Source of the DNA: an uncultured Cryomorphaceae bacterium | GTDB taxonomy: Bacteria > Bacteroidota > Bacteroidia > Flavobacteriales > Schleiferiaceae | Assembly (NCBI GenBank): GCA_937120475.1 | Contig: CAKZJV010000009.1 | Span: 186,001-250,000 of the forward strand | DNA length: 64,000 nucleotides | Direction: 5' to 3' | Position numbers and translations under genes: made by a program | In this document: positions 1-64,000 of the stretch, piece by piece | Numbering within the stretch: position 1 is the first letter of the stretch | Layout of the letters: each line of letters opens with the position of its first letter | Notes under the pieces: generated by a model | Databases searched by the model: none | Told to the model about the DNA's origin: nothing | Seen by the model: the letters and a program-made list of their open reading frames with translations, nothing else

Positions 1-200
1 CCCAGCTATAAAGGGAATGCTGCGCAAATTCGGTAAGGTGTAGATATTCTCTCTTCTCAGCTTTCATTCTGATCTTTAACATCAGCTATTAATCCATTGA
101 TCAAAAACGGGAATTTTAATTCCTTAACAATTTCTTTGTAGCGATAATATTACAAGTAATTTCACTACATTAGGGCATTATTCACTAAAAAACTCTATTT

Positions 201-626
201 ATGAAACCTCTTATCTCTACTCTTCAATTTTTGACGGTTAGCCTTTTCATGTTCCTAAGTGCCAATCTTTCAGCGCAAAGCGGCCCGCTGTACATTTATA
301 ACCACACAGGCTGTTATTTTGAATTTAACATACTTGCCCACGATTATGGTTGCACTGATGATGCTTGTCAGCCTGGTATAGTTTGTATTGTTCCTGGAAC
401 AAATGTTATATCGCCCTGTGGACCTTCGCATGTGGAATGGGCCGCGGCCGATGTTGTACCGGTTGACGCCAACTGCGAATTTTGTGGAGTTTATGGCAGT
501 ACCGTTGAACGTATAAATTCCTGTGGCACGGGGACAACCCGAAATCCTCGGATAGCAACTTGTGATAATGAATGTGGGACTGTTACTGTTAGTTTCATAA
601 GCCCTTTTGAAATAATGATCAACTAA
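201..626 (+). CDS. Secreted cysteine-rich small protein, function unknown
   Basis: I do not recognise this 141-residue protein. Residues 1-26 form a signal peptide with a hydrophobic core ending in LSAQ, so it should leave the cytoplasm. The mature part of about 115 residues holds ten cysteines, an even number scattered along its length, which suggests disulfide bonding outside the cytosol. No heme CxxCH motif, T9SS tail or lipobox is visible. A good intrinsic terminator follows at 645-680, so it is probably a single-gene unit. The long open frame on the opposite strand across it has no family features and looks like a shadow. Confidence 0.7.
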   Translation: MKPLISTLQFLTVSLFMFLSANLSAQSGPLYIYNHTGCYFEFNILAHDYGCTDDACQPGIVCIVPGTNVISPCGPSHVEWAAADVVPVDANCEFCGVYGSTVERINSCGTGTTRNPRIATCDNECGTVTVSFISPFEIMIN

Positions 627-644
627 ATATAAACTCGAAAGCTT

Positions 645-680
645 AAAAGGAAGGCCCCAACCGGTCTTCCTTTTTTTTTT
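645..680 (+). terminator. Intrinsic terminator after the Cys-rich secreted gene
   Basis: A stem of AAAAGGAAG pairing with CTTCCTTTT, followed by a run of about twelve T, begins 19 nt after the stop codon at 626. Confidence 0.85.
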
Positions 681-734
681 GGAATGGTTCGATCCCACAT
701 TCCATTTACTTCACCTGATTGTCAAATAGCTGTT

Positions 735-742
735 TACCTTTG
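735..742 (+). promoter_or_regulatory. Bacteroidota -7 promoter element for the DUF368 gene
   Basis: TACCTTTG matches the TAnnTTTG consensus and lies 20 nt before the ATG at 763. Confidence 0.6.
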
Positions 743-762
743 CCGAAAATTAACCACCACCA

Positions 763-1725
763 ATGTCACAACTTTCACTAGTTTTTAAAGGCATGGCCAT
801 GGGTATGGCTGAAGTAGTGCCCGGTGTTTCCGGGGGTACCATTGCTTTTATTACCGGCATTTATGAACGTTTGATCTTTGCCATAAAATCCGTAGATGGC
901 GAGTTCCTGAAATTACTTTTCAAGGGAAAAATTAAAGCGGCCTGGCATAAAATTGATGGCAACTTTCTGCTGTTCCTCATCGGGGGCATGGTATTGGGCA
1001 TTGGTATTGGAGTATTTGCCATTACCTGGCTTTTGGAGCATCACCCCTTATTGATCTGGGGCTTTTTCTTCGGACTTATTCTGGCTTCGGTGTACGTGGT
1101 AGCAAAGGACATTAACCACTGGAACACGGCTCCTATAATTGCTTTAGTACTGGGAGCCATACTGGTGTACTACGTTACCATTGCCGTGCCCAGTAGCGCA
1201 AATACCGCTTTATGGTTTGTTTTCCTTTGTGGTGCCGTAGCCATTTCGGCTCTTTTGCTACCCGGCCTTTCCGGTAGCTTCATACTCTTATTACTGGGTA
1301 TGTACACTTACATTATTCCCAAAGTGAAGGATATTATATCCGGTGACCTTTCTGGCTTGCTGGTAATTGCAGTTTTTGCGGGTGGTTGCTTAACCGGTCT
1401 ATTGAGTTTTTCACGGGTACTCACCTGGGCTTTTAAAAACTACAAAAACCTTACTCTTGCCTTTCTTACCGGCTTAATGATCGGTTCACTGAACAAGGTA
1501 TGGCCCTGGCAGCAAGTTTTGAGCACCCGTATCAATACCGAAGGTGAAGAGTCCGTGGCATTCACCAAAAGCATTTCCCCCTCGGCCTTCAGCCAGTTGG
1601 ATGCTAACTTTCTTTACGGTACCGATCCCCAGGTAGCAGCGGTAATCGGGTGTATGATTGGTGGCCTTGTTTTAGTGCTCGGTTTATTTGCCCTGGGCAA
1701 TAAGGGCCAGGCCGGCACGGAATAA
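763..1725 (+). CDS. DUF368 membrane protein, PopT-type polyprenyl-phosphate transporter
   Basis: A 320-residue polytopic inner membrane protein of the DUF368 family. Members of this family (PopT) are reported to return undecaprenyl phosphate across the cytoplasmic membrane for reuse in peptidoglycan and surface glycan synthesis. Two related PG(V/L)SG motifs are visible, PGVSGG at residues 20-25 and PGLSGS near 166, each at the start of a hydrophobic stretch. This fits two internally repeated halves. About eight or nine hydrophobic segments can be read. The length is normal. Its own promoter lies at 735-742, and aroE follows after 25 bp. Function is inferred from family membership. Confidence 0.88.
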   Translation: MSQLSLVFKGMAMGMAEVVPGVSGGTIAFITGIYERLIFAIKSVDGEFLKLLFKGKIKAAWHKIDGNFLLFLIGGMVLGIGIGVFAITWLLEHHPLLIWGFFFGLILASVYVVAKDINHWNTAPIIALVLGAILVYYVTIAVPSSANTALWFVFLCGAVAISALLLPGLSGSFILLLLGMYTYIIPKVKDIISGDLSGLLVIAVFAGGCLTGLLSFSRVLTWAFKNYKNLTLAFLTGLMIGSLNKVWPWQQVLSTRINTEGEESVAFTKSISPSAFSQLDANFLYGTDPQVAAVIGCMIGGLVLVLGLFALGNKGQAGTE

Positions 1726-1750
1726 GTATCTTTAATGAAAACTTCACCCT

Positions 1751-2476
1751 ATGCAGTTTGGCCTTATCGGTCAGTCTTTGAAACACTCCTTTTCGAGGGA
1801 TTATTTCACCCGGAAATTTGAAAAACTCGGCCTGGATCATTCCTACCGGAACTTTGAACTTGCGCATATTGATGAGTTTCCAAAACTGGTGCAGGAAAAG
1901 CCCGGTTTGAGGGGTCTCAATGTAACCATTCCCTATAAGCAACAGATCATCCCTTTCCTTTCCGGTCTGTCGCCAGAATCGGAAGCAATCGGGGCGGTGA
2001 ACACCGTTCTTATCCAAAAAGGTGAGTACCGTGGTTTCAATACCGATGCCTACGGTTTTGAAAAAAGTCTTATCCCACTATTACAAGCTCATCATTCCAA
2101 AGCCTTGATATTGGGAACGGGAGGTGCTTCACTGGCCGTAGCTCATGTATTGCAAAAGCTGGGTATTTCTTTTGTTAAAGTGAGCCGTCAACCCACTTCC
2201 CGGGAGGTGGATTACTCCAAAGCCAGTCAATTAACCAACCAGTATTTCGTGATCATCAACGCCACGCCCCTGGGCACTTTTCCCCATGTTACGCAGCAGC
2301 CGCCCCTGGATATGAAAGGCATTAATGGGAAGCACCTTTGCTACGATCTTATTTACAATCCTGCCGAAAGTCAATGGCTGAAGGAGGCCCGCCAGAAGGG
2401 TGCCATTACCAAAAATGGTTTGGAGATGCTGGAACTGCAAGCGGAAAAAGCGTGGGAAATATGGAATGAATCTTAA
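1751..2476 (+). CDS. aroE: Shikimate dehydrogenase
   Basis: Shikimate dehydrogenase (241 aa) reduces 3-dehydroshikimate to shikimate with NADPH in aromatic amino acid synthesis. Visible signatures are the N-terminal substrate site SLKHSFS (residues 9-15), NVTIPYK with the catalytic lysine at 63, GFNTDAYGF with the catalytic aspartate at 99, and the dinucleotide-binding GTGGAS at 122-127. It is slightly shorter than the usual 265-280 residues, which is common in Bacteroidota. A near-consensus TATCTTTA lies just before the start. The DUF349 gene follows after 23 bp with its own promoter overlapping the aroE stop region. Confidence 0.95.
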   Translation: MQFGLIGQSLKHSFSRDYFTRKFEKLGLDHSYRNFELAHIDEFPKLVQEKPGLRGLNVTIPYKQQIIPFLSGLSPESEAIGAVNTVLIQKGEYRGFNTDAYGFEKSLIPLLQAHHSKALILGTGGASLAVAHVLQKLGISFVKVSRQPTSREVDYSKASQLTNQYFVIINATPLGTFPHVTQQPPLDMKGINGKHLCYDLIYNPAESQWLKEARQKGAITKNGLEMLELQAEKAWEIWNES

Positions 2477-2481
2477 ATTTG
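2474..2481 (+). promoter_or_regulatory. -7 promoter element for the DUF349 gene
   Basis: TAAATTTG matches TAnnTTTG. It overlaps the aroE stop codon and lies 18 nt before the ATG at 2500. Confidence 0.6.
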
Positions 2482-2499
2482 TAGCTCAAGCCATAGATC

Positions 2500-4656
2500 A
2501 TGACTGATATACACGACAACCAGCCCGAGGCTGAAGGACGCAAAAAAGACACCTCGGAGACCCCCTCTGACAGTGCTATACCTGCTGAACAGGCGGAAAA
2601 AAAACGTTTGGAAGAGCAAGCGGAAGTGGAAGACTCCGGTGAGGAAAGTTCCCCGGAAGCACCGCCAACCGCAACCGTGACGGAAGAGGAAAAAAAGCCA
2701 GCAGAAGAACCTTCCCAGGCGGTGGATACCGAAACAGCCCGGGAGCCAGCCCAGGCCGAAGCCCAAAAGCAGGAAGAAATACAGGAGATGACCGATGAGG
2801 AATTGGAAGGTGATGATGAAGATGAGGAAGTACAGTCTGACGATGATGAAACTGATGAACTGGAACATGAAGAGCTTGAATTACCGGATTACGCAGATTA
2901 CGAGCCGCCAAAACTGGTTGCTGAGGCCGAAAAGCTCTTAAAAAACGAGCCGGTGCAACGCATCAAGGAGCACATGGACTCCATCCGTAAAAACCTCCTA
3001 AAGCAACTTAATGAAGAGCGCAATGAAAAGTTGCAGGAGTTTTTAGAAAGCGGTGGTGTGGAAATCGATTTTGAGTATGAGCAGCCGCTACGCAACCGCT
3101 TTCGCAGCATTTATTCCGAATACCGCACTAAACGCAAAAAATATTATGATGACCTCCAGGAGAAGCTGGAGCACAACCTTAAGGTAAAACGGGAACTGAT
3201 CGAAAAGATCAAGGAGATTGTTACCAAGGATGAGTCCATCGGTGATACCTTCAAGGAGTTTAATGCCATTCAGCAGGAGTGGCGTAATACCGGCCCGGTA
3301 CCACGGGGTGAATCAGCCGATCTTTGGCGTACCTACCACCACCACGTTGAAAACTTTTACGAGTTCATCAAGATCAACAAGGAGCTGCGTGATCTCGACT
3401 TTAAGAAGAACCACGAAAAAAAGGAAGGCCTTATCCAGAAGGTAGAGGCACTTTTGGAAACGGATGACGTGCGGAAGGCTTTTAGCGAGCTTCAAAAGCT
3501 CCATAAACAGTGGAAAAACACCGGCCCGGTGGAACGAGAACACCGGGAACCCATGTGGGAACGCTTCAGCGAGGCCACCAAAAAACTACACGACCGCAGG
3601 GAGGAGTATTATGAAGCCCTGAAGGGGAAACGCGAGGAACTCATCCAGCAAAAGAAAGAGCTGGTACAAAAACTTAAGGACTACCCTTTTTCGAATATCG
3701 ACAAACACTCGGGTTGGCAAAAGGCCATTAAAGATATTGAGGCTATCCGCGAAGAATTCCGTAAGATCGGCCGCATCAATCATCCCGAAAACGATATTAT
3801 CTGGGACGAATTCCGCGAGGTACTGAGGAATTTCAACCGCCAGAAAAACGGCTTTTATAAGGAGCTGAAAAAAGAGCACCACGAAAACCTGGAGAAAAAA
3901 CGCGCTTTGCTGGAGATTGCCGAAAAATTAAAAGATAGCGAGGATTGGCGGGAAACCACCCAGGAAATGAAGCGCATACAATCCCAATGGAAGCGCATTG
4001 GTCACGTTCCGCGTTCCGAATCGGATAAAATATGGAAACAGTTCCGTGGCGCCTGCAACCACTTTTTCAATCGGCTTACCGAACATAATAAGGATCTGGA
4101 TAAATCCTTTGAGAAAAACCTGGAAGCCAAGCTGGCCCTGATGGAAGAGCTGAAGAATTTCAAACCGGGTGCCTCACAAAAAGAATCGGTAAAAATTCTT
4201 AAAGACGTGATCAACCGCTGGAAAGCCATTGGAAGGGTGCCACGCGGTAAAAACCAGGTGGAGAGAGACTTTAACACTTTACTGGATAACCAGTTTAAGG
4301 CCATTGACCTGGATCGCCAGGAGTCGCAACGCATCCGCTTTGAGAACAAAATGAGCAACCTGGTAGATCAGGGAGGCGATGAAAGCCTGGCCCGTGAAAA
4401 AGCCCAGTTGCGAAAGCAGCGGGACGATGCCCAGAAGGAGTTGAATCAGTTGGAAACCAATCTCAACTTTTTCAGTTCCAGTAATCCCAATAGCCCGTTT
4501 ATCAAGGAAGCCGAATCCAAAGTAAAACATCAAAAAGACCTTATCGACTCTATTGACGAAAAGATCAAAATGATCAGCGTGGAGATTCGCAGGGTGAAGG
4601 AAGGCGAAACTGCTGAAGAAAAGCCCTCAGAAGGGGAAAGCCAGGAAGAGGCTTAA
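2500..4656 (+). CDS. DUF349 repeat protein with acidic disordered N-terminus
   Basis: A 718-residue cytoplasmic protein. Residues 1 to about 135 are rich in E, D, P and Q and look disordered. The rest is charged and helical, with about five DUF349 repeats, each marked by a W-x(4)-G-x-(V/I) core followed by a second W or aromatic residue: for example EWRNTGPVPRGES near 260, QWKNTGPVEREH near 345, EFRKIGRINHPEN near 425, QWKRIGHVPRSES near 495 and RWKAIGRVPRGKN near 575. The C-terminus is a coiled coil. DUF349 proteins have no firmly established role. No signal peptide or membrane segment is present. The antisense open frames across the repetitive N-terminus are artefacts of its composition. 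Confidence 0.9.
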   Translation: MTDIHDNQPEAEGRKKDTSETPSDSAIPAEQAEKKRLEEQAEVEDSGEESSPEAPPTATVTEEEKKPAEEPSQAVDTETAREPAQAEAQKQEEIQEMTDEELEGDDEDEEVQSDDDETDELEHEELELPDYADYEPPKLVAEAEKLLKNEPVQRIKEHMDSIRKNLLKQLNEERNEKLQEFLESGGVEIDFEYEQPLRNRFRSIYSEYRTKRKKYYDDLQEKLEHNLKVKRELIEKIKEIVTKDESIGDTFKEFNAIQQEWRNTGPVPRGESADLWRTYHHHVENFYEFIKINKELRDLDFKKNHEKKEGLIQKVEALLETDDVRKAFSELQKLHKQWKNTGPVEREHREPMWERFSEATKKLHDRREEYYEALKGKREELIQQKKELVQKLKDYPFSNIDKHSGWQKAIKDIEAIREEFRKIGRINHPENDIIWDEFREVLRNFNRQKNGFYKELKKEHHENLEKKRALLEIAEKLKDSEDWRETTQEMKRIQSQWKRIGHVPRSESDKIWKQFRGACNHFFNRLTEHNKDLDKSFEKNLEAKLALMEELKNFKPGASQKESVKILKDVINRWKAIGRVPRGKNQVERDFNTLLDNQFKAIDLDRQESQRIRFENKMSNLVDQGGDESLAREKAQLRKQRDDAQKELNQLETNLNFFSSSNPNSPFIKEAESKVKHQKDLIDSIDEKIKMISVEIRRVKEGETAEEKPSEGESQEEA

Positions 4657-4660
4657 AATT

Positions 4661-5011
4661 TTACCAGCAACCCCTTCGGGCCAGGGCTCCAGTGCCTACC
4701 CGTTTGGATTGATCGTTTAGAATTTCCAACTGGAAAACCCGACAGTTCTTTTCAAAGTCGCGAAAGCTGATAAGCCGGGCCTTAAAGTTTTGGCCAGCGT
4801 AATTTTCGCAGCCACGTATGGAGCCCGAATCTATCAGCCTGTCATCCTCGGGCTTATCCGGTGTCCCGTTATTGTGGTAAAGCTCTACGTCCCAATATCG
4901 ACATTCCTTATACATAAAGGTCTTGGTTACCTTACAAGTATATTCCCCGGTAGATGAGGGATAGCCTGGGGGTAATACCCAGGCCAAAATGGAAACGATC
5001 AAAAATTTCAT
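4661..5011 (-). CDS. Small secreted protein, function unknown
   Basis: I do not recognise this 116-residue product. Residues 1 to about 16 (MKFLIVSILAWVLPPG) look like a short signal peptide. The mature part contains five cysteines and is rich in charged and aromatic residues. No lipobox or sorting domain is visible. It converges on the DUF349 gene, whose stop is only 4 bp away, and it is divergent from uvrB. The short length and lack of motifs leave function open. Signal peptide and clean spacing between neighbours argue that it is real. Confidence 0.6.
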   Translation of the reverse strand: MKFLIVSILAWVLPPGYPSSTGEYTCKVTKTFMYKECRYWDVELYHNNGTPDKPEDDRLIDSGSIRGCENYAGQNFKARLISFRDFEKNCRVFQLEILNDQSKRVGTGALARRGCW

Positions 5012-5087
5012 GGCAAAAAGATGTTAAGAACCCGGTAGCTTAATTTTCTAAAGATACAGAAAGAACCCTTCCTTCAAAAAGCATGTT

Positions 5088-5095
5088 TAGCTTTG
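5088..5095 (+). promoter_or_regulatory. -7 promoter element of uvrB
   Basis: TAGCTTTG matches TAnnTTTG and ends only 5 nt before the ATG at 5101. It therefore lies downstream of an earlier in-frame ATG at 5083, which argues for the 5101 start and for a leaderless or nearly leaderless mRNA. Confidence 0.65.
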
Positions 5096-5100
5096 CAACT

Positions 5101-7119
5101 ATGGCCAAAGAATTCAAAATCTCTTCCGAATACGAACCTACCGGTGATCAACCGCAGGCAATAAAACAACTGGTGGAAGGCATAGCGCGTGGTGATCGTT
5201 ATCAAACGCTTTTAGGGGTAACCGGCTCCGGAAAAACCTTTACCGCAGCCAACGTGGTGGAAAAAATACAGAAACCCACTTTAGTGCTGAGCCACAACAA
5301 GACCTTGGCAGCCCAGCTGTACGGGGAGTTCAAACAATTTTTCCCGGAAAATGCCGTGGAGTATTTTGTATCGTATTACGACTACTACCAACCCGAGGCT
5401 TATATACCCACTACCGGAACCTACATTGAAAAAGACCTTTCCATAAACGAGGAAATTGAAAAACTGCGCCTAAGCACCACATCTTCCTTGCTATCAGGGC
5501 GCAGGGATGTGTTGGTAGTGGCCTCGGTTTCCTGCCTGTACGGTATTGGTAACCCCCAGGAGTTTGCCAACCAGGTGATTGAACTGGAAGTAGGCCAGGT
5601 GATTCCCCGCAATAAGTTTTTACACCTGTTGGTGAACGCCCTGTACAACCGAACCACAGCCGAATTCGGACGTGGTAATTTCCGGGTAAAGGGCGATACG
5701 GTGGACGTATTTCCCGCTTATGCTGATTCGGCTTTCCGTATTCACTTTTGGGGCGATGAAATAGAAGAGATCGAGAGTTTTGACCCTGCCTCGCGGGACG
5801 TGTTGGAAAAATTTGAACGCACCCGCATCTTTCCGGCTAACATATTTGTGACTAGCAAAAGCAAGCTGAATTCCGCCATCCACCAAATACAGGACGATAT
5901 GGTGGATCAGGTGGAGTTTTTTCGCCAAACCCAACGGCCGCTGGAAGCCAAGCGTTTGCAAGAGCGTACCGAATTTGACCTGGAAATGATCCGTGAATTG
6001 GGCTACTGCTCGGGCATAGAAAATTATTCGCGCTACCTGGATGGGCGGGCTCCCGGTACACGCCCCTTCTGCCTGCTGGACTACTTCCCGGACGATTACC
6101 TGATGATAATTGATGAAAGCCACGTTACGGTTTCACAGGTACATGCCATGTACGGTGGTGACCGTTCTCGCAAGGAAAACCTGGTGGAATACGGCTTTCG
6201 TTTACCGGCAGCCATGGATAACCGCCCCCTCAAGTTCGAGGAATTCGAGATGTTGCAAAACCAGGTGATTTACATCAGTGCTACCCCGGCCGATTATGAA
6301 CTGGAAAAATCCGATGGTGTAGTGGTGGAACAACTTATCCGCCCCACCGGATTGCTGGACCCGGTAATTGAAGTTCGCCCGGTAGAGAACCAGGTGGATG
6401 ACCTGATGGAAGAGATCAATAAACGGGTACAACTGGATGAACGGACCCTGGTTACCACTCTTACCAAGCGCATGGCCGAGGAGCTCACCAAATACCTTAC
6501 CCGTTATGGTGTTCGTTGCCGCTATATACACTCCGATGTGGATACCCTGGAAAGAGTGGAGATTATGCGGGATTTGCGCCTTGGTTTGTTCGATGTACTG
6601 ATTGGAGTGAACCTCTTACGGGAAGGACTGGATTTACCCGAAGTTTCATTGGTGGCTATCCTGGATGCCGATAAGGAGGGCTTCTTAAGGGCCGAGCGTT
6701 CCCTGGTTCAAACCGTAGGTCGCGCAGCGCGGCATATAAACGGCAAGGCCATTATGTATGCGGATAAGATTACCGACAGCATGCAAAAAACCATTGACGA
6801 AACAGACCGGAGAAGAGCCGCCCAGCAAGAATATAACGAGAAGCACGGGATTACCCCCACCGCTCTGAAAAAATCAAGAGACTCCATATTGGCCACTTCA
6901 AAAGCTACCAGTTCATCGGCCTACCTGCAAAATGACAAACCGGCTATTGCTGCCGAAGCTGAAGTGATCTACAACAGCAAGGAGCAAATGAAGAAGGCTA
7001 TTGAAAAGACCCGCAAGAAGATGGAAAACGCAGCCAAGGCACTTGATTTTATTGAAGCGGCCCGGCTACGTGATGAATTGGGAGAACTGGAAGAGCGGAT
7101 GCAGAAGGAATTTGGCTAA
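5101..7119 (+). CDS. uvrB: UvrABC nucleotide excision repair helicase subunit UvrB
   Basis: UvrB (672 aa from this start) receives damaged DNA from UvrA, verifies the lesion with its cryptic helicase activity and recruits UvrC for incision. Visible features are the Walker A GVTGSGKT at 39-46, the beta-hairpin region around YYDYYQPEAYIP (near 90-100), the DEXD-type box DESH near 339, helicase motif VI QTVGRAARH near 540, and a C-terminal UVR domain (about 630-668) for UvrC/UvrA contact. An in-frame ATG exists at 5083, but the promoter element at 5088-5095 falls after it, so 5101 is chosen. The length is normal for the family. Confidence 0.97.
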   Translation: MAKEFKISSEYEPTGDQPQAIKQLVEGIARGDRYQTLLGVTGSGKTFTAANVVEKIQKPTLVLSHNKTLAAQLYGEFKQFFPENAVEYFVSYYDYYQPEAYIPTTGTYIEKDLSINEEIEKLRLSTTSSLLSGRRDVLVVASVSCLYGIGNPQEFANQVIELEVGQVIPRNKFLHLLVNALYNRTTAEFGRGNFRVKGDTVDVFPAYADSAFRIHFWGDEIEEIESFDPASRDVLEKFERTRIFPANIFVTSKSKLNSAIHQIQDDMVDQVEFFRQTQRPLEAKRLQERTEFDLEMIRELGYCSGIENYSRYLDGRAPGTRPFCLLDYFPDDYLMIIDESHVTVSQVHAMYGGDRSRKENLVEYGFRLPAAMDNRPLKFEEFEMLQNQVIYISATPADYELEKSDGVVVEQLIRPTGLLDPVIEVRPVENQVDDLMEEINKRVQLDERTLVTTLTKRMAEELTKYLTRYGVRCRYIHSDVDTLERVEIMRDLRLGLFDVLIGVNLLREGLDLPEVSLVAILDADKEGFLRAERSLVQTVGRAARHINGKAIMYADKITDSMQKTIDETDRRRAAQQEYNEKHGITPTALKKSRDSILATSKATSSSAYLQNDKPAIAAEAEVIYNSKEQMKKAIEKTRKKMENAAKALDFIEAARLRDELGELEERMQKEFG

Positions 7120-7161
7120 TAGCCTCATTCCGAAGACGGCTGCTTTTTGAAGTTCAAAGCA

Positions 7162-7190
7162 TTGGCGGTTTCAGCTTTTTTCTACCTTTG
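7162..7190 (+). promoter_or_regulatory. Full promoter (TTG, 18 bp, TACCTTTG) of the first sensor kinase
   Basis: A TTG -33 element at 7162-7164 is separated by 18 bp from the -7 element TACCTTTG at 7183-7190. This matches the Flavobacteriia consensus spacing well. The kinase start (TTG) follows 23 nt later. Confidence 0.7.
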
Positions 7191-7213
7191 GTTGACTCCA
7201 AACCAATAAGCCC

Positions 7214-9016
7214 TTGTTTACATCTTTTCAATCCATATTGCTATGGGGATTTTGTATGGCACTTCCCTTTCATCTGGCCTCCCAAAACGCCCTGATCGAT
7301 AGCCTGAAAGCGGAGTTTGAGCAAGAAGAAAACCTGACCAAAAAGTCGATGCTGGCTACAGACCTGGCCTGGGAATACCTGTATGTGGAGCCCGGGCTAT
7401 CCCTACATTACGCACAAAAGGGTTTAAACCTGGGCCAAAAGGCCAACTATGCTTTCGGCATAGCTACCGCTTACGGTTCTATGGGCTTGTATTACGATGT
7501 TGTGGGCCATTATCACCAGTCCATTGAAGCCTACCTCAAGGCTATAAAGGTTTTGGAAAATATGGACGGTGTGGAAGTCAACCTGGCCGCCAATTACAGC
7601 AACCTCGCTCTCATTTTCGATTACATTAAAGATCATGAAAAGGCCATCTACTATTCCCGGAAAGCCCTTGAACTGGAAATCAAGGGAGGTCAAAAAACCG
7701 GGGAGATTTTCAGTTACGTGAACCTGGCCACTATGTTCCGCTCGGCCGGAATGCTCGATAGTAGCCTGTACTACCACAAAAAGGCCATTGCTACCGGACA
7801 AAGTGCCAACAACGAGGAATACAAAACCACCTATGTAAACCTGGGAAATATTTACCTGGACCGCATGCAACTGGATTCAGCGGAATACTATTACGTGAAG
7901 TTCATGGAATTTGCCCGCAAACAGGGAAGTCGCCAAAAAAACAGGCTGGCTTATGCTTTTTCAGGATTGGCCAACCTCCATTTATTGCGAAATGAGTTGG
8001 AGGCAGGTAAAGCCTATGCCGACAGTGCTCTGCGATTAACCCTCGAAATGCAGTTTATGGACTTGCGCAGGGAAATATATGGACACTATGTAAATTACTA
8101 TGAAAAAAGTGGCCAACCAGCGCAGGCCCTGGCCTATTTTAAAAGGCAAACCGCCTTGCAGGACAGCCTCGGCAATGCAGACCTCAAAAAGCAAATTGAA
8201 ACCCTGGAGGCCCGTTTTCAGAACGAACAAAACCGCAATGAAATAAGTGCCCTGGAGGCCGAAAATGAAATTAAGGAATTACGGCTGGCCAAAGCCAGCA
8301 CCCAGCAAAAACTGCTGGCTGTTATTGCCCTATTGGCCCTTTTAACCCTGGCGGTGGTTATTGCCTTTTGGATAACCGCCCGAAAAACCTCTAAAAAACT
8401 GGCTGCCAAAAACAGTCTTATCGAGAACCTCATCCGCGAAAGCCATCACCGCATTAAAAACAACCTGCAAGTAGTAAGCAGCCTGTTAAACATGCAGGGA
8501 CTAACACTTCAATCCGAAGAAGCCCGCAAGGCTATCTACGATGCCCATAGCCGGGTTAAAGCTATTGCCCTTTTGCACCAACGCCTGCAGGGATCATCGG
8601 ATTTTGAAATGATACGGCTGAACCTCTTTTTGAAGGAACTTTGCGACAGCATACTGAAAGGGATGAGTCAAAACCCCGGAGAAATTGACCTGGAACTGGA
8701 AATTGATGAGATCAAAACTCCAACCGACAAAGCTATTTCCATCGGGCTTTTGACCAATGAATTTTTTACCAACAGCCTCAAATATGCCACCCGGCCCGAA
8801 AAAAAGCTGCGCATTAAAATACAGATCCGTGAAGGGAAGGAAATGCAGATCACCTATTGTGATAATGGCCCCGGACTGCCGGAGGAGGTGGATACAGAAA
8901 GGGGAAGCTCGCTGGGATTTACCATTATAAATTCCCTAATTTCACAATTGGATGGAAAGTTGACACTTTTGCCGCAACAAGGGTTTGCTGCTGAAATAAA
9001 AATACCCCATGGCTAG
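7214..9016 (+). CDS. TPR-containing sensor histidine kinase (HisKA_2 type)
   Basis: A 600-residue two-component sensor. Residues 1-24 form a signal peptide, about 60-320 carry TPR-like repeats expected in the periplasm, about 369-389 form a transmembrane helix, and the cytoplasmic part holds an H-box ESHHRIKNNLQVVSS (histidines 411/412) and a HATPase domain with NEFFTNS near 516, DNGPGLP and SSLGFT. The start is TTG at 7214. The next ATG (7256) would remove most of the signal peptide, so TTG is preferred. It overlaps the downstream LytTR regulator by 8 bp, so the two are almost certainly partners. A close paralogue lies at 15475-17304. The signal sensed is unknown. Confidence 0.9.
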   Translation: MFTSFQSILLWGFCMALPFHLASQNALIDSLKAEFEQEENLTKKSMLATDLAWEYLYVEPGLSLHYAQKGLNLGQKANYAFGIATAYGSMGLYYDVVGHYHQSIEAYLKAIKVLENMDGVEVNLAANYSNLALIFDYIKDHEKAIYYSRKALELEIKGGQKTGEIFSYVNLATMFRSAGMLDSSLYYHKKAIATGQSANNEEYKTTYVNLGNIYLDRMQLDSAEYYYVKFMEFARKQGSRQKNRLAYAFSGLANLHLLRNELEAGKAYADSALRLTLEMQFMDLRREIYGHYVNYYEKSGQPAQALAYFKRQTALQDSLGNADLKKQIETLEARFQNEQNRNEISALEAENEIKELRLAKASTQQKLLAVIALLALLTLAVVIAFWITARKTSKKLAAKNSLIENLIRESHHRIKNNLQVVSSLLNMQGLTLQSEEARKAIYDAHSRVKAIALLHQRLQGSSDFEMIRLNLFLKELCDSILKGMSQNPGEIDLELEIDEIKTPTDKAISIGLLTNEFFTNSLKYATRPEKKLRIKIQIREGKEMQITYCDNGPGLPEEVDTERGSSLGFTIINSLISQLDGKLTLLPQQGFAAEIKIPHG

Positions 9017-9737
9017 CGATGAAACGCAAATACTGATAGTTGAAGATGAGGCACTTATTGCCCAGGATATTTCCCTCACCCTGCAAAAAGCCGGTTATGG
9101 CATAAGCGGGGTGGCCCACTCGGCTGATGAAGCCATCGGGCTTTTGAAGAAGTCGCCTCCCGCCCTTGCCTTACTGGATATACAAATTAAGGGTTCGGTG
9201 GATGGCCTGATGCTGGCCAGTATCATCAATAAAGAGTTTTCACTACCCTTTATTTTTTTGACTTCCTACACCGATGATGAAACCCTGGCTAAAGTGCGGG
9301 AATTGCGCGCTGCGGGTTTTATTGTAAAGCCTTTTGACCCAAAGGAACTCTGCACCAATATTGAGCTGGCGGTGGAACGCTACAAAAGTGAACGAGGTGA
9401 AAGCACCGACTGGGGCACCGCTGATAACAATTACTTTTTTGTAAAGCGTGAAGGCAGCCTGGTGAAGCTAAGTACCGATGATATTCTCTATGCCCAGGCT
9501 TTTGACAATTACTGCAATATTATTACCGCCAACGACAAATTCCTGCTTACCCACACCTTGAAGTCGGTGGAAGAAAAGCTGGAAAAATATAATTTCTTCA
9601 GGGTACACCGCAGCTTTTTGGTCAACCTTTCCGCAGTTCAAATGATTACGGACGATCACGTAGTTATTACTGACTTTAACATACCCATCGGCCGATCGGC
9701 CAAAGCTGATTTAATGCAGCGCATCTCTTTACTTTAG
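9009..9737 (+). CDS. LytTR-family response regulator
   Basis: A 242-residue regulator with an N-terminal receiver domain (acidic pair E12/D13, phospho-acceptor D57 in LLDIQIKG, conserved K107 in IVKPFD) and a C-terminal LytTR DNA-binding domain (about 138-240), including the FFRVHRSFLVNL signature. It overlaps the kinase by 8 bp, suggesting translational coupling and a cognate pair. It is closely similar to the regulator at 17434-18162. LytTR proteins bind direct repeats upstream of target genes. The nearby T9SS protein and TonB receptor are possible targets, but no operator was identified. Confidence 0.93.
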   Translation: MASDETQILIVEDEALIAQDISLTLQKAGYGISGVAHSADEAIGLLKKSPPALALLDIQIKGSVDGLMLASIINKEFSLPFIFLTSYTDDETLAKVRELRAAGFIVKPFDPKELCTNIELAVERYKSERGESTDWGTADNNYFFVKREGSLVKLSTDDILYAQAFDNYCNIITANDKFLLTHTLKSVEEKLEKYNFFRVHRSFLVNLSAVQMITDDHVVITDFNIPIGRSAKADLMQRISLL

Positions 9738-9806
9738 AAATTTTACACTTTACCCTCCGGTTTTTACGGTTTACTTATTTTTCAAATGTACAGTCCTGTA
9801 AATCAA

Positions 9807-9814
9807 TATATTTG
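9807..9814 (+). promoter_or_regulatory. -7 promoter element for the T9SS protein at 9838
   Basis: TATATTTG matches TAnnTTTG and lies 23 nt before the ATG at 9838. Confidence 0.6.
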
Positions 9815-9837
9815 ATTGAAACAAAATTCACAGGCAC

Positions 9838-12222
9838 ATGGAAAAGTTACTACTATATACCGGTTTTGCTTCTCTACTTTTGATGTCAGCCCAAGCTCAA
9901 ACCCTTACCGCCCCTCAGGCCGAGGGTATTTATGGTGGCCGCATACATGGCATAAGCGCAATGTCTTTGGGAGCCGACAGTACCCGTTTAGTGGTTTCCA
10001 CCGAAAGTGCCAACTCCCTTTTTTATGCCGATGTACAATCTACCAACATCCATTCTCTCCTTGAGATAGGCTCGTTCACTCCGGTAACGGGTGCTGATAT
10101 GGACGATGGTTACGGTTCATCGGTAAGGAATCCCGTGTTTCATGAAACCTCCGGCCAACTGTTTTTTGTATCCAATGGTCAACTGCACCGCATAGATCCG
10201 GAGGGAGGTTCCGCGTCATCTATTGGAAATGCGGAGGATGTGGTGATTGATGGTAACTACCTCTTTTATACAGAAATGCAAAATGTACATTTCGGTACCC
10301 TGGACGCTTCAGCTAACTTCACAGCCTCCGGCAGCTCTCCCATTGCTTTTTCCACCTCGCCTGCCGGTCGTCCTTCGCTGCATATCGATCCGGTTACCGG
10401 TTTACTACACGTTTTTACTGATGGTGCCAACCCTGAAATTTATGTGAGCTCAACGGCAACTACCAGTTTTGGAGCAGCTACTACCTTCACCTCCCTCAGC
10501 TTTACCGCCACTTCGGGTATGCACTACGGGGCCTACAACATAGCACCCGATGGTACGCTGTACATGATGGGTAACCACTACCCCAGCGGTTCGGCCAATA
10601 GCGATTTTATTGAAGTAGCCTACTCTACCTCTGCCGGACTTAGCTGGTCGTCCTACACCATTACCGGTTCAGGGCCAGGTCCACACGTGGGTATCATAGG
10701 TCCTAATATTGAGTTTGCCGGTAACGCTAGTGCTTATTACATGTATAACGGGGCTACTTACAACAACAATAGTGGTGACTCGGCCAGTTGGTATTCCTTT
10801 GGCTCTCCCGGTGGGCTTTATGGCGGCTATGCACCTAATGGCGGAGTGGTTTTATGTGACCCCAATAATGATTCGCTGGTCTATTTTACCACGGACGTTG
10901 CCCTTGGTTACAGCAGCGATTACGGGGCTACCACCAAGCCTCTCAATGACGGGATTACAGCCGTACAGGTTTATGATATGGACATGACTTCTGACTATAA
11001 CACCGGGTGGGTGGCCTCCAAATCGGGAATCCGTAAGGTAAGTAACTATAAGTCCACACCTATATGGTCACCCACCAAATTTCCCAATGGTGACGGTAGC
11101 CCGTACTACGCAGTTGATATGGCCAATGACGATACCAACACTGTTTTTGCCGGTAGCGTGAGGATTTATAAAACCACCAACAGCGGGAGCAGTTGGTCTT
11201 TAATGTTCGACCCGGCCAATAGCATATTTACGCAGGTGGGTACTCACTGCCGCGCCCTGGAGGTAAATCCCTGGGCTACCTCGGTAATAATGGCGGGTTT
11301 CGCCAATGAGCATAGCGGTGACGGAGGTTTGTTTATTTCGGATGACGGTGGAAGCACCTGGAACCAAATCCTGATTGATGCCGCCTCCGGTGGTTCGGAT
11401 GTGGATGTTTACGATATTATTTTTACTGATACCAATACCGCCTACATTGGCGTGGGTTATGACCTGGCTGCTCCCACGGGTCGCAGCATCTACAAAATTG
11501 TACATGACCCTTCCACCTCCACCCTTTCAGTTAGCCAGGATATGAATGCTTCCGGTACCGCTACAGGTACTTCCATTACGGCCCAAATCTATGACCTTGA
11601 ATTAAGCCCGTCTGGCGACACCCTCTTCGCAGCGGGAACCGATGCCGGTGCCAACCACCCCATTTGTTATTTCAAAGACTTCAGCGGTACCGCAAAATGG
11701 GAGGTAATCAGCACCAGTGGTTTCCCCAGTGGTTCTAATGACGTAGCCTCGGCCGTTACCATTGGCGATGGCGTGGTTTTTTGTGCGGTAAACAGTGATA
11801 TTTATACCTATGATCTTACGGTCGGAAGCACCTGGTCAGTGGGGTACAACTACCCCATCGGCACTCAAATCAATTTTCTTTTTTACGATGAACTGTTGGT
11901 GGGCACCGGAACCGGCCTTTATGCACAGGACCTTAACCCTGGTGTAGGAATCGAGGATTTCAACCTGGATGCCTCCAATCGCATACTTAACCTTTACCCC
12001 AACCCGGCTCACCAATATATAAACCTGGAACTGCAACATACCCACCAGGAGCTGAAATCTTTGAAACTATACCATTACTCCGGCCGTGCCCTGCCCCTGG
12101 TAATTGTAGAAATGGATGCCAGTCATGCCCTCATCAACGTAAAACCCCTGAAGCCAGGCACCTATATTTTACAAGTTGAAACCGGGGAACAATCCTACTA
12201 TCAACGCTTGTTGATCGAATAA
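9838..12222 (+). CDS. T9SS-secreted protein with beta-propeller-like body and type A sorting domain
   Basis: A 794-residue secreted protein. Residues 1-21 are a signal peptide (ending SAQAQ). The body is rich in G, S, T, N and aromatic residues, with repeated GGSTW/GSSWS-type turns and FTD, FISDDGG segments that resemble BNR/sortilin-type beta-propeller blades. The last 75 residues form a type IX secretion C-terminal domain (LYPNPAHQYINLEL, then GTYILQVETG). The product should pass through the outer membrane by T9SS and be attached or released. It has no recognised catalytic motif. It lies directly downstream of the first kinase-regulator pair, with its own promoter and a terminator after it. 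Confidence 0.88.
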   Translation: MEKLLLYTGFASLLLMSAQAQTLTAPQAEGIYGGRIHGISAMSLGADSTRLVVSTESANSLFYADVQSTNIHSLLEIGSFTPVTGADMDDGYGSSVRNPVFHETSGQLFFVSNGQLHRIDPEGGSASSIGNAEDVVIDGNYLFYTEMQNVHFGTLDASANFTASGSSPIAFSTSPAGRPSLHIDPVTGLLHVFTDGANPEIYVSSTATTSFGAATTFTSLSFTATSGMHYGAYNIAPDGTLYMMGNHYPSGSANSDFIEVAYSTSAGLSWSSYTITGSGPGPHVGIIGPNIEFAGNASAYYMYNGATYNNNSGDSASWYSFGSPGGLYGGYAPNGGVVLCDPNNDSLVYFTTDVALGYSSDYGATTKPLNDGITAVQVYDMDMTSDYNTGWVASKSGIRKVSNYKSTPIWSPTKFPNGDGSPYYAVDMANDDTNTVFAGSVRIYKTTNSGSSWSLMFDPANSIFTQVGTHCRALEVNPWATSVIMAGFANEHSGDGGLFISDDGGSTWNQILIDAASGGSDVDVYDIIFTDTNTAYIGVGYDLAAPTGRSIYKIVHDPSTSTLSVSQDMNASGTATGTSITAQIYDLELSPSGDTLFAAGTDAGANHPICYFKDFSGTAKWEVISTSGFPSGSNDVASAVTIGDGVVFCAVNSDIYTYDLTVGSTWSVGYNYPIGTQINFLFYDELLVGTGTGLYAQDLNPGVGIEDFNLDASNRILNLYPNPAHQYINLELQHTHQELKSLKLYHYSGRALPLVIVEMDASHALINVKPLKPGTYILQVETGEQSYYQRLLIE

Positions 12223-12241
12223 GCATTTGCGGTGTTTGTCT

Positions 12242-12249
12242 TAACTTTG
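12242..12249 (+). promoter_or_regulatory. Candidate -7 promoter element upstream of the TonB receptor gene
   Basis: TAACTTTG matches TAnnTTTG and lies 20 nt after the T9SS gene stop. A transcript from here would begin at the terminator-like hairpin at 12253-12285, so either this match is fortuitous or the hairpin acts as a leader element. Confidence 0.4.
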
Positions 12250-12252
12250 CCG

Positions 12253-12285
12253 ACAGGCTATCTTCCTTAGGTAGCCTGTTTTTTT
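12253..12285 (+). terminator. Terminator-like hairpin between the T9SS gene and TonB receptor gene
   Basis: ACAGGCTA pairs with TAGCCTGT, extended inside by two more pairs, and is followed by seven T. The simplest reading is the terminator of the gene ending at 12222. It also lies in the leader of the downstream receptor gene (ATG at 12341). Confidence 0.75.
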
Positions 12286-12340
12286 GGGTTCCTTTAAACC
12301 CTGACCGACCTTAATGTGTCTTGAACACAGAATCGATTTT

Positions 12341-14713
12341 ATGAAGTTATTTTTTTTAGGTGGTTTGCTGATCTGCTGCAACCTGCTTTTAGGGCAAATC
12401 AGCGGAACTGTTGTTGACGGTGACGGAAAACCACTACCCGGTGCTTCAGTGGCCTTATACCAGGGCGATAAGGTAGTTACCGGCACTACTACTGATCCGG
12501 ACGGTAATTTCAGCCTCGAGGCCGGGCCGGGCAGTTACCGGCTAGTGATATCCTTTATCTCCTTTACACCCATCCGCCAGAACCTGGCGATACAAGAAGG
12601 CCAGGAACTGAAACTCGGCACCCTGCAGCTTCGTGAAGATGCCAATGCACTGGAAGAGGTGGTGGTAGAAGGTGAGGCCAACTTTATGCAGTTTGAGCAG
12701 GATAAAAGGGTTTTTAACGTAGGTAAAGACCTGAGTAATGTGGGCAGCAATGCTTCTGAACTTTTACGGAACATCCCTTCCGTGGATGTGGATATAGATG
12801 GAAACGTAAGCCTGAGGGGAAGCCAGAATGTACGCATCCTCATTGATGGCAAGCCTTCGGGCTTGGTGGGTGTAAACCCGGCCGATGCTCTCCGCCAGTT
12901 GCAAAGCAATATGATTGAAAAGGTAGAAGTAATTACCAACCCTTCCGCGCGTTATGATGCAGAAGGTGAAGCGGGTATCATTAACATTGTGCTGAAAAAA
13001 GAAAAGCGCAGTGGCCTTAACGGCACTTTTGGTGGCCACGCGGGTTACCCGGATAATTACGGTTTATCGGCCGGTATTAACTACCGTGAAGGAAAGGTGA
13101 ATTTTTTCACCAATCTCAGCCTCAACTACCGCCAAAGTCCGGGGGGAGGTTTTGCCCTGCAGCGCACTTTTTACGAGGATACCACCTTTTCTTTTGAGCG
13201 CGATCGTGAGCAGACCCGGGGTGGTTACAGCGGTGCTTTGCGAATGGGTGCCGATTATAATTTTTCTGATAACCAAACCCTGACCGGCACCTTCCTGTAC
13301 CGCCCTTCATTGGAAAACAACGAGGCTATTGTAACCTACCGCGATTTTAATAGCCTGGGAGCACTTGCGCAAACATCGGTACGTACAGACAATGAAACTG
13401 AAACGGAACGCACGCTGGAGGGCGATCTTCGCTACGAAAAAATATTGGAAGGAAAGGATCACAAATGGACGGCCGATTTCAAGTACCAGGACTCGGACGA
13501 CCGCGAAGCCTCCGATATTTATCAAACCGTAGGCCCGGATGGAGAACCCCTGTTTCAAAGGGTAGATAACCAGGAGGATGAGCAAAGTATTTTATTGCAA
13601 ACCGACTACGTAAGGCCGCTGGGTGGAAAAAAATCTTTTGAAACCGGTGCCAGGACTACCTTGCGAAAAATCATCAACAACTACAAGGTGGAACAACTGG
13701 AAGACGGTATTTACGAGAGTTTACCACAGTTTACCAACGATTTTACCTATCTGGAAAACATTTATGCCGCCTATGCCATCTACAATGGCGAAATAAATAA
13801 GCTTACCTACCAATTTGGTTTAAGGGGTGAATATACCGACCTCTCTACCGAGGAGCGGCTCATTAACGTTCCTGTACAAAAGCGGTATTTCAATTTATTC
13901 CCCAGCGTTTTCTTTACCTGGGATATGGATGTTCGAGGTGACTTGCAATGGAGCTACAGCCGCAGGATAAGCCGCCCACGTTTCAGGTTGCTGCTGCCCT
14001 TTTCCAGCTTTAGCGACCCCCGAACGCTTTTTGCCGGTAATCCCGATCTAAACCCCGAGTTTACGGACTCCTACGAAATGGGCTATGTACGCTATTGGGA
14101 AGAGTTTACTTTATACAGTGGTATTTACTACCGCCACCGCACGGGTGTTATTGAAAGGATAACGCTGCCCACCGACACCAATGCCAACGAAATATTTCCC
14201 GTTAACCTGGGGGTGCAGGATGCCTACGGCTTTGAGTTCAACATTTCAGCGGATTTTTTCAAGTGGTGGAAAGCCAACGCTAACATTAACATTTACAACG
14301 CCATAACCCGCGGTACTTACCAGGATCAGGAGTTTAACAGCGACAATTTTTCCGCCACCAGCCGTATCATGAACCGCTTCACTTTTTGGAAAAGCGATTT
14401 ACAACTCAGCTTTAACCTGCGGGCACCGGAAGTGACCACCCAGGGCAGGAGCCTTGGTATATATACTATGGATATTGGCTGGAGTAAAGACATCCTTAAA
14501 AACAAAGCCACCATTAGTGCTACGGTGAACGATGTTTTTAATTCGAGAAGGAGAAGGAGTATTACCGAGGGGCCTAATTTTTACATCGAGTCGGATTTTC
14601 AATGGAGGGCCCGCCAGTTTTTGGTGAGCTTTACCTACCGGCTTAACCAGAAGAAAACCCGTTCAAGGGATAACCGGGACGATTTTGAAGGGGGAGATGA
14701 TTTCGGGATGTAG
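12341..14713 (+). CDS. TonB-dependent-receptor-like outer membrane beta-barrel protein
   Basis: A 790-residue outer membrane protein. After a signal peptide (about 1-19) come a carboxypeptidase-regulatory-like beta-sandwich (about 20-105, ISGTVVDGDGKPLPGASV), a plug domain (about 115-215, SLRGSQNVRILIDGKPSG) and a long beta-barrel rich in alternating aromatic residues. This is the OMP_b-brl_3 type common in Bacteroidota. An earlier in-frame ATG at 12314 is rejected because 12341 begins the signal peptide. The substrate is unknown and no SusD partner is adjacent. It sits between two paralogous kinase-regulator pairs. A perfect 11-bp inverted repeat spans its stop codon. Confidence 0.9.
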   Translation: MKLFFLGGLLICCNLLLGQISGTVVDGDGKPLPGASVALYQGDKVVTGTTTDPDGNFSLEAGPGSYRLVISFISFTPIRQNLAIQEGQELKLGTLQLREDANALEEVVVEGEANFMQFEQDKRVFNVGKDLSNVGSNASELLRNIPSVDVDIDGNVSLRGSQNVRILIDGKPSGLVGVNPADALRQLQSNMIEKVEVITNPSARYDAEGEAGIINIVLKKEKRSGLNGTFGGHAGYPDNYGLSAGINYREGKVNFFTNLSLNYRQSPGGGFALQRTFYEDTTFSFERDREQTRGGYSGALRMGADYNFSDNQTLTGTFLYRPSLENNEAIVTYRDFNSLGALAQTSVRTDNETETERTLEGDLRYEKILEGKDHKWTADFKYQDSDDREASDIYQTVGPDGEPLFQRVDNQEDEQSILLQTDYVRPLGGKKSFETGARTTLRKIINNYKVEQLEDGIYESLPQFTNDFTYLENIYAAYAIYNGEINKLTYQFGLRGEYTDLSTEERLINVPVQKRYFNLFPSVFFTWDMDVRGDLQWSYSRRISRPRFRLLLPFSSFSDPRTLFAGNPDLNPEFTDSYEMGYVRYWEEFTLYSGIYYRHRTGVIERITLPTDTNANEIFPVNLGVQDAYGFEFNISADFFKWWKANANINIYNAITRGTYQDQEFNSDNFSATSRIMNRFTFWKSDLQLSFNLRAPEVTTQGRSLGIYTMDIGWSKDILKNKATISATVNDVFNSRRRRSITEGPNFYIESDFQWRARQFLVSFTYRLNQKKTRSRDNRDDFEGGDDFGM

Positions 14714-14729
14714 GTTTGACATCCCGAAA
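14701..14729. repeat. Perfect 11-bp inverted repeat across the receptor stop codon
   Basis: TTTCGGGATGT (14701-14711) pairs perfectly with ACATCCCGAAA (14719-14729) around a 7-nt loop. The stop codon TAG at 14711-14713 lies at its edge. There is no T-run on either side, so a classic intrinsic terminator is not obvious. It may cap the 3' ends of the convergent transcripts. Confidence 0.6.
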
Positions 14730-14745
14730 CCATTATCCATTTTAT

Positions 14746-15372
14746 TTAGTAGTTGAGATATACCTCACCAATTACTTCCAGGCTATCATTGTCACTGGCA
14801 TTTTTAATCACCAATGGCAAAGGTCCGCCTAAAGTTCCAAAGTCCACCAGGTCTTCACAAGTAGCCTTCAAATCATTGGCACCAGTAGTCGTTTCAACCT
14901 CCATAACAGCAGCACTGGTCAGCGTTCCACCGATGGTAACCTGGGTTATGCTGAAGGAGTTTACGATATAGTTTTGCGAAGATATGGGAGGTAGTTTCCG
15001 GGCCTTCATACCCATATTCTTTTTACCACCCCCTGAACCATCCGCTGAAAGGCTGCAGGACTCTAAACCAAAATTGCTGCCATCCGTATTTTTAGCAATA
15101 CCACTCATGGGGCCATTGGCACTTGGTGAAGGAATATTAGAAAAGCTAAAGTCGCCAGTGGTGAAACCGGTACCTGAAAAAGTAAAAGTACTGCTGGTGG
15201 AAGTTCCTCCGCTTCCCGCACTCATATTAAAATCCACATCCCCACTATTAAGGCTGCCACTGGTGCTATTAGGTTCCGGATAGTGGTCACCGGTTATTTT
15301 TACATCGAGCGATTTAGAGCTTCCACTTACCGAAAAGATCATATCCTTGATCTTAAAGTTGTAATTTGTCAT
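14746..15372 (-). CDS. Gly/Ser/Thr-rich protein, family not recognised
   Basis: A 208-residue protein I cannot assign. It has no signal peptide, lipobox or membrane segment. The composition is dominated by G, S, T, N and D, with short alternating polar/hydrophobic stretches typical of beta structure, a Gly/Lys patch SADGSGGGKKNMGMKARK near 110-127 and two cysteines. An in-frame upstream start would add 31 residues, but the promoter element TAGATTTG at 15409-15416 lies inside that extension, so the ATG at 15372 is chosen. It converges on the receptor gene and is divergent from the second kinase. Function is unknown. Confidence 0.65.
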   Translation of the reverse strand: MTNYNFKIKDMIFSVSGSSKSLDVKITGDHYPEPNSTSGSLNSGDVDFNMSAGSGGTSTSSTFTFSGTGFTTGDFSFSNIPSPSANGPMSGIAKNTDGSNFGLESCSLSADGSGGGKKNMGMKARKLPPISSQNYIVNSFSITQVTIGGTLTSAAVMEVETTTGANDLKATCEDLVDFGTLGGPLPLVIKNASDNDSLEVIGEVYLNY

Positions 15373-15408
15373 AAAAATTTCTGGTTTTGAGTTAATATGT
15401 GTATTGCT

Positions 15409-15416
15409 CAAATCTA
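15409..15416 (-). promoter_or_regulatory. -7 promoter element of the Gly/Ser/Thr-rich gene (minus strand)
   Basis: Read on the minus strand this is TAGATTTG, 36 nt upstream of the ATG at 15372. It lies 6 bp from the opposing promoter of the second kinase, so the two promoters are back to back. Confidence 0.55.
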
Positions 15417-15422
15417 TAATAT

Positions 15423-15430
15423 TAATTTTG
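15423..15430 (+). promoter_or_regulatory. -7 promoter element of the second sensor kinase
   Basis: TAATTTTG matches TAnnTTTG. Transcription from here would include the candidate starts at 15475 (ATT) and 15498 (out-of-frame ATG). Confidence 0.55.
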
Positions 15431-15474
15431 AAAAGGTTTAACACTCCTTTTTTCTCCATAACCACTCCAATTGC

Positions 15475-17304
15475 ATTAGGTGTAAAAAATCGCGAAAATG
15501 TTTAGTAACACTTCGGTTATTTTTAGCGACTTTATTTTTTCAGCTTTTTTTTACTTCTCCGGCACAACACCGGCCAGAATCTTTAAACCGTGAAGAGCAT
15601 AAAAAAGAGATACAGGCCTTGCTGGCCAAGGCTATGGACCAGTTGTACCTGTCCAATGACAGCTTTTTGCTTTATACCCTTGAGGCTGAAAAACTTTCGA
15701 ATCATTTGAATGATCCGTACTACGTGGCTAAAATCCATATGTATAAAGGAATTTATTACGAAGTATCTACGGAATACGACTCTTCCCTTTACCATTATCA
15801 CCAAGCCAGCGAAATAGCCGAACAACGTGACTCCCTGCCCGCTCTTTTGGTAGATATTTATTATTACGTATCCCTTTTATATGAGTCTTTGGAAGATACC
15901 GCCAAATCCATGAAGTATGGTGAAAAAAGCCTGAAGCTGGCCCTTAAGGACCGGTCATGGTCACGTGCAGCCTATATTGCCATGGGTATAGCGGATGTGT
16001 ATTGGGGCAAAAAGCAGTATAAACAAGCCCTGTATCATTATTATCAGTCCAAATCCTATGCTTCCAATGAAAAAATGCCCATTAACTTCTGGGCATCCTC
16101 CTATACCAATATGGGTACCATATTTATAGATTGGGGCAGGCACCTGGACTCCGCTCTTTATTACTTCAGGAAATGTTATACGCTTAAGGATAGCCTACCC
16201 GATAACGAGGTGTATATGCACATGCATACCGAAGCCAATATGTTCAAATACTACTTTACCATTGGGCAGTACGACACGGCCAGGTATTATCTGGACCGGG
16301 CCTATACATATTCCATACAATTGGCCAGCCCATACTATACCAGTTATTTTTATAAGTACTATTCCGAACTTTTTGCGGCCACTGGTAAAATGGACAGTGC
16401 CTACTCTTTAATTAAAAAGCACTACCACCTGGAAGACAGTATAAGCGGCATTGAAATAAAACGGAATACCGAAGAAATAGAAGCTAAATACCAATCGGCC
16501 AAAAAGGAGAAACAGATCTTACAATACCGCAAACAAAAGGAAATTGATGAAGCGCGCAAGCAAACCCTGTTGATTGCCGTATTCTTATCTACTGCCCTAC
16601 TGCTGCTCACGTTTATTTTCTTTCTCAATAATCGTAAAAAGTCGCGAAAACTGGCGGAGCAAAATGTAATCATCCAAAAGTCGTATAACGAAATTGAAAA
16701 CCTTATCCGCGAAAGTCACCATCGCATCAAGAATAACTTACAGGTAGTAAGTAGTCTGCTAAAAATGCAAAGTAAAAACGTGCAGTCCGAAGAGGCCCGC
16801 ACCTCCCTGCTGGAAGCATTTAACCGGGTAAAAACCATTGCAGTGCTTCATCAAAAACTACAGGGTTCGCAAACCTTTAAAGTGATTCAACTGCGGGAGT
16901 TTATCGATCAACTTACCGACAATATCAGGCATAGTTTAAACGATGAAAACCGCAAGGTGGATATTCGTACCGATGTGGATGAAATGGTTATCGACACCGA
17001 TCAGTCCATATCCTTAGGCCTGATAATTAATGAATTGATAACCAACAGCATAAAGTATGCTTTTGATGACGGCCATAAGGGTGAAATAACGGTTCAGCTA
17101 CAACGGGTGCAGGAAGACGTACGCTTGAAAGTAACGGATAACGGCAAGGGTTTTCCGCAAAATTTCAATCCCGCCAATGGTACCAGCCTGGGTTATAAAA
17201 TCATAAAGTCGCTGGTAACCAAACTCAACGGGCAAATGCAGTTTAAAAATGAACAGGGGGCCCGGGTTGAAATTTCCTTTCCTTCTCCGCAAAAAGCGGC
17301 TTGA
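15475..17304 (+). CDS. TPR sensor histidine kinase, paralogue of the 7214 kinase, with abnormal start
   Basis: Same architecture as the kinase at 7214: signal peptide, periplasmic TPR-like repeats, one transmembrane helix, H-box ESHHRIKNNLQVVSS (histidines near 415) and HATPase (NELITNSIKYA, DNGKGFP, TSLGYK). The first standard in-frame start is TTG at 15619, but the frame stays open back to the stop at 15439 and encodes a convincing signal peptide (KKSRK, then LVTLRLFLATLFFQLFF, then TSPAQ) before it. No ATG, GTG or TTG is in frame there. Either ATT at 15475 starts translation, or the ATG at 15498 is thrown out of frame by one extra T after it. The coordinate given is the ATT option. The LytTR regulator follows after 129 bp. 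Confidence 0.8.
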   Translation: MRCKKSRKCLVTLRLFLATLFFQLFFTSPAQHRPESLNREEHKKEIQALLAKAMDQLYLSNDSFLLYTLEAEKLSNHLNDPYYVAKIHMYKGIYYEVSTEYDSSLYHYHQASEIAEQRDSLPALLVDIYYYVSLLYESLEDTAKSMKYGEKSLKLALKDRSWSRAAYIAMGIADVYWGKKQYKQALYHYYQSKSYASNEKMPINFWASSYTNMGTIFIDWGRHLDSALYYFRKCYTLKDSLPDNEVYMHMHTEANMFKYYFTIGQYDTARYYLDRAYTYSIQLASPYYTSYFYKYYSELFAATGKMDSAYSLIKKHYHLEDSISGIEIKRNTEEIEAKYQSAKKEKQILQYRKQKEIDEARKQTLLIAVFLSTALLLLTFIFFLNNRKKSRKLAEQNVIIQKSYNEIENLIRESHHRIKNNLQVVSSLLKMQSKNVQSEEARTSLLEAFNRVKTIAVLHQKLQGSQTFKVIQLREFIDQLTDNIRHSLNDENRKVDIRTDVDEMVIDTDQSISLGLIINELITNSIKYAFDDGHKGEITVQLQRVQEDVRLKVTDNGKGFPQNFNPANGTSLGYKIIKSLVTKLNGQMQFKNEQGARVEISFPSPQKAA

Positions 17305-17433
17305 GGCCTTTTTAAAAAGACCGGAGTTTAATAAAGCCTTTCTTACCTGGCTGTTGACGTAAATATTTAACTTAGACCTGATTTTCGGGAAACTTAAACT
17401 ATTTTATCCTTTTCAGTTAGATTACCTGCCTGC

Positions 17434-18162
17434 ATGAGCTCACAACTGGATGAAATTTTAATTGTTGAAGACGAACCACTGATCGCGGAGGATATTGCCG
17501 ATACCTTGAAAGAAGCGGGGTATGGTGTTGCGGGCATTGCACATAATGCCAATGATGCCATTAAAGTACTGCGCAATGGCTCGCCTAGCCTGGTAATGTT
17601 GGATATCCGTATTGACGGTGAGATAGATGGCTTAATGCTGGCCCGCATCATACGGGACCAGTTTGATGTGCCTTTTATTTTTCTCACCTCCTATACCGAT
17701 GAAAAAACGCTGGACCGCGTAAAGGATTTAAACCCCTATGGCTTTATTGTAAAACCCTTCGAGGATCGCGAGCTGACCTCTCATATTGAAATTGCGATTC
17801 ATCGTTTTAAGAAGGAAAGCAAGGACCTTGCTTCCATGGAAAGTGGTGACCCCGAATCGTTGTTTATTAAGGTGGGTAACAATTACCACCGTATCAACAC
17901 CGCTGAAATACTATACGCCCAGGCTTGGGATAACTACTGCTACGTATATCTGCAAAACCAAAAATATTTATTGCCGCATACCCTTAAATCGATAGGTGAA
18001 AAACTGGGCTACGAAAACTTTTTCAGGGTGCATAAAAGTTACCTGGTTAACCTCAACTGCATCAGCTCCATTATGGAAAGTGAGGTAATGGTGGATAATG
18101 TTGCGATACCCATTAGTAAGGGTTCCAAAACCAATTTACTAAGCCGTATCTCCTTTCTGTAA
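17434..18162 (+). CDS. LytTR-family response regulator, paralogue of the 9009 regulator
   Basis: A 242-residue regulator with a receiver domain (E12/D13, phospho-acceptor D57 in MLDIRIDG, K107 in IVKPFE) and a C-terminal LytTR DNA-binding domain with FFRVHKSYLVNL. It aligns without gaps in the receiver with the regulator at 9009. Unlike that pair it does not overlap its kinase; 129 bp of AT-rich sequence separates them and no clear TAnnTTTG was found there. It is the likely partner of the kinase at 15475. Convergent with the isomerase gene at 18206, sharing the terminator at 18165-18191. Confidence 0.93.
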   Translation: MSSQLDEILIVEDEPLIAEDIADTLKEAGYGVAGIAHNANDAIKVLRNGSPSLVMLDIRIDGEIDGLMLARIIRDQFDVPFIFLTSYTDEKTLDRVKDLNPYGFIVKPFEDRELTSHIEIAIHRFKKESKDLASMESGDPESLFIKVGNNYHRINTAEILYAQAWDNYCYVYLQNQKYLLPHTLKSIGEKLGYENFFRVHKSYLVNLNCISSIMESEVMVDNVAIPISKGSKTNLLSRISFL

Positions 18163-18164
18163 AA

Positions 18165-18191
18165 AACAAAATCCCCGCCAGTAGCGGGGAT
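18165..18191 (-). terminator. Intrinsic terminator of the minus-strand isomerase gene
   Basis: ATCCCCGC pairs with GCGGGGAT. On the minus strand the stem is followed by TTTTGTTTTTT. It lies between two convergent genes and may serve both. Confidence 0.85.
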
Positions 18192-18205
18192 TAACGTTAT
18201 ATGGG

Positions 18206-19141
18206 TTACCGGACTTTTACCAGGCTAACATCAAAAATGAGCCAGCTATCCGGTGGAATCACTCCTCCTCCCGCTCCGGCTGAGCCATAGGCTAATTGCG
18301 GTGGTATTACCAGGCGGGCTTCATCACCTTCCTGTAAAAGAGCTATACCTTCTTCCCAACCGGGAATTACCTGCCGTGCACCAATTTTAAAGCTGATGGG
18401 TTGATTTCTGCGTGAAGAATCATCAAACACCTCTCCGTTGAGGAGCGCACCCCGGTAGTGTACGGATACCTCACTACCTTTCCCGGCTTTTTTACCGGTT
18501 CCGTTTTTAGTTATTTTATAACGGATACCGCTTTCGGTACGACTAAAATCTGCGGTAAGCGTATCGAGTTCCTCGCGGGAGGCCTCTTCCTTTCTTTTCC
18601 GTTCCATGGCTTGTTCTTCCAGCCTGGCGTTGAATATTTCACGGGCATTAAAGTTTTCGGCATCATTGCCTACTCTTATAATTTCAACGGATTGCATGGT
18701 GTCTCCCTGCTCTATGCGATCCACCACATCCTGGCCACTTATTACCTTTCCGAAAACACTGTGTTTTCCATCCAGCCAGGGTGTTTCAACGTGGGTAATA
18801 AAAAACTGGCTGCCGTTGGTTCCCGGCCCGGCATTGGCCATCGAAAGCACACCCGGCCCACTGTGTTTAAGGGCGGGATGAAATTCATCCGGAAACTGGT
18901 AGCCAGGCCCTCCGGCCCCGGTACCACCGGGGTCGCCACCCTGTACCATAAAATTATCGATAACCCTGTGAAACTTAAGGCCATCGTAATACGGTTTTCC
19001 CGTTTCCCGGGCTTTATTATCAATATCACCTTCGGCCAAACCCACAAAATTGGCTACGGTGAGCGGTGTTTTTTCATGTTCCAGGCGCGCCATTATCTCT
19101 CCTTTCGGGGTGGAGATACGGGCATACATTCCTTCATCCAT
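18206..19141 (-). CDS. Cyclophilin-FKBP fusion peptidyl-prolyl isomerase (cytoplasmic form)
   Basis: A 311-residue dual immunophilin. Residues 1 to about 170 form a cyclophilin domain ([34 protein letters not shown]). Residues about 205-311 form an FKBP domain ([40 protein letters not shown]). A charged helical linker joins them. Both domains catalyse cis-trans proline isomerisation and assist folding. No signal peptide is present, unlike the lipoprotein relative next door at 19239, so a cytoplasmic role is likely. A terminator precedes it at 19172-19218, so it may be transcribed separately from the upstream isomerases. Confidence 0.93.
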
Positions 19142-19171
19142 AATGTATTGTATTTAAAATGATCGTTATAA

Positions 19172-19218
19172 AAAGCCGGGAGCTCAAAGTCTTTCTGACG
19201 TTAAACTCCCGGCTGTAA
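19172..19218 (-). terminator. Intrinsic terminator between the two cyclophilin-FKBP genes
   Basis: On the minus strand AGCCGGGAG and CTCCCGGCT form a 9-bp stem with a 23-nt loop, followed by five T. It lies just after the stop of the gene at 19239-20318. Confidence 0.75.
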
Positions 19219-19238
19219 GCTTTTTAGTTTTTTTGAGC

Positions 19239-20318
19239 TTAAGGCTGCTTGATTCCCACCATGGTTACCTCAAAAATCAACCATGAATTCGGAGGAATCA
19301 CCGGAGGTCTTCCACCTGCTCCATAGGCCAGGCTCGGAGGAATGATCAGTTTGTACTTATCGCCAACGTTCATCAATTGCATGGCGTCTTTCCAGCCCTG
19401 AATAACCTGGCCACCGGGGCCCATTTGTACGGGATAGGGTTCATAAGTCCTGCGGGGATCATACTTACCCCCTTCTTTTGCTTTTTCTTCGATAGACGAG
19501 TCAAACAAAGTTCCATCGGTCAGGTATCCGGCATAATCCATAAGTACCATTTGGCCGTCTTCAGGCTTAGGGCCATCTCCTTCTTCCAGCACTACGTAGT
19601 AAAGTCCGGATGGGGTAGATTGGGCACCTTCCTTGATTTTGGCCATTTTCTCTTCTTGTTCCTTCAGTTCAGCCTCTCTCTTTTTACGGGCCTCTTCCTG
19701 CTGCTTTTCAAAAACTTCAGCGGCCTTAAAATCTTTAGCCTCCTTACCCACGCGGATGATTTCGACCTTATTCATTACATCGTTTTGCTCAATGGCATCT
19801 ACCACACTTTGACCGCTCACTACCTTACCGAAAATGCTGTGCTTATTATCCAACCACGGAGTAGGTTTATGAGTAATGAAGAACTGGCTCCCGTTGGTTG
19901 CAGGGCCTGAGTTGGCCATAGAAAGTATTCCGGAAGTATCGTGTTTCAGGCTGGGGTCAAATTCATCGGCAAAAGAATACCCTGGGCCTCCGGTACCGTT
20001 ACCACTGGGGTCACCGCCCTGTATCATAAAATCAGCAATAACCCGGTGAAACTTAAGACCATCGTAATAAGGCTCGCCTTCGGCTTTAGCGTTGTTTTTA
20101 ATTTTTCCTTCTGCCAAGCCTACAAAGTTGGCCACGGTAAGCGGCACTTTGTCGTGGTGAAGTTTAAGGAGAATATCTCCCTTATTGGTATGGATGTTGG
20201 CATAAATACCATCCTTGAGCTTCACTTTCTCACCGTTTACCGAAATGGTATTCTGAGAGTTACAGCTACTCAAAATTCCGGCAAAAAGAAGTGCCGTCAT
20301 TAAGATGTTTTTCATCAT
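19239..20318 (-). CDS. Cyclophilin-FKBP fusion peptidyl-prolyl isomerase (lipoprotein form)
   Basis: A 359-residue dual immunophilin with an N-terminal lipoprotein signal (hydrophobic stretch then LSSC, cysteine near residue 19), so it should be anchored in the periplasm. The cyclophilin domain spans about 35-210 ([24 protein letters not shown]) and the FKBP domain about 240-356 ([39 protein letters not shown]). A K/E-rich helix links the two. It is clearly related to the cytoplasmic fusion downstream, suggesting duplication followed by gain or loss of the export signal. It starts 2 bp after the gldI-like gene stop, so the two are one operon. Likely role: folding of exported envelope proteins. 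Confidence 0.93.
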
Positions 20319-20320
20319 GT

Positions 20321-20881
20321 TTAACTTTTAGATTTAGTGATTTTCAAAACTTTCAATTCGTAAACCAATGCTGTTTTGGGCGGCACCTTACTTTGATCAC
20401 CGGCCACCCCAAAAGCAAGGTGCGAAGGTAAAATAAATAGCCCCTCATCACCAAGGCCCAGCAATTTAAGGCTTTCGTGCAAACCGATTTCCGCATCTTC
20501 ACGGTCTATCTTCAGGCTCCTCGGCTTGCCAGGTTCAGAGGTGTATAAAAGATTTCCATTAAGTAAATAGATGGAATAATCAAAAACCACGTCATCACCA
20601 CTTTCCACCTGCAATTCAGCCGATGAATCGCGGCTTACCTTGTAAAACAGGCCGGTACCGCTGCGCTTTACTTCCAGCTTACGGTCTTCAATATAAGACT
20701 CGATGGAGGCCCTCTCCTTTTCCAAAAAATCCCTTTGGGCCTGTATGCGATCCTCTGCCTGCTCCTGCAATGGTGTTGGGCGGGCCGGATTCTCCTCTTG
20801 TCCGGCACATTGGCACCCTTGCAGCAACAGGGTGAGCAGCAACAGGGGGATCATTAGTGTTTCAGGCTTTTTCAAGTGCAT
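20321..20881 (-). CDS. gldI: FKBP-type isomerase lipoprotein, GldI-like
   Basis: A 186-residue lipoprotein (LLLQGC lipobox, cysteine near residue 23) with one C-terminal FKBP-type domain (about 70-183: [36 protein letters not shown]). In gliding Flavobacteriia GldI is a lipoprotein FKBP needed for motility and T9SS function. The match here rests on architecture and on the place next to the DHH phosphoesterase and another isomerase. Non-gliding relatives also carry it. It overlaps the upstream nrnA-like gene by 20 bp. A second in-frame ATG at 20854 would drop the positively charged N-terminus and is less likely. Confidence 0.75.
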
Positions 20882-21881
20882 CCCGGTAATCTACTATTAT
20901 TTCTTTAAAGTGGTTTACGGTGGCTTCGAGACTTTCATCGGAAGCTCCACCCGCTGCGTTTTTATGTCCACCTCCGTTAAAGTGAGCCCGCGCTAAAAGG
21001 TTCACGTCAAAATCACCTTTCGAACGAAATGATATCTTAACCAGTCCGTCCTTTTCAACCATAAAAACACTGAGCTTAACACCCAGCATGGATAGGCCGT
21101 AGTTTACAAAACCTTCCGTATCGCCCTTTTTATATTGATTTTCGCTAAGGTCACGCGCACTAAGTTTAATAATAGCTACGGGAAGGTTTTCCATTACTTC
21201 CATAGCGTTTAATGCGGTGCTGAGCAGTTTTAAACGGAAAGGGGTATTGATATCGTACACCCGTGAAGCCATGGCATTGGGCTCCACTCCTTTTTCCAGT
21301 AAGGCTCCCGCCACCTGATGCGTGTATAGGGTGGTACTGTTAAACCGGAAGCTTCCGGTATCGGTCATAATACCGGTATATAAACATTCGGCTTCATGTT
21401 GGCCGATATATCCCTCCCAGTTTAAACCGGCCAGAATATGGTACAGTAACTCACAAGTAGAGGACATGGCCGTATCGGAAAAAGTTACGGTGGCAAAATC
21501 CTGGGGCTGCTGATGGTGATCAATCATAATTTTTTGCGCAGCACTTTCTGCCAGAAGGCTTTCCATCCCTCCGCTACGTGAAAAAGCATTGTAATCCAGG
21601 TGTATAATAAGATCGGCCCCGTTCACCAGGGCGGTGGCTTCTTCCTCCTGACCTTCAAAGGTCACCACACGCTCTGCTCCTACCATCCACCTTAAAAAGT
21701 CAGGGTAAGGGTTGGGTATTACCGCGTTAACCGGTTTATTTAACTTCTTCAACACTCCGTATAATCCCATGGCACTACCCATGGCATCGCCATCGGGGTT
21801 TATATGATTGGTAATAACAATGGATCGGGAGGTTTCCAGAAGCTGCCGGGCCTTTTCAATAAGGGCACTTTCAATTTTCAT
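20862..21881 (-). CDS. nrnA: DHH-family phosphoesterase (NrnA-like nanoRNase/pAp phosphatase)
   Basis: A 339-residue cytoplasmic enzyme. It has an N-terminal DHH domain (NHINPDGDAMGS near 26-37, then MIDHHQQP near 120) and a C-terminal DHHA1 domain with the glycine-rich FNGGGHKNAAGG near 305. NrnA-type proteins degrade short oligoribonucleotides and dephosphorylate pAp using Mn2+. The length is normal. A near-consensus TATCTTTA on the minus strand (21886-21893) ends 4 nt before the ATG, suggesting a leaderless transcript. It is first in an operon with the GldI-like and lipoprotein isomerase genes and divergent from the MFS gene. Confidence 0.92.
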   Translation of the reverse strand: MKIESALIEKARQLLETSRSIVITNHINPDGDAMGSAMGLYGVLKKLNKPVNAVIPNPYPDFLRWMVGAERVVTFEGQEEEATALVNGADLIIHLDYNAFSRSGGMESLLAESAAQKIMIDHHQQPQDFATVTFSDTAMSSTCELLYHILAGLNWEGYIGQHEAECLYTGIMTDTGSFRFNSTTLYTHQVAGALLEKGVEPNAMASRVYDINTPFRLKLLSTALNAMEVMENLPVAIIKLSARDLSENQYKKGDTEGFVNYGLSMLGVKLSVFMVEKDGLVKISFRSKGDFDVNLLARAHFNGGGHKNAAGGASDESLEATVNHFKEIIVDYRDALEKA

Positions 21882-21950
21882 GCGCTAAAGATACATTGCC
21901 TGTTTTGTCCGGTAAAAATCACTTTTAAGATTATAGTATCTTCGGTGCCC

Positions 21951-23246
21951 ATGGAAAAGAAAGTGCAAAACGCCTGGGCCTTTTACGATTGGGCCAACTC
22001 CGTTTATTCACTGGTCATCAGTACTGCGATATTTCCCATTTACTTCAATAGCGTTACCTCGGTAAACGATCAGCCCAATTATTACGACTTTTTGGGCACC
22101 AGCATACCCAATACCACCCTGTATAGTTATTCCCTTTCTTTTTCATTTATCCTGGTGGCCCTTATTTCGCCCCTTTTATCGGGCATTGCCGACCATACCG
22201 GAAAAAAGAAACGCTTTCTTCAATTTTTCTGTTACCTCGGTTCGCTATCCTGCGCCTCACTCTATTTTTTTGATGGCAACAATATTTGGTTTGGGCTTAC
22301 CATGAGCGTATTCGCCAGTGTGGGTTTTTGGGGGAGCCTGGTTTTTTACAACGCTTTTTTGCCGGAAGTAGCCCCGCCTGAAAAGCAAGACCAACTTTCA
22401 GCCAAGGGTTTTTCCCTGGGTTATATCGGTGCCGCCATCTTGCTCATTTTTAACCTGGCTATGATTCAAATGCCGGAAACCTTCGGTTTTGCCGGAGCAG
22501 GCGAGGCCAGCCGCTTTAGCTTTTTATTGGTGGGCCTCTGGTGGGCCGGATTTGCGCAAGTCACCTTCAGGAGGTTACCGGACAATGTATATCAACGCAT
22601 TTCAGATGAACGCTATATCTGGAAAGGTTTTGTGGAGTTAAGACAGGTTTGGCGGGAATTGAAAGAGCAACTATCACTCAGGCGTTTCCTGTACTCTTTT
22701 TTCTTTTTCAGCATAGGTGTACAAACCGTTATTCTGCTGGCCGGACTTTTTGGAGATGTGGAACTTGGCCTCGACTCCTCCAGGCTGATCGCCACTATAC
22801 TTATCATTCAATTTGTGGGCATTGGAGGGTCGTATTTATTTTCCTTCCTGTCCTCACGCTTCGGGAATTTACAATCGCTCAAAATTTGCATCCTCATTTG
22901 GACTTTGATCTGTTTTGGAGCATACACCCTTACCAAGGACGATCCTTCTGTTGAACTGAAGTTCTACATTTTGGGAGGGCTGGTGGGCCTGGTGATGGGC
23001 GGCATTCAGGCCATAAGCAGAAGTACCTACAGTAAGCTGTTGCCCTCTGAAACCCATAGTCATGCCAGCTACTTCAGTTTTTATGATGTTTCTGAAAAAG
23101 TAGCCATTGTACTGGGAACAGCCATCTATGGATTACTCATAGACCTTACCGGCAGCATGAAGATGAGCGTACTGGCCCTGAGCTTGTTTTTTGTGATCGG
23201 TTTTCTACTGATTCTTTGGGTGCCTAAAACACGCTTTGTCCGCTAA
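21951..23246 (+). CDS. MFS transporter, UMF1 family
   Basis: A 431-residue polytopic inner membrane protein with about twelve hydrophobic segments and the N-terminal signature AWAFYDWANSVYSLVIST typical of the UMF1/Atg22-like branch of the major facilitator superfamily. The motif DHTGKKKR near 84-91 corresponds to the MFS loop 2-3 motif A. The substrate is unknown. An upstream in-frame start at 21804 would read into the divergent gene. The ATG at 21951 begins the conserved N-terminus and sits just after a near-consensus promoter TATCTTCG (21933-21940). The stop overlaps the convergent OB-fold gene by 4 bp. Confidence 0.9.
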   Translation: MEKKVQNAWAFYDWANSVYSLVISTAIFPIYFNSVTSVNDQPNYYDFLGTSIPNTTLYSYSLSFSFILVALISPLLSGIADHTGKKKRFLQFFCYLGSLSCASLYFFDGNNIWFGLTMSVFASVGFWGSLVFYNAFLPEVAPPEKQDQLSAKGFSLGYIGAAILLIFNLAMIQMPETFGFAGAGEASRFSFLLVGLWWAGFAQVTFRRLPDNVYQRISDERYIWKGFVELRQVWRELKEQLSLRRFLYSFFFFSIGVQTVILLAGLFGDVELGLDSSRLIATILIIQFVGIGGSYLFSFLSSRFGNLQSLKICILIWTLICFGAYTLTKDDPSVELKFYILGGLVGLVMGGIQAISRSTYSKLLPSETHSHASYFSFYDVSEKVAIVLGTAIYGLLIDLTGSMKMSVLALSLFFVIGFLLILWVPKTRFVR

Positions 23247-23623
23247 TCGATGATTTGCGCATTGTCGATTCTTACCTCACCGAAAAGCTCATCGTAACCC
23301 ACTACCCTACCTTTAACGGTAACCTGGTCACCGGCTTTTATTGAAGCCGATGAATACTGGCCATTGCAAAAAATTCCACCTTCCAGCTTAATGTGGGTTT
23401 CATCCACCTCTTCTACCTTACCACTAACCTGCACTACCTGATCGAGGTAAACTTCATTAGCACCATCCTGTCCATCGGCATAGGCCTTACTTAATGCGGT
23501 AGAGGATAATTCGTATTTCGCTTTTTCGCCCTGTATATCGCGATGCGGTTTAAACCACAGGTAGGTAGCGTAGGCACCTCCTAAAAATACCACGATCACG
23601 ATAACCCATACTAATTTTTTCAT
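23243..23623 (-). CDS. Membrane-anchored OB-fold protein (tRNA_anti-like)
   Basis: A 126-residue protein with one N-terminal transmembrane helix (about 4-23) followed by a short linker and an OB-fold-like beta domain (about 58-124: VVQVSGKVEEVDETHIKLEG, QVTVKGRVVGYDELFGEVRID). This matches the small tRNA_anti-like OB-fold proteins of Bacteroidota that lie outside the cytoplasm. Ligand and role are unknown. It converges on the UMF1 transporter with a 4-bp overlap and is divergent from the cytochrome-like lipoprotein gene. Confidence 0.75.
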   Translation of the reverse strand: MKKLVWVIVIVVFLGGAYATYLWFKPHRDIQGEKAKYELSSTALSKAYADGQDGANEVYLDQVVQVSGKVEEVDETHIKLEGGIFCNGQYSSASIKAGDQVTVKGRVVGYDELFGEVRIDNAQIID

Positions 23624-23685
23624 GTTATAACGTTAAGTTTGTTACGAATTTAGAATATTACCGCAGAAACTCATAAGTTAGTTGA

Positions 23686-24375
23686 ATGTTGAAGAACTCT
23701 CTGTCCTTGTTTTTTCTCTTAAGCTTGGTGTTTGTTGCCTGCAAGCACGAACCCTTTCCGGCTCCGCCTCCGGGCATGCCAAATGATACCACTAAAGGAA
23801 AACCTTGTGATCCGGATACGGTGTATTACCGTAAATACATTCAACCCATTCTCAATACCAATTGTGCCTATTCAGGTTGCCATGATGCAGCCACCGCCAG
23901 CAAAGATGTAAATCTTTCGGATTACGAAGCCGTTATCAGCACAGCGGATGTAAGGCCTTTTAATGCGGATGGCAGTGATATTTATGAAGTGTTAATAGAA
24001 ACGGACTTGGACAAACGGATGCCATTAGGGCAAAACCAACTCCCTCAAAATCAAATTGACTTAATCCGTAAATGGATAAACCAGGGGGCACTTAACCTGA
24101 GCTGTGATGAATGTGATACCACCAACCTTACCTATGCCAATGGCATTAAAACGATATTCGAAAATAATTGTGTAAGCTGTCATGGCAGCACAAACCCTTC
24201 CGCAAATCTCAGCCTGACTACCTACGAGCAGGTACGGGATGCTATACTGAATACCAACCTACAGGCACGTATTAATGCTGAGCCAGGGGTACCCCTTATG
24301 CCGCAGGGCGGTAAAATGCCCCAATGCAACATTGATAAAATTGAAACTTGGGTAGCCAATGGTTTCCCTCAATAA
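23686..24375 (+). CDS. c-type-cytochrome-domain lipoprotein with two heme-like motifs
   Basis: A 229-residue lipoprotein (VFVAC lipobox, cysteine near 19) with two similar halves. Each begins with a Y-x(4)-I-x-x-N-C stretch and carries a heme-attachment-like motif: CAYSGCH (a CX4CH spacing) near residue 63 and a canonical CVSCH near 163, with later RMPLGQ and LMPQGG methionines that could act as axial ligands. It resembles the planctomycete-type cytochrome c domains frequent in Bacteroidota lipoproteins. It precedes a single-domain relative, a YceI protein and a DUF5777 protein. Heme binding is inferred from motif only. Confidence 0.8.
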   Translation: MLKNSLSLFFLLSLVFVACKHEPFPAPPPGMPNDTTKGKPCDPDTVYYRKYIQPILNTNCAYSGCHDAATASKDVNLSDYEAVISTADVRPFNADGSDIYEVLIETDLDKRMPLGQNQLPQNQIDLIRKWINQGALNLSCDECDTTNLTYANGIKTIFENNCVSCHGSTNPSANLSLTTYEQVRDAILNTNLQARINAEPGVPLMPQGGKMPQCNIDKIETWVANGFPQ

Positions 24376-24382
24376 CAAAATT

Positions 24383-24775
24383 ATGATCCGGTTTAAACTA
24401 CCTATATTATTGACCTTTGCGGTTTCCATGGTGCTACTTAGCTCGTGTTACTATGACAATAAAGAAGAGCTTTATCAGAACCTGAATACCAATTGTGAGA
24501 CGGCCAACGTAAGTTTTGGCACTACCATTGAACCTATAATAACCGCGAACTGCGCCATTCCCGGTTGCCATATTGGTCCGGCCAATGCCGGTGGCCTCGA
24601 CCTGAGTACCTATCAAGGTGTAAAATCCAGTGCCGATGCTACGGGTAACGGCTCCCTGGTAGGTCGAATCACCGCTTCATCCGGTAGTTTGATGCCCCAG
24701 GGTGGTCCCAGGCTTCCGGAGTGCGACATTCAGAAAATACAACAATGGGTAGCCGATGGTGCCCCTAACAATTAA
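24383..24775 (+). CDS. Single-domain cytochrome-c-like lipoprotein
   Basis: A 130-residue lipoprotein (VLLSSC lipobox, cysteine near 22). One cytochrome-like domain carries CAIPGCH (CX4CH) near residue 59 and SLMPQGG near 108, closely resembling the first half of the preceding protein. The gene starts 7 bp after that gene's stop; an alternative start at 24359 would overlap it and lacks a good signal sequence. The YceI gene follows after 13 bp. Probably a periplasm-facing electron-transfer or heme-binding component; no partner enzyme is visible nearby. Confidence 0.78.
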   Translation: MIRFKLPILLTFAVSMVLLSSCYYDNKEELYQNLNTNCETANVSFGTTIEPIITANCAIPGCHIGPANAGGLDLSTYQGVKSSADATGNGSLVGRITASSGSLMPQGGPRLPECDIQKIQQWVADGAPNN

Positions 24776-24788
24776 ATAACAAACAGCT

Positions 24789-25337
24789 ATGAAACTTAGA
24801 TTTTTGCTTATTGCCCTTGCAGGTCTTTTGGCCTCCGGCAGCTTTGCCCAAAAACTTTCTACCCGTAACGGGTACATCCGTTTTTTCTCCGAAACCCCGG
24901 TCGAAAATATCGAGGCGGAGAACCGGCAGGTTTCCAGTGTTATTGATATGGCTAACGGAAGTTTCGCCTTCCTGGTGCAGATCAAGGCTTTTCAGTTTGA
25001 AAAGGCCCTTATGCAGGAACACTTTAATGAAAACTACATGGAGAGTGGCGAATATCCCAACGCTAAATTTCAGGGAACTATCGAAGGTTATGAAGAAGTG
25101 AACCTGAATAAGGACGGTGAGTATAAAGTGAACTTTTCCGGAACCATGACCATACACGGTACTTCCAGGGAAATAAATGAATCTGCCACTTTAGTGGTTC
25201 AAGGTGATAAAATAAACCTGAAATCAAAATTTCAGCTTAAGCCTGAAGATTACGATGTTAAGATTCCCGCCTCAAAAAGGGATAATATTTCGGAAACACT
25301 GGACATTACCGTAAAAATGGACTATGACAAAAAATAA
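24789..25337 (+). CDS. YceI-family periplasmic protein
   Basis: A 182-residue exported protein: signal peptide 1-20 (ending GSFAQ), then a YceI-like lipocalin-fold domain, with VSSVIDMANGSFAFLVQIK near 43-61 and TMTIHGTSREI near 120-130. YceI proteins bind polyisoprenoids or other amphiphiles in the periplasm. It is in an operon with the two cytochrome-like lipoproteins and the DUF5777 gene, whose start codon lies inside its last codons (14-bp overlap). The grouping of YceI, heme-like lipoproteins and DUF5777 suggests one envelope redox or lipid-related function, which is inference. Confidence 0.88.
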   Translation: MKLRFLLIALAGLLASGSFAQKLSTRNGYIRFFSETPVENIEAENRQVSSVIDMANGSFAFLVQIKAFQFEKALMQEHFNENYMESGEYPNAKFQGTIEGYEEVNLNKDGEYKVNFSGTMTIHGTSREINESATLVVQGDKINLKSKFQLKPEDYDVKIPASKRDNISETLDITVKMDYDKK

Positions 25338-26271
25338 CAATCTCAAAAAGGAGGGCTTCCTGGCCCTCCTTTTTTGTTTGGTTTGGGGTTCAGCCCTTCA
25401 GGCGCAAGACGACCTGATGGATTTGCTGGAAGAAGAACAAGGCCCCACTACCGAGTATGCTTTTGCCACCTTTAAAGGAACCAAGGTGGTTAACCTGCAA
25501 TCGCCTGAATTACCGGGCAAGGGAGTTTTGCAGTACACCATTCTCCACCGTTTCGGAGCTTTTAATGACGATTACTTTTATAATTTCCTGGGCCTGGATA
25601 ATGCACAGGTCCGTTTAACGCTGGATTACTCTGTAACGGATTGGCTCAACTTCGGCTTGGGCCATAGTAGTGTCAACAAAATTTACGATGGCTTTGTAAA
25701 GTACCGCTTAATCCGCCAAAGTAAGGGTGCCAAAACCTTCCCCTTCACCATTACGGGGTTTTCAGGTCTTTATTACAGTGCCCTACGCTTTCCGGAGGGC
25801 CAGCCTTTTAACGAATCGGACCGGCTAAGCTATGTGCATGAATTAGTGGTGGCCCGTAAGTTCAGCCAGAAATTTTCGGCAGAAATTGTTCCAACGGTTA
25901 CGCATTTTAACCTGGTGGATAGTGCCGATTTTTCCAATGACATTTTCTCCATTGGTGTAGCGGCCCGCTACAAGTTCACCCGTATGCATTCCTTCAATGT
26001 GGAATACGTCTATCAATTGAATCCCAACTCATTTGTAAACCCCGAAAACGGGGAATTTCAGAATTACCCCAATGCACTTTCGATTGGAGTGGATATTGAA
26101 ACGGGGGGACACGTTTTTCAGCTCTTTTTCACCAACTCCAGGGGGGTTGCAGAACCGTACGTTTTTTCAAGAACCCCGGGAAGCTGGCTGGATGGTGATA
26201 TCCATTTCGGCTTTAATATTTCCCGTGTTTTTACCATTCAGCGACCCAAAGTACCGGAGGAGGAAGGGTAG
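25324..26271 (+). CDS. DUF5777-family outer membrane beta-barrel-like protein
   Basis: A 315-residue exported protein of the DUF5777 type. A signal peptide (1-24, ending ALQAQ) is followed by an acidic stretch and a beta-rich body (TTEYAFATFKGTKVVNLQSP, LQYTILHRFG, then a C-terminal FGFNISRVF strand ending in F), consistent with an outer membrane barrel. The ATG at 25324 overlaps the YceI gene. Its signal-peptide codons contain a perfect terminator hairpin (25345-25376), so translation from this start would compete with termination. No later ATG restores a complete signal peptide. Confidence 0.83.
   Translation: MTKNNNLKKEGFLALLFCLVWGSALQAQDDLMDLLEEEQGPTTEYAFATFKGTKVVNLQSPELPGKGVLQYTILHRFGAFNDDYFYNFLGLDNAQVRLTLDYSVTDWLNFGLGHSSVNKIYDGFVKYRLIRQSKGAKTFPFTITGFSGLYYSALRFPEGQPFNESDRLSYVHELVVARKFSQKFSAEIVPTVTHFNLVDSADFSNDIFSIGVAARYKFTRMHSFNVEYVYQLNPNSFVNPENGEFQNYPNALSIGVDIETGGHVFQLFFTNSRGVAEPYVFSRTPGSWLDGDIHFGFNISRVFTIQRPKVPEEEG
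25345..25376 (+). terminator. Terminator hairpin embedded in the DUF5777 coding sequence
   Basis: AAAAAGGAGGGC (25345-25356) pairs perfectly with GCCCTCCTTTTT (25363-25374) over a 6-nt loop, and the T-run continues to 25375. It begins 8 nt after the YceI stop codon but lies within codons 8-18 of the DUF5777 gene. It looks like a real intrinsic terminator or a translation-coupled attenuator. Confidence 0.8.
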
Positions 26272-26279
26272 AAAAAACC

Positions 26280-27149
26280 TTAGTACACCACTATTTTGCG
26301 GCTAGCCTCAACCCCGTTACTGCGGACGAGCGCGATCAAAATACCCTTGGGAAGGTTTTCAAGGGTCACCCGGTTCTGCCGGGCTTGGAAACTTTCCTTA
26401 CGGAGCAACTGTCCGCCCAAGTTGTAAAAACTCAACTGTGCTTCAGGCCGGTAGGTTTCCGGTAGGCTGATATCTAAAAAGCGGCCTCTTTGTACCATCG
26501 ATGGTTTTTCCACTTCAAATTCCTCAACACCGATTGGTGAGCCTTGTCCCATAAAAATGGAAGAATCAGGAATAGATTGATAAGCAAAATCCTTTATAGT
26601 GACCGAACGTAAATCGGCTGCCACATCCAAACGAATCCAACCGTAAAAAGTACCGTTGGTACTATCAGAGGTAGGAGCAGTAAAACGCAAGCCCAAAAAG
26701 CCATCGGTTACCCCGTTGATGGTATCGGCCCATTGGCTATTGGGGTAAGGCGTATCGATGGCAAAAGCCAGGTAGCCGATGTTGCGCCCCGGGTTAATGC
26801 CCTGAAATGTATCCGTAGGCATAATAGTATCTCCCAGGTAAAGACGGGCCGCATAATTATAATTGGCCTGGGTTTTTCCTACTACCTGGTTGAATACGCT
26901 GTTTCCTGAGCGGATCAGTACTCCTGTAAAATCAAAACTGGAAGAATCCACTAGTTGAACGATTCGAAAGTCGATTACACCGGCCGTGTCCTGGTCAATG
27001 TTGAAGTCGTAAAAATCACCGTTATTACTTAAGGTAGTATCTTCAATATCGGTCCAGATGACCTGCCCCGGAAGGGCTTGTGCTCCCAACAGGGCCGAGG
27101 CCATTCCGGTGTATTTCAATAATCTCTTTTCGAGTTTTTCTTTTTCCAT
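26280..27149 (-). CDS. Secreted protein with T9SS type A sorting domain
   Basis: A 289-residue exported protein. A charged N-terminus (MEKEKLEKRLLKY) precedes a hydrophobic signal region ending near residue 29. The body is a predicted all-beta domain of unknown function (DFNIDQDTAGVIDFRIVQL). The last 70 residues resemble a type IX sorting domain (FLDISLPETYRPEAQLSFYN, then LENLPKGILIALV and a basic end KIVVY). It is probably exported across the outer membrane. It is convergent with DUF5777 (8 bp apart) and follows the fusion gene on the same strand after 36 bp. No catalytic motif is visible. Confidence 0.75.
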   Translation of the reverse strand: MEKEKLEKRLLKYTGMASALLGAQALPGQVIWTDIEDTTLSNNGDFYDFNIDQDTAGVIDFRIVQLVDSSSFDFTGVLIRSGNSVFNQVVGKTQANYNYAARLYLGDTIMPTDTFQGINPGRNIGYLAFAIDTPYPNSQWADTINGVTDGFLGLRFTAPTSDSTNGTFYGWIRLDVAADLRSVTIKDFAYQSIPDSSIFMGQGSPIGVEEFEVEKPSMVQRGRFLDISLPETYRPEAQLSFYNLGGQLLRKESFQARQNRVTLENLPKGILIALVRSNGVEASRKIVVY

Positions 27150-27185
27150 AAATGTGAATTCCGCTTCAAAAATCCTAAAAACAAT

Positions 27186-29651
27186 CTACATCCCAAACAT
27201 ATTGCGGTAAAGGCTGGGATCAACCTCTTTAACTGCCCTATCCACGTTCATATTGTAACCGGTAAAAGCGGCAAGCTGTTCCATTACTGCCCTGGGCTTT
27301 TTAAGGCAATCGTGATATTGAACATTTAATACCTGCATTTGGGGCTGCTGCTTTAGCCAGGTAGTTATAAGCTCTTCTTCTCTTTGCAAATTAGCGGCAT
27401 GTTGGAAAGGAAAGGTTTGTTGCAGCTTTTCACGGTTCTCGCCCTGCATTACCTTTTGGGAAATTACCACTTCGGTCAAAGGCCTTTTCATATAAATAAC
27501 CTTGTAATTTTCCGATGCAGGCAAATACCTCAGCAAGGGAGAAACCACTTTTAAAACTTTTCCCCGGGCCTCCTGCACCCAATTGTTTTCCCATCCCAAC
27601 TGCTTAACAGCCTCATACTCCAGGTAGCCATTGGGGTTGTGGTGGTCTTGGGTTCGCTTACCATCGGTTAAAACCGCTATGCCGGCCGCCTGTAGCATTT
27701 GCATCATCAGGCTGGTTCCGCTGCGCGGGAGTCCGGAAACTATAAGAATAGGTCCGGTGTCTATTTGTTTTCCCTCTAGAGTTTGTAATAGCGTGCGGGC
27801 CTTTTCATGACCGGGAGCTTGTTGCAGGGCCAACTTTAAGGCTAATATCGCCTCCTTCTTTTTCCCCAGCTTATTCAGGGAAAGCCCCATATAGTAATGG
27901 GCATTGGGCTGGTAAAAAAGTAATTCAAGGCTACGATCAAACGTAAGCAAGGCTTCCTCATAGTTTTCAGTTTCCACCAAACAACGCCCGCTGGCCGTTA
28001 AGGCCATTGCATTTTGAGGATCAAGTGCCAGCGATTTTTGGAAGTACCCGAGTGCCTCATCTACCTGGCCGCTCAATAACAGCGCCTTGCCCGCTTCATT
28101 AAATAATTGCACGGATTGCGCTCCCGCCTTTTCCAAACTACGGAACCTGACCAGCGCTTCACTTACCTTACCCGTGTAGAGATACAGCATAGCTTGCATA
28201 AAGATAAAGTGCGGGTGTTGCTCATTTTCGGCTTCAAGGCTTTCCAGGTGGTCTTGTAAAGCCTGATGTTGCCCTTCTTTCAGCAGCAGGTCGGCCAATA
28301 AAATTGCGGAACGACCGTCTGCATATTGCCGGTAAAGTTCACGAGCCTTTTCCAGGGCTTCTGCAATACGGCCTCCATCCAGCAGGCTCAGGCAAAGGTT
28401 GTATTGCAATTCCAGTTCAGCCGCTCTTAAAGAGTTCTTTTCCGGTAGTTGTATATAGCCCATTTCTTCCAGCTCTTCCAAAAAACGACTATCGGCCGTA
28501 GGAGATGAACTAAGGAACTCAGCCGGGTTAAACATCCCTTCCCAGCTAGGGATATAACTATTTTCAGACGCTTTCTTCCAAAGATCATGACGCACACTTC
28601 CTTCCATGTCTTCTCCAACGGGCAGGTCAAAAAGGTGTAAGATAGTGGGTGCAACATCCAACAGTGAGGCTCCGTAAATAGGCTCCCCGGATTTAAAGGA
28701 AGGGCCCTGGGCCACCATTACACCGTATTTGCGATGTTCCAATGCCGGTGCTGCGGCTACTTCCGGTAGTTGCAAGGAACGAAGGGAGCCGGATTGAAAA
28801 CCATGATCCGAAACCAGCATGATGTGGCACTCTTCACCCGCCAAATGGAGCAGTCGCTCCAACATCATATCGTGGTAGCGGTAAGCTGCTTCCACTACAC
28901 CGCTATATCTATTGTAGGCTTCCTCATCCACCCCTTCCTGCCTGGGCGGATGGTATTTCATGGCTAAATGACAAAAGTGATCCAGGGCTTCATAATACAC
29001 AGCGGTTACGTCCCAATCCGTATTTTCAAGGCACCAGGTAGCTACATTATGAACCGAACTGCAATGCGCCAGAATTCGCATTAGTGATTTTACCACCTTA
29101 TCCTTTTCGGGATCTAGCTGAGCCGCCTTGGGTATAAAGGGTTCTATATGAGCCAGGGTAAGCTCGGCCGGGTGAACCCGTAAGGGCTGGAATGTATCCT
29201 CCAGGTTTTCAGGATAAATACAGGCTTTGGTTAGCGGCCATTCTTCTCCCCGTGCGGGAGCTTTTTCATGAAACTGGTTGGATACACAAACCCCGTTAAG
29301 CTTTTCCGCAGGGTGTGACGGCCACCAATTGATTACGTTGGTTTTTAAACCGGCCTCATTCAATATATTCCAAAAAGTGACCGATTTACGGGAGGTAGCC
29401 TGAACAGGATGTACTTCCCCCCGCAGTGAATCCACCTCCACAAAACCATGAATACCGTGGTCATACGCTCTTTTTGAGGTGGCTATGGAGGTCCAGAGCA
29501 TGGGGCTCAGGGCCGGGGAAAGTGTGGCCAGGTTACCACGCATACCGGAGTTTATCAAGGCCTGCAAAGCCGGTAGTTTTCCCTTCTTTAAAAGAGGATC
29601 AATGACCTGCCAATCCGCAGCATCCCAACCAATCAGCAACAGCTTCTTCAT
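27186..29651 (-). CDS. Phosphodiesterase/alkaline-phosphatase-fold, TPR and sulfotransferase fusion
   Basis: An 821-residue cytoplasmic-looking protein with three modules. Residues 1 to about 360 are an alkaline phosphatase superfamily phosphodiesterase domain (LIGWDAADW with metal-ligand D10, nucleophile T54 in [14 protein letters not shown] near 230, SDHGF near 284). Residues about 400-620 are TPR repeats ([31 protein letters not shown]). Residues about 632-821 are a P-loop sulfotransferase-like domain with GLPRSGTS near 637 and [13 protein letters not shown] near 725. The start is placed at the ATG of MKKLLLIG; an upstream in-frame codon adds only three residues. No signal peptide. Substrates are unknown. 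Divergent from the MacB-like permease. Confidence 0.85.
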
Positions 29652-29716
29652 ATTCCACAAAAATAGCAGCTCTTTTTAGTGTGAGAATTGATAATTTTAA
29701 CCACCTCAACAGAAGT

Positions 29717-30961
29717 ATGAAGAACGGAGTATTCCTGGAAAATATTCGCATAGCACTGCAGTCCATTCGTGGGCAAATGCTGAGAACAGTACTCACGGGG
29801 CTTATTATAGCGATCGGTATTATGGCCCTGGTAGGTATATTGACCTCCATTGATATTATTAAAACTTCGCTAAGCGGACAGTTTGCTTTGATGGGTGCTA
29901 ATACTTTTACCATACGCAACCGCCAGGCCGATATACAAATAGGGCGCAACGGAAAAAGGCCCGAGGTATTTGCCGCTATTTCGTACCAGGAAGCACTGGA
30001 ATTCAAAGAGAAGTTTAAGGATAAGCCCGGTACGGTAAGCGTATCCTATATCGCCTCGGGTATTGCCGAGGTTACCCACGAAAAAGAGAAAACCAATCCC
30101 AACATTGCGGTTTGGGCAGCCGATGAAAACTATCTGAAAGCCGGGGGATATGAGCTGGCTACGGGAAGAAATATCACTATCAGCGATCTGGAAGAGGCTA
30201 AAGCGGTAGCGCTTATAGGCCAGGAAGTGAAGAAAAAACTTTTTGATAAGAAGGAACCTCTGGGGCAGAATATTGAAATAGGCGGCATACGCTACCGGGT
30301 TATCGGCACCCTGAAGGAAAAAGGTAGTGCCATGGGTTTTGGTGGCGACAAGTCCATTTTTATACCCATCACCAAAGCTCGTTCGGCTTTCAGCCGGCCC
30401 AGCCAAAGCTTTTCCATTAACGTAGTAGCCAGCGGCAGTGAAGAAATGGAGGAATCGGTTTCAGAGGCCACGGCCGTTATGCGAAAGGTACGCAGGCTAA
30501 AGCCCAAGGAAACCTCCAACTTCGGTATTATAAAAAGCGATAGCCTTTCAGAAACCCTGCTGGAGCAGTTGCGCTATGTTACGCTTGCAGCCATACTTAT
30601 AGGAGCTATTACGCTTTTTGGGGCCGCCATTGCCCTGATGAATATTATGCTGGTATCGGTTACCGAACGTACACGGGAGATCGGTATTCGAAAAGCGGTG
30701 GGTGCCAAATCCATCGTTATCAGAAGGCAGTTCCTTACCGAAGCGGTTATTATTTGCCTGATGGGTGGGGTAACCGGTATTATATTAGGGATACTGATCG
30801 GCAACCTTACTTCTGCGCTTTTCGATAGTAGCTTTGTAGTTCCCTGGATGTGGATATTCTGGTCGATCGTAATCTGCTTTTTTACCGGGCTTATTTCGGG
30901 CTTGTACCCAGCCATAAAAGCTTCGGCACTGGACCCGATAGAATCGCTGCGCTACGAATAA
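29717..30961 (+). CDS. ABC transporter permease, MacB/FtsX type
   Basis: A 414-residue inner membrane protein with an N-terminal transmembrane helix (about 20-42), a large periplasmic MacB-PCD domain (about 50-275) and a C-terminal FtsX domain with three helices ([14 protein letters not shown] near 325, [11 protein letters not shown], then [21 protein letters not shown] at the end). MacB-type permeases act by mechanotransmission with a separate ATPase, and none is encoded beside it. The start ATG at 29717 begins the conserved N-terminus; a GTG at 29681 would extend it toward the divergent fusion gene. The bidirectional terminator at 31003-31035 follows. Confidence 0.92.
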
Positions 30962-31002
30962 AAAAACTTGCCTGAAAGCAGCCAGGTAATGATGACCCAA
31001 CA

Positions 31003-31035
31003 AAAAAGCCCTTCGCAATGCGAAGGGCTTTTGTT
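31003..31035. terminator. Bidirectional terminator between the permease and rplI
   Basis: AAAAGCCCTTCGC pairs with GCGAAGGGCTTTT over a 3-nt loop, with A-rich and T-rich flanks that serve both strands. Confidence 0.88.
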
Positions 31036-31055
31036 TATCCTGCGGATATAACTTC

Positions 31056-31514
31056 TTACATCTGTCCGGACTCACCAACCACCTCGAAACCAAAATCAAT
31101 GGTAACTTCGCGGTGCAGGCGAATTTGAGCGGTATAAGGGCCTGTAGCCTTAATAGAACCACCCTGAATCTGGATGTACTTACGATCAATGTGATGACCG
31201 GCCTTTGACAACTCATTGGCCAGGTCGGCATTATTGATCGATCCGAACAGTTTATTTCCTTTACCTACTTTGGCTACTATACGAACTTCCAGTTCATTAA
31301 GAGCTTCAGCAGTTTTCTTGGCATCTTCAATTTCCTTAGCTTCTTTGTGCTTACGTTGCTTTAGGTTTTCTTCCAGCATTTTTCTAGCACCGGGAGTAGC
31401 CAGGGTAGCAAATCCGTAAGGTATAAGGTAGTTACGACCGTAACCATTCTTTACGGTTACGATGTCATCCTTATAGCCGAGGTTTTCCACATCTTGTTTT
31501 AAAATCAATTCCAT
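31056..31514 (-). CDS. rplI: 50S ribosomal protein bL9
   Basis: Ribosomal protein bL9 (152 aa) with the N-terminal 23S rRNA-binding domain (LKQDVENLGYKDDIVTVKNG, then YGRNYLIPYGFA) and a long helix to a C-terminal domain. Last gene of rpsF-rpsR-rplI, 11 bp after rpsR. Normal length and order for Bacteroidota. Confidence 0.97.
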   Translation of the reverse strand: MELILKQDVENLGYKDDIVTVKNGYGRNYLIPYGFATLATPGARKMLEENLKQRKHKEAKEIEDAKKTAEALNELEVRIVAKVGKGNKLFGSINNADLANELSKAGHHIDRKYIQIQGGSIKATGPYTAQIRLHREVTIDFGFEVVGESGQM

Positions 31515-31525
31515 AGTAACTCCGC

Positions 31526-31813
31526 TTATTTAAGGTTATCAGTAACGTAAGGCATCAAAGCCAGGTGACGGGCACGCTTAATAGCAGTAGATACTTTACG
31601 CTGGTACTTCAAAGAAGTTCCGGTAATTCTACGTGGAAGGATCTTACCCTGCTCGTTTACAAACTGGGTAAGGAAGTTGGTATCTTTATAATCTACATAT
31701 TTAAGGCCGTAACGCTTGAAACGGTCGTACTTTTCCCTCTTTCCAGTGTCAATACTGAGAGGTTGCAGATATCTGATTTCGGACTGATTGGAGCCGGTTT
31801 CTAATTCACTCAT
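31526..31813 (-). CDS. rpsR: 30S ribosomal protein bS18
   Basis: Ribosomal protein bS18 (95 aa) with the signature [19 protein letters not shown] and [19 protein letters not shown], which contacts bS6 and 16S rRNA in the small-subunit platform. The N-terminal extension of about 25 residues is usual for the phylum. It lies 13 bp after rpsF. Confidence 0.97.
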
Positions 31814-31826
31814 GGTTCAAAAATTT

Positions 31827-32162
31827 TTAGGCGTTTTGCATTTTTTTCCTGCGCTTGGCGGCAAACTCTACATGGTGTTTGTCCATTCTTACGGTCAGAA
31901 AACGCATAATGCGCTCGTCACGTTTCATTTCCACTTCCATGTTTTCAATTACCTCACCAGGTGCCTGAAATTCCATTAAATGATAAAAACCACTCCTTTT
32001 GTGCTGGATAGGGTAAGCCAGCTTGCGCAGCCCCCAGTTTTCTTCGGCCAGCACCTTGCCATCCTTGCTTTCAAGAAGGCCTTTGAATTTTTCTACCGTT
32101 TCCCTTACCTGTTCATCAGATAAGACGGGATTCATAATGAAAACGGTTTCGTACTGATTCAT
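31827..32162 (-). CDS. rpsF: 30S ribosomal protein bS6
   Basis: Ribosomal protein bS6 (111 aa; [38 protein letters not shown]). First gene of the rpsF-rpsR-rplI operon. The promoter at 32214-32221 gives a leader of about 45 nt. I could not recognise the known S6:S18-binding leader element there. Confidence 0.97.
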
Positions 32163-32213
32163 TAGTTAATAATTTAGTTTCTAATACCTTATTGGTTCCC
32201 AAAAAAGGGAGGG

Positions 32214-32221
32214 CAAAAGTA
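32214..32221 (-). promoter_or_regulatory. -7 promoter element of the rpsF operon
   Basis: On the minus strand this is TACTTTTG, 51 nt upstream of the rpsF ATG. Confidence 0.6.
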
Positions 32222-32255
32222 AACTAATCTATTGGATTAGGCAAGAACCTTAAAA

Positions 32256-33170
32256 CTAGTACTTCACCACTTTAAAGCGGTTGATATCCTTATCCGGAGT
32301 ATAGGTTTCCAAAATGTAGGTGCCGGGGCTCAGGCCCGAGGTGTTTATATGCACCTCATCCGAACTGGTAATATGGATTTCACGTACGGCCCTGCCACTC
32401 ATATCCAACAGTCTCAATTCATGGTTTTCACCATCGCCCATGCTAATGGTAATATGGTCTTTAAACGGGTTGGGAAAGTAGCTTACGTTTACCGGAGTTT
32501 CCCCAAGTGAAATATTGGACGAACTAATGATCACCAGCTTAGGCCTCCGGTTGGGGTCAGCATGATCACTGGAGGCGTAAACTACCCTGCGAAAATGATT
32601 GGTGTCGGCCAGAGAAATCATCATGCCGTGGCTATTGGCCGGATCATTGACCATATCCTGAACCAGTTGGGTGACATCAATCACCTGATCCTGGTATTTA
32701 CTGGTTGTGGCAGCTATAGTTACTTCATTTTGTGTGCTTACCGCAGGGCGGGTATTCCAGGTAACCGTTTGTTCATTCCAAGGGCTGGTAATGCGCTGGA
32801 GTAAACAGGCGTTAGATCCTGAGAGATTGGAATGACCATCATCTCCGCTGGTAGGGTTCCCATATAAGTAAAGAGTAGCCGAAACAATTTGAGTTTGAGC
32901 GTTGAAACTCGAAAGGTCAAAGTCCATAAGACTTTTCCGGGCACCCTCTACTCCGCTCCAGGTCCATTCGTTAGCCTGGTAATCCCGTATATTTCCAAAG
33001 TTGGCATTATTTACATCCCCGTGCGAAGTGCCGGTTGAAGACAGCCTCCAGATCATGGCATCTTTACCAGAGGTCGCGTCCGGTTGTAATACCAGCGTAT
33101 CCTGTGCCTTGGTTGAAAAAAATAAAAATTGTGCAAACAGAAGAGTACCGAGAATAGATTTAGGTCTCAT
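32256..33170 (-). CDS. DNRLRE-domain secreted protein with T9SS type A sorting domain
   Basis: A 304-residue secreted protein. A signal peptide (about 1-22, ending STKAQ) is followed by a DNRLRE-type beta-sandwich (about 25-215: the SATLYLYGN strand, SPWNEQTVTWNTRP, ISLADTNHFRRVVYAS), a fold used for surface adhesion or carbohydrate-associated proteins. A T9SS C-terminal domain follows (VSYFPNPFKDHITISM, then LSPGTYILETYT). The ATG at 33170 is chosen because it begins the signal peptide; an in-frame codon at 33194 adds eight residues. Its promoter at 33200-33207 lies just upstream. Divergent from the transketolase operon. Confidence 0.86.
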   Translation of the reverse strand: MRPKSILGTLLFAQFLFFSTKAQDTLVLQPDATSGKDAMIWRLSSTGTSHGDVNNANFGNIRDYQANEWTWSGVEGARKSLMDFDLSSFNAQTQIVSATLYLYGNPTSGDDGHSNLSGSNACLLQRITSPWNEQTVTWNTRPAVSTQNEVTIAATTSKYQDQVIDVTQLVQDMVNDPANSHGMMISLADTNHFRRVVYASSDHADPNRRPKLVIISSSNISLGETPVNVSYFPNPFKDHITISMGDGENHELRLLDMSGRAVREIHITSSDEVHINTSGLSPGTYILETYTPDKDINRFKVVKY

Positions 33171-33199
33171 TAGGATTTGATTTAAAATTAACAATGGAA

Positions 33200-33207
33200 C
33201 AAAGGTA
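33200..33207 (-). promoter_or_regulatory. -7 promoter element of the DNRLRE gene
   Basis: On the minus strand this is TACCTTTG, 29 nt upstream of the chosen ATG at 33170. Confidence 0.6.
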
Positions 33208-33269
33208 TAGGATTTCCTTAACGGCTACTTTTTATCAACAAAAGCTTTCATAAGCCGTACCTTAAATTC

Positions 33270-33277
33270 TACTTTTG
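33270..33277 (+). promoter_or_regulatory. -7 promoter element of the split transketolase operon
   Basis: TACTTTTG matches TAnnTTTG and lies 23 nt before the ATG at 33301. Confidence 0.6.
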
Positions 33278-33300
33278 CAGATCATTGATTTTAAAACACT

Positions 33301-34149
33301 ATGAGTAATATTACCGAGCTTAAACAAATAGCTTCCCAGGTTAGAAGGGATATTGTACGGATGGTTCACAGTGCCCAATCCGGCCACCCCGGGGGCTCCT
33401 TAGGATGTACTGATTTTATGGTTGCCCTTTACTTTGAGGTGATGAACCATAACGCGGCCAACTTTAATATGGACGGCCAAAATGAAGATCTGTTTTTCCT
33501 TTCTAACGGTCACATTAGCCCGGTTTTTTATAGTGTATTAAGTCGCAGTGGCTACTTCAATATTGATGAAATGAGCACTTTCCGCCAGCTTAACTCCAGG
33601 CTGCAAGGTCACCCCACTACGCATGAGGGCCTGCCTGGCGTACGTGTGGCTTCCGGGTCATTGGGACAAGGAATGTCGGTGGCGGCTGGTGCCGCACTTA
33701 CTAAAAAGCTCAACGGTGATTCCAGCCTGGTTTTTAGTTTACACGGTGACGGTGAGTTGCAAGAAGGGCAAATTTGGGAAGCAGCCATGTTTGCACCCAA
33801 CCATCAGGTTGATAACCTAATTTGTACAATCGATGCCAACGGTCAGCAAATTGATGGTAGCACCGAGGAGGTAATGTCGCTGGGAGATATTGGTGGAAAA
33901 TTCGAAGCTTTTGGTTGGGACGTTATGCACATTGAAAACGGGAACGATATGAGTCAGGTGCTGGCCGGTCTTAACCAGGCCAAAACCCGCACCGGTCAAG
34001 GGAAACCAGTTTTGATAGTGATGAAAACGGACATGGGTAGCGGAGTAGATTTTATGGAAGGCACCCATGAATGGCACGGTATTGCCCCTAACGATGATCA
34101 GTTGGCTTCCGCACTTAATCAGTTGGAGGAAACCCTCGGTGATTATTAA
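33301..34149 (+). CDS. Transketolase, N-terminal (thiamine diphosphate-binding) subunit
   Basis: The first half of a split transketolase (282 aa), with the pyrophosphate-binding module: SGHPGGSLGCTDF near 28-40, GSLGQGMSVA near 119-128 and the GDG motif HGDGELQEGQIWEA near 147-160. Transketolase transfers two-carbon ketol units in the non-oxidative pentose phosphate pathway. Two-gene transketolases are common, and the halves are usually adjacent. Here a VWA-domain gene lies between them with 9- and 10-bp gaps. Its own promoter is at 33270-33277. Confidence 0.95.
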   Translation: MSNITELKQIASQVRRDIVRMVHSAQSGHPGGSLGCTDFMVALYFEVMNHNAANFNMDGQNEDLFFLSNGHISPVFYSVLSRSGYFNIDEMSTFRQLNSRLQGHPTTHEGLPGVRVASGSLGQGMSVAAGAALTKKLNGDSSLVFSLHGDGELQEGQIWEAAMFAPNHQVDNLICTIDANGQQIDGSTEEVMSLGDIGGKFEAFGWDVMHIENGNDMSQVLAGLNQAKTRTGQGKPVLIVMKTDMGSGVDFMEGTHEWHGIAPNDDQLASALNQLEETLGDY

Positions 34150-34158
34150 ACTTTATAG

Positions 34159-35544
34159 TTGCATAAATTTCTTTACATAATTATTCTCGGCCTCCTTTGG
34201 GGCCAGGGTACCGCTCAGGCGCAGGGTGATGCTGATGAAGAAACCATTACCCGTATCCTCTTTGTTTTTGACGGATCTCAAAGTATGCACGCCCGTTGGC
34301 AAAGTGGTCAAAAGATCGACATTGCTCAACGCCTGATGATTAAAATGCTGGATAGTCTGGAGCGGTTGGATTCCAAAAGCTTTCAATTAGCACTAAGGGT
34401 ATATGGCCATCAAAAACCGGTGCCCCCGCAGGACTGTAATGATACGCGGCTGGAAGTTCCTTTCGGCAGTAAGAATATTGGAAAGATCAAGCGGGTGATT
34501 CGCAGTATTTCGCCCAAGGGTACCACCCCTATTGCCCGTTCTTTGCAACGTTCAGCTTTCGATTTTACGGAATGTGAAAACTGCCGCAATATTATTATCC
34601 TGATTACCGATGGGGTAGAATCCTGTGATGAAGACCCCTGTGCCGCTTCCCGGTTGTTGCAGAAAAAGGGAATTGCCTTGAAACCCTTTGTTATTGGTAT
34701 TGGTTTGGATAAGGAGTTTCGCGAAACCTTTGATTGCGTGGGCACCTTTTATGACGCTGCGGACGAAGAAACCTTTGAGAATGTTTTGGGTGTGGTTATT
34801 TCACAGGCTCTTGACAATACCTCCGCACAAATTAATCTTTTGGACCATAATAATTTTCCCTCTGAAACGGACGTGGCCATTACCTTTTATAACCGGACCA
34901 GCGGTATGGTAGCCAAACAAATCGTGCATACCATTAACAACCTCGGAAACCCCGATACCATTCACCTGGACCCATTGGTGGTGTATGACATGACGGTTCA
35001 CGCCATTCCCGAAGTTCATAAAGACAGCATACGCATTGCGCCCGGAACCCATAATATTATAGGCCTGAAAATGCCCCGTGGCAGCCTGGAATTAAAAATG
35101 CCGAATACCCGAACCGGGTATAACAACCTGCGCTGTATTGTACGCGAAAGCGGGGAAAATACCATCTTGCACATCCAGGATTTCAATAGTTCACAAAAAT
35201 ACCTTGAAGGTAAATACGACCTTGAAATACTAACCTTACCGCGTTACGTACAAAAGCAAGTAGCCATTGATGCAGGCCGAACAACTACCATTTCCATACC
35301 CCCTCCCGGAGTGGTCAACTTTACCAGTACGGCACCGGGCTACGGTAGTATTTTGGTAGAAAGGAATAATAAATGGCAATGGGTTATCGACCTTAACCCC
35401 AACAACAGCCGGCAGTCTTGGACCTTACAACCCGGTAATTACAAAGTTATTTTCCGAAACAAAACTTCACGCAAAAGTGAGTATTCCGTGAGCCGTACTT
35501 TTACCGTAAGTTCAGGGAGTTCATCCGTAGTAAAACTCAATTAA
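34159..35544 (+). CDS. Exported VWA-domain protein inserted between the transketolase subunits
   Basis: A 461-residue exported protein. The TTG start at 34159 gives a clean signal peptide (1-22, ending GTAQAQ). A von Willebrand factor A domain spans about 30-225 with an intact MIDAS metal site: D38/S40/S42 in FDGSQSM, threonine of GTTPIA near 122 and aspartate of LITDGVES near 151. The domain holds four or more cysteines (CENC, CDEDPC). The C-terminal 230 residues are beta-rich, with carboxypeptidase-regulatory-like or PEGA-like segments (GTHNIIGLKMPRGSLELK, GSILVERNNKWQWVI). No membrane anchor or sorting domain is seen. It is cotranscribed with metabolic genes for no obvious reason. Confidence 0.85.
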   Translation: MHKFLYIIILGLLWGQGTAQAQGDADEETITRILFVFDGSQSMHARWQSGQKIDIAQRLMIKMLDSLERLDSKSFQLALRVYGHQKPVPPQDCNDTRLEVPFGSKNIGKIKRVIRSISPKGTTPIARSLQRSAFDFTECENCRNIIILITDGVESCDEDPCAASRLLQKKGIALKPFVIGIGLDKEFRETFDCVGTFYDAADEETFENVLGVVISQALDNTSAQINLLDHNNFPSETDVAITFYNRTSGMVAKQIVHTINNLGNPDTIHLDPLVVYDMTVHAIPEVHKDSIRIAPGTHNIIGLKMPRGSLELKMPNTRTGYNNLRCIVRESGENTILHIQDFNSSQKYLEGKYDLEILTLPRYVQKQVAIDAGRTTTISIPPPGVVNFTSTAPGYGSILVERNNKWQWVIDLNPNNSRQSWTLQPGNYKVIFRNKTSRKSEYSVSRTFTVSSGSSSVVKLN

Positions 35545-35554
35545 ACTTCATACA

Positions 35555-36514
35555 ATGACCGAGTATATCAACCAGGGATCAAAAGATACGCGCTCCGGCT
35601 TTGGTGCCGGACTATTGGAATTAGGCCAAAATAATCCGAATGTAGTGGCCTTATGTGCCGATCTTACCGGGTCGCTTAAAATGAACGACTTTAAAGATGC
35701 GTTTCCCGACCGCTTTTTTCAGGTAGGTATTGCCGAAGCTAATATGATGGGTTTGGCAGCCGGGTTGACCATAGGTGGTAAAATACCGTACACCGGTACT
35801 TTCGCCAACTTCTCCACCGGTCGTGTTTATGATCAAATCCGCCAGTCCATAGCCTATTCCGGTAAAAATGTAAAAATCTGCGCCTCGCACTCCGGCCTTA
35901 CCCTGGGTGAAGACGGAGCTACGCACCAGATACTGGAAGATATCGGCCTGATGAAAATGTTACCGGGAATGACGGTGATCAACACCTGTGATTACAATCA
36001 AACAAAAGCCGCCACCATAGCCATTGCTGAACATGACGGACCGGTTTATCTGCGCTTTGGCCGCCCTAAAGTGCCCAATTTCACTCCGGCCGATCAGAAT
36101 TTCCAGATTGGAAAAGCGGTAATACTAAATGAAGGAACCGATGTAACCATCATCGCCACCGGTCATTTGGTATGGAAAGCCCTGGAAGCCTGCCAGGAAC
36201 TGGAAAACCAGGGGATTAGTGCCGAGGTAATTAACATTCACACCATAAAGCCCTTAGATGAGGAAACCATCTTAGCATCAGTGGCCAAAACCGGCTGTGT
36301 GGTTACTGCCGAGGAACACCAGCAAAACGGTGGGTTGGGTGAATCCGTAGGTGGATTATTGGTACGTAAAAAGCCCGCGCCCCAACAATTTGTGGCGGTA
36401 AACGATTCCTTTGGTGAAAGCGGCACTCCTGATCAGCTTATGGAGAAGTATGGCCTTAGTTCTGCTAATATTGTAGAGGCAGCCAATCAGGCTATTTCCC
36501 GTAAAAATTCATAA
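35555..36514 (+). CDS. Transketolase, C-terminal (pyrimidine-binding) subunit
   Basis: The second half of transketolase (319 aa), with the pyrimidine-binding domain (GIAEANMMGLAAGLT near 60-74, containing the catalytic glutamate) and the C-terminal transketolase domain (VTIIATGHLVWKALEA, then EEHQQNGGLGESVGG). It should pair with the subunit at 33301 to form the active enzyme. It starts 10 bp after the VWA gene and is probably on the same transcript. Length normal for the split form. Confidence 0.95.
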   Translation: MTEYINQGSKDTRSGFGAGLLELGQNNPNVVALCADLTGSLKMNDFKDAFPDRFFQVGIAEANMMGLAAGLTIGGKIPYTGTFANFSTGRVYDQIRQSIAYSGKNVKICASHSGLTLGEDGATHQILEDIGLMKMLPGMTVINTCDYNQTKAATIAIAEHDGPVYLRFGRPKVPNFTPADQNFQIGKAVILNEGTDVTIIATGHLVWKALEACQELENQGISAEVINIHTIKPLDEETILASVAKTGCVVTAEEHQQNGGLGESVGGLLVRKKPAPQQFVAVNDSFGESGTPDQLMEKYGLSSANIVEAANQAISRKNS

Positions 36515-36566
36515 GGTCTTAAACCTTCTTTTGAGGCGGAGGTCTTATAACCAATACCGCTAATTT

Positions 36567-37100
36567 TTGGAGGAGGATCAAATTATTACACTCATTCGTT
36601 CGGACCGTACGCGTTTGCGTGGGTACGAGCTATTGGTGGATACCTACCAGGAACGGCTATATTGGCATATACGGGGGATATTAGGTAATCATGATGATAC
36701 CAACGATGTACTTCAAAACACACTGATCAAAGTTTGGAAGGGCCTTACAAGCTTCCGCGGAGAATCAAGGTTATACACCTGGCTCTATCGAATTGCATCG
36801 AACGAAGCCTTTACGTTTTTACAAAGGGAAAAACGAAAACCGGGCACGGTCACCGAAGAAAAACTGATTTACCAAAAACTGGATAGCGACCCTTACTTTG
36901 ACGGCAATGAAGCCATGATCAGGTTATGGCAGGCCATTGACAAGCTCCCCGAAAAACAAAAGGAAGTATTCCGGCTTAAATATTTTGAGGAAATGAAATA
37001 CCAGGATATGTCGGAGCTATTAAGTACATCAGTAGGCGCTTTAAAGGCTTCTTATCATCATGCGGTGCAAAAAATAAAGGAGTTTCTGCAAGAAGATTAA
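36567..37100 (+). CDS. ECF-type RNA polymerase sigma factor
   Basis: A 177-residue sigma-70-family factor with region 2 (DDTNDVLQNTLIKVWKGL near 45-62, then SRLYTWLYRIASNEAF) and region 4 (KLPEKQKEVFRLKYFEEMKYQDMS, with the helix-turn-helix ending in SVGALKASYHHAVQKIKEFL). The only sensible start is TTG at 36567; no earlier in-frame start exists. Two exported or anchored proteins follow at 6 bp and with an 11-bp overlap, a typical sigma/anti-sigma arrangement. Probably controls an envelope-stress set, which is inference. Confidence 0.93.
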   Translation: MEEDQIITLIRSDRTRLRGYELLVDTYQERLYWHIRGILGNHDDTNDVLQNTLIKVWKGLTSFRGESRLYTWLYRIASNEAFTFLQREKRKPGTVTEEKLIYQKLDSDPYFDGNEAMIRLWQAIDKLPEKQKEVFRLKYFEEMKYQDMSELLSTSVGALKASYHHAVQKIKEFLQED

Positions 37101-37106
37101 ACCTTA

Positions 37107-37571
37107 ATGAACGAAAAGTATCCAAAGAATACCATGAATAAACAGGACGATTTGCAGGAAAACATACGGGAGCGCATGAAAGTGCCCGAAGGTTACTTTG
37201 AGGCCAATAAGGTCCGTATTATGCAAATGGCCGCCCAAAGTGAAAAGTCCCCGCTGCGATTGGCATGGCGGCAACCGTTGATATGGCTAAGCGCAGCAGC
37301 CGTACTGGCATTGGGGCTGTTTATTCTGCCCAAACAGTTCCTTGACACCAAAGAACCGGTAAACCTGGAGGCCCTACCTACCGCAGCTATTGTAAACTAT
37401 ATCGATAAGGAGTACGCGTATAGCCTCGAAGAAAATCTTTTGGCTGATGCCATGGGAACCCTACCCGGTGAGGAAGTTTTATGGGAAGGTTTGTCCGAGG
37501 ATGAGATTATTGATTTTTTAACGGATTCTCCGGTAGAAGAATCCATTTTATACGAGGAATATGAAAACTAG
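37107..37571 (+). CDS. Membrane-anchored anti-sigma-like protein
   Basis: A 154-residue protein with a soluble N-terminal region containing KVPEGYFE, a motif I associate with small anti-sigma-like proteins encoded after ECF sigma genes in Bacteroidota, one transmembrane helix near 62-80 (LIWLSAAAVLALGLFIL) and an acidic C-terminal tail expected outside. It lies 6 bp after the sigma gene and overlaps the next gene by 11 bp. The layout fits an anti-sigma factor holding the sigma at the membrane, though no canonical anti-sigma domain can be proven by eye. An in-frame ATG at 37134 is an alternative start. Confidence 0.7.
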   Translation: MNEKYPKNTMNKQDDLQENIRERMKVPEGYFEANKVRIMQMAAQSEKSPLRLAWRQPLIWLSAAAVLALGLFILPKQFLDTKEPVNLEALPTAAIVNYIDKEYAYSLEENLLADAMGTLPGEEVLWEGLSEDEIIDFLTDSPVEESILYEEYEN

Positions 37572-38016
37572 CTGGATTTTGTTTTTGAGCCTGTTACTAA
37601 GTGGTTTTACCGCATGGTCGCAGGACGGTACGGATAAAGACAATAGCCGAATAGAAGCATTAAGAGCACAGTTTCTTACCCAGGAGCTGGACCTCAGCCC
37701 GGGGGAAGCCCAAAAATTCTGGCCGTTGTACAATCAATACCGCGAGGAACTGAGTAAAATACAAAACGACCGTATTGATGATTTAGGGCCATCACGCCAC
37801 CGGGGGAAACGGGTATCCGACCTTTCTGAAAAAGAAGCGGACCGCCTCATAAAAGCTGAAATGCAACGCCAGCGAAGCTTACTGGAGTTGCGTGAAAAAT
37901 ATTATGAACTGTTTAAAACGGCTTTACCGATAACCAAAATTGCACTTTTGTACCAGGCTGAAATGGAATTTAAAAAACGGTTGATCCACCGCCTTTCGGA
38001 GAGACGAAAAAATTAA
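37561..38016 (+). CDS. Exported Spy/LTXXQ-like helical protein
   Basis: A 151-residue exported protein. The signal peptide is 1-20 (ending TAWSQ). The mature part is almost entirely helical and charged, with LDLSPGEAQKFWPLYNQYREEL near 45-66 and a basic C-terminus. This pattern resembles the LTXXQ/Spy-CpxP group of periplasmic chaperone or stress sensor proteins. It overlaps the anti-sigma-like gene by 11 bp, so the three genes look like one regulatory unit. Direct contact with the anti-sigma factor is speculation. Confidence 0.75.
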   Translation: MKTSWILFLSLLLSGFTAWSQDGTDKDNSRIEALRAQFLTQELDLSPGEAQKFWPLYNQYREELSKIQNDRIDDLGPSRHRGKRVSDLSEKEADRLIKAEMQRQRSLLELREKYYELFKTALPITKIALLYQAEMEFKKRLIHRLSERRKN

Positions 38017-38058
38017 TCCACCATCCTTTATTTTCATATCACAGGTTTACATTTTTAT

Positions 38059-38066
38059 TATATTTG
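38059..38066 (+). promoter_or_regulatory. -7 promoter element of tRNA-His
   Basis: TATATTTG matches TAnnTTTG and lies 38 nt before the mature tRNA 5' end. Confidence 0.6.
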
Positions 38067-38104
38067 CACCCCTGTTTTGGATCGCTTACGCGATTTGTTT
38101 ACAT

Positions 38105-38179
38105 GGTGGTTGTAGCTCAGTTGGTTAGAGCGCCTGATTGTGGTTCAGGAGGTCGTGGGTTCGAGACCCATCTTCCACC
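38105..38179 (+). tRNA. tRNA-His (anticodon GTG)
   Basis: A complete cloverleaf: D-stem GCTC/GAGC, anticodon stem CCTGA/TCAGG with loop TTGTGGT giving anticodon GTG, and T-stem GTGGG/CCCAT with loop TTCGAGA. The extra 5' G (38105) opposite C73 (38179) is the histidine-specific G-1:C73 pair. The acceptor stem GTGGTTG/CTTCCAC has two adjacent T-T mismatches (positions 5-68 and 6-67). No CCA is encoded. A promoter precedes it and a terminator follows. Confidence 0.95.
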
Positions 38180-38187
38180 CTTGATTG

Positions 38188-38223
38188 AGGCCTTTGCTTT
38201 TCAGCAAAGGCCTTTCTTTTTTG
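38188..38223 (+). terminator. Intrinsic terminator downstream of tRNA-His
   Basis: AGGCCTTTGC pairs with GCAAAGGCCT over a 6-nt loop, followed by TTCTTTTTTG. It starts 9 nt after the tRNA. Confidence 0.88.
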
Positions 38224-38236
38224 CCTCCCCATCCAC

Positions 38237-38244
38237 TACTTTTG
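38237..38244 (+). promoter_or_regulatory. -7 promoter element of the glycosyltransferase gene
   Basis: TACTTTTG matches TAnnTTTG and ends 5 nt before the ATG at 38250, implying a leaderless mRNA. Confidence 0.6.
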
Positions 38245-38249
38245 TTGCT

Positions 38250-39380
38250 ATGGCAAATCGCAGGCTCCGAATCTTATTTGTATGCAGTTGGTACCCTTCA
38301 ACCGAAAATCCGTATTTGGGCAATTTCATACAACGACATGCGGTAGCCGTATCTCAATACGCGGAGGTAACCGTAATTGCAGCCGTTGAATCACAACGGG
38401 CAGAGTTGGTACAAAAAGGAGCGGCTCCCTTAAAAGAACACCTCGCTTATTACGTGAAAAAATTACCCTTTTGGAGTTATTATGCAGCTCTTAAAAAAGC
38501 TTACCGCCAGGCCAAAGCTGAGCAGGGAGATTTTGATCTTGTACATGTACATGTAACTTATCCAGCGGGCTTCCTGGCTCTCCGCTTTAAAAGACCCTAT
38601 GTTTTAACCGAGCACTTTACCGGCTTTTTGCACAGCTCAGACTTTAGATGGAATCCCTGGCAGAAGAGGATTGCTTTGGCCGTTTTACGGAATACCTCCC
38701 TGGCTCTGCCCGTTTCTGAAAACCTGGGTCATGGACTACAATCTTTTGCCGGCAAGGTAAAATGGACCAAAGTTTCCAATGTGGTGGATGCACAAAATTT
38801 TTACCCGGCCGAAAGTTTACCGGCTACTTTCACCTTTTTGCACATTTCTACCCTGAACGAGGAAACCAAAAACATCAGTGGACTTTTACGAGCCTTCAAG
38901 AAACTAAATGAAAAGGGGTTGGATTTTGAATTGCACATTGGTGGTGACGGTGACCTGGAGCAATTGCACAACCGGTTAAAGAATAGCGGCATAGACCGGC
39001 AAAAAGTAAAAACCTTCGGTGCCCAACCTTCTGCTAAAATTGCCGAACGGATGCGCAAAGCACACGTTTTTGTTTTGGCCAGCCACATCGAAAACCAACC
39101 CTGTGTAATACTGGAGGCTCTCTGTTGTGGACTACCCATAGTGAGCACTAGGGTAGGCGGTATCCATGAAGAAATAAACCCGGAAAACGGGATTTTGGTG
39201 GAACCTGGAAAAACCGATGCTTTGGCAGAAGCCCTGGAGAAGATTATGCAAAACTATGGTCAATATCAAAAAGAGAGCATTGCTCAAAAAGCCAGGGCTA
39301 CCTACAGCTACGAGGCCGTAGGCGAAAAACTCAACGATATTTACCTCAGCGTACTGAATGAAGATGCATTAAATCGGTAA
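38250..39380 (+). CDS. GT4-family glycosyltransferase
   Basis: A 376-residue two-domain retaining glycosyltransferase (GT-B fold, family 4). The N-terminal domain opens with ILFVCSWYPSTENPYLGNF and includes HVHVTYPAG near 100. The C-terminal nucleotide-sugar site shows IGGDGDLEQL near 232 and the E-x7-E type signature HIENQPCVILEALCCGLPIV near 275-294. It transfers a sugar from a nucleotide donor, probably for surface polysaccharide; the acceptor is unknown. It does not resemble BshA despite the neighbouring bshB1. The ATG at 38250 is chosen because the upstream open frame runs back through tRNA-His. The 3' end overlaps the convergent bshB1 by 35 bp. Confidence 0.9.
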   Translation: MANRRLRILFVCSWYPSTENPYLGNFIQRHAVAVSQYAEVTVIAAVESQRAELVQKGAAPLKEHLAYYVKKLPFWSYYAALKKAYRQAKAEQGDFDLVHVHVTYPAGFLALRFKRPYVLTEHFTGFLHSSDFRWNPWQKRIALAVLRNTSLALPVSENLGHGLQSFAGKVKWTKVSNVVDAQNFYPAESLPATFTFLHISTLNEETKNISGLLRAFKKLNEKGLDFELHIGGDGDLEQLHNRLKNSGIDRQKVKTFGAQPSAKIAERMRKAHVFVLASHIENQPCVILEALCCGLPIVSTRVGGIHEEINPENGILVEPGKTDALAEALEKIMQNYGQYQKESIAQKARATYSYEAVGEKLNDIYLSVLNEDALNR

Positions 39381-40071
39381 CCCCGAGATCCTGCGCACTT
39401 ACAAAACCCTCACCGTATTTAGCCCCGATCAGGCGCCCCATGTCTTTAGACCGGTACTCAATACTTTCTAAAAAGCCTTTACTGCTGATGACGGTTTTAG
39501 GCTCGCTGGATTCAGGGTTGTAAAATTGAGATTTATAAGCTTTTATAGCTTCCATTTTAGCCTCAATATGTTCACCAATATCCACAATAACATCAGGCTT
39601 TAAATTTTGAAATTGTACGTAGTGCAAAACCAACCTCGGGCGATAAGCCTCCTGGGCTTTGCCTTCATGAGAAGTTTCGATTTTACGTAAACCGGCCAGG
39701 AAACAAGCCACCTTTACCAACTCTCCGCCTTTACCATGATCAGGGTGCCGGTCAACCGGGGCATTGGCCAAAACAATTTCAGGGCGGTATTTTCGTATTA
39801 CACGTATTATTTCCAACTGGTGTTCTTCATCATTCTTGAAGAAACCATCCCGGAAATTTAAATTCTCCCGAACCTTTACCTTCAAAATCTCACCGGCATC
39901 ACGTGCTTCTTTAACCCTTATTTCCGGTGTTCCCCGGGTACCCAGATCACCACGGGTCAAATCTACAATACCACAGGCGTAGCCCAGTTCTGCCTGGTGG
40001 GCCAATGTTCCCCCGGCACTGATCTCTACATCATCGGGATGAGCACCGAAGGCTAATATGTCCAATTTCAT
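39346..40071 (-). CDS. bshB1: Bacillithiol biosynthesis deacetylase BshB1
   Basis: A 241-residue zinc-dependent deacetylase of the LmbE/PIG-L family. It removes the acetyl group from GlcNAc-malate in bacillithiol synthesis. Visible features are the metal site AHPDDVE (12-18) and the second metal and catalytic segment PVDRHPDHGKGGELV near 107-121, plus GDLGTRGTPEIR near 41-52, which is characteristic of BshB1. The length is normal. The other bacillithiol genes (bshA, bshC) are not in this window. Its 3' end overlaps the convergent glycosyltransferase gene by 35 bp. Confidence 0.92.
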   Translation of the reverse strand: MKLDILAFGAHPDDVEISAGGTLAHQAELGYACGIVDLTRGDLGTRGTPEIRVKEARDAGEILKVKVRENLNFRDGFFKNDEEHQLEIIRVIRKYRPEIVLANAPVDRHPDHGKGGELVKVACFLAGLRKIETSHEGKAQEAYRPRLVLHYVQFQNLKPDVIVDIGEHIEAKMEAIKAYKSQFYNPESSEPKTVISSKGFLESIEYRSKDMGRLIGAKYGEGFVSAQDLGVTDLMHLHSVR

Positions 40072-40097
40072 TTTTTCCAGTTTGCTTGCAAAAGTCT

Positions 40098-40130
40098 TAA
40101 AAAAATAAGCCCCGCCTTGGGCGGGGCTTT
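40098..40130 (-). terminator. Intrinsic terminator after the lipoprotein gene at 40154
   Basis: On the minus strand AAGCCCCGCC pairs with GGCGGGGCTT over a 3-nt loop, followed by ATTTTTTT. It lies between the lipoprotein stop and bshB1. Confidence 0.88.
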
Positions 40131-40153
40131 AATATTACATTGAAGTAAGAAGC

Positions 40154-40978
40154 TTATTGTTCAGCTTTAAAATCACCGTTTACGGTAAAGGTGAAATTAG
40201 GAGAGCTTCCCGTTACAGTACTATTATTTATTCTAAGTATGTAAACCTTATCGTTAAAGCGAACTCCAAGATACTCATCGGTATAAGTGCGGTCGGAAAC
40301 CACAGAAATTCCCCTGTAGTCACCTATGTCCGTTTGAGCATCGATAGCGGCAGACAATTCGGCTACACCGCTTAAAGCCCAATCACTCGCGCTTAATTTC
40401 ACCAGGGTAACCGAACCATCCTTTTTAACAATGGCATTGGTGGCCGTATTATTTTCCCAGGCAAGACCAAACTGCGCCAAACCTGTACCATTATTACCAT
40501 TGGCACGAACCCACTGGAAAGATTGGGGACTAGACAGTTGCGCAGGACCCTGCAAAGTAATTGTGTAGGACTGGGAAGCGGTTAAACCATCTTCATCCAC
40601 CACTTCAAATTCAATTTCCTGAGATCCGGAACCGCTGAAAGTGATGGTAACACCATCCGTATAATTTTCATTATCACTGGCAGCAATATTCAGATAGGGC
40701 AGATCATTTCCTTCATTTGTAATCTCCTGGCCACTGATGGCATTGCCATTAATTTTGATAGTAAAGTCCTGAAGATCAGCATCTCCTCTACGGGCTACCC
40801 ACGTAAAGCTAACATTCTCTCCGGGTGCAATTACTACCTCACCATCGGTTACAGTAGCAGAGGTAACTTCTACCGTAAGGGCTGGTCCTAATGGAACATC
40901 GTCATCATCCTCCTGGCAAGAAGTTAATACCAAACTTGAGCTCAATAAACCCAAGGCAAATAATTTCAACTTTTTCAT
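40154..40978 (-). CDS. Surface lipoprotein with Ig-like domain, function unknown
   Basis: A 274-residue lipoprotein (LVLTSC lipobox, cysteine near 21, followed by QEDDDD, an acidic surface-export-type tail often seen on Bacteroidota outer-face lipoproteins). Residues about 33-145 look like an Ig-like or PKD-like beta domain (ISGQEITNEGNDLPYLNI, ITFSGSGSQEIEFEVVDEDG). The C-terminal half is another beta-rich region (SPQSFQWVRANGNNGTGLAQ) that I do not recognise. A terminator follows at 40098-40130. No clear TAnnTTTG precedes it. It stands alone between bshB1 and ndk. Confidence 0.75.
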   Translation of the reverse strand: MKKLKLFALGLLSSSLVLTSCQEDDDDVPLGPALTVEVTSATVTDGEVVIAPGENVSFTWVARRGDADLQDFTIKINGNAISGQEITNEGNDLPYLNIAASDNENYTDGVTITFSGSGSQEIEFEVVDEDGLTASQSYTITLQGPAQLSSPQSFQWVRANGNNGTGLAQFGLAWENNTATNAIVKKDGSVTLVKLSASDWALSGVAELSAAIDAQTDIGDYRGISVVSDRTYTDEYLGVRFNDKVYILRINNSTVTGSSPNFTFTVNGDFKAEQ

Positions 40979-41184
40979 GTTATTGGTTTTGTTTTTATGT
41001 TTATTAAGTAATGACGCAAATAAGGCATCAAACGTTGGCTATAACTTAAGTTTTTTCAAAAAAGTTCATCCTCTTCAAAATATTTTTTCCGATTCCGCTA
41101 AATTAACCTGCACTTCACCGGCCATTTTCTGAATATTAGTAATTTCGCGGCCTTGAAATATTAAGTTAACTGAGAACATAAGTA

Positions 41185-41604
41185 ATGGCAACGAACAAGA
41201 CCTTTACAATGATTAAGCCCGATGCTGTTGAAAACGGGCACATAGGTGCAATCCTTGAAAAAATAAATGCAGCAGGCTTTAAAATTAAGGCCATGGTGAT
41301 GACTCAACTCTCCCGTAATGATGCACAGGAGTTTTATGCGGTACACCGTGAAAGACCTTTTTTCGGGGAACTGGTGGACTATATGACCTCCGGTCCGATC
41401 GTTGCCGCTATACTGGAAAAGGATAATGCCGTTGAGGATTTCCGCAAACTGATCGGAGCCACTAACCCTGAAGAAGCAGCCGAAGGTACCATACGCAAAT
41501 TATACGCTCAGTCTATCGCAGCAAACGCCATACACGGCAGCGATTCTGACGATAATGCCCGCATAGAAGGAGATTTCTTCTTCAGCGGAAGAGCACGTTA
41601 CTAG
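41185..41604 (+). CDS. ndk: Nucleoside diphosphate kinase
   Basis: Nucleoside diphosphate kinase (139 aa) balances NTP pools by phosphohistidine transfer. Visible are [17 protein letters not shown] at 5-21, [14 protein letters not shown] near 51-64 with the active-site surroundings, [11 protein letters not shown], and [15 protein letters not shown] near 112-126 containing the catalytic histidine. A near-consensus TAATTTCG (41140-41147) lies upstream. The terminator at 41631-41661 follows. Confidence 0.96.
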
Positions 41605-41630
41605 AGCTCTGTAAACAGAACAAAAGAATA

Positions 41631-41661
41631 AAGCCCCGTGCAATGCATGGGGCTTTTTTTT
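41631..41661 (+). terminator. Terminator after ndk, overlapping the DUF721 stop
   Basis: AAGCCCC and GGGGCTT form the outer stem around a GTGCA/TGCAT inner region, followed by about eight T. It separates ndk from the convergent DUF721 gene. Confidence 0.82.
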
Positions 41662-41950
41662 ATTTAAAACGAATTTCACGGATCGGTTGACCCTTTAACC
41701 GCAGGTTCAGCTTTTCCAGCATTTCGGCTTTTCGCATACTCAACTCCTGCCTTAAAGTGGAAGAGCTTAGGTGTACTACCAAAATCCCGTCTTTAAAAAC
41801 CAGTTTTTTGGTTTTCACATTAATCTGTCTTCCGGCCAATTCATCCCACCGGCTGAATAGCTCCTTCTCCAGGTATTTATCTTCCAGGTTATAGGCCGAT
41901 AAAAAGGATCGGATAGCTTCGCCTAAAGTCTGTTCATTATCCTTCTTCAT
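41660..41950 (-). CDS. DUF721-domain protein
   Basis: A 96-residue DUF721 protein (LFSRWDELAGRQINVKTKKL near 26-45, VHLSSSTLRQELSMRKAEML near 56-75). DUF721 proteins resemble DciA, a loader of the replicative helicase, and are often encoded next to recF or dnaN/dnaA. Here the gene follows recF with a 4-bp overlap (41947-41950). A role in replication is inference from the family and this location. Confidence 0.9.
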   Translation of the reverse strand: MKKDNEQTLGEAIRSFLSAYNLEDKYLEKELFSRWDELAGRQINVKTKKLVFKDGILVVHLSSSTLRQELSMRKAEMLEKLNLRLKGQPIREIRFK

Positions 41951-43050
41951 GCGGTTAACTCGCCCTGGTTTACTTTAAAAATACGGTGATCAGCACTGAT
42001 CTTCTGTACCAGCTCAGCCGTCCGCTCTTTATGCGTATCGGTTATAAATATCTGACCAAAAGATTCATCGTGAACCAGTTTCACCAACTGTTCCACCCGC
42101 TGTTCATCTAATTTGTCAAAAATGTCATCCAAAAGCAAAAGGGGTTTTAGCCCCTGCTTTTCCGACAGAAAATCATACTGGGCCAGTTTCAGTGCAATCA
42201 AAAAAGATTTTTGCTGGCCCTGCGATCCAAATTTTTTAAGTCCCCTTCCGTTTATCGTGAAGTCCAGGTCGTCCTTATGAATACCCACTCCGGTGTATTG
42301 GTTAATGCGATCTTTACTCAAGTGCTGTTCCAGCAAACTTTTAAGATCTTCTTCTTCCATCTGGCTTTTATAGAGCACTTCCGTTACTTCCTTACCACCT
42401 GAAATGGCCTCATAATAATATTCCATTTTTTCGCCCAGCACCCGGCCAAATTCCTGCCTTTTCTGAAAGATATAAGGAGCATGCTCTTCCAATTGGTAAT
42501 TATAAACAGCCAGGCCCTCCGGGTCAAACTTATGGTTGGCGGCAAAAAATTTGAGTAGGGCATTCCGCTGTTGCAAGGTTTTATTGTAACGAATGAGATG
42601 GTCCAGGTACAAGGTATCCGACTGACTGATCACATTATCCATAAACTTACGCCTGGTGTCCGAGCCTTCCGTAATCAGGTTACGGTCATAAGGTGAAATC
42701 ACTACGGATGGGAATTGCCCTATGTGCTCAGCCAGCTTGCCGTATTCCTTTTTATTTTTCCGGAAAACCTTTTTCTGGCCGCGCTTTACCCCACAATATA
42801 TATGGTATTCGCTATCTGCATCTTTCACAAAATCACCTTCTATTACAAAAAAACCTTCTTCATCCCTTATATTCTGAATATCCACGGGGTTGAAGTAACT
42901 CTTACAAACAGAGAGGTAGTGAATGGCATCCAGCACATTGGTTTTACCCGAACCATTGGCCCCTACCAGGCAGTTGAGCTTATCGTGAAACTCCAACTCC
43001 AACTCCGACCAGTTTTTAAAATTCAAAAGCTTCAGGGATCGTAAATGCAT
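41947..43050 (-). CDS. recF: DNA replication and repair protein RecF
   Basis: RecF (367 aa) is an SMC-like ATPase that helps load RecA at gapped DNA. It shows the N-terminal signature LRSLKLLNFKNWSELEL, Walker A GANGSGKTN near 31-39, the ABC signature region GSQGQQKSFLIALKLAQ near 273-289 and Walker B LLLLDDIFDKLD near 304-315. An in-frame TTG at 43062 is rejected because it lies inside the promoter element at 43060-43067; the ATG at 43050 follows that element by 10 nt. Coupled to DUF721 by a 4-bp overlap. Confidence 0.96.
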   Translation of the reverse strand: MHLRSLKLLNFKNWSELELEFHDKLNCLVGANGSGKTNVLDAIHYLSVCKSYFNPVDIQNIRDEEGFFVIEGDFVKDADSEYHIYCGVKRGQKKVFRKNKKEYGKLAEHIGQFPSVVISPYDRNLITEGSDTRRKFMDNVISQSDTLYLDHLIRYNKTLQQRNALLKFFAANHKFDPEGLAVYNYQLEEHAPYIFQKRQEFGRVLGEKMEYYYEAISGGKEVTEVLYKSQMEEEDLKSLLEQHLSKDRINQYTGVGIHKDDLDFTINGRGLKKFGSQGQQKSFLIALKLAQYDFLSEKQGLKPLLLLDDIFDKLDEQRVEQLVKLVHDESFGQIFITDTHKERTAELVQKISADHRIFKVNQGELTA

Positions 43051-43059
43051 AGCGGGTTT

Positions 43060-43067
43060 CAAAATTA
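43060..43067 (-). promoter_or_regulatory. -7 promoter element of recF
   Basis: On the minus strand this is TAATTTTG, ending 9 nt before the ATG at 43050. It decides the start by excluding the in-frame TTG at 43062. Confidence 0.6.
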
Positions 43068-43092
43068 AAGGATTTGAAAAGAGCCGAAAGTA

Positions 43093-43121
43093 TTGGCCTT
43101 AGGAAAAAAAAATTATTTTTG
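43093..43121 (+). promoter_or_regulatory. Full promoter (TTG, 18 bp, TATTTTTG) of the TPR-ribH operon
   Basis: A -33 TTG at 43093-43095 and the -7 element TATTTTTG at 43114-43121 are separated by 18 bp. The ATG at 43150 follows 28 nt later. Confidence 0.68.
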
Positions 43122-43149
43122 CGCCTCTTAAGAAACATGCTGAAACAGA

Positions 43150-43839
43150 ATGGCCAAAAAGAATAAACAGGAAGATGAGGTAATTGTGGACGTGGGTCAA
43201 TCCCTCACCCGCATTGAAAAATATTTTGAAGAGAATCGAAAGAGCATAACTTTTATCGTTGCCGGCTTGTTCATTATTGTGGGTGGATATTTTGCCTACC
43301 TCAAGTTATACCAGGAGCCCCGGGAGAATGAAGCGCAGGAGGAAATCTATCAGGCGCAAAGTTATTTTGAGCAGGATTCGCTTCGCCTGGCACTGAATGG
43401 CGATGGCCAAAGCCTCGGATTTATAGATATTGCCGCTGAATATAGCGGTACCAAGGCCGGTAATATGGCCAACTACTACGCGGGTATCAGTTACCTGAAC
43501 CAGGGTAATTTTGAGGATGCGATTGCTTACCTGGACGAATTTGAATCAGACGATCCGGTTTTCAGCGTGGTAGCCACCGGAGCCATTGGTGATGCCTTCT
43601 GGGAATTAGGACAGGCCGAAGAAGCACTGGATTATTACCACCAGGCAGTAAGTGGAGAAAGCAACGCCCTGGTAGTTCCCTTTTATCTTAAAAAAGCCGG
43701 TATCCTCGCAGAGGAGCAAGGCGAGTTGAAAAAAGCCAGGGAATATTTTGTTCGCCTGCGCGATGAGTTTGAAGATAGCCAGCAAGCGGTGGATATCGAA
43801 AAATTCATTGCCCGCATTGATGCTAAAATGAACGCCTAG
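43150..43839 (+). CDS. Membrane-anchored tetratricopeptide repeat protein
   Basis: A 229-residue protein with a short cytoplasmic N-terminus, one transmembrane helix near 35-53 (TFIVAGLFIIVGGYFAYL) and four or five TPR motifs exposed to the periplasm (MANYYAGISYLNQGNFEDA, AIGDAFWELGQAEEALDYY, YLKKAGILAEEQGELKKA). The layout resembles YfgM-type envelope TPR proteins. Its conserved place between recF and ribH is known in Bacteroidota, but the role is not. The stop codon overlaps the GTG start of ribH by one base. Confidence 0.88.
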   Translation: MAKKNKQEDEVIVDVGQSLTRIEKYFEENRKSITFIVAGLFIIVGGYFAYLKLYQEPRENEAQEEIYQAQSYFEQDSLRLALNGDGQSLGFIDIAAEYSGTKAGNMANYYAGISYLNQGNFEDAIAYLDEFESDDPVFSVVATGAIGDAFWELGQAEEALDYYHQAVSGESNALVVPFYLKKAGILAEEQGELKKAREYFVRLRDEFEDSQQAVDIEKFIARIDAKMNA

Positions 43840-44333
43840 TGGCCACGGCCGGCACCAATCTCTCCGATTACGACCAGGAAAAACTACCGGATGCCTCAGG
43901 CATGCATTTTGGCCTGGTGGTTTCGGAATGGAACCATGAAATTACTGAAGCCCTTTTTGAGGGTGCCAAAGCTACCCTGCTTGAAAACGGCACTCCGGAG
44001 GATTATATTACCCGCGTAAACGTTCCCGGAACCTTTGAACTCCCCTTTGGTGCCAAGCTGCTTTGCCACAAAGATATTTTTGATGCCGTTATTGTTATTG
44101 GCTGTGTAATACAGGGGGAAACCCGCCATTTCGATTTTGTTTGCCAGGGGGTAACCCAGGGCGTAGCACAGCTCAATCACGACTATGATACCCCGGTTAT
44201 TTTCTGCGTACTTACGGACAATAACATTGAACAGTCGCGGGCGCGTGCGGGAGGTGAGCACGGTAATAAAGGTATAGAGTGTGCCGTGGCGGCTATTAAA
44301 ATGGCGGCACTGCGCCTGAGCCTGCAACAGTAA
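43839..44333 (+). CDS. ribH: 6,7-dimethyl-8-ribityllumazine synthase
   Basis: Lumazine synthase (164 aa) joins the aminouracil product of RibD with dihydroxybutanone phosphate in riboflavin synthesis. Visible features: the substrate-binding FGLVVSEWNHEITEALF near 24-40, NVPGTFELPFGAKLL near 61-75, VIGCVIQGETRHFDFVC near 88-104 with the catalytic histidine, and VLTDNNIEQSRARAGG. The start is GTG, overlapping the preceding stop as TAGTG, which indicates translational coupling. Length normal. Confidence 0.96.
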   Translation: MATAGTNLSDYDQEKLPDASGMHFGLVVSEWNHEITEALFEGAKATLLENGTPEDYITRVNVPGTFELPFGAKLLCHKDIFDAVIVIGCVIQGETRHFDFVCQGVTQGVAQLNHDYDTPVIFCVLTDNNIEQSRARAGGEHGNKGIECAVAAIKMAALRLSLQQ

Positions 44334-44346
44334 ACAGTGGCCTGAT

Positions 44347-45648
44347 TTAGGCTACAGGTACTGCAAAAAGATCGTAATCCGAGGCTTCCGTGATCTCTAC
44401 CTCCACAAAATCTCCTGCTTTGAGGTATTCCGCATTAATCAACACCTCATTATCCACATCCGGAGAATCGAATTCTGTTCTGCCGACAAAGAAGTCCCCT
44501 TCTTTTCGATCTACCAAAACCCGGTAGGTTTTACCGGTCATCTCCTGGTTTTTCTCCTGTGATATTTGTTGCTGAAGGGCCATAATCTCCTCTGCCCTGG
44601 CCTTCTTTATCTTTTCGGGAACGTCATCCTCTAAATTAAAAGCATGGGTATTTTCTTCATGGCTGTAGGTAAAACAACCCAAACGTTCGAAGCGGGTATC
44701 CTTTACCCATTGCTTAAGTGTTTCAAAGTCCTCCTTTGTTTCTCCGGGATATCCTACAATTAGCGTAGTACGAATGGCCATGCCCGGTACCTTCTCCCGC
44801 ATTTCTTTCAATAGCGCATTGGTTTTGGCAAAGGTGGTACCTCTGCGCATTGACTTCAGAACCGGATCGGCAATGTGTTGCAGCGGAATATCGATGTAAT
44901 TACACACCTTGGGTTCCTCACGGATTACGTCCAGCACCTCGTTCGGAAAACCGGTGGGAAAAAGGTAATGCAAGCGTATCCACTCGATACCCTCTACCTT
45001 CACCAGGGCTTTCAGCAAACGGGCCAACTCCCGCTTTTTATAAAGATCCAAACCGTAATAGGTAAGATCCTGGGCTATCAGAATTAACTCTTTAACTCCT
45101 TTGGCGGCCAGTTTTTCGGATTCCCTTACCAATTCCTCGATGGGTTTGGAAACGTGGCCACCGCGCATTAACGGTATAGCACAAAAGGAACAGGGGCGGT
45201 CACAGCCCTCTGCTATTTTCAGGTAAGCGTAATGCTGAGGAGTGGTGGTTAAGCGTTCGCCCACCAGTTCTTTTTTATAATCGGCACCCAGGGCTTTCAA
45301 CAGTTTAGGAAGATCACGTGTACCGAAATACTGATCTACGTTGGGAATTTCCTGTTCCAGTTCCGGTTTATAACGCTCGGAAAGGCAACCGGTAACAAAT
45401 ACCCGATCTACCTCTCCTTCTTCCTTGCGGTTTACAAAGTCCAGGATGGTATTAATGGACTCCTGTTTAGCATTTTCAATAAAGCCGCAGGTATTAATCA
45501 CTACGATATTGCCATCGTCTTCCTCATGGGCTACCTTTTTGCCATTGGCTTTTAACTGGCCCATTAACACCTCTGAGTCGTACACGTTTTTAGAGCAGCC
45601 CAGGGTGACGATATTGATTTTGTTCTTCTTAAGCGATTTCGTTCTCAT
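44347..45648 (-). CDS. rimO: Ribosomal protein uS12 methylthiotransferase RimO
   Basis: RimO (433 aa) is a radical SAM enzyme that methylthiolates an aspartate of ribosomal protein uS12. It shows an N-terminal UPF0004 domain with three cluster cysteines (LGCSKNVYDSE, NTCGFIENAKQES, CLSERY), the radical SAM motif CDRPCSFC near 147-154 for the catalytic 4Fe-4S cluster, and a C-terminal TRAM domain. The length is normal. It lies 31 bp downstream of ftsY on the same strand, a standard Bacteroidota arrangement. Confidence 0.96.
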   Translation of the reverse strand: MRTKSLKKNKINIVTLGCSKNVYDSEVLMGQLKANGKKVAHEEDDGNIVVINTCGFIENAKQESINTILDFVNRKEEGEVDRVFVTGCLSERYKPELEQEIPNVDQYFGTRDLPKLLKALGADYKKELVGERLTTTPQHYAYLKIAEGCDRPCSFCAIPLMRGGHVSKPIEELVRESEKLAAKGVKELILIAQDLTYYGLDLYKKRELARLLKALVKVEGIEWIRLHYLFPTGFPNEVLDVIREEPKVCNYIDIPLQHIADPVLKSMRRGTTFAKTNALLKEMREKVPGMAIRTTLIVGYPGETKEDFETLKQWVKDTRFERLGCFTYSHEENTHAFNLEDDVPEKIKKARAEEIMALQQQISQEKNQEMTGKTYRVLVDRKEGDFFVGRTEFDSPDVDNEVLINAEYLKAGDFVEVEITEASDYDLFAVPVA

Positions 45649-45679
45649 TCTACTTGATATCCTTCTGCACTTTAATGCT

Positions 45680-46636
45680 TTAATTCTTAAAAAAACTATC
45701 TACAAACTCAAATTTGTTAAACACCTGCAGGTCTTCCATTCCTTCACCAACGCCAATGTATTTAACCGGTATTTTAAACTGGTCTGAAACTCCTATTACC
45801 ACCCCACCTTTAGCAGTGCCATCCAGCTTGGTAAGGGCCAGGGAACTTACTTCGGTAGCCCTGGTAAACTCCCGGGCCTGCTCTATGGCATTCTGACCGG
45901 TAGAGGCATCCAGCACCAGTAGCACTTCATGAGGAGCATCCGGGATTTGCTTCTGCATAACCCGTTTTACCTTGGTGAGCTCATTCATCAAATTCACCTT
46001 ATTGTGCAAGCGCCCGGCCGTATCAATAAGTACCACATCGGCCTTTTGTGAAATAGCCGACTGCAGGGTATCATAAGCTACCGAAGCCGGATCAGAGCCC
46101 ATCCCTTGTTTTACAATGGGTACCCCTACTCTTTCACTCCAGATGGTAAGTTGGTCCACTGCGGCCGCCCGAAAAGTATCTGCAGCCCCTAGCACTACCT
46201 TAAGGCCTGCCTTTTTAAATTGATACGCCAGTTTGCCAATGGTAGTGGTTTTTCCAACACCATTAACCCCTACCACCATTATTACGTAAGGCTTTTTATC
46301 GGGGGCTACACCAAATTCAGTAGTGTTTCCCTCTTCGTGCTCCGCTAAAAGCCCGGCTATTTCTTCTTTGAGTATCTGGTTCAGTTCAGAGGTACCCAGG
46401 TATTTGTCGCGGGCCACCCTCGCCTCTATCCTTTCAATAATCTTAACCGTGGTTTGTACACCTACATCCGAGGTAACCAAAACCTCTTCCAGGTCGTCCA
46501 GCACCTCATCATCTACTTTGCTTTTTCCGGCAACGGCACGGGAGAGCTTGGAAAACATATTTTCCTTGGACTTTTCCAGTCCCTCATCCAGTTTTTGTTT
46601 TTTCTCTTTGGAAAAGAGATTTCCTAAAAAGCTCAT
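45680..46636 (-). CDS. ftsY: Signal recognition particle receptor FtsY
   Basis: FtsY (318 aa) is the SRP receptor GTPase that docks ribosome-nascent chain complexes at the translocon. The N domain is helical (about 25-95). The G domain carries GVNGVGKTTTIGKLA near 122-136 (P-loop), DTFRAAAVDQL near 158-168, DTAGR near 213 and TKLDGTAKGG near 275. The acidic A domain is very short, as usual in this phylum. The usual upstream partners rpmB-rpmG-DUF4295 are separated from it by three opposite-strand genes. Confidence 0.97.
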   Translation of the reverse strand: MSFLGNLFSKEKKQKLDEGLEKSKENMFSKLSRAVAGKSKVDDEVLDDLEEVLVTSDVGVQTTVKIIERIEARVARDKYLGTSELNQILKEEIAGLLAEHEEGNTTEFGVAPDKKPYVIMVVGVNGVGKTTTIGKLAYQFKKAGLKVVLGAADTFRAAAVDQLTIWSERVGVPIVKQGMGSDPASVAYDTLQSAISQKADVVLIDTAGRLHNKVNLMNELTKVKRVMQKQIPDAPHEVLLVLDASTGQNAIEQAREFTRATEVSSLALTKLDGTAKGGVVIGVSDQFKIPVKYIGVGEGMEDLQVFNKFEFVDSFFKN

Positions 46637-46714
46637 AGTTCAAATTTTGAGTGTGCAAATATCTGAAATAGCTCCGTCATAGCCGGGTTTAAACTAAAGG
46701 GCTTTAGGTTAGTT

Positions 46715-47635
46715 ATGGATATAATCAATATACCTACCGTAGTGAAAGCCATCGACCGCATCCAGGCCAGCATTGAAGAATATTGGAATACCTTTTTAAC
46801 AGCTGTTCCCGATATTCTCCTGGGAATGATTGTGCTGATTATTTCCTTCCTCGCTTCGCGTTGGATTGCTTCTCTTTTCCGCAAGAGAATGGCCGTGAGG
46901 ATGGATGACCCCTTGCTCAGTAATTTCCTATCGCGCATTATTCGCTATACCCTTATTGTACTGGGTGTTTTACTCGCATTTCACATTATGGGACTTACCG
47001 GTATTGCCGCCAGTTTACTGGCAGGTGCCGGTGTGGGAGCCTTGATTATCGGTCTGGCCTTTCAGGACATCGGTGCCAATTTTATAGCGGGAGTGATCCT
47101 GGCCTTTAACCGCCCCTTCAATACCGGGGACACCATTGAGATTGAGGGATACATGGGTAAGGTTATCCGAATGAATCTGCGCACTACCCAAATCAAAACC
47201 TTTGATGGCAAGGATATTTACATTCCCAATAATAACATTATCAAGGAGGAACTGATCAACTACACCCGCGATGGTTACATCCGCCTCAGTTTTGTGGTGG
47301 GTATAGACTATGAAGACGATGTGGAAAGAGCTTCGGAAGTTATCCGAAACGCAGCCACCCAGGTTGAAGGTGTTTTAAATGACGAAAACCGGGCACCCCT
47401 GGTGGTTATAAAAGAACTGGCCACCAGCACCGTAAACCTCGAAGTGCAATTCTGGATGGAAACTTTCGACTACCGCCAAAGCACCCTTGAACTCAGAAGC
47501 AGGGTAATGAACAAGGTATTGGCGGCATTGGTAAGCTCTGGCGTTGGCCTTCCGGCCGATATTCTGGAGCTCAAACATTATTCCGGCAAGGGTTTCCCCA
47601 TACGGGTAGTGCAAAAACCGGATTCCAAAGACTGA
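46715..47635 (+). CDS. mscS: Small-conductance mechanosensitive ion channel (MscS family)
   Basis: A 306-residue MscS-type channel that opens on membrane tension to release solutes during osmotic downshock. Three hydrophobic segments are visible (about 25-47, 70-92 and 98-125); the pore-lining TM3 carries GAGVGALIIGLAFQDIGANFIAG near 108-130. The beta domain follows (GDTIEIEGYMGKVIRMNLRTT) and then the C-terminal alpha/beta vestibule domain. It starts a plus-strand block that lies between ftsY and DUF4295. An M48 protease gene follows after 56 bp. Confidence 0.92.
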   Translation: MDIINIPTVVKAIDRIQASIEEYWNTFLTAVPDILLGMIVLIISFLASRWIASLFRKRMAVRMDDPLLSNFLSRIIRYTLIVLGVLLAFHIMGLTGIAASLLAGAGVGALIIGLAFQDIGANFIAGVILAFNRPFNTGDTIEIEGYMGKVIRMNLRTTQIKTFDGKDIYIPNNNIIKEELINYTRDGYIRLSFVVGIDYEDDVERASEVIRNAATQVEGVLNDENRAPLVVIKELATSTVNLEVQFWMETFDYRQSTLELRSRVMNKVLAALVSSGVGLPADILELKHYSGKGFPIRVVQKPDSKD

Positions 47636-47691
47636 ATCCGCCATTGAAAAGAATTGGCTATTCTTGCAGGGCCTACTTACAATCTGCTCCT

Positions 47692-49884
47692 ATGAGGTTA
47701 TTCTTTCTTTTCCTACTGTCGATGGTCGGGCTTTTGCTTCAGGCGCAGGATTGGGATTACTACACTCCCCTTAAAGCTTCCGGTGAGGTACCGGCTGAGT
47801 TTACCGACATCTACGCCACCAAGTACCAACGCGGTGTGGAAACCATCTCTGAAGAAGATAGCCGAAAAAACCAGAAGCGAAAGGACGATTTTTACAAGAA
47901 GAGCGAATACTTTGTAGATGAATACCTGGTAAGTGGTAAAGTGTTTTACGGGGATACCGTTACCCGCTATTGCCAATCAGTACTGGACCACATAATTGGC
48001 GATAACCAGGAGTTACGTGAAAAGGTACGGGTTTATACGGTAAAGAGTTCCATAGTCAATGCTACCGCCACGGCCAACGGTATCATTTTTATAAATCTTG
48101 GCTTGCTGGCACAACTGGAAACAGAAGCGCAGTTGGCGTACATCCTTTCGCATGAATTGGTGCATTACACCGAAAATCACGTTTTATCGCAATACATTGA
48201 ACGGGAGCAGATTCTTAACAATGAAGCGGCTTACCGCAGAACCGATGACGATGAAAAAATGCTGGCACTCAGCACCTACAGTAAGTCACAGGAACTGGAA
48301 GCCGATGAAAAGGGCTACCTTCAGTTTTTTTCCAGCCTTCCCTATAATCAAAAGGCTCCTAATGAGGTGCTGGATATTTTACAGTACGCTTACCTTCCCT
48401 TTGATGAGGTGCCCTTTCCTAAAGATTTTTTAGAAACGGATTACCTGGTTTTTCCCGATGATTATTTCCTGGACGAAATAGCACCCATTACGGCTGAAGC
48501 TGATTATGACGATGCGGAAAGTACTCACCCTAATCTATCGAAAAGAAAAACAGCGCTGCAGTCTTTTTTGCCTGAAAACAACAACGGGCTTAATTACCTG
48601 GTTTCTGAAACCGCCTTTGCGTACTGTCGTAAACTGGCACGTTTTGAGATTGCACGTCTTCACCTGGTGGAAAGAAAGTATTCCCTGGCTATTTATCATT
48701 CTTTTTTATTACTCCGGAAATACCCGGGCAATCGCTACCTAAGGTTATCCATTGCCAAGGCATTGCAAGGTTTATTGGTGTATTCCAACGATGGAAATTT
48801 ATACGAGGTAACTGAAAAAGAAAAGAATATAGAAGGTGAGTCGCAGCAGGTGCATCACTTTTTCAATCATTTATCCAAGGACGAATTGGCCACCTTAGCG
48901 GTTACCTACTCTTATAATTTAAAACAGGATTATCCCGATGATCCCGCTATTGATCGTGTTTATGATAAGTGCCTGAGCGAACTGGTGTGGCGGAATGAAT
49001 TGGAGTTATCCGATTTCAAAAGGAAGTTGCCGGACACTACTTTCAGCGATAGTACCAGTGCGCCTGCCCCGGATTACCGCGCCAACTCCAAAGTGGGTAA
49101 AATACAGCGTAGGCGGAAAGAAAAGATTTCCAATGAAAAGTTCTATACCCTCGCCTTTATCCCCTTTATGGAGGACAGTGTTTTTGTAAACTCTTTTGAG
49201 GAGAAAATGGCACGTAAACCCGATCAGGAGGGGCGGTCTTTCAGCAATCGCTATGAAAAAAGGAGCAAGTACGACCGTAATGCAGCCCTGGGTATAAACC
49301 GGGCTATCGGGGTAAGTCCCCAGTATTTAAAGCTCGATCAGCGGGATAAAGACGGGATAAAGTTTATATCAACTGATGAAAGGTTGCAAACCTACCGCAG
49401 TGAAATGGAGGCCATGGCGCGAAAGGTAAAACTCGATATGGTGATGTTGGATCATAAAGGCACCCGCGCTTTTGATGAGCAATCCTTTAACGATTTGGCT
49501 TTATTGAACAGTTGGTTATCCGAGCGTATAGAACACGTTAACCATGAGGTTCTTAATAGTGATTTTGATTATGTGGAGGATATCATTGAGCGTTACAATA
49601 CTCCCTTTCTCATCAATTCGGGAAACGTATCGCTACGGGTTGAGGAAAATACCCCGGGCACCATACTGCTTATGCTCATCCTGCCGTACTATGCCCCCTT
49701 TGGAATTATAGACCTATGCACCGCAGACTACGAATCCCTGAACTACTTTTTTGTTTTTGATCTTCGAAACGGTGATGCCCTGCTGGCCGACTACAACCAT
49801 TACCAAAGTAATGATGCCAGGGATTACATCCGCAGCATACTCTATAACCACTTTTTGCAGGTAAGCAGCCAACCTAAAAATTAA
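47692..49884 (+). CDS. M48-family metalloprotease with long C-terminal extension
   Basis: A 730-residue exported protease. The signal peptide is 1-19 (ending LLLQAQ). The M48 domain (about 90-300) has the zinc site HELVH at 154-158 and a likely third ligand E203 in ELEADE. The remaining 430 residues, helical in part (TPR-like stretch near 300-400), then a basic linker and a C-terminal alpha/beta region, are not recognised. It should act in the periplasm on misfolded or damaged envelope proteins, by analogy with BepA-type enzymes. The start ATG at 47692 begins the signal peptide; an in-frame TTG at 47644 adds 16 residues. The next gene follows after 3 bp. Confidence 0.87.
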   Translation: MRLFFLFLLSMVGLLLQAQDWDYYTPLKASGEVPAEFTDIYATKYQRGVETISEEDSRKNQKRKDDFYKKSEYFVDEYLVSGKVFYGDTVTRYCQSVLDHIIGDNQELREKVRVYTVKSSIVNATATANGIIFINLGLLAQLETEAQLAYILSHELVHYTENHVLSQYIEREQILNNEAAYRRTDDDEKMLALSTYSKSQELEADEKGYLQFFSSLPYNQKAPNEVLDILQYAYLPFDEVPFPKDFLETDYLVFPDDYFLDEIAPITAEADYDDAESTHPNLSKRKTALQSFLPENNNGLNYLVSETAFAYCRKLARFEIARLHLVERKYSLAIYHSFLLLRKYPGNRYLRLSIAKALQGLLVYSNDGNLYEVTEKEKNIEGESQQVHHFFNHLSKDELATLAVTYSYNLKQDYPDDPAIDRVYDKCLSELVWRNELELSDFKRKLPDTTFSDSTSAPAPDYRANSKVGKIQRRRKEKISNEKFYTLAFIPFMEDSVFVNSFEEKMARKPDQEGRSFSNRYEKRSKYDRNAALGINRAIGVSPQYLKLDQRDKDGIKFISTDERLQTYRSEMEAMARKVKLDMVMLDHKGTRAFDEQSFNDLALLNSWLSERIEHVNHEVLNSDFDYVEDIIERYNTPFLINSGNVSLRVEENTPGTILLMLILPYYAPFGIIDLCTADYESLNYFFVFDLRNGDALLADYNHYQSNDARDYIRSILYNHFLQVSSQPKN

Positions 49885-49887
49885 CCG

Positions 49888-50670
49888 ATGAGAGTTTACG
49901 TGGCCTTTTTACTAGTATGGGGATCATCACTGGCATCCGCTCAAAGTGTGCCGGGTTATCTGGGTAAACGGCTTTCCATTTCTTACGAAGCTGCCTTTTT
50001 TCCTACTTTTTACAATACCAATAATCCTGGTGAAGAAACCCGGACTTACGAAGCTATTTATGAGGGTTCCAGTACCGGTGTATCCGTTAATTATCAAAAT
50101 CACCTGAAATTCGATTATGCTCTTTCCAAAAGATGGAGTATTGGGCTGGACGTTGGCTACCTCACTTCTTACGCCAGGCCCGAGGCTCATCTCCTGGTTT
50201 TTTTTGAAACGGCACAAAACTGGATTCTACAGGAAAATATTAAGGTAAGTGCATTCAACACCATTTTATCCTTTAAACGCTTCTCCAGGCATTTTGCCCC
50301 ACTGGGTGTTTACTGGGACTATAAAGTAGGCTTGGTATCGTACTCTTACGATGATTTCGATTATATCCTAAGAGATAGGGAATACACCATTCCCTCGGAA
50401 GGCGGCAGCAGCTTTTTATTCGGTATGGGCTACGGTGTTAACCGGGTAGTGGCAGACAAAGTACTGCTGAGCTTCGGTATCGACTTGAATTATATGCTGA
50501 AGGGTTATAACAACCATATCAGCCTTTTTCACGATCTTGAGTTGAGTGAGTTCAATCCTGCGGATGGTCCTTCACCAGCCAACAAAGAGGCATTGCTGAA
50601 AGCTACGGAAGGAAGGGTTTTCAGCCATTACCTCGTAAATTTTAAGGTGGGAGTAGGCCTACTGCTGTAA
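49888..50670 (+). CDS. Probable outer membrane beta-barrel protein, function unknown
   Basis: A 260-residue exported protein. The signal peptide is 1-18 (ending SASAQ). The body has alternating aromatic/polar strands (YEAAFFPTFYNT, RWSIGLDVGYLTSYARP, VLLSFGIDLNYML) and ends in hydrophobic residues (FKVGVGLLL), consistent with a small outer membrane barrel. It begins 3 bp after the M48 protease gene, so the two are surely cotranscribed; it could be the protease substrate or partner. A bidirectional terminator follows at 50671-50703. Confidence 0.75.
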   Translation: MRVYVAFLLVWGSSLASAQSVPGYLGKRLSISYEAAFFPTFYNTNNPGEETRTYEAIYEGSSTGVSVNYQNHLKFDYALSKRWSIGLDVGYLTSYARPEAHLLVFFETAQNWILQENIKVSAFNTILSFKRFSRHFAPLGVYWDYKVGLVSYSYDDFDYILRDREYTIPSEGGSSFLFGMGYGVNRVVADKVLLSFGIDLNYMLKGYNNHISLFHDLELSEFNPADGPSPANKEALLKATEGRVFSHYLVNFKVGVGLLL

Positions 50671-50703
50671 ACGAAAAAAGGCCGCAAGTGCGGCCTTTCG
50701 TTT
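50671..50703. terminator. Bidirectional terminator between the OMP gene and DUF4295
   Basis: CGAAA..GGCCGC pairs with GCGGCC..TTTCG over a short loop, with A- and T-runs on both sides. It ends both convergent operons. Confidence 0.85.
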
Positions 50704-50720
50704 CTTTTCAAAAGATATTC

Positions 50721-50870
50721 CTATTTCAAAAAGTCGTTAACGAGATCTTTGTTGATCACTTTTTCTTCGAAAGCATAAGCACCGGTCTTGTCATTCTTTA
50801 CCATACGAACCACCTTGGTGAATGAGGCGCTACCTTCTTTTTTAAGTGTTGCTACTACCTTCTTTGCCAT
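50721..50870 (-). CDS. DUF4295 small basic protein
   Basis: A 49-residue protein (MAKKVVATLKKEGSASFT at the start, VINKDLVNDFLK at the end) of the DUF4295 family, which in Bacteroidota regularly follows rpmG. It is rich in lysine and has no signal peptide; a ribosome-associated role is suspected from genomic context only. It starts 21 bp downstream of rpmG. The terminator at 50671-50703 then cuts it off from ftsY, whereas in many relatives ftsY follows directly. Confidence 0.9.
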   Translation of the reverse strand: MAKKVVATLKKEGSASFTKVVRMVKNDKTGAYAFEEKVINKDLVNDFLK

Positions 50871-50891
50871 GACAAAATATTTTTAATCAGT

Positions 50892-51074
50892 TTACTTAAT
50901 TTCCTTGTGTACCGTGTAACGCTTCAGAATAGGGTTGTATTTCTTCAGCTCCAAACGGTCGGGCGTATTTTTCTTGTTCTTGGTAGTTATATAACGTGAA
51001 GTTCCGGGCATACCACTTTCCTTGTGCTCGGTACACTCCATAATTACCTGAACTCTGTTTCCTTTCTTAGCCAT
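50892..51074 (-). CDS. rpmG: 50S ribosomal protein bL33
   Basis: Ribosomal protein bL33 (60 aa), with [15 protein letters not shown] near 7-21, [20 protein letters not shown] near 27-46 and a C-terminal [10 protein letters not shown]. It has only one cysteine, so it is the zinc-free (C-minus) form. Between rpmB (18 bp upstream) and DUF4295 (21 bp downstream). Confidence 0.97.
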
Positions 51075-51092
51075 GTGCCTCTAAACTTTATG

Positions 51093-51332
51093 TTATTTAG
51101 TAAGGTGTCCGTTAGCGCGTGCTTCCTTGATCACGGCCGCAATACCTTTTTTATTGATGTCCTTCAGAGCCGAGGTGGACACTCTAAGCGTGATCCAACG
51201 ATCTTCTTCGGGAATGTAAAAGCGCTTTTTGGTAAGGTTAACGTTAAATTTTCTTTTGTTCTTCTTGTTTGAGAAGGACACGTTGTTACCGGTGATCGCC
51301 TTTTTTCCTGTTAATTCGCACACTCGTGACAT
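51093..51332 (-). CDS. rpmB: 50S ribosomal protein bL28
   Basis: Ribosomal protein bL28 (79 aa), with SRVCELTGKKAITGNNVS at 2-19 and FYIPEEDRWITLRVSTSALK near 38-57. First gene of the rpmB-rpmG-DUF4295 unit. CinA lies upstream on the same strand, 61 bp away. Confidence 0.97.
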   Translation of the reverse strand: MSRVCELTGKKAITGNNVSFSNKKNKRKFNVNLTKKRFYIPEEDRWITLRVSTSALKDINKKGIAAVIKEARANGHLTK

Positions 51333-51393
51333 ACTACTTGCTCGTTAAAAAATTGGTTTGCAAAATTATTGAATCTTTTTAAGCTGTACAACT

Positions 51394-52641
51394 TCAATTT
51401 TGAAATTTCTGGATTTCCCTGCGCAACAAATCCAAAGCCATTAAAGCTGTTTTATGGATATTCCTTTTCCGGTGATTGCCAAATCTGAATTGTTTGGACT
51501 TTACTCCCTCCGGTGAAGCAATGGCAATCCATATAGTACCCACCGGTTTTTCATCCGAGCCTCCTCCCGGCCCCGCCACACCGCTGGTAGCTATTGAAAA
51601 ATCGGTTTGAAATCTTTCCTTTACGCCCAGGGCCATTTGTTCCACTACCTCCTTGGAAACGGCCCCGTGCTTTTCCAGAGAAATTGCAGAAACACCCAAT
51701 TGTTGCTCTTTGATATAGTTGGCGTAACTCACCACTCCTCCCTGAAAATAAGCCGAACTGCCCGCCACCGATGTTATCAGGTGGGCAATATAACCCCCGG
51801 TACAACTTTCGGCCATAGAGAGGGTATAACCACCTTCCTTCAACGTTAACCCCACCACTTCTTCCAGGGTTTGGGCTTCTCTACCAAATACAATTTCTCC
51901 CAAAATTTCCCGGAGTGCTTCAATTTGATGATCGATCAGCTTCCGTGCGGCATCAGGATCGTCATCATAGGAGGAAAGCCTTAGCCTAACAATACCCGGT
52001 GACGGTAAATAGGCCAGTCTCACACTCATGGGTAAGGCGTCTTCCCAGTCTTTTATCCGTTCGGCCAACTCACTTTCCGGCACTCCCTGGGTGAGTATGG
52101 TTCTATGCACGACCTTGCCTTTTTGCAATTTTTCCAAAACCCAGGGCATAATCTTATCCTTCACCAAGTGTTCGGTTTCATAAGGTACTCCCGGTGTAGA
52201 AAAGTAATGTACACCATTGCGTTCAAAATGCATCCCTGAAGCGGTGCCTACCTCATTTACAATAGGTTCGCAACTGGAAGGGAGGTAAGCCTGGCCTCGG
52301 TTGGCTTCGGAAGGCACGCGATTGAAGGAGGCAAATAACCTTTTGATATTTTCGAATATTTCAGGGTGAAAAACCATTTCACCACCAAAATAGCGAGCCA
52401 ATGTTTTTTTAGTGATATCGTCCTTGGTAGGCCCTAGTCCCCCGGTCATGAAAACCAGGCGGGTATCGGAATGAATATGATCTAAAGCCTGGGTAATGGC
52501 GTCAGCCTCATCGGCTATTACTCTTTTTTGCCTAACCTTTATGCCGTTAAGGTTAAGATGAGTTGCTATAAATGTAGAGTTGGTATCAACGGTTTGGCCT
52601 ATTAGAATTTCGTCACCAATAGCTATAATTTCTGCCTGCAC
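51394..52641 (-). CDS. cinA: CinA family protein (nicotinamide-nucleotide amidohydrolase/competence-damage protein)
   Basis: A full-length CinA (415 aa) with an N-terminal MoaB/COG1058 domain (AEIIAIGDEILIGQTVDTN at 3-21, MTGGLGPTKDDITK near 65-78) and a C-terminal NMN deamidase domain (SMAESCTGGYIAHLITSVAG near 275-294, ATSGVAGPGGGS near 350). The enzyme converts nicotinamide mononucleotide to nicotinate mononucleotide in pyridine nucleotide recycling. The start is GTG at 52641, 18 nt after the promoter element at 52660-52667. It precedes rpmB on the same strand, as in other Bacteroidota. Confidence 0.95.
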   Translation of the reverse strand: MQAEIIAIGDEILIGQTVDTNSTFIATHLNLNGIKVRQKRVIADEADAITQALDHIHSDTRLVFMTGGLGPTKDDITKKTLARYFGGEMVFHPEIFENIKRLFASFNRVPSEANRGQAYLPSSCEPIVNEVGTASGMHFERNGVHYFSTPGVPYETEHLVKDKIMPWVLEKLQKGKVVHRTILTQGVPESELAERIKDWEDALPMSVRLAYLPSPGIVRLRLSSYDDDPDAARKLIDHQIEALREILGEIVFGREAQTLEEVVGLTLKEGGYTLSMAESCTGGYIAHLITSVAGSSAYFQGGVVSYANYIKEQQLGVSAISLEKHGAVSKEVVEQMALGVKERFQTDFSIATSGVAGPGGGSDEKPVGTIWIAIASPEGVKSKQFRFGNHRKRNIHKTALMALDLLRREIQKFQN

Positions 52642-52659
52642 ACGCGGTTTAGTTTACCT

Positions 52660-52667
52660 CAAAGATA
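52660..52667 (-). promoter_or_regulatory. -7 promoter element of cinA
   Basis: On the minus strand this is TATCTTTG, 18 nt upstream of the GTG start at 52641. Confidence 0.6.
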
Positions 52668-52696
52668 AAAGCTTGTTTCCTAACCCTATTCTTCTA

Positions 52697-53167
52697 CTAA
52701 TCTGTAAATGACTGAACCTTCAGGAAGCTTACTATTGTTTGACGGCTTACTATTTGTCCACCGATACTTTCATTGAAAAAGTCAACCGCCAATTCCAGTT
52801 CGTTTTCATTTACACTTTTCAGGAAAAGCGTATCGAAGGCCCGGGCATTCCTGATAAGATACAGGGTATCTCTTTCCAAATTATAAAGGCCGGTATCGGC
52901 AAGCTCCGGAAATCCGGCAATGGCCGTACTATCTATATAACCCAGGTATTTAAAGTTTTCACTGAAGCTGATATTGGTGCCGGTTGCTACGGAATCAAAA
53001 GCCTCCACGGATTTACCGTTAACGGTAAGGTTGATACGGAAACTTTGCGAAGTCCAGTCTCCCACCAAAAGAGCCTCTTTATCTATGGGCTCTGGCGGTG
53101 CCTCCCTTTTGGAGCAAGAAGTCAACACAAAACCGCTTAGTATAATCAGGGAAAGTATCCTTTTCAT
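52697..53167 (-). CDS. Lipocalin-like lipoprotein
   Basis: A 156-residue lipoprotein (GFVLTSC lipobox, cysteine near 18). The mature domain opens with LLVGDWTSQSFRINL, the G-x-W pattern of small lipocalin-like proteins, and continues with short beta strands (FSENFKYLGYIDS, TGLYNLERDTLYL, NENELELAVDF). Ligand unknown. An in-frame start at 53188 would add seven residues before the signal peptide and is rejected. It resembles, more distantly, the two lipoproteins at 53266 and 54063, making three lipocalin-like genes in a row on this strand. Confidence 0.72.
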   Translation of the reverse strand: MKRILSLIILSGFVLTSCSKREAPPEPIDKEALLVGDWTSQSFRINLTVNGKSVEAFDSVATGTNISFSENFKYLGYIDSTAIAGFPELADTGLYNLERDTLYLIRNARAFDTLFLKSVNENELELAVDFFNESIGGQIVSRQTIVSFLKVQSFTD

Positions 53168-53211
53168 TTTTACAGGGTTATAATCCACAAAGGAAATAAA
53201 TTTATAGGTTC

Positions 53212-53243
53212 AAAAAAAGAAAACCGCGCCTGGGCGCGGTTTT
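53212..53243 (-). terminator. Intrinsic terminator of the lipocalin-like gene at 53266
   Basis: On the minus strand AAACCGCGCC and GGCGCGGTTT form a strong stem followed by TCTTTTTTT. Confidence 0.87.
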
Positions 53244-53265
53244 TAGAACGGTTTTGACCTTCAGC

Positions 53266-53688
53266 TTATTGCTTGGTGAAAGAAGCTACCGTGCGTACGT
53301 CAATTTCCGCACCCATGTCAACGGTGTTCATTCCATCCCACGCCATGTTAGTAGCGTTCAGTGTGGTCAGGTTATAGCTAGTGGTATCAAAGCTATAAAG
53401 AGTTAACTCAGAACCGCTGATAGCGTAAGTACCGGCTGAGGCAGCACTACCACCATCGGCCGAGAAAGTATAAGTACCCTGAGCGGTAAAGTTAGCTGTT
53501 GCTGTATTACCGAAATCAAAAAGAGTATCGGTAACTGAGCTGTCTTGAAAAGTAGCCACAAAAGAGGTGCTCTGCCATGTACCTACAATCAGTTGAGAAT
53601 TAGGAGTGGAGTTGTCATCGTCATCATCCTTATCACAAGCAACCAAGGTAATTCCTGCCAAAGCGGCAAACATCAATAATTTTTTCAT
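53266..53688 (-). CDS. Lipocalin-like lipoprotein, first tandem copy
   Basis: A 140-residue lipoprotein (ITLVAC lipobox, cysteine near 19, then an acidic run of D residues). The mature domain shows LIVGTWQSTSFVATF, a G-x-W lipocalin start, then repeated short beta strands (ANFTAQGTYTFSADGG, GTYAISGSELTLYS) and ends in VASFTKQ. The copy at 54063 is nearly identical through the central part, with the differences concentrated near residues 95-125 and in the acidic linker. Upstream non-coding DNA is also similar, so this is a recent segmental duplication. Confidence 0.8.
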   Translation of the reverse strand: MKKLLMFAALAGITLVACDKDDDDDNSTPNSQLIVGTWQSTSFVATFQDSSVTDTLFDFGNTATANFTAQGTYTFSADGGSAASAGTYAISGSELTLYSFDTTSYNLTTLNATNMAWDGMNTVDMGAEIDVRTVASFTKQ

Positions 53689-53894
53689 TTTGTCTGTTTA
53701 ATTAAAATTTGATTTACATCCCCTTAACACGTGGTTTACACAATAAGGGTTGGGTGACCACATTGAAAAAATCGTTAAAAAAAATCAAAATTAACTTAAT
53801 AAACTGAAATTCAATTCTTTATAAATTAATAAATTTTGATCTTTTAAGCCTCGCGGCCTATATCCGCTTACAAAATCAGCTTAAAAGTTACCTC

Positions 53895-54027
53895 ATGCGC
53901 TTACTTTCCACTCCTATTAACCCCTTTCCGCCTGAAGCTAAAAGGTGAAGCATATCACGTTGGACCCGAGCCTCGATCAATGGTTGGATTAATTTGTAGA
54001 AACCCTGAATCACGGAGCTAAAGAGAC
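53895..54027 (+). pseudogene. Decayed fragment of a DUF4197 gene
   Basis: This stretch aligns by eye with the intact DUF4197 gene at 54667. ATGCGCTTACTTTCCAC matches its first codons (ATGCGCCTATTTTCTAC). After an internal deletion of roughly 190 nt, CCTTTCCGCCTGAAGCTAAA matches 54881-54900. The similarity then continues through CCTCGATCA and AAACCCTGAATCACGGAGC, with frameshifts and stops. The 3' part is missing. It sits between the two lipocalin-like copies, in the place expected if a lipocalin/DUF4197 unit was duplicated. No function is expected. The rest of the 374-bp gap (53689-54062) is AT-rich upstream DNA similar to that of the second copy. Confidence 0.8.
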
Positions 54028-54062
54028 CACCATTAAGTAGGCGCATAGTTTTGACTTTCAGC

Positions 54063-54461
54063 TTACTGCTTGGTAAAAGTCGCTACTGTGCGCACGAGCC
54101 CGTTAATTCCTTCCCATGCCATATTGGTATTGTTCAAGGTGGTAAGATTAAAAATAGCGGAATCAGAGGACTTATAAAGAGTCAACTCAGAACCGCTGAT
54201 AGCGTAGGTACCGGCTGAGACAGCAGCGCCACCATCGGCCGAAAAAGTATAAGTACCCTGAGCGGTAAAGTTGGCCGTTGCTGTATTACCGAAATCGAAA
54301 AGAGTATCGGTAAATGAGGTGTCCCGAAAAGTACCTACATAAGAAGTGCTCTGCCATGTACCTACAATCGGTTGAGAATTAGGGTTGGAGTTGTCATCAT
54401 CCTCTTCACAAGCAACCAGGCTAATTCCTACTAAAGCGGCCAACATCAATAACTTTTTCAT
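54063..54461 (-). CDS. Lipocalin-like lipoprotein, second tandem copy
   Basis: A 132-residue lipoprotein (ISLVAC lipobox, then EEDDDN). It is the near-identical partner of the gene at 53266: shared PIVGTWQSTSYVGTF, FDFGNTATANFTAQGTYTF and GTYAISGSELTLYK. It lacks an eight-residue segment near the C-terminus that the other copy has (VDMGAEID). The upstream region (TTTAATTAAAA and neighbouring bases) is shared too. Probably anchored in the envelope with an unknown small ligand. Confidence 0.8.
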   Translation of the reverse strand: MKKLLMLAALVGISLVACEEDDDNSNPNSQPIVGTWQSTSYVGTFRDTSFTDTLFDFGNTATANFTAQGTYTFSADGGAAVSAGTYAISGSELTLYKSSDSAIFNLTTLNNTNMAWEGINGLVRTVATFTKQ

Positions 54462-54666
54462 TTTGTTTGTTTAATTAAAACTTGATTTACACTCTCTTAA
54501 CACGCAGCTTACGTGGGCAGGGGTTGGTTATACTGGCTAAAAAATCAGGTAATACTATAAAAATTATTTAACATGCTTAAGTTCAATATTTTAAAGGATC
54601 CTAAAACTTTATCTCATAAACCTTTCAAGTCCAGTGGGGTTAGCAATTCAATCTTAAAATGACATC

Positions 54667-55392
54667 ATGCGCCTATTTTCTACCTTAATTCTTTGCTTGT
54701 TTTTGCTATCCTGCGACCAGTTAAAGCAAATTACCGAACGGGCCGGTAATTCTACCCTGCCGCCCACTAAAGAAGAAATAACAGCCGGTATTCGTGAAGC
54801 GCTAACGGTAGGTATTAAAAACGCTGTTTTTCAAACGGCCCAGGAAAACGGTTACTATAACAACAGCCTTATTCGTATTCCCTTTCCGCCCGAAGCTAAA
54901 AAGGTAAAAGATGCCGCGCTGGACCTGGGCCTCGATCAGCAGGTAGATCAATTTGTGGAAACCCTGAACCACGGTGCCGAGGAAGCAGCTAAAAAGGCAT
55001 CCCCTATTTTTATAAATGCTATCAAGGAGATGACGATACAGGATGTTTATGACATTTGGAGGGGGGATAAGGACGCGGCTACACGTTACCTGCAGCAAAA
55101 AACCCAGAGCAAACTGGAAAGTGAATTCAGACCCGTAATTAAAGAGGCCCTTGATGAAGTAGATATTACCAGGTACTGGAACCCAATTATAACCACCTAT
55201 AACAAACTTCCTTTTACCGATGACCTTAATCCAAACCTGGATGAATACGTTTTATCGGAAGGTCTGCAGGGCTTATTTACCATATTGGCTTTCGAGGAAG
55301 AGAAGATACGCGAAAACCCGGCAGCCCGTGTAACCGATCTTTTAAAAAAGGTTTTTGGCTACCAGGGCCCAGTACTCAATGATACTAATTAG
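54667..55392 (+). CDS. DUF4197-domain lipoprotein
   Basis: A 241-residue lipoprotein (LFLLSC lipobox, cysteine near 16) of the DUF4197 family: TKEEITAGIREALTVGIKNA near 34-53, NSLIRIPFPPEAKKV near 66-80, then ITRYWNPIITTYNKLPF near 168-184. The family is exported and helical, with no established activity. A decayed second copy lies at 53895-54027. It overlaps the convergent PBP gene by 4 bp at the stop codon. No clear promoter motif was found upstream. Confidence 0.88.
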   Translation: MRLFSTLILCLFLLSCDQLKQITERAGNSTLPPTKEEITAGIREALTVGIKNAVFQTAQENGYYNNSLIRIPFPPEAKKVKDAALDLGLDQQVDQFVETLNHGAEEAAKKASPIFINAIKEMTIQDVYDIWRGDKDAATRYLQQKTQSKLESEFRPVIKEALDEVDITRYWNPIITTYNKLPFTDDLNPNLDEYVLSEGLQGLFTILAFEEEKIRENPAARVTDLLKKVFGYQGPVLNDTN

Positions 55393-57704
55393 TCGCTTTT
55401 ATCCTTTCCTCCAAATATCCGTTTGAAAAAGCCTTTTTTGTTTTTCGGCTTATCCTTGATCCGGGTCCCTTCTTCATTTTCAAAGAGGTTACGTAACTTA
55501 TCCAGGAGTTCAGCTTCGCGATAATCGGGGCAGTCCAGTTTTTCCGCCAGGCTTTCATCCAGTGCCTCGAAGGAGGCCGAGGTATAAGGCTTCAATGCCT
55601 GATTTTGATTGGACTTCCGAAAGAAATCACCAAAAACCGGCAAGGCCATTGCTGAACCGGAACCGTACGAACCATTATTAAAATGCACGGTTGGGCTGGA
55701 AGCTCCTACCCAAACACCGGCCACTATAGCCGGGTTGTAACCAATAAACCATCCATCCGTATAATTTTGTGCCGTTCCGGTTTTACCGGCCAAATCATTA
55801 CGCAGGCCATAGGTACTCCGTAAACTGTACCCGGTCCCTTCATCCACTACAGCCCGGAGCATTTCCGTAATCAGCCTGGCATTATCAGCTTGCAGCACAG
55901 AAGTACCAGGATTACGAGAAGTATTTTCATAAAGCACTTCTCCATCCGCAGTAGTCACTTTATCAATCAGGTAAGGTTGTACACTGTGGCCTCCATTGGC
56001 AAAAACACCGTAAGCTCTCACCATTTCGTAAAGGGTTACACTACCGGCTCCTAAAGCTACGGATGGGTTTTCAGGCAGCCTGCTTTCAATGCCCATTCTG
56101 CGGGCAGATATAATTACCTCATTGATGCCGGTTTCAAAAATAGTTTGCACGGCTGCCACATTAATGGATTTTTTCAAGGCACCCTTCATACTGTACATAC
56201 CTCCGTACTCATTGTCATAATTACGCGGAGCCCAATTGTTGTAGGCCTCATACACCCTCCGCTCGTTATCCAGGTAATCACAAGGTTCAATACCCTGCTC
56301 CAGGGCCGTGGCATATACAATAGGTTTGAAAGTGGAGGCTGACTGCCGGTGTGCCAGCACGTGATCATACGGCAATAATTGATGATCCAGGCCGCCCACC
56401 CAGCATAAAACGGCACCACTGGAAGGGTTCATGGCCAAAAAAGCACCGTGCAGTTTCTTGATGTAATAGGCCACCGAGTCCCTGATACTCATTTCCATTA
56501 CGGAGTCCTTTCCCTGATAATACACCTGAACGGGGTGCACTTTATTCAAGTAGTATTCCAGCGAATCCGGGCTCAGGTTTCTTTTTTGCAACAAGCGGTA
56601 AGAGCGGCTTTTTTTCAATTCCTGATCATACAATGACTTATGCGTGCGTTGAGGATCTTTTCCAAATCCGTATTGGTCAAAAGCGGTTTGCAGATCAGAG
56701 AGGTGAGCGGTTAACGCTTCCGTGGCATTTTTTTGCAAGGCCAGGTTGAGGGTGGTGTAAACCCGTAATCCATCTTTACGAACGTCATAAGGAGAACCAT
56801 TGGGTTTCATCTGATCGGAAATAAGCCGGTTGGCCTGTGCCTTTACCTGCTCAAGAAAGTAAGGAGCCGGGGAATCATCGGCAATATTCTGATAAGCCAA
56901 TTGCAGAGGCAAGGCTTTCAGGGAGTCGGCCTTTGCCCGGTCCATATATCCATACCTATACATTTGGTGGAGTACCACATTTCTCCGGTTTATCGCATGC
57001 TCCGGGTTCAAACGTGGATTGTAATAGGTATTGGCCTTTAAAATACCGATCAAAACCGCGGACTCCTCGGGGTGCAATTCGTGAACTTTTTTACCGAAAA
57101 ACCTACGGCTCCCCTCGCCTATGCCATATACATTTTCTGAGAAAGAAACGGTATTCAGGTACAACTCCAATATTTCTTCTTTGGAGTAAATATCCTCAAT
57201 GCGGTTGGCCAGAATCATTTCTTTGGCCTTATTCACCGGCATGGTTAAAAACCCGAAGCTTCTGCGGCCATAGAGGTTTTTGGCCAGTTGCTGCGTAAGG
57301 GTGCTTCCTCCCCCGGCACTTCGGTCGCCCATGAGGATACTTTTGACCAATACCCGCAGGATGCTGCGGTTGTCAATGCCATCGTGCTCAAAAAAGCGGG
57401 CATCTTCGGTGGCCACCAGTGCCTGAATCAGGTTTTGGGGAAACTCCTTATAAGCAACGTTGGTGCGGTTTTGCTCGAATATTTTACCGATCAATTGATC
57501 ATCGGAAGAGAAAACCAGGGTGGCGGTAGCGTTGTGGATTTCCTTTAACTCTTCCTTATTGGGTAAGGGTCCGAAAGCTTCCCAACGCACAAGGAGAAAG
57601 AAAACCATTATCCCCAGAAAAAAAGCACCCACAGAAGCGAATGCCCACCAGAATATTTTCCTGAGCTTTTTCCTTTTCCCCGACTTTTTTTTAGTGCCCT
57701 TCAT
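55389..57704 (-). CDS. Class A penicillin-binding protein (transglycosylase/transpeptidase)
   Basis: A 771-residue bifunctional peptidoglycan synthase. It has a cytoplasmic basic tail, one transmembrane helix near 17-38, a GT51 glycosyltransferase domain (ATEDARFFEHDG near 98-109, GGSTLTQQLAKNLYG near 136-150) and a transpeptidase domain with SxxK (SASTFKP, serine near 454), SxN (KSINVA) and KTG (GKTGTAQNY near 641). It ends with a basic tail. The length is typical of PBP1A-type enzymes. It lies 38 bp after the membrane protein gene at 57743, probably as one operon from the promoter at 58278. Confidence 0.95.
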   Translation of the reverse strand: MKGTKKKSGKRKKLRKIFWWAFASVGAFFLGIMVFFLLVRWEAFGPLPNKEELKEIHNATATLVFSSDDQLIGKIFEQNRTNVAYKEFPQNLIQALVATEDARFFEHDGIDNRSILRVLVKSILMGDRSAGGGSTLTQQLAKNLYGRRSFGFLTMPVNKAKEMILANRIEDIYSKEEILELYLNTVSFSENVYGIGEGSRRFFGKKVHELHPEESAVLIGILKANTYYNPRLNPEHAINRRNVVLHQMYRYGYMDRAKADSLKALPLQLAYQNIADDSPAPYFLEQVKAQANRLISDQMKPNGSPYDVRKDGLRVYTTLNLALQKNATEALTAHLSDLQTAFDQYGFGKDPQRTHKSLYDQELKKSRSYRLLQKRNLSPDSLEYYLNKVHPVQVYYQGKDSVMEMSIRDSVAYYIKKLHGAFLAMNPSSGAVLCWVGGLDHQLLPYDHVLAHRQSASTFKPIVYATALEQGIEPCDYLDNERRVYEAYNNWAPRNYDNEYGGMYSMKGALKKSINVAAVQTIFETGINEVIISARRMGIESRLPENPSVALGAGSVTLYEMVRAYGVFANGGHSVQPYLIDKVTTADGEVLYENTSRNPGTSVLQADNARLITEMLRAVVDEGTGYSLRSTYGLRNDLAGKTGTAQNYTDGWFIGYNPAIVAGVWVGASSPTVHFNNGSYGSGSAMALPVFGDFFRKSNQNQALKPYTSASFEALDESLAEKLDCPDYREAELLDKLRNLFENEEGTRIKDKPKNKKGFFKRIFGGKDKSD

Positions 57705-57742
57705 ATATCAACAGAGCATGACAACGGAGAAGAGGAAAAGGT

Positions 57743-58258
57743 TCAGATGCGCTTCATCTGGGCCTTGATCATTTTTACCTGATCATTCAGCATTCCCCGC
57801 GTATCCAGCTTTTTAACCTCACTCAGCAAAACCATGGCCTCCCGCTTTCTGCGTTTGGAAACGGCAACCCCGGCCAGCTGTAACTTTACCATAGCCTGGT
57901 CGGTTTTCATTCTGAGACCGGTGGAAAGGGCTTTACGCAATAAAGTTTCAGACTTGGTAAGACTGCGTTGTGACTCGATCATCCCCAGCAGCATGTAATA
58001 ATAGGCCAATTGCCCTTTTACCAGTGAAGCCTCCGGGTTTTTGATGCGCATCAGGGATTTCTCGGCTTTGTCGAGATTATTTTTACGGAGGTGCCAGAAA
58101 GCAATAATGATATTTTCGTTGCGGAAGTAGGTTAACAAAACCAGCCCGGCCAAAAGCACCAGCATAATTCCGTTACCAATGTTTCCTTCTGCAAACTGCC
58201 AAACCGCCCCGGCAAAAATTACTACCGTAAGGGTCAGGCGTATGATCTTATTCAACAT
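57743..58258 (-). CDS. Membrane protein with TPR-like helical domain, function unknown
   Basis: A 171-residue protein with two hydrophobic N-terminal segments (about 6-22 and 27-46) followed by a soluble helical region that resembles TPR or SEL-type repeats (ALYWHLRK-like start NIIIAFWHLRKNNLDKAEKS, then ALSTGLRMKTDQAMVKLQLA). No specific family is certain. It precedes the class A PBP gene, so a link with cell-wall synthesis is possible but unproven. Confidence 0.72.
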   Translation of the reverse strand: MLNKIIRLTLTVVIFAGAVWQFAEGNIGNGIMLVLLAGLVLLTYFRNENIIIAFWHLRKNNLDKAEKSLMRIKNPEASLVKGQLAYYYMLLGMIESQRSLTKSETLLRKALSTGLRMKTDQAMVKLQLAGVAVSKRRKREAMVLLSEVKKLDTRGMLNDQVKMIKAQMKRI

Positions 58259-58277
58259 GAATTTTCAATTGAGGCGG

Positions 58278-58285
58278 CAAATTTA
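58278..58285 (-). promoter_or_regulatory. -7 promoter element of the membrane-protein/PBP operon
   Basis: On the minus strand this is TAAATTTG, 19 nt upstream of the ATG at 58258. Confidence 0.6.
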
Positions 58286-58319
58286 GGAATAACTGTCTGC
58301 TTGTGCAGACAACTTGCTT

Positions 58320-60824
58320 CTAAAGTTTAGCTACCAATTTTACGTTCAGTAACCTTCCGGTAAGAAAGTTGGGAACCGCATACTCACGTGCGGTGCTGAT
58401 ATCCTTCACCCATAAGTAACTTACAGTATTGTTGCGGGCCAAAAGGTTAAATACCTCCAAACCTACCCAAAGGCTTTTAAACTGGTTCAGGAATTGGGAT
58501 TTATAAGTTTTTCCTTCGGCCTTCAACACCTTGCTAAAACCAATGTCGCCCCTGAAGTAGGCCGGCAAGCGGAAATTGCGGTCTTTGGGTTCAGCTTGAG
58601 GAGGACCAAAGGGTAGGCCGGTTCCATAAATCAGGGTAAGGCTCACCCTGAAGGTAGGATCTTTGGGCAGGTAATCCTGGAAGAATATTTTGGCATTGAA
58701 TCGCTGATCGGTAGGGCGTGGGAGTAAACCGGCCCCGTCACCTTCAATATCTTCCTGTATGGAAAGTAGCGACATACTCAACCAGCTATCCACCCCTTTT
58801 ACAAACTCACCATTAATCCGGTAATCGAGGCCGGTGGCATACCCGCTTGAGTTGTTGACAGCGCGATAACGTATCCGCACATTATCAAGATCATAGGGAA
58901 TAAGGTCATTCAGTATTTTATAATACACTTCTGTAACCATCTTGAAAGGACGGTCCCAAATGGTTAACTGGTAATCGTTACCCAGTACAAAGTGTACCGA
59001 CTGCTGTGCCCTGATATTTTCGTTGATACCTCCGTTCAGGTCGCGCATTTCGCGGTAAAAGGCAGGTTGGTAATAAAAGCCGGAGGAAAAGCGGAAAACC
59101 ATATCGCGTTTCCAATCCGGTTTCCAGCTGAAGCTGGCCCTGGGTGAGATCACATTCTGGTTATTAAAACTCCAATAGTGGGTTCTTAAACCTACGTTCA
59201 AAAAATAATCGTGACCGTTTCGTTCAAAAAGCTGGGTGCGTTCCACGTAAGCGGTAATCCGGGAAGATTGCACGGCCACGTCACTTTCAAAACTTTCAAA
59301 AAGTGAAATGCTATCTTCCAGATTATTTACAAATCCCAGGTCGCCACCAATAATTTGTCCATTCTCGTTGGTATCCAAAGCCGTTACCGGAAATGAAAAC
59401 GATGGGTTATTGGGTACGCTGTAGCCAGCGGAATCAATACGTTCCCATTCTTTATAGGTATCAATAATGTCTTCATACTGGTACTTCACACCCCAACGCC
59501 AGGTAATATCCTCATTATCATAAATAGCATCATGAGCTATATTGGCCACTATGGCATCCAGTTTATTACGGGCGTAATTCTGAAACCCTCCTACTCCACG
59601 CAGGAAAGAGATTTCCCCAAAATCATCCGACCCGAGGTTGCTATTTAATTCTCCCAAGCGGTAGGCCCCGATCACATCAAAATATTCCTGCTCCGTAGTT
59701 TGGAATGCACTACCGGTAAATTTCAACTGTAAGTTTTTGCGGGGAGTATAAGTGGTGGATAACGCACCGAAACGGGTAGTGAAATCGTAGTCCTCCTTCC
59801 CATCAAAAAATACCTGCAAACGAAGAGCTTCCTGGAAGGTACCGAAGTCGGTGGTACGGGTATCCGGAATAACCTCATACTGGTTTCTGGAAAAGTTCCC
59901 GAGAAAGCTTATTTCCACCTCATCATTAAGGTAGTAGGTCAAATAGGCTTGAACATCCGTAAAGCGGGGGCGAAAATCAGCCTCAGTATCCAAAGACCCC
60001 AGCAATATCTGGTTAGTGCGGTAACGAGCGCCTACAATAGCGGAAAGTCGTTTTTTGAACATCAGGTCTTCATACACCAAATTACCTCCCAGCAGACTTC
60101 CTTCAAGGGTCATCCCAAAATCATCGGGCTGGCGATAAGTAATATCTAAAACCGAAGAAAGCTTATCCCCGTAACGGGCTTCAAAGCCCCCGGCTGAAAA
60201 CTTGATGTTTTGTACCATTTGGGAGTTGATAAAACTCAAACCTTCCTGCTGGCCATTGCGCACCAGGAAGGGGCGGTACACTTCTATGCCGTTCACGTAC
60301 ACCAGGTTTTCATCAAAATTCCCCCCCCGAACGGAGTACTGCGAACTCAATTCATTGTAACTGCTTACCCCGGGCAGGGTTTTTATAATACCTTCCACAT
60401 CCGAACCCGGTCCTACAAAAGCCTCCACGTCTTTTTTACTGATACCCACCTGGTTTTCAAAGCGTGCCTTTTTATCCACCACATCAATATTATCCAGGAA
60501 GTTGGGAAGTAATGAAAGGTCCTTGTTGATGGTTAATTCCTGACCTTCGTTAATGCTGAACACCGTGGTATCGGGCTTATAGCCGAAACTGGTGAAAAAA
60601 ACGATGAGCTTTTTTCCATCATCGATGTCCAGTTTATAGTTTCCCTCGCTGTTGGTAAGGGTATAAAAATCACCTACCGTAACCCGAACTCCTTCCATAG
60701 GTGAACCTTCAGCATCCTTCACCATACCCTTAATGCGGGTTTGTTGGGCGGAAAGGTTCAATGATCCTAAAGTGAAAAATAAGAGGAAAAGGCCTGGGAG
60801 CAGTGTTGGTAATGATCTCATCAA
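58320..60824 (-). CDS. TonB-dependent outer membrane receptor
   Basis: An 834-residue outer membrane receptor. A signal peptide (1-26, ending LSAQQ) is followed by a carboxypeptidase-regulatory-like domain (about 30-110, IKGMVKDAEGSPMEGVRVTV), a plug (about 125-225: GISKKDVEAFVGPGSDVEGI, YSVRGGNFDENLVYVNGIEV, VQNIKFSAGGFEARYGDKLS) and a long 22-strand-type barrel ending in LNVKLVAKL. No SusD partner or substrate gene is adjacent. The nearest plausible promoter is 105 nt upstream (60930-60937), giving a long leader in which no riboswitch was recognised. Confidence 0.92.
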   Translation of the reverse strand: MMRSLPTLLPGLFLLFFTLGSLNLSAQQTRIKGMVKDAEGSPMEGVRVTVGDFYTLTNSEGNYKLDIDDGKKLIVFFTSFGYKPDTTVFSINEGQELTINKDLSLLPNFLDNIDVVDKKARFENQVGISKKDVEAFVGPGSDVEGIIKTLPGVSSYNELSSQYSVRGGNFDENLVYVNGIEVYRPFLVRNGQQEGLSFINSQMVQNIKFSAGGFEARYGDKLSSVLDITYRQPDDFGMTLEGSLLGGNLVYEDLMFKKRLSAIVGARYRTNQILLGSLDTEADFRPRFTDVQAYLTYYLNDEVEISFLGNFSRNQYEVIPDTRTTDFGTFQEALRLQVFFDGKEDYDFTTRFGALSTTYTPRKNLQLKFTGSAFQTTEQEYFDVIGAYRLGELNSNLGSDDFGEISFLRGVGGFQNYARNKLDAIVANIAHDAIYDNEDITWRWGVKYQYEDIIDTYKEWERIDSAGYSVPNNPSFSFPVTALDTNENGQIIGGDLGFVNNLEDSISLFESFESDVAVQSSRITAYVERTQLFERNGHDYFLNVGLRTHYWSFNNQNVISPRASFSWKPDWKRDMVFRFSSGFYYQPAFYREMRDLNGGINENIRAQQSVHFVLGNDYQLTIWDRPFKMVTEVYYKILNDLIPYDLDNVRIRYRAVNNSSGYATGLDYRINGEFVKGVDSWLSMSLLSIQEDIEGDGAGLLPRPTDQRFNAKIFFQDYLPKDPTFRVSLTLIYGTGLPFGPPQAEPKDRNFRLPAYFRGDIGFSKVLKAEGKTYKSQFLNQFKSLWVGLEVFNLLARNNTVSYLWVKDISTAREYAVPNFLTGRLLNVKLVAKL

Positions 60825-60929
60825 AAAAATCGCTTTCTCTTTTGCTGGACTCTAAAACTTAAAAGTTGCAGCTTTAGTGCCTTTCACCACACATTTAAAT
60901 GGAAATGGGCGGGGAGTTAGAACAGCCGC

Positions 60930-60937
60930 CAAAGATA
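60930..60937 (-). promoter_or_regulatory. Candidate -7 promoter element of the TonB receptor at 58320
   Basis: On the minus strand this is TATCTTTG, 105 nt upstream of the ATG at 60824. The distance makes it less certain than the others. Confidence 0.45.
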
Positions 60938-60960
60938 GATTTTAAAACGAGAAAAGCAGG

Positions 60961-61623
60961 CTAGCGATCTGAGCTGAAGTCGCCCCTTTTAAGTGATGAA
61001 AAGAATTCGGCCCAGGCAAACGGATTGGTTAGCGATCCTAAAATAGCCGCCCCACCATTGGCAAAGCCTTGGTAGCGGCCGTAATTGTAAATATCGCTTT
61101 GTCGCTGCATGATGGCAAAATCCTGTAGCTCTTCAGGGCTATACCCCATTTCTGCCGCACGTGCTTTAAGTTCCTGGATGGCCAGGTTACGCATGGCAAT
61201 ATCTTCCTCGGTTGTGGGCACCCTGCGGGCTAAAAATTCTTCTTTAAAACGGTCGGGGGTCGGCCAGGGGTATAAGGTTACCTCCTCCAATAAAGTAGTG
61301 TCTCTCCTCAGCACCACTTTGGCGAGATATTCCTTTTGGGAAAGGGAATCAGGAACAATCAACGTTTCTTTTTTAAAGCCGATGGCTGAAAACAAAATGG
61401 TATCGTTGGGCAAGGCCGGAAAGGAAAAAAAGCCTTCGGCATTGGTGATAGTACCTTGTTTACGGTTTTTTACTGAAATGTTGGCATAAGGAATAAACTG
61501 CCCCAGGGAGTCGGCCGTAATCACAATTCCCGAGAGTTGTATGGGTTGCTTTTTTTGCGCCTTTAACACAGTGGAGGCCGCAAACAAAATCAGCAAGCTT
61601 AAAATTGAAGCAAATCCCTTCAT
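60961..61623 (-). CDS. Exported carboxypeptidase-regulatory-like domain protein
   Basis: A 220-residue exported protein. The signal peptide is about 1-22 (ending VLKAQ). A CarboxypepD_reg-like beta-sandwich spans about 28-110 (SGIVITADSLGQFIPYANIS, TITNAEGFFSFPALPNDTI, LVPDSLSQKEYLAKVVLRRD). The C-terminal half is charged and helical (RRVPTTEEDIAMRNLAIQEL) and not recognised. Such stand-alone regulatory domains are common beside TonB receptors in this phylum. The start ATG at 61623 follows the promoter at 61647-61654; an in-frame TTG at 61641 is rejected. Confidence 0.8.
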   Translation of the reverse strand: MKGFASILSLLILFAASTVLKAQKKQPIQLSGIVITADSLGQFIPYANISVKNRKQGTITNAEGFFSFPALPNDTILFSAIGFKKETLIVPDSLSQKEYLAKVVLRRDTTLLEEVTLYPWPTPDRFKEEFLARRVPTTEEDIAMRNLAIQELKARAAEMGYSPEELQDFAIMQRQSDIYNYGRYQGFANGGAAILGSLTNPFAWAEFFSSLKRGDFSSDR

Positions 61624-61646
61624 AGATAATTCTGTAAACAAAGGTT

Positions 61647-61654
61647 CAAAAGTA
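61647..61654 (-). promoter_or_regulatory. -7 promoter element of the CarboxypepD_reg gene
   Basis: On the minus strand this is TACTTTTG, 23 nt upstream of the ATG at 61623. It overlaps the end of the upstream peptidase gene region. Confidence 0.55.
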
Positions 61655-61660
61655 ATACTC

Positions 61661-63373
61661 TCAAAAGATCAGCGAATACCGTGCCTCTGATTTATTACCC
61701 ATTTCATCTGTAACGGTTACCATTAGTATATGTTCCCCCGGTTCTAGTTCCAGTCCGCCAAGTGGTATGGTCATCAGGCTATACTTGGCATCGTACTCCA
61801 TTAATACCCAGTTACCATCTATCTCGGCCTTGTATTGTGCTACACCGCTAAAATCATCCGTTGCCTTTAGTTTCAGGAAGGAGTAGCCCGAAACGCGTTT
61901 GCCCTGACTGAAATCCAAAGCACTGATGCGCGGGGGAATACTATCTGCAACCAAAGTAAAATCACCCAACTGCCGTGTGCGGCCTACTACAAAACCACCT
62001 TGCCAGGAGGAGCCTTCATAATCATCAATACGATCACCACTTACACTGGCTACAGCTAGCTTTGTAGGCTTGCCCCTGTAATTGGCCGGTGGTTTTATTT
62101 TGATGTTGTAGTATTCATGGATGGGAATTTCACGGGCTCCCAACTGATAAACCGCGCCCACCGAGCCTTTACAGGGGGCTTTTTCGCGGTACTCAAAAAA
62201 CACATCACGGTATAACGCTCCTTCCGGCAGTACTATCTGTACGTTATCATTTTTAAAATAATTGGTTTGTTTATAACTAAAAACAGGTAATGCGTCTTCA
62301 TCGGTAGCGGCATCTTCAAAATTCCCCATGCCTTTAATATTAAACACCAGTTGGGCCTTATTACCGGCTACATCGCTAACTTCTACTCGTACCTGGTAGG
62401 TGCTGTCTTTAACCAATCCCGGCAAATTCATTTTTTGTTTTATGCCATATACACTCAGGCGATTGTTAGGCTCCAGGTAGAGGCGGTTGAAGGTTCTTCG
62501 GCAACATGCTTTTTGGCCGTAGTCGATATGGCTGTTGATATAACGGGTTTCGTCAAAAGCAAAGGTTTCCATGGCAAAATCATAGTAGGGCTCCCCGGCT
62601 ATCCACATTTTTATGCTGTACACCCCATTTTTGTTGGGAGCACCGTTCAACCGGTCGAAGGTTTGAATAGCGAAGGCCGGGCTGCCCGTAACATCTATTA
62701 CATCGTTGCCGGCCACACGGTACTCACCGTCACTCACTTCAATAAGCCTGAAATTTTCTGATGCCATCAAGTCGTCATCCCTGAACTGATAAACAATGAG
62801 GTCATATAAATCGGGGTGGCGGGTATCTTCAACCTCAAAACCAAAAAATAAGGGATTAATGATTTTTTCGGTCCGGGTATCGCGTATCTCAAAATGCAGA
62901 TGGGGGCCCCCACTTCCCCCGGAATTTCCGGAAAGAGCGATAACATCTCCCTGTTTTACCGGAAACAGGTCGGAGGGAGGGTACAACTCCACCCCAAAAG
63001 ACTTTTGACGGTATTGCTCCTTTTTCACGTATTCGCTAATCTCATCATTAAAACGCTGCAAATGAGCATAAACGGTGGAGTAGCCATTCGGGTGCCTCAC
63101 ATAAAGAGCATTGCCAAAACCGTAGGGTGACACCTTAATGCGATATACCACACCATCCGCCACCGCTTTTACAGGCTGCCCTTCACGTCCGTTGGTTTTA
63201 ATATCTATCCCGGAATGAAAGTGATTGGTACGTAATTCTCCAAAAGTACCGGAAAGGTATAAGGGGATATCCATCGGGGCGATGAAGTAATCCTTAGGGT
63301 ACGGGCTAGTCTGTGCCTGTGCCCTAAAGCAAGAAAATAAGGTAATAAGGACGAGGATAAAAGCTCGGTGCAT
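61661..63373 (-). CDS. M23-family metallopeptidase (LytM/peptidoglycan endopeptidase type)
   Basis: A 570-residue exported protein. The signal peptide is 1-20 (ending RAQAQ). The M23 domain lies near the N-terminus, with the zinc ligands in HFHSGID (about 49-55) and HLHFE near 157, so the active site is complete. The remaining 380 residues contain beta-sandwich-like domains (FSGVAQYKAEIDGNWVLMEY, LEPGEHILMVTVTDEMGNKS), possibly Ig-like modules that position the enzyme on the cell surface. M23 enzymes cut peptide cross-links of peptidoglycan. The N-terminal position of the catalytic domain is less usual than the C-terminal one. Divergent from the zapA unit. Confidence 0.9.
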   Translation of the reverse strand: MHRAFILVLITLFSCFRAQAQTSPYPKDYFIAPMDIPLYLSGTFGELRTNHFHSGIDIKTNGREGQPVKAVADGVVYRIKVSPYGFGNALYVRHPNGYSTVYAHLQRFNDEISEYVKKEQYRQKSFGVELYPPSDLFPVKQGDVIALSGNSGGSGGPHLHFEIRDTRTEKIINPLFFGFEVEDTRHPDLYDLIVYQFRDDDLMASENFRLIEVSDGEYRVAGNDVIDVTGSPAFAIQTFDRLNGAPNKNGVYSIKMWIAGEPYYDFAMETFAFDETRYINSHIDYGQKACCRRTFNRLYLEPNNRLSVYGIKQKMNLPGLVKDSTYQVRVEVSDVAGNKAQLVFNIKGMGNFEDAATDEDALPVFSYKQTNYFKNDNVQIVLPEGALYRDVFFEYREKAPCKGSVGAVYQLGAREIPIHEYYNIKIKPPANYRGKPTKLAVASVSGDRIDDYEGSSWQGGFVVGRTRQLGDFTLVADSIPPRISALDFSQGKRVSGYSFLKLKATDDFSGVAQYKAEIDGNWVLMEYDAKYSLMTIPLGGLELEPGEHILMVTVTDEMGNKSEARYSLIF

Positions 63374-63479
63374 TCAGTTCGGTTTTCTGGTAAAAAGATG
63401 AAATATGGTGAATTTTAATATAATCAATCGCAAAAGAGCTGAATTTGTTTTAGCAGTTTGTTTTGAAGCTGCACCTTCA

Positions 63480-63487
63480 TACTTTTG
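63480..63487 (+). promoter_or_regulatory. -7 promoter element of the coiled-coil/zapA unit
   Basis: TACTTTTG lies 25 nt before the ATG at 63513 and inside a longer upstream open frame, which decides the start in favour of 63513. Confidence 0.6.
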
Positions 63488-63512
63488 CTTACGAAGTTTC
63501 AGAGTTTTTAAC

Positions 63513-63803
63513 ATGTCTGACCTCTTGCAGCGTATTACAAGGATTGAACTGCTTTCTCAGAATTTATTGAAAGCCCACCTTGAATTGCAGGAACAAAATA
63601 AAACCTTGAACCAGAAGATACGGGGGATGGAGTCAGAACTGTACCAAAAAAATTCGGAACTTGCACAACTGGAAAGGGAGCTCAAAACCGCTCGTATTGC
63701 CCAGGGTATCAGCAAGAATAGTGAAGGTGCTGACCTGGCCAAAGCGCAAATAAGTTCCCTAGTGCGGGAAATTGACCGCTGTATTGCGTTATTGAATGAG
63801 TAA
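63513..63803 (+). CDS. Small coiled-coil protein upstream of zapA
   Basis: A 96-residue, almost wholly coiled-coil protein (RIELLSQNLLKAHLELQEQN near 9-28, ELAQLERELKTARIAQG near 51-67) with no signal peptide. It is encoded 11 bp before zapA. Its shape and location suggest a ZapB-like partner of the divisome, but no sequence signature proves this. An in-frame start at 63405 is rejected because the promoter at 63480-63487 falls inside that extension. Confidence 0.8.
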   Translation: MSDLLQRITRIELLSQNLLKAHLELQEQNKTLNQKIRGMESELYQKNSELAQLERELKTARIAQGISKNSEGADLAKAQISSLVREIDRCIALLNE

Positions 63804-63814
63804 TCCTAATTTGA

Positions 63815-64000
63815 TTGTCGGATTATCTTAAAATAAAGGTTTCAATTGCTGACCGGGTTTATCCTCTTACCATCCGTAGGGATGAAGAAGAACAAATCCG
63901 GGCTGCAGCAAAGACCATTGACGGCATCCTGAAGAAATATGAGGAAGGATATGCCGTTAGAGATAAACAGGATCTTTTGGCCATGTGTGCTTTGCAGTTG
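63815..64000 (+). CDS. zapA: Cell division protein ZapA, truncated by the window end
   Basis: The first 62 codons of a ZapA homologue (IKVSIADRVYPLTIRRDEEE, then AAKTIDGILKKYEEGYAVRD and QDLLAMCALQL). ZapA stabilises FtsZ filaments at the division site. The only in-frame start after the preceding stop (TGA at 63812) is TTG at 63815, giving MSDYLKIKV. It runs off the right edge of the window. It follows the coiled-coil gene by 11 bp. Confidence 0.9.
   Translation, partial: MSDYLKIKVSIADRVYPLTIRRDEEEQIRAAAKTIDGILKKYEEGYAVRDKQDLLAMCALQL

Follow-up and report, generated by a model that had tools for sequence, protein, structure and literature searches.

The codons for the signal peptide of a DUF5777 gene were found to spell at the same time a perfect, T-tailed hairpin, which is probably a real but partial intrinsic terminator placed inside an operon, at the junction with the overlapping YceI gene upstream. 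The locus lies in a 64,000-nt stretch of a Flavobacteriales genome whose nearest named relatives are metagenome records of Owenweeksia. We refer to the whole stretch as the window and use its numbering, and the features discussed are collected in Table 1.

Table 1. Features at the YceI/DUF5777 junction and at two other junctions with the same layout (window positions unless another locus is given)
Feature	Position	Strand	Evidence or detail
Cytochrome c-like gene (PSCyt1), upstream in the same run	23686..24375	+	PF07635 E 7.4e-08
Small secreted or lipoprotein-like gene, same run, without Pfam hit	24359..24775	+	
YceI-domain protein gene, upstream member of the pair, 182 aa	24789..25337	+	PF04264 E 2e-12
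YceI N-terminal signal peptide	within 24789..25337	+	judged by eye
DUF5777 beta-barrel gene, 315 aa	25324..26271	+	PF19089 E 2.1e-87
DUF5777 signal-peptide codons, MTKNNNLKKEGFLALLFCLVWGSALQAQ	25324..25407	+	translation
Terminator-like hairpin	25345..25374	+	5′ arm 25345-25356, loop 25357-25362, 3′ arm 25363-25374
T tract TTTTTTGTTT, closes and follows the stem	25370..25379	+	sequence
LRR-protein gene after PhoX/T9SS-sorted gene	L214 11711-12700, G000:C7:20001-40000	-	tailed hairpin -24.8 kcal/mol
PepSY_TM/flavodoxin reductase gene after DUF2271	L227 3696-5903, G025:C1:1450001-1470000	-	hairpin -17.9 kcal/mol

YceI and DUF5777 follow a cytochrome c-like gene and a gene for a small exported protein in a same-strand run whose last base is 26271. 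The cytochrome c-like gene, two genes upstream of YceI, contains a CXXCH motif, and the run may be tied to haem or electron transfer. The DUF5777 signal peptide was called by eye from its charge, hydrophobic core and AxAQ-like end. As the first-pass annotation had claimed, the DUF5777 start lies inside the YceI gene: the ATG is at 25324, the YceI stop is TAA at 25335-25337 and the overlap amounts to 14 nt including the stop. DUF5777 matches were found in 81 of the 88 genomes of the family (f1 in our genome set, which we take to be the Schleiferiaceae). A YceI match stands upstream on the same strand at 67 of 71 distinct loci, or 72 of 76 if duplicates are included, the exceptions being L016, which is at a contig end, L019, L074 and L075.

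The stem consists of 12 Watson-Crick pairs, six of them G-C, around a 6-nt loop (5′ arm AAAAAGGAGGGC, 3′ arm GCCCTCCTTTTT), and RNAfold adds one U-G pair. A T run at 25370-25375 is followed by GTTTGG, and the RNA 3′ end is presumed to fall at about 25375-25379. The perfect 12-bp stem with its T run near the YceI stop had already been noticed on first reading and is indeed there, in the early DUF5777 codons; its start is 7 nt past the stop, and it spans nt 22-51, which are codons 8-17 and not 8-18. Like intrinsic terminators in general, it combines a GC-containing stem of at least 5-6 bp and a small loop (dG -20.4 to -21) with a T tract right after the stem on the coding strand. The folding energy of the 43-nt stretch is -21.0 kcal/mol (z = -4.4), which none of 200 shuffles equals; longer folding contexts give z -2.6 (90 nt, 3 of 200 shuffles) and z -2.2 (131 nt, 5 of 200). 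Searches for Rfam families gave no match at the gathering score in window positions 15000-35000.

The next in-frame ATG, GTG or TTG of DUF5777 is a TTG at 25378, past the stem, so the signal peptide cannot be obtained without translating the stem. Moreover, as the DUF5777 start is upstream of the hairpin, every RNA for full-length DUF5777 has read through it. On this ground we rejected the view that the hairpin serves only to end a YceI unit, DUF5777 having a separate promoter downstream of it. A terminator of the minus strand is disfavoured, with the minus-strand T run being the shorter one in each of the ten loci that have the hairpin (see below). A protein-binding palindrome is disfavoured as well, because the letters change among these loci while the pairing persists.

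To obtain a null expectation, the signal-peptide codons were redrawn synonymously 1000 times per locus, using own and pooled codon usage and keeping the first six codons fixed, and scored by the best single hairpin of at most 36 nt followed by a T-rich tail. At the window locus (L002), no recoding reached the observed -20.4 kcal/mol with protein, codon usage and T-tail rule held fixed. This null is likely conservative, because the protein sequence, too, may have been adapted to the stem.

The genomic background was surveyed in 344 kb of the window genome (G000), which contain 13 distinct perfect stems of at least 11 bp with a T tail. Twelve of them are intergenic or at gene ends, in some cases reaching into the last 3-17 nt of a gene, and these include one in an over-extended ORF directly behind tRNA-His; of the 13, none but the DUF5777 stem lies clearly within a true coding region. 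A perfect 11-bp terminator occupies window positions 38188-38213, right behind the tRNA-His gene (38106-38180), where the listed ORF from 38064/38103 is over-extended and the glycosyltransferase-like gene probably starts at 38252. At window positions 31004-31032, between convergent genes, a terminator with a perfect stem of 13 bp has T runs on either strand and is typical of the gene-end terminators in this genome. A stem nearly the same as that of the DUF5777 hairpin was found between convergent genes at L089 (7652-7679). With its -20.4 kcal/mol, the DUF5777 hairpin takes 8th place among all 268 gene ends that were scanned in the 344 kb, and -9 kcal/mol or better was reached by 22 of 86 gene ends that face an opposite gene and by 25 of 182 co-directional ones, the DUF5777 hairpin included.

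Regarding signal-peptide-like genes, which we chose by a rule of our own and not with a predictor, tailed hairpins at or below -9 kcal/mol were rare. They occurred in 2 of 104 genes in the 344 kb (DUF5777 and one at -10.7), in none of 29 in 120 kb of genome G001 (its DUF5777 gene was not covered), in 3 of 55 in a further 203 kb of the window genome (-12.1, -9.7 and -9.6) and in 3 of 109 in 400 kb of genome G025 (-25.2, -17.9 and -9.3). Co-directional gene pairs that overlap or stand at most 20 nt apart had a hairpin in 2 of 92 cases in the first sample of G000 and G001, one of them being DUF5777, in 2 of 58 in the second sample of G000 and in 2 of 98 in G025.

The family was represented by 29 loci with a readable 5′ end (L002-L031 minus the truncated L027). 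Ten of these have a tailed hairpin at or below -9 kcal/mol, a cut-off set after a first look at the data, against 0.74 expected from the synonymous null (P = 7e-11); when the near kin L003 and L018 are dropped, 8 of 27 remain against 0.57 (P = 7e-9). The energies (kcal/mol) are -20.4 for L002, -20.0 for L003, -15.9 for L023, -15.5 for L008, -13.7 for L018, -11.8 for L017, -11.6 for L007, -11.0 for L005, -10.2 for L015 and -9.6 for L028, with synonymous p from <0.001 to 0.043. In all ten the stem ends at nt 45-54 of DUF5777 and starts 7-26 nt past the YceI stop, as measured by hand. The hairpin is absent from the other 19 loci, among them L004, which is from a species of the same genus, and six of the seven g6 loci. 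Two of the loci counted as absent, L011 (-11.8) and L021 (-11.7), showed long interrupted stems beyond the 36-nt limit in a wider first scan that allowed hairpins up to 45 nt.

A further 40 family loci, mostly from small genomes (70 of the 81 matching genomes were covered in all), gave no hairpin at the core position, and three of them reach -9 kcal/mol near the cleavage site. Hairpins at or below -9 whose end is at or after the cleavage site were not counted (L037 with its duplicate L078, L045, L055 and L107). When scored without the tail, L037, L045 and L055 have synonymous p of 0.40, 0.47 and 0.67, and P 0.05 is reached by eight of the ten hairpin loci, L005 (0.09) and L015 (0.13) being the other two. 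Placed on the DUF5777 tree, the hairpin label requires 8 changes and is unclustered (194 of 500 shuffles are as low). Together with the patchy occurrence this indicates that the hairpin is lineage-labile and not a fixed part of the operon, and that it seems to have been gained and lost often. The richness of the T tail over synonymous chance is borderline in the ten loci (Fisher P = 0.051; 0.005 for L002 alone); Phe and Leu codons explain most of the tail, so the signal of selection lies in the stem.

We searched for compensatory changes in an alignment of five loci (L002, L003, L008, L007 and L005), picked after seeing a seven-locus alignment, A1. The 12-pair helix has 88.3% of its cells paired in the five loci, and two-sided changes affect four pairs and six cells. 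In 500 shuffles, neither this percentage nor the covariation score nor the count of changed cells was ever reached, and the count of changed pairs was reached six times; there was no excess of further pair types in this alignment (433 of 500 shuffles were as high). Sliding the register by 1-3 lowered the percentage of cells paired, the two-sided changes and the covariation score, but not the pair types. A1 itself gave 79.8% paired, five pairs with two-sided changes and a covariation score that one shuffle in 500 reached; the unslid register was outscored by slides of -1, +1 and +3. It is weaker because MAFFT misaligns L017 and L018 by one base, and the five-locus alignment is the cleaner test. 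A comparison of L003 with L008 shows two G-C/A-T swaps in which both partners differ; codons of both arms are affected, with the residue exchanges Gly to Arg, Gly to Ser and, twice, Leu to Phe. The test on these two loci was not significant (138 of 500 shuffles), two loci being too few.

That some relatives have the same hairpin in different letters suggests purpose-driven retention. The first-pass annotation had proposed that the stretch does double duty, coding for a signal peptide and forming a terminator-like stem, and had named relatives that keep the signal peptide without the stem as evidence against its reading. The double duty is confirmed and appears to be under selection, given the ten orthologues against 0.74 expected and the two-sided changes that keep the pairs in several of them. 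Relatives with the signal peptide but not the stem do exist, namely 19 of the 29 loci with L004 among them, and in part speak against that reading.

Outside the family, eight further families of the order contributed 60 loci, of which only the A/T-rich L155 passes -9 kcal/mol within the signal peptide. L185 and L186, also from other families, have terminators further upstream (-14.4 and -13.5). Named GTDB genomes provided 45 loci, three of them on the same contigs as L003, L007 and L008. A Salibacteraceae record (L119) has a signal-peptide hairpin of its own at -15.0 kcal/mol, and none of 1000 recodings was as good. Strong terminators of -16 to -19 kcal/mol were seen in the intergenic YceI-DUF5777 spacer at L113, L117 and L127 of other Bacteroidota; their number does not exceed what wide spacers show as background (21 of 76).

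Since RNA for the whole DUF5777 needs read-through, we favour a partial internal terminator, and the sequence makes termination at the hairpin probable. Its placement within the DUF5777 signal-peptide codons would follow from the overlap with YceI, which leaves no spacer. On a transcript that YceI and DUF5777 presumably share, some RNA polymerases would stop at about 25375-25379 and leave a YceI message with a stable hairpin at its 3′ end, and the remaining ones would read on, so that the DUF5777 barrel is made. The likely outcome would be more of the soluble periplasmic YceI protein than of the outer-membrane DUF5777. A ribosome finishing YceI 7 nt upstream may lower termination. The terminated RNA would offer no stop codon to ribosomes that start on DUF5777, and these may need ribosome rescue.

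On the role of translation, the first-pass annotation proposed an attenuator kept open by ribosomes that reinitiate at the DUF5777 start. In a modified form, which refines the partial terminator and is not its opposite, a YceI ribosome close behind the polymerase would cover the 5′ arm and allow read-through, and lagging YceI translation would let the polymerase stop. We consider such gating plausible, though less likely than not. The hairpin starts close to the YceI stop, both here and in the other hairpin loci, and in E. coli the terminator tR2 was repressed nearly completely a few bp past a stop codon and was maximally active beyond ~27-30 nt (PMC4824070, available part). However, the overlap of the genes may by itself dictate the short distance, and repression at middle distances depends on the sequence, with an efficiency of ~0.8 at 18 bp and ~0.12 at 17 bp in different series of the same study. 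Moreover, we found nothing on coupling in Bacteroidota, and the main text of PMC13323073 contains neither Bacteroid nor Flavobacter. Translation that started 30 bp upstream of tR2 cut its efficiency by only ~10% (PMC4824070, available part). The starts of the ten hairpins are all within the tR2 range, which makes ribosomes finishing YceI the likelier sensor than reinitiating ones, if the E. coli data carry over.

It is unlikely that the hairpin acts on RNA stability or processing, protecting the 3′ end of a YceI fragment or being cut while the polymerase does not stop. A stable stem adjoining the stop codon could act so, and stem-loop processing and differential decay in operons are the topics of PMC10311766 and PMC5927463, as far as their available parts go. 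However, tail-less structure is not in excess where a tailed hairpin is absent (4 of 53 loci at P ≤0.05). The at least 8 T in the 14-nt tail of the ten loci also argue against it, if weakly, because the loci were selected for the tail and the protein explains most of it. An effect on translation, with the hairpin slowing ribosomes in the signal peptide or making DUF5777 initiation depend on YceI ribosomes, appears even less likely: the genes overlap and the hairpin begins at codon 8, near the edge of an initiating ribosome, but the start codon is outside the stem and only one other of the 104 signal-peptide-like genes reaches -9 kcal/mol (-10.7). Coincidence through the complementarity of n-region Lys codons (AAA/AAG) to core Leu and Phe codons (CTT/TTT) is very improbable: the tendency is real, with 5% of L002 recodings reaching -9 kcal/mol, but it does not account for the observed strength, the number of orthologues or the two-sided changes.

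Returning to the partial internal terminator, we inquired for other junctions with the same layout. Sense-strand tailed hairpins of -17 kcal/mol or lower were sought inside ORFs in 1.07 Mb of G000, G001 and G025. Four fell into the first 100 nt of genes (83 kb) versus three in gene bodies (746 kb), or three versus two (binomial P = 0.009) without the over-extended ORF at window 38103 and L239, which was excluded for its ambiguous start, with an in-frame ATG after its hairpin. An antisense scan gave two in the first 100 nt (L239 and L083, near-palindromes), two in gene bodies and four near gene ends. The enrichment at gene starts thus depends on a small number of cases.

The three gene-start cases, which are unrelated to each other, are DUF5777, the LRR-protein gene behind a PhoX-domain gene (L214) and the PepSY_TM/flavodoxin reductase gene behind DUF2271 (L227). 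In L214 the hairpin covers nt 64-94, codons 22-32 of the LRR gene, whose presumed start is the only in-frame ATG upstream of the hairpin. The second Owenweeksia species (L258) has a hairpin of different sequence in the same LRR codons with no indel (-32.9 in the wider scan), and all 13 pairs are kept between the two loci, two being changed on both sides and three on one side. In L227 the hairpin is in the N-terminal codons at nt 17-50. Of the PepSY relatives, L243 from another genus has a nearly letter-identical stem, L241 a weakened one (-7.7) and L242 none. None of 1000 synonymous recodings matched the LRR or the PepSY hairpin, yet 32% of the LRR recodings reach -9 kcal/mol. In all three pairs the first product is exported according to Pfam descriptions, and the second begins with a signal peptide or a transmembrane segment.

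Among known systems, we compared the junction with the ABC importer operons of cellulolytic Clostridia, in which internal intrinsic terminators yield more of the soluble exported binding protein than of its membrane partner (PMC9045158, available part, also for what follows on these operons). Both have a single stem-loop with a U tract after the gene of a soluble exported protein and before that of a membrane protein, and both have a single hairpin, which here, too, appears to have no antiterminator. The clostridial hairpins are in long intergenic regions and their termination was measured, whereas ours is inside the downstream coding sequence of overlapping genes and is recognised from its sequence. 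Gene order and overlap fit one unit of a soluble exported protein and a membrane partner, with the single transcript, the solubility and the partnership being presumed.

An attenuator of the pyrBI type likewise places its terminator near enough to a stop codon for ribosomes to interfere, as the distances here would allow by the tR2 measurements. It uses the frame of a short leader peptide, in contrast to a whole YceI gene with a Pfam domain, and its hairpin does not also code for a signal peptide. The tR2 constructs resemble our junction in having a terminator a few nt past a stop, once in the first 100 bp of the frame that follows (PMC4824070, available part), but they are synthetic and in E. 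coli, whereas the hairpin studied here is natural, from Bacteroidota and kept by compensation in some relatives. E. coli also has RNA 3′ ends inside coding sequences; those of ORF-internal sRNAs are ascribed to RNase processing and in one case (aceK int) to intrinsic termination, other ends in coding sequences are ascribed to Rho, and the available part of the paper describes no signal-peptide-coded hairpins at junctions (PMC7815308). Nearer to our genome, partial termination was inferred for some transcripts of Flavobacterium psychrophilum (PMC9723704, available part). We call the hairpin, as read from its sequence, a variant of the internal terminator or attenuator, dual-coded in secretory N-terminal codons. 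No precedent for a terminator coded within a signal peptide was found among titles and opening lines of abstracts in the open-access literature, and DUF5777 did not occur among the matches listed there for YceI/DUF5777.

For the family as a whole (Owenweeksia and its neighbours), we suggest, tentatively and with more doubt than confidence, that partial, translation-gated terminators sit repeatedly in the secretory N-terminal codons at packed junctions. They would act as a valve that limits the ratio of the second protein, exported or membrane-bound, and stays open only as long as translation of the first gene keeps pace. Signal peptides would then be favoured as the site, since they tolerate sequence change and their Phe and Leu codons provide the T tract at no cost. 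At the DUF5777 junction, a single piece of DNA would obey two codes, for a signal peptide and for a terminator, and the RNA code would be kept by compensatory changes that alter even the protein. Terminator finders that search only after genes would miss such elements. Starting 7 nt past the upstream stop, the hairpin could serve as a natural reporter for transcription-translation coupling in Bacteroidota, as it would be expected to be nearly silent if the two processes are coupled and strong if the polymerase runs ahead.
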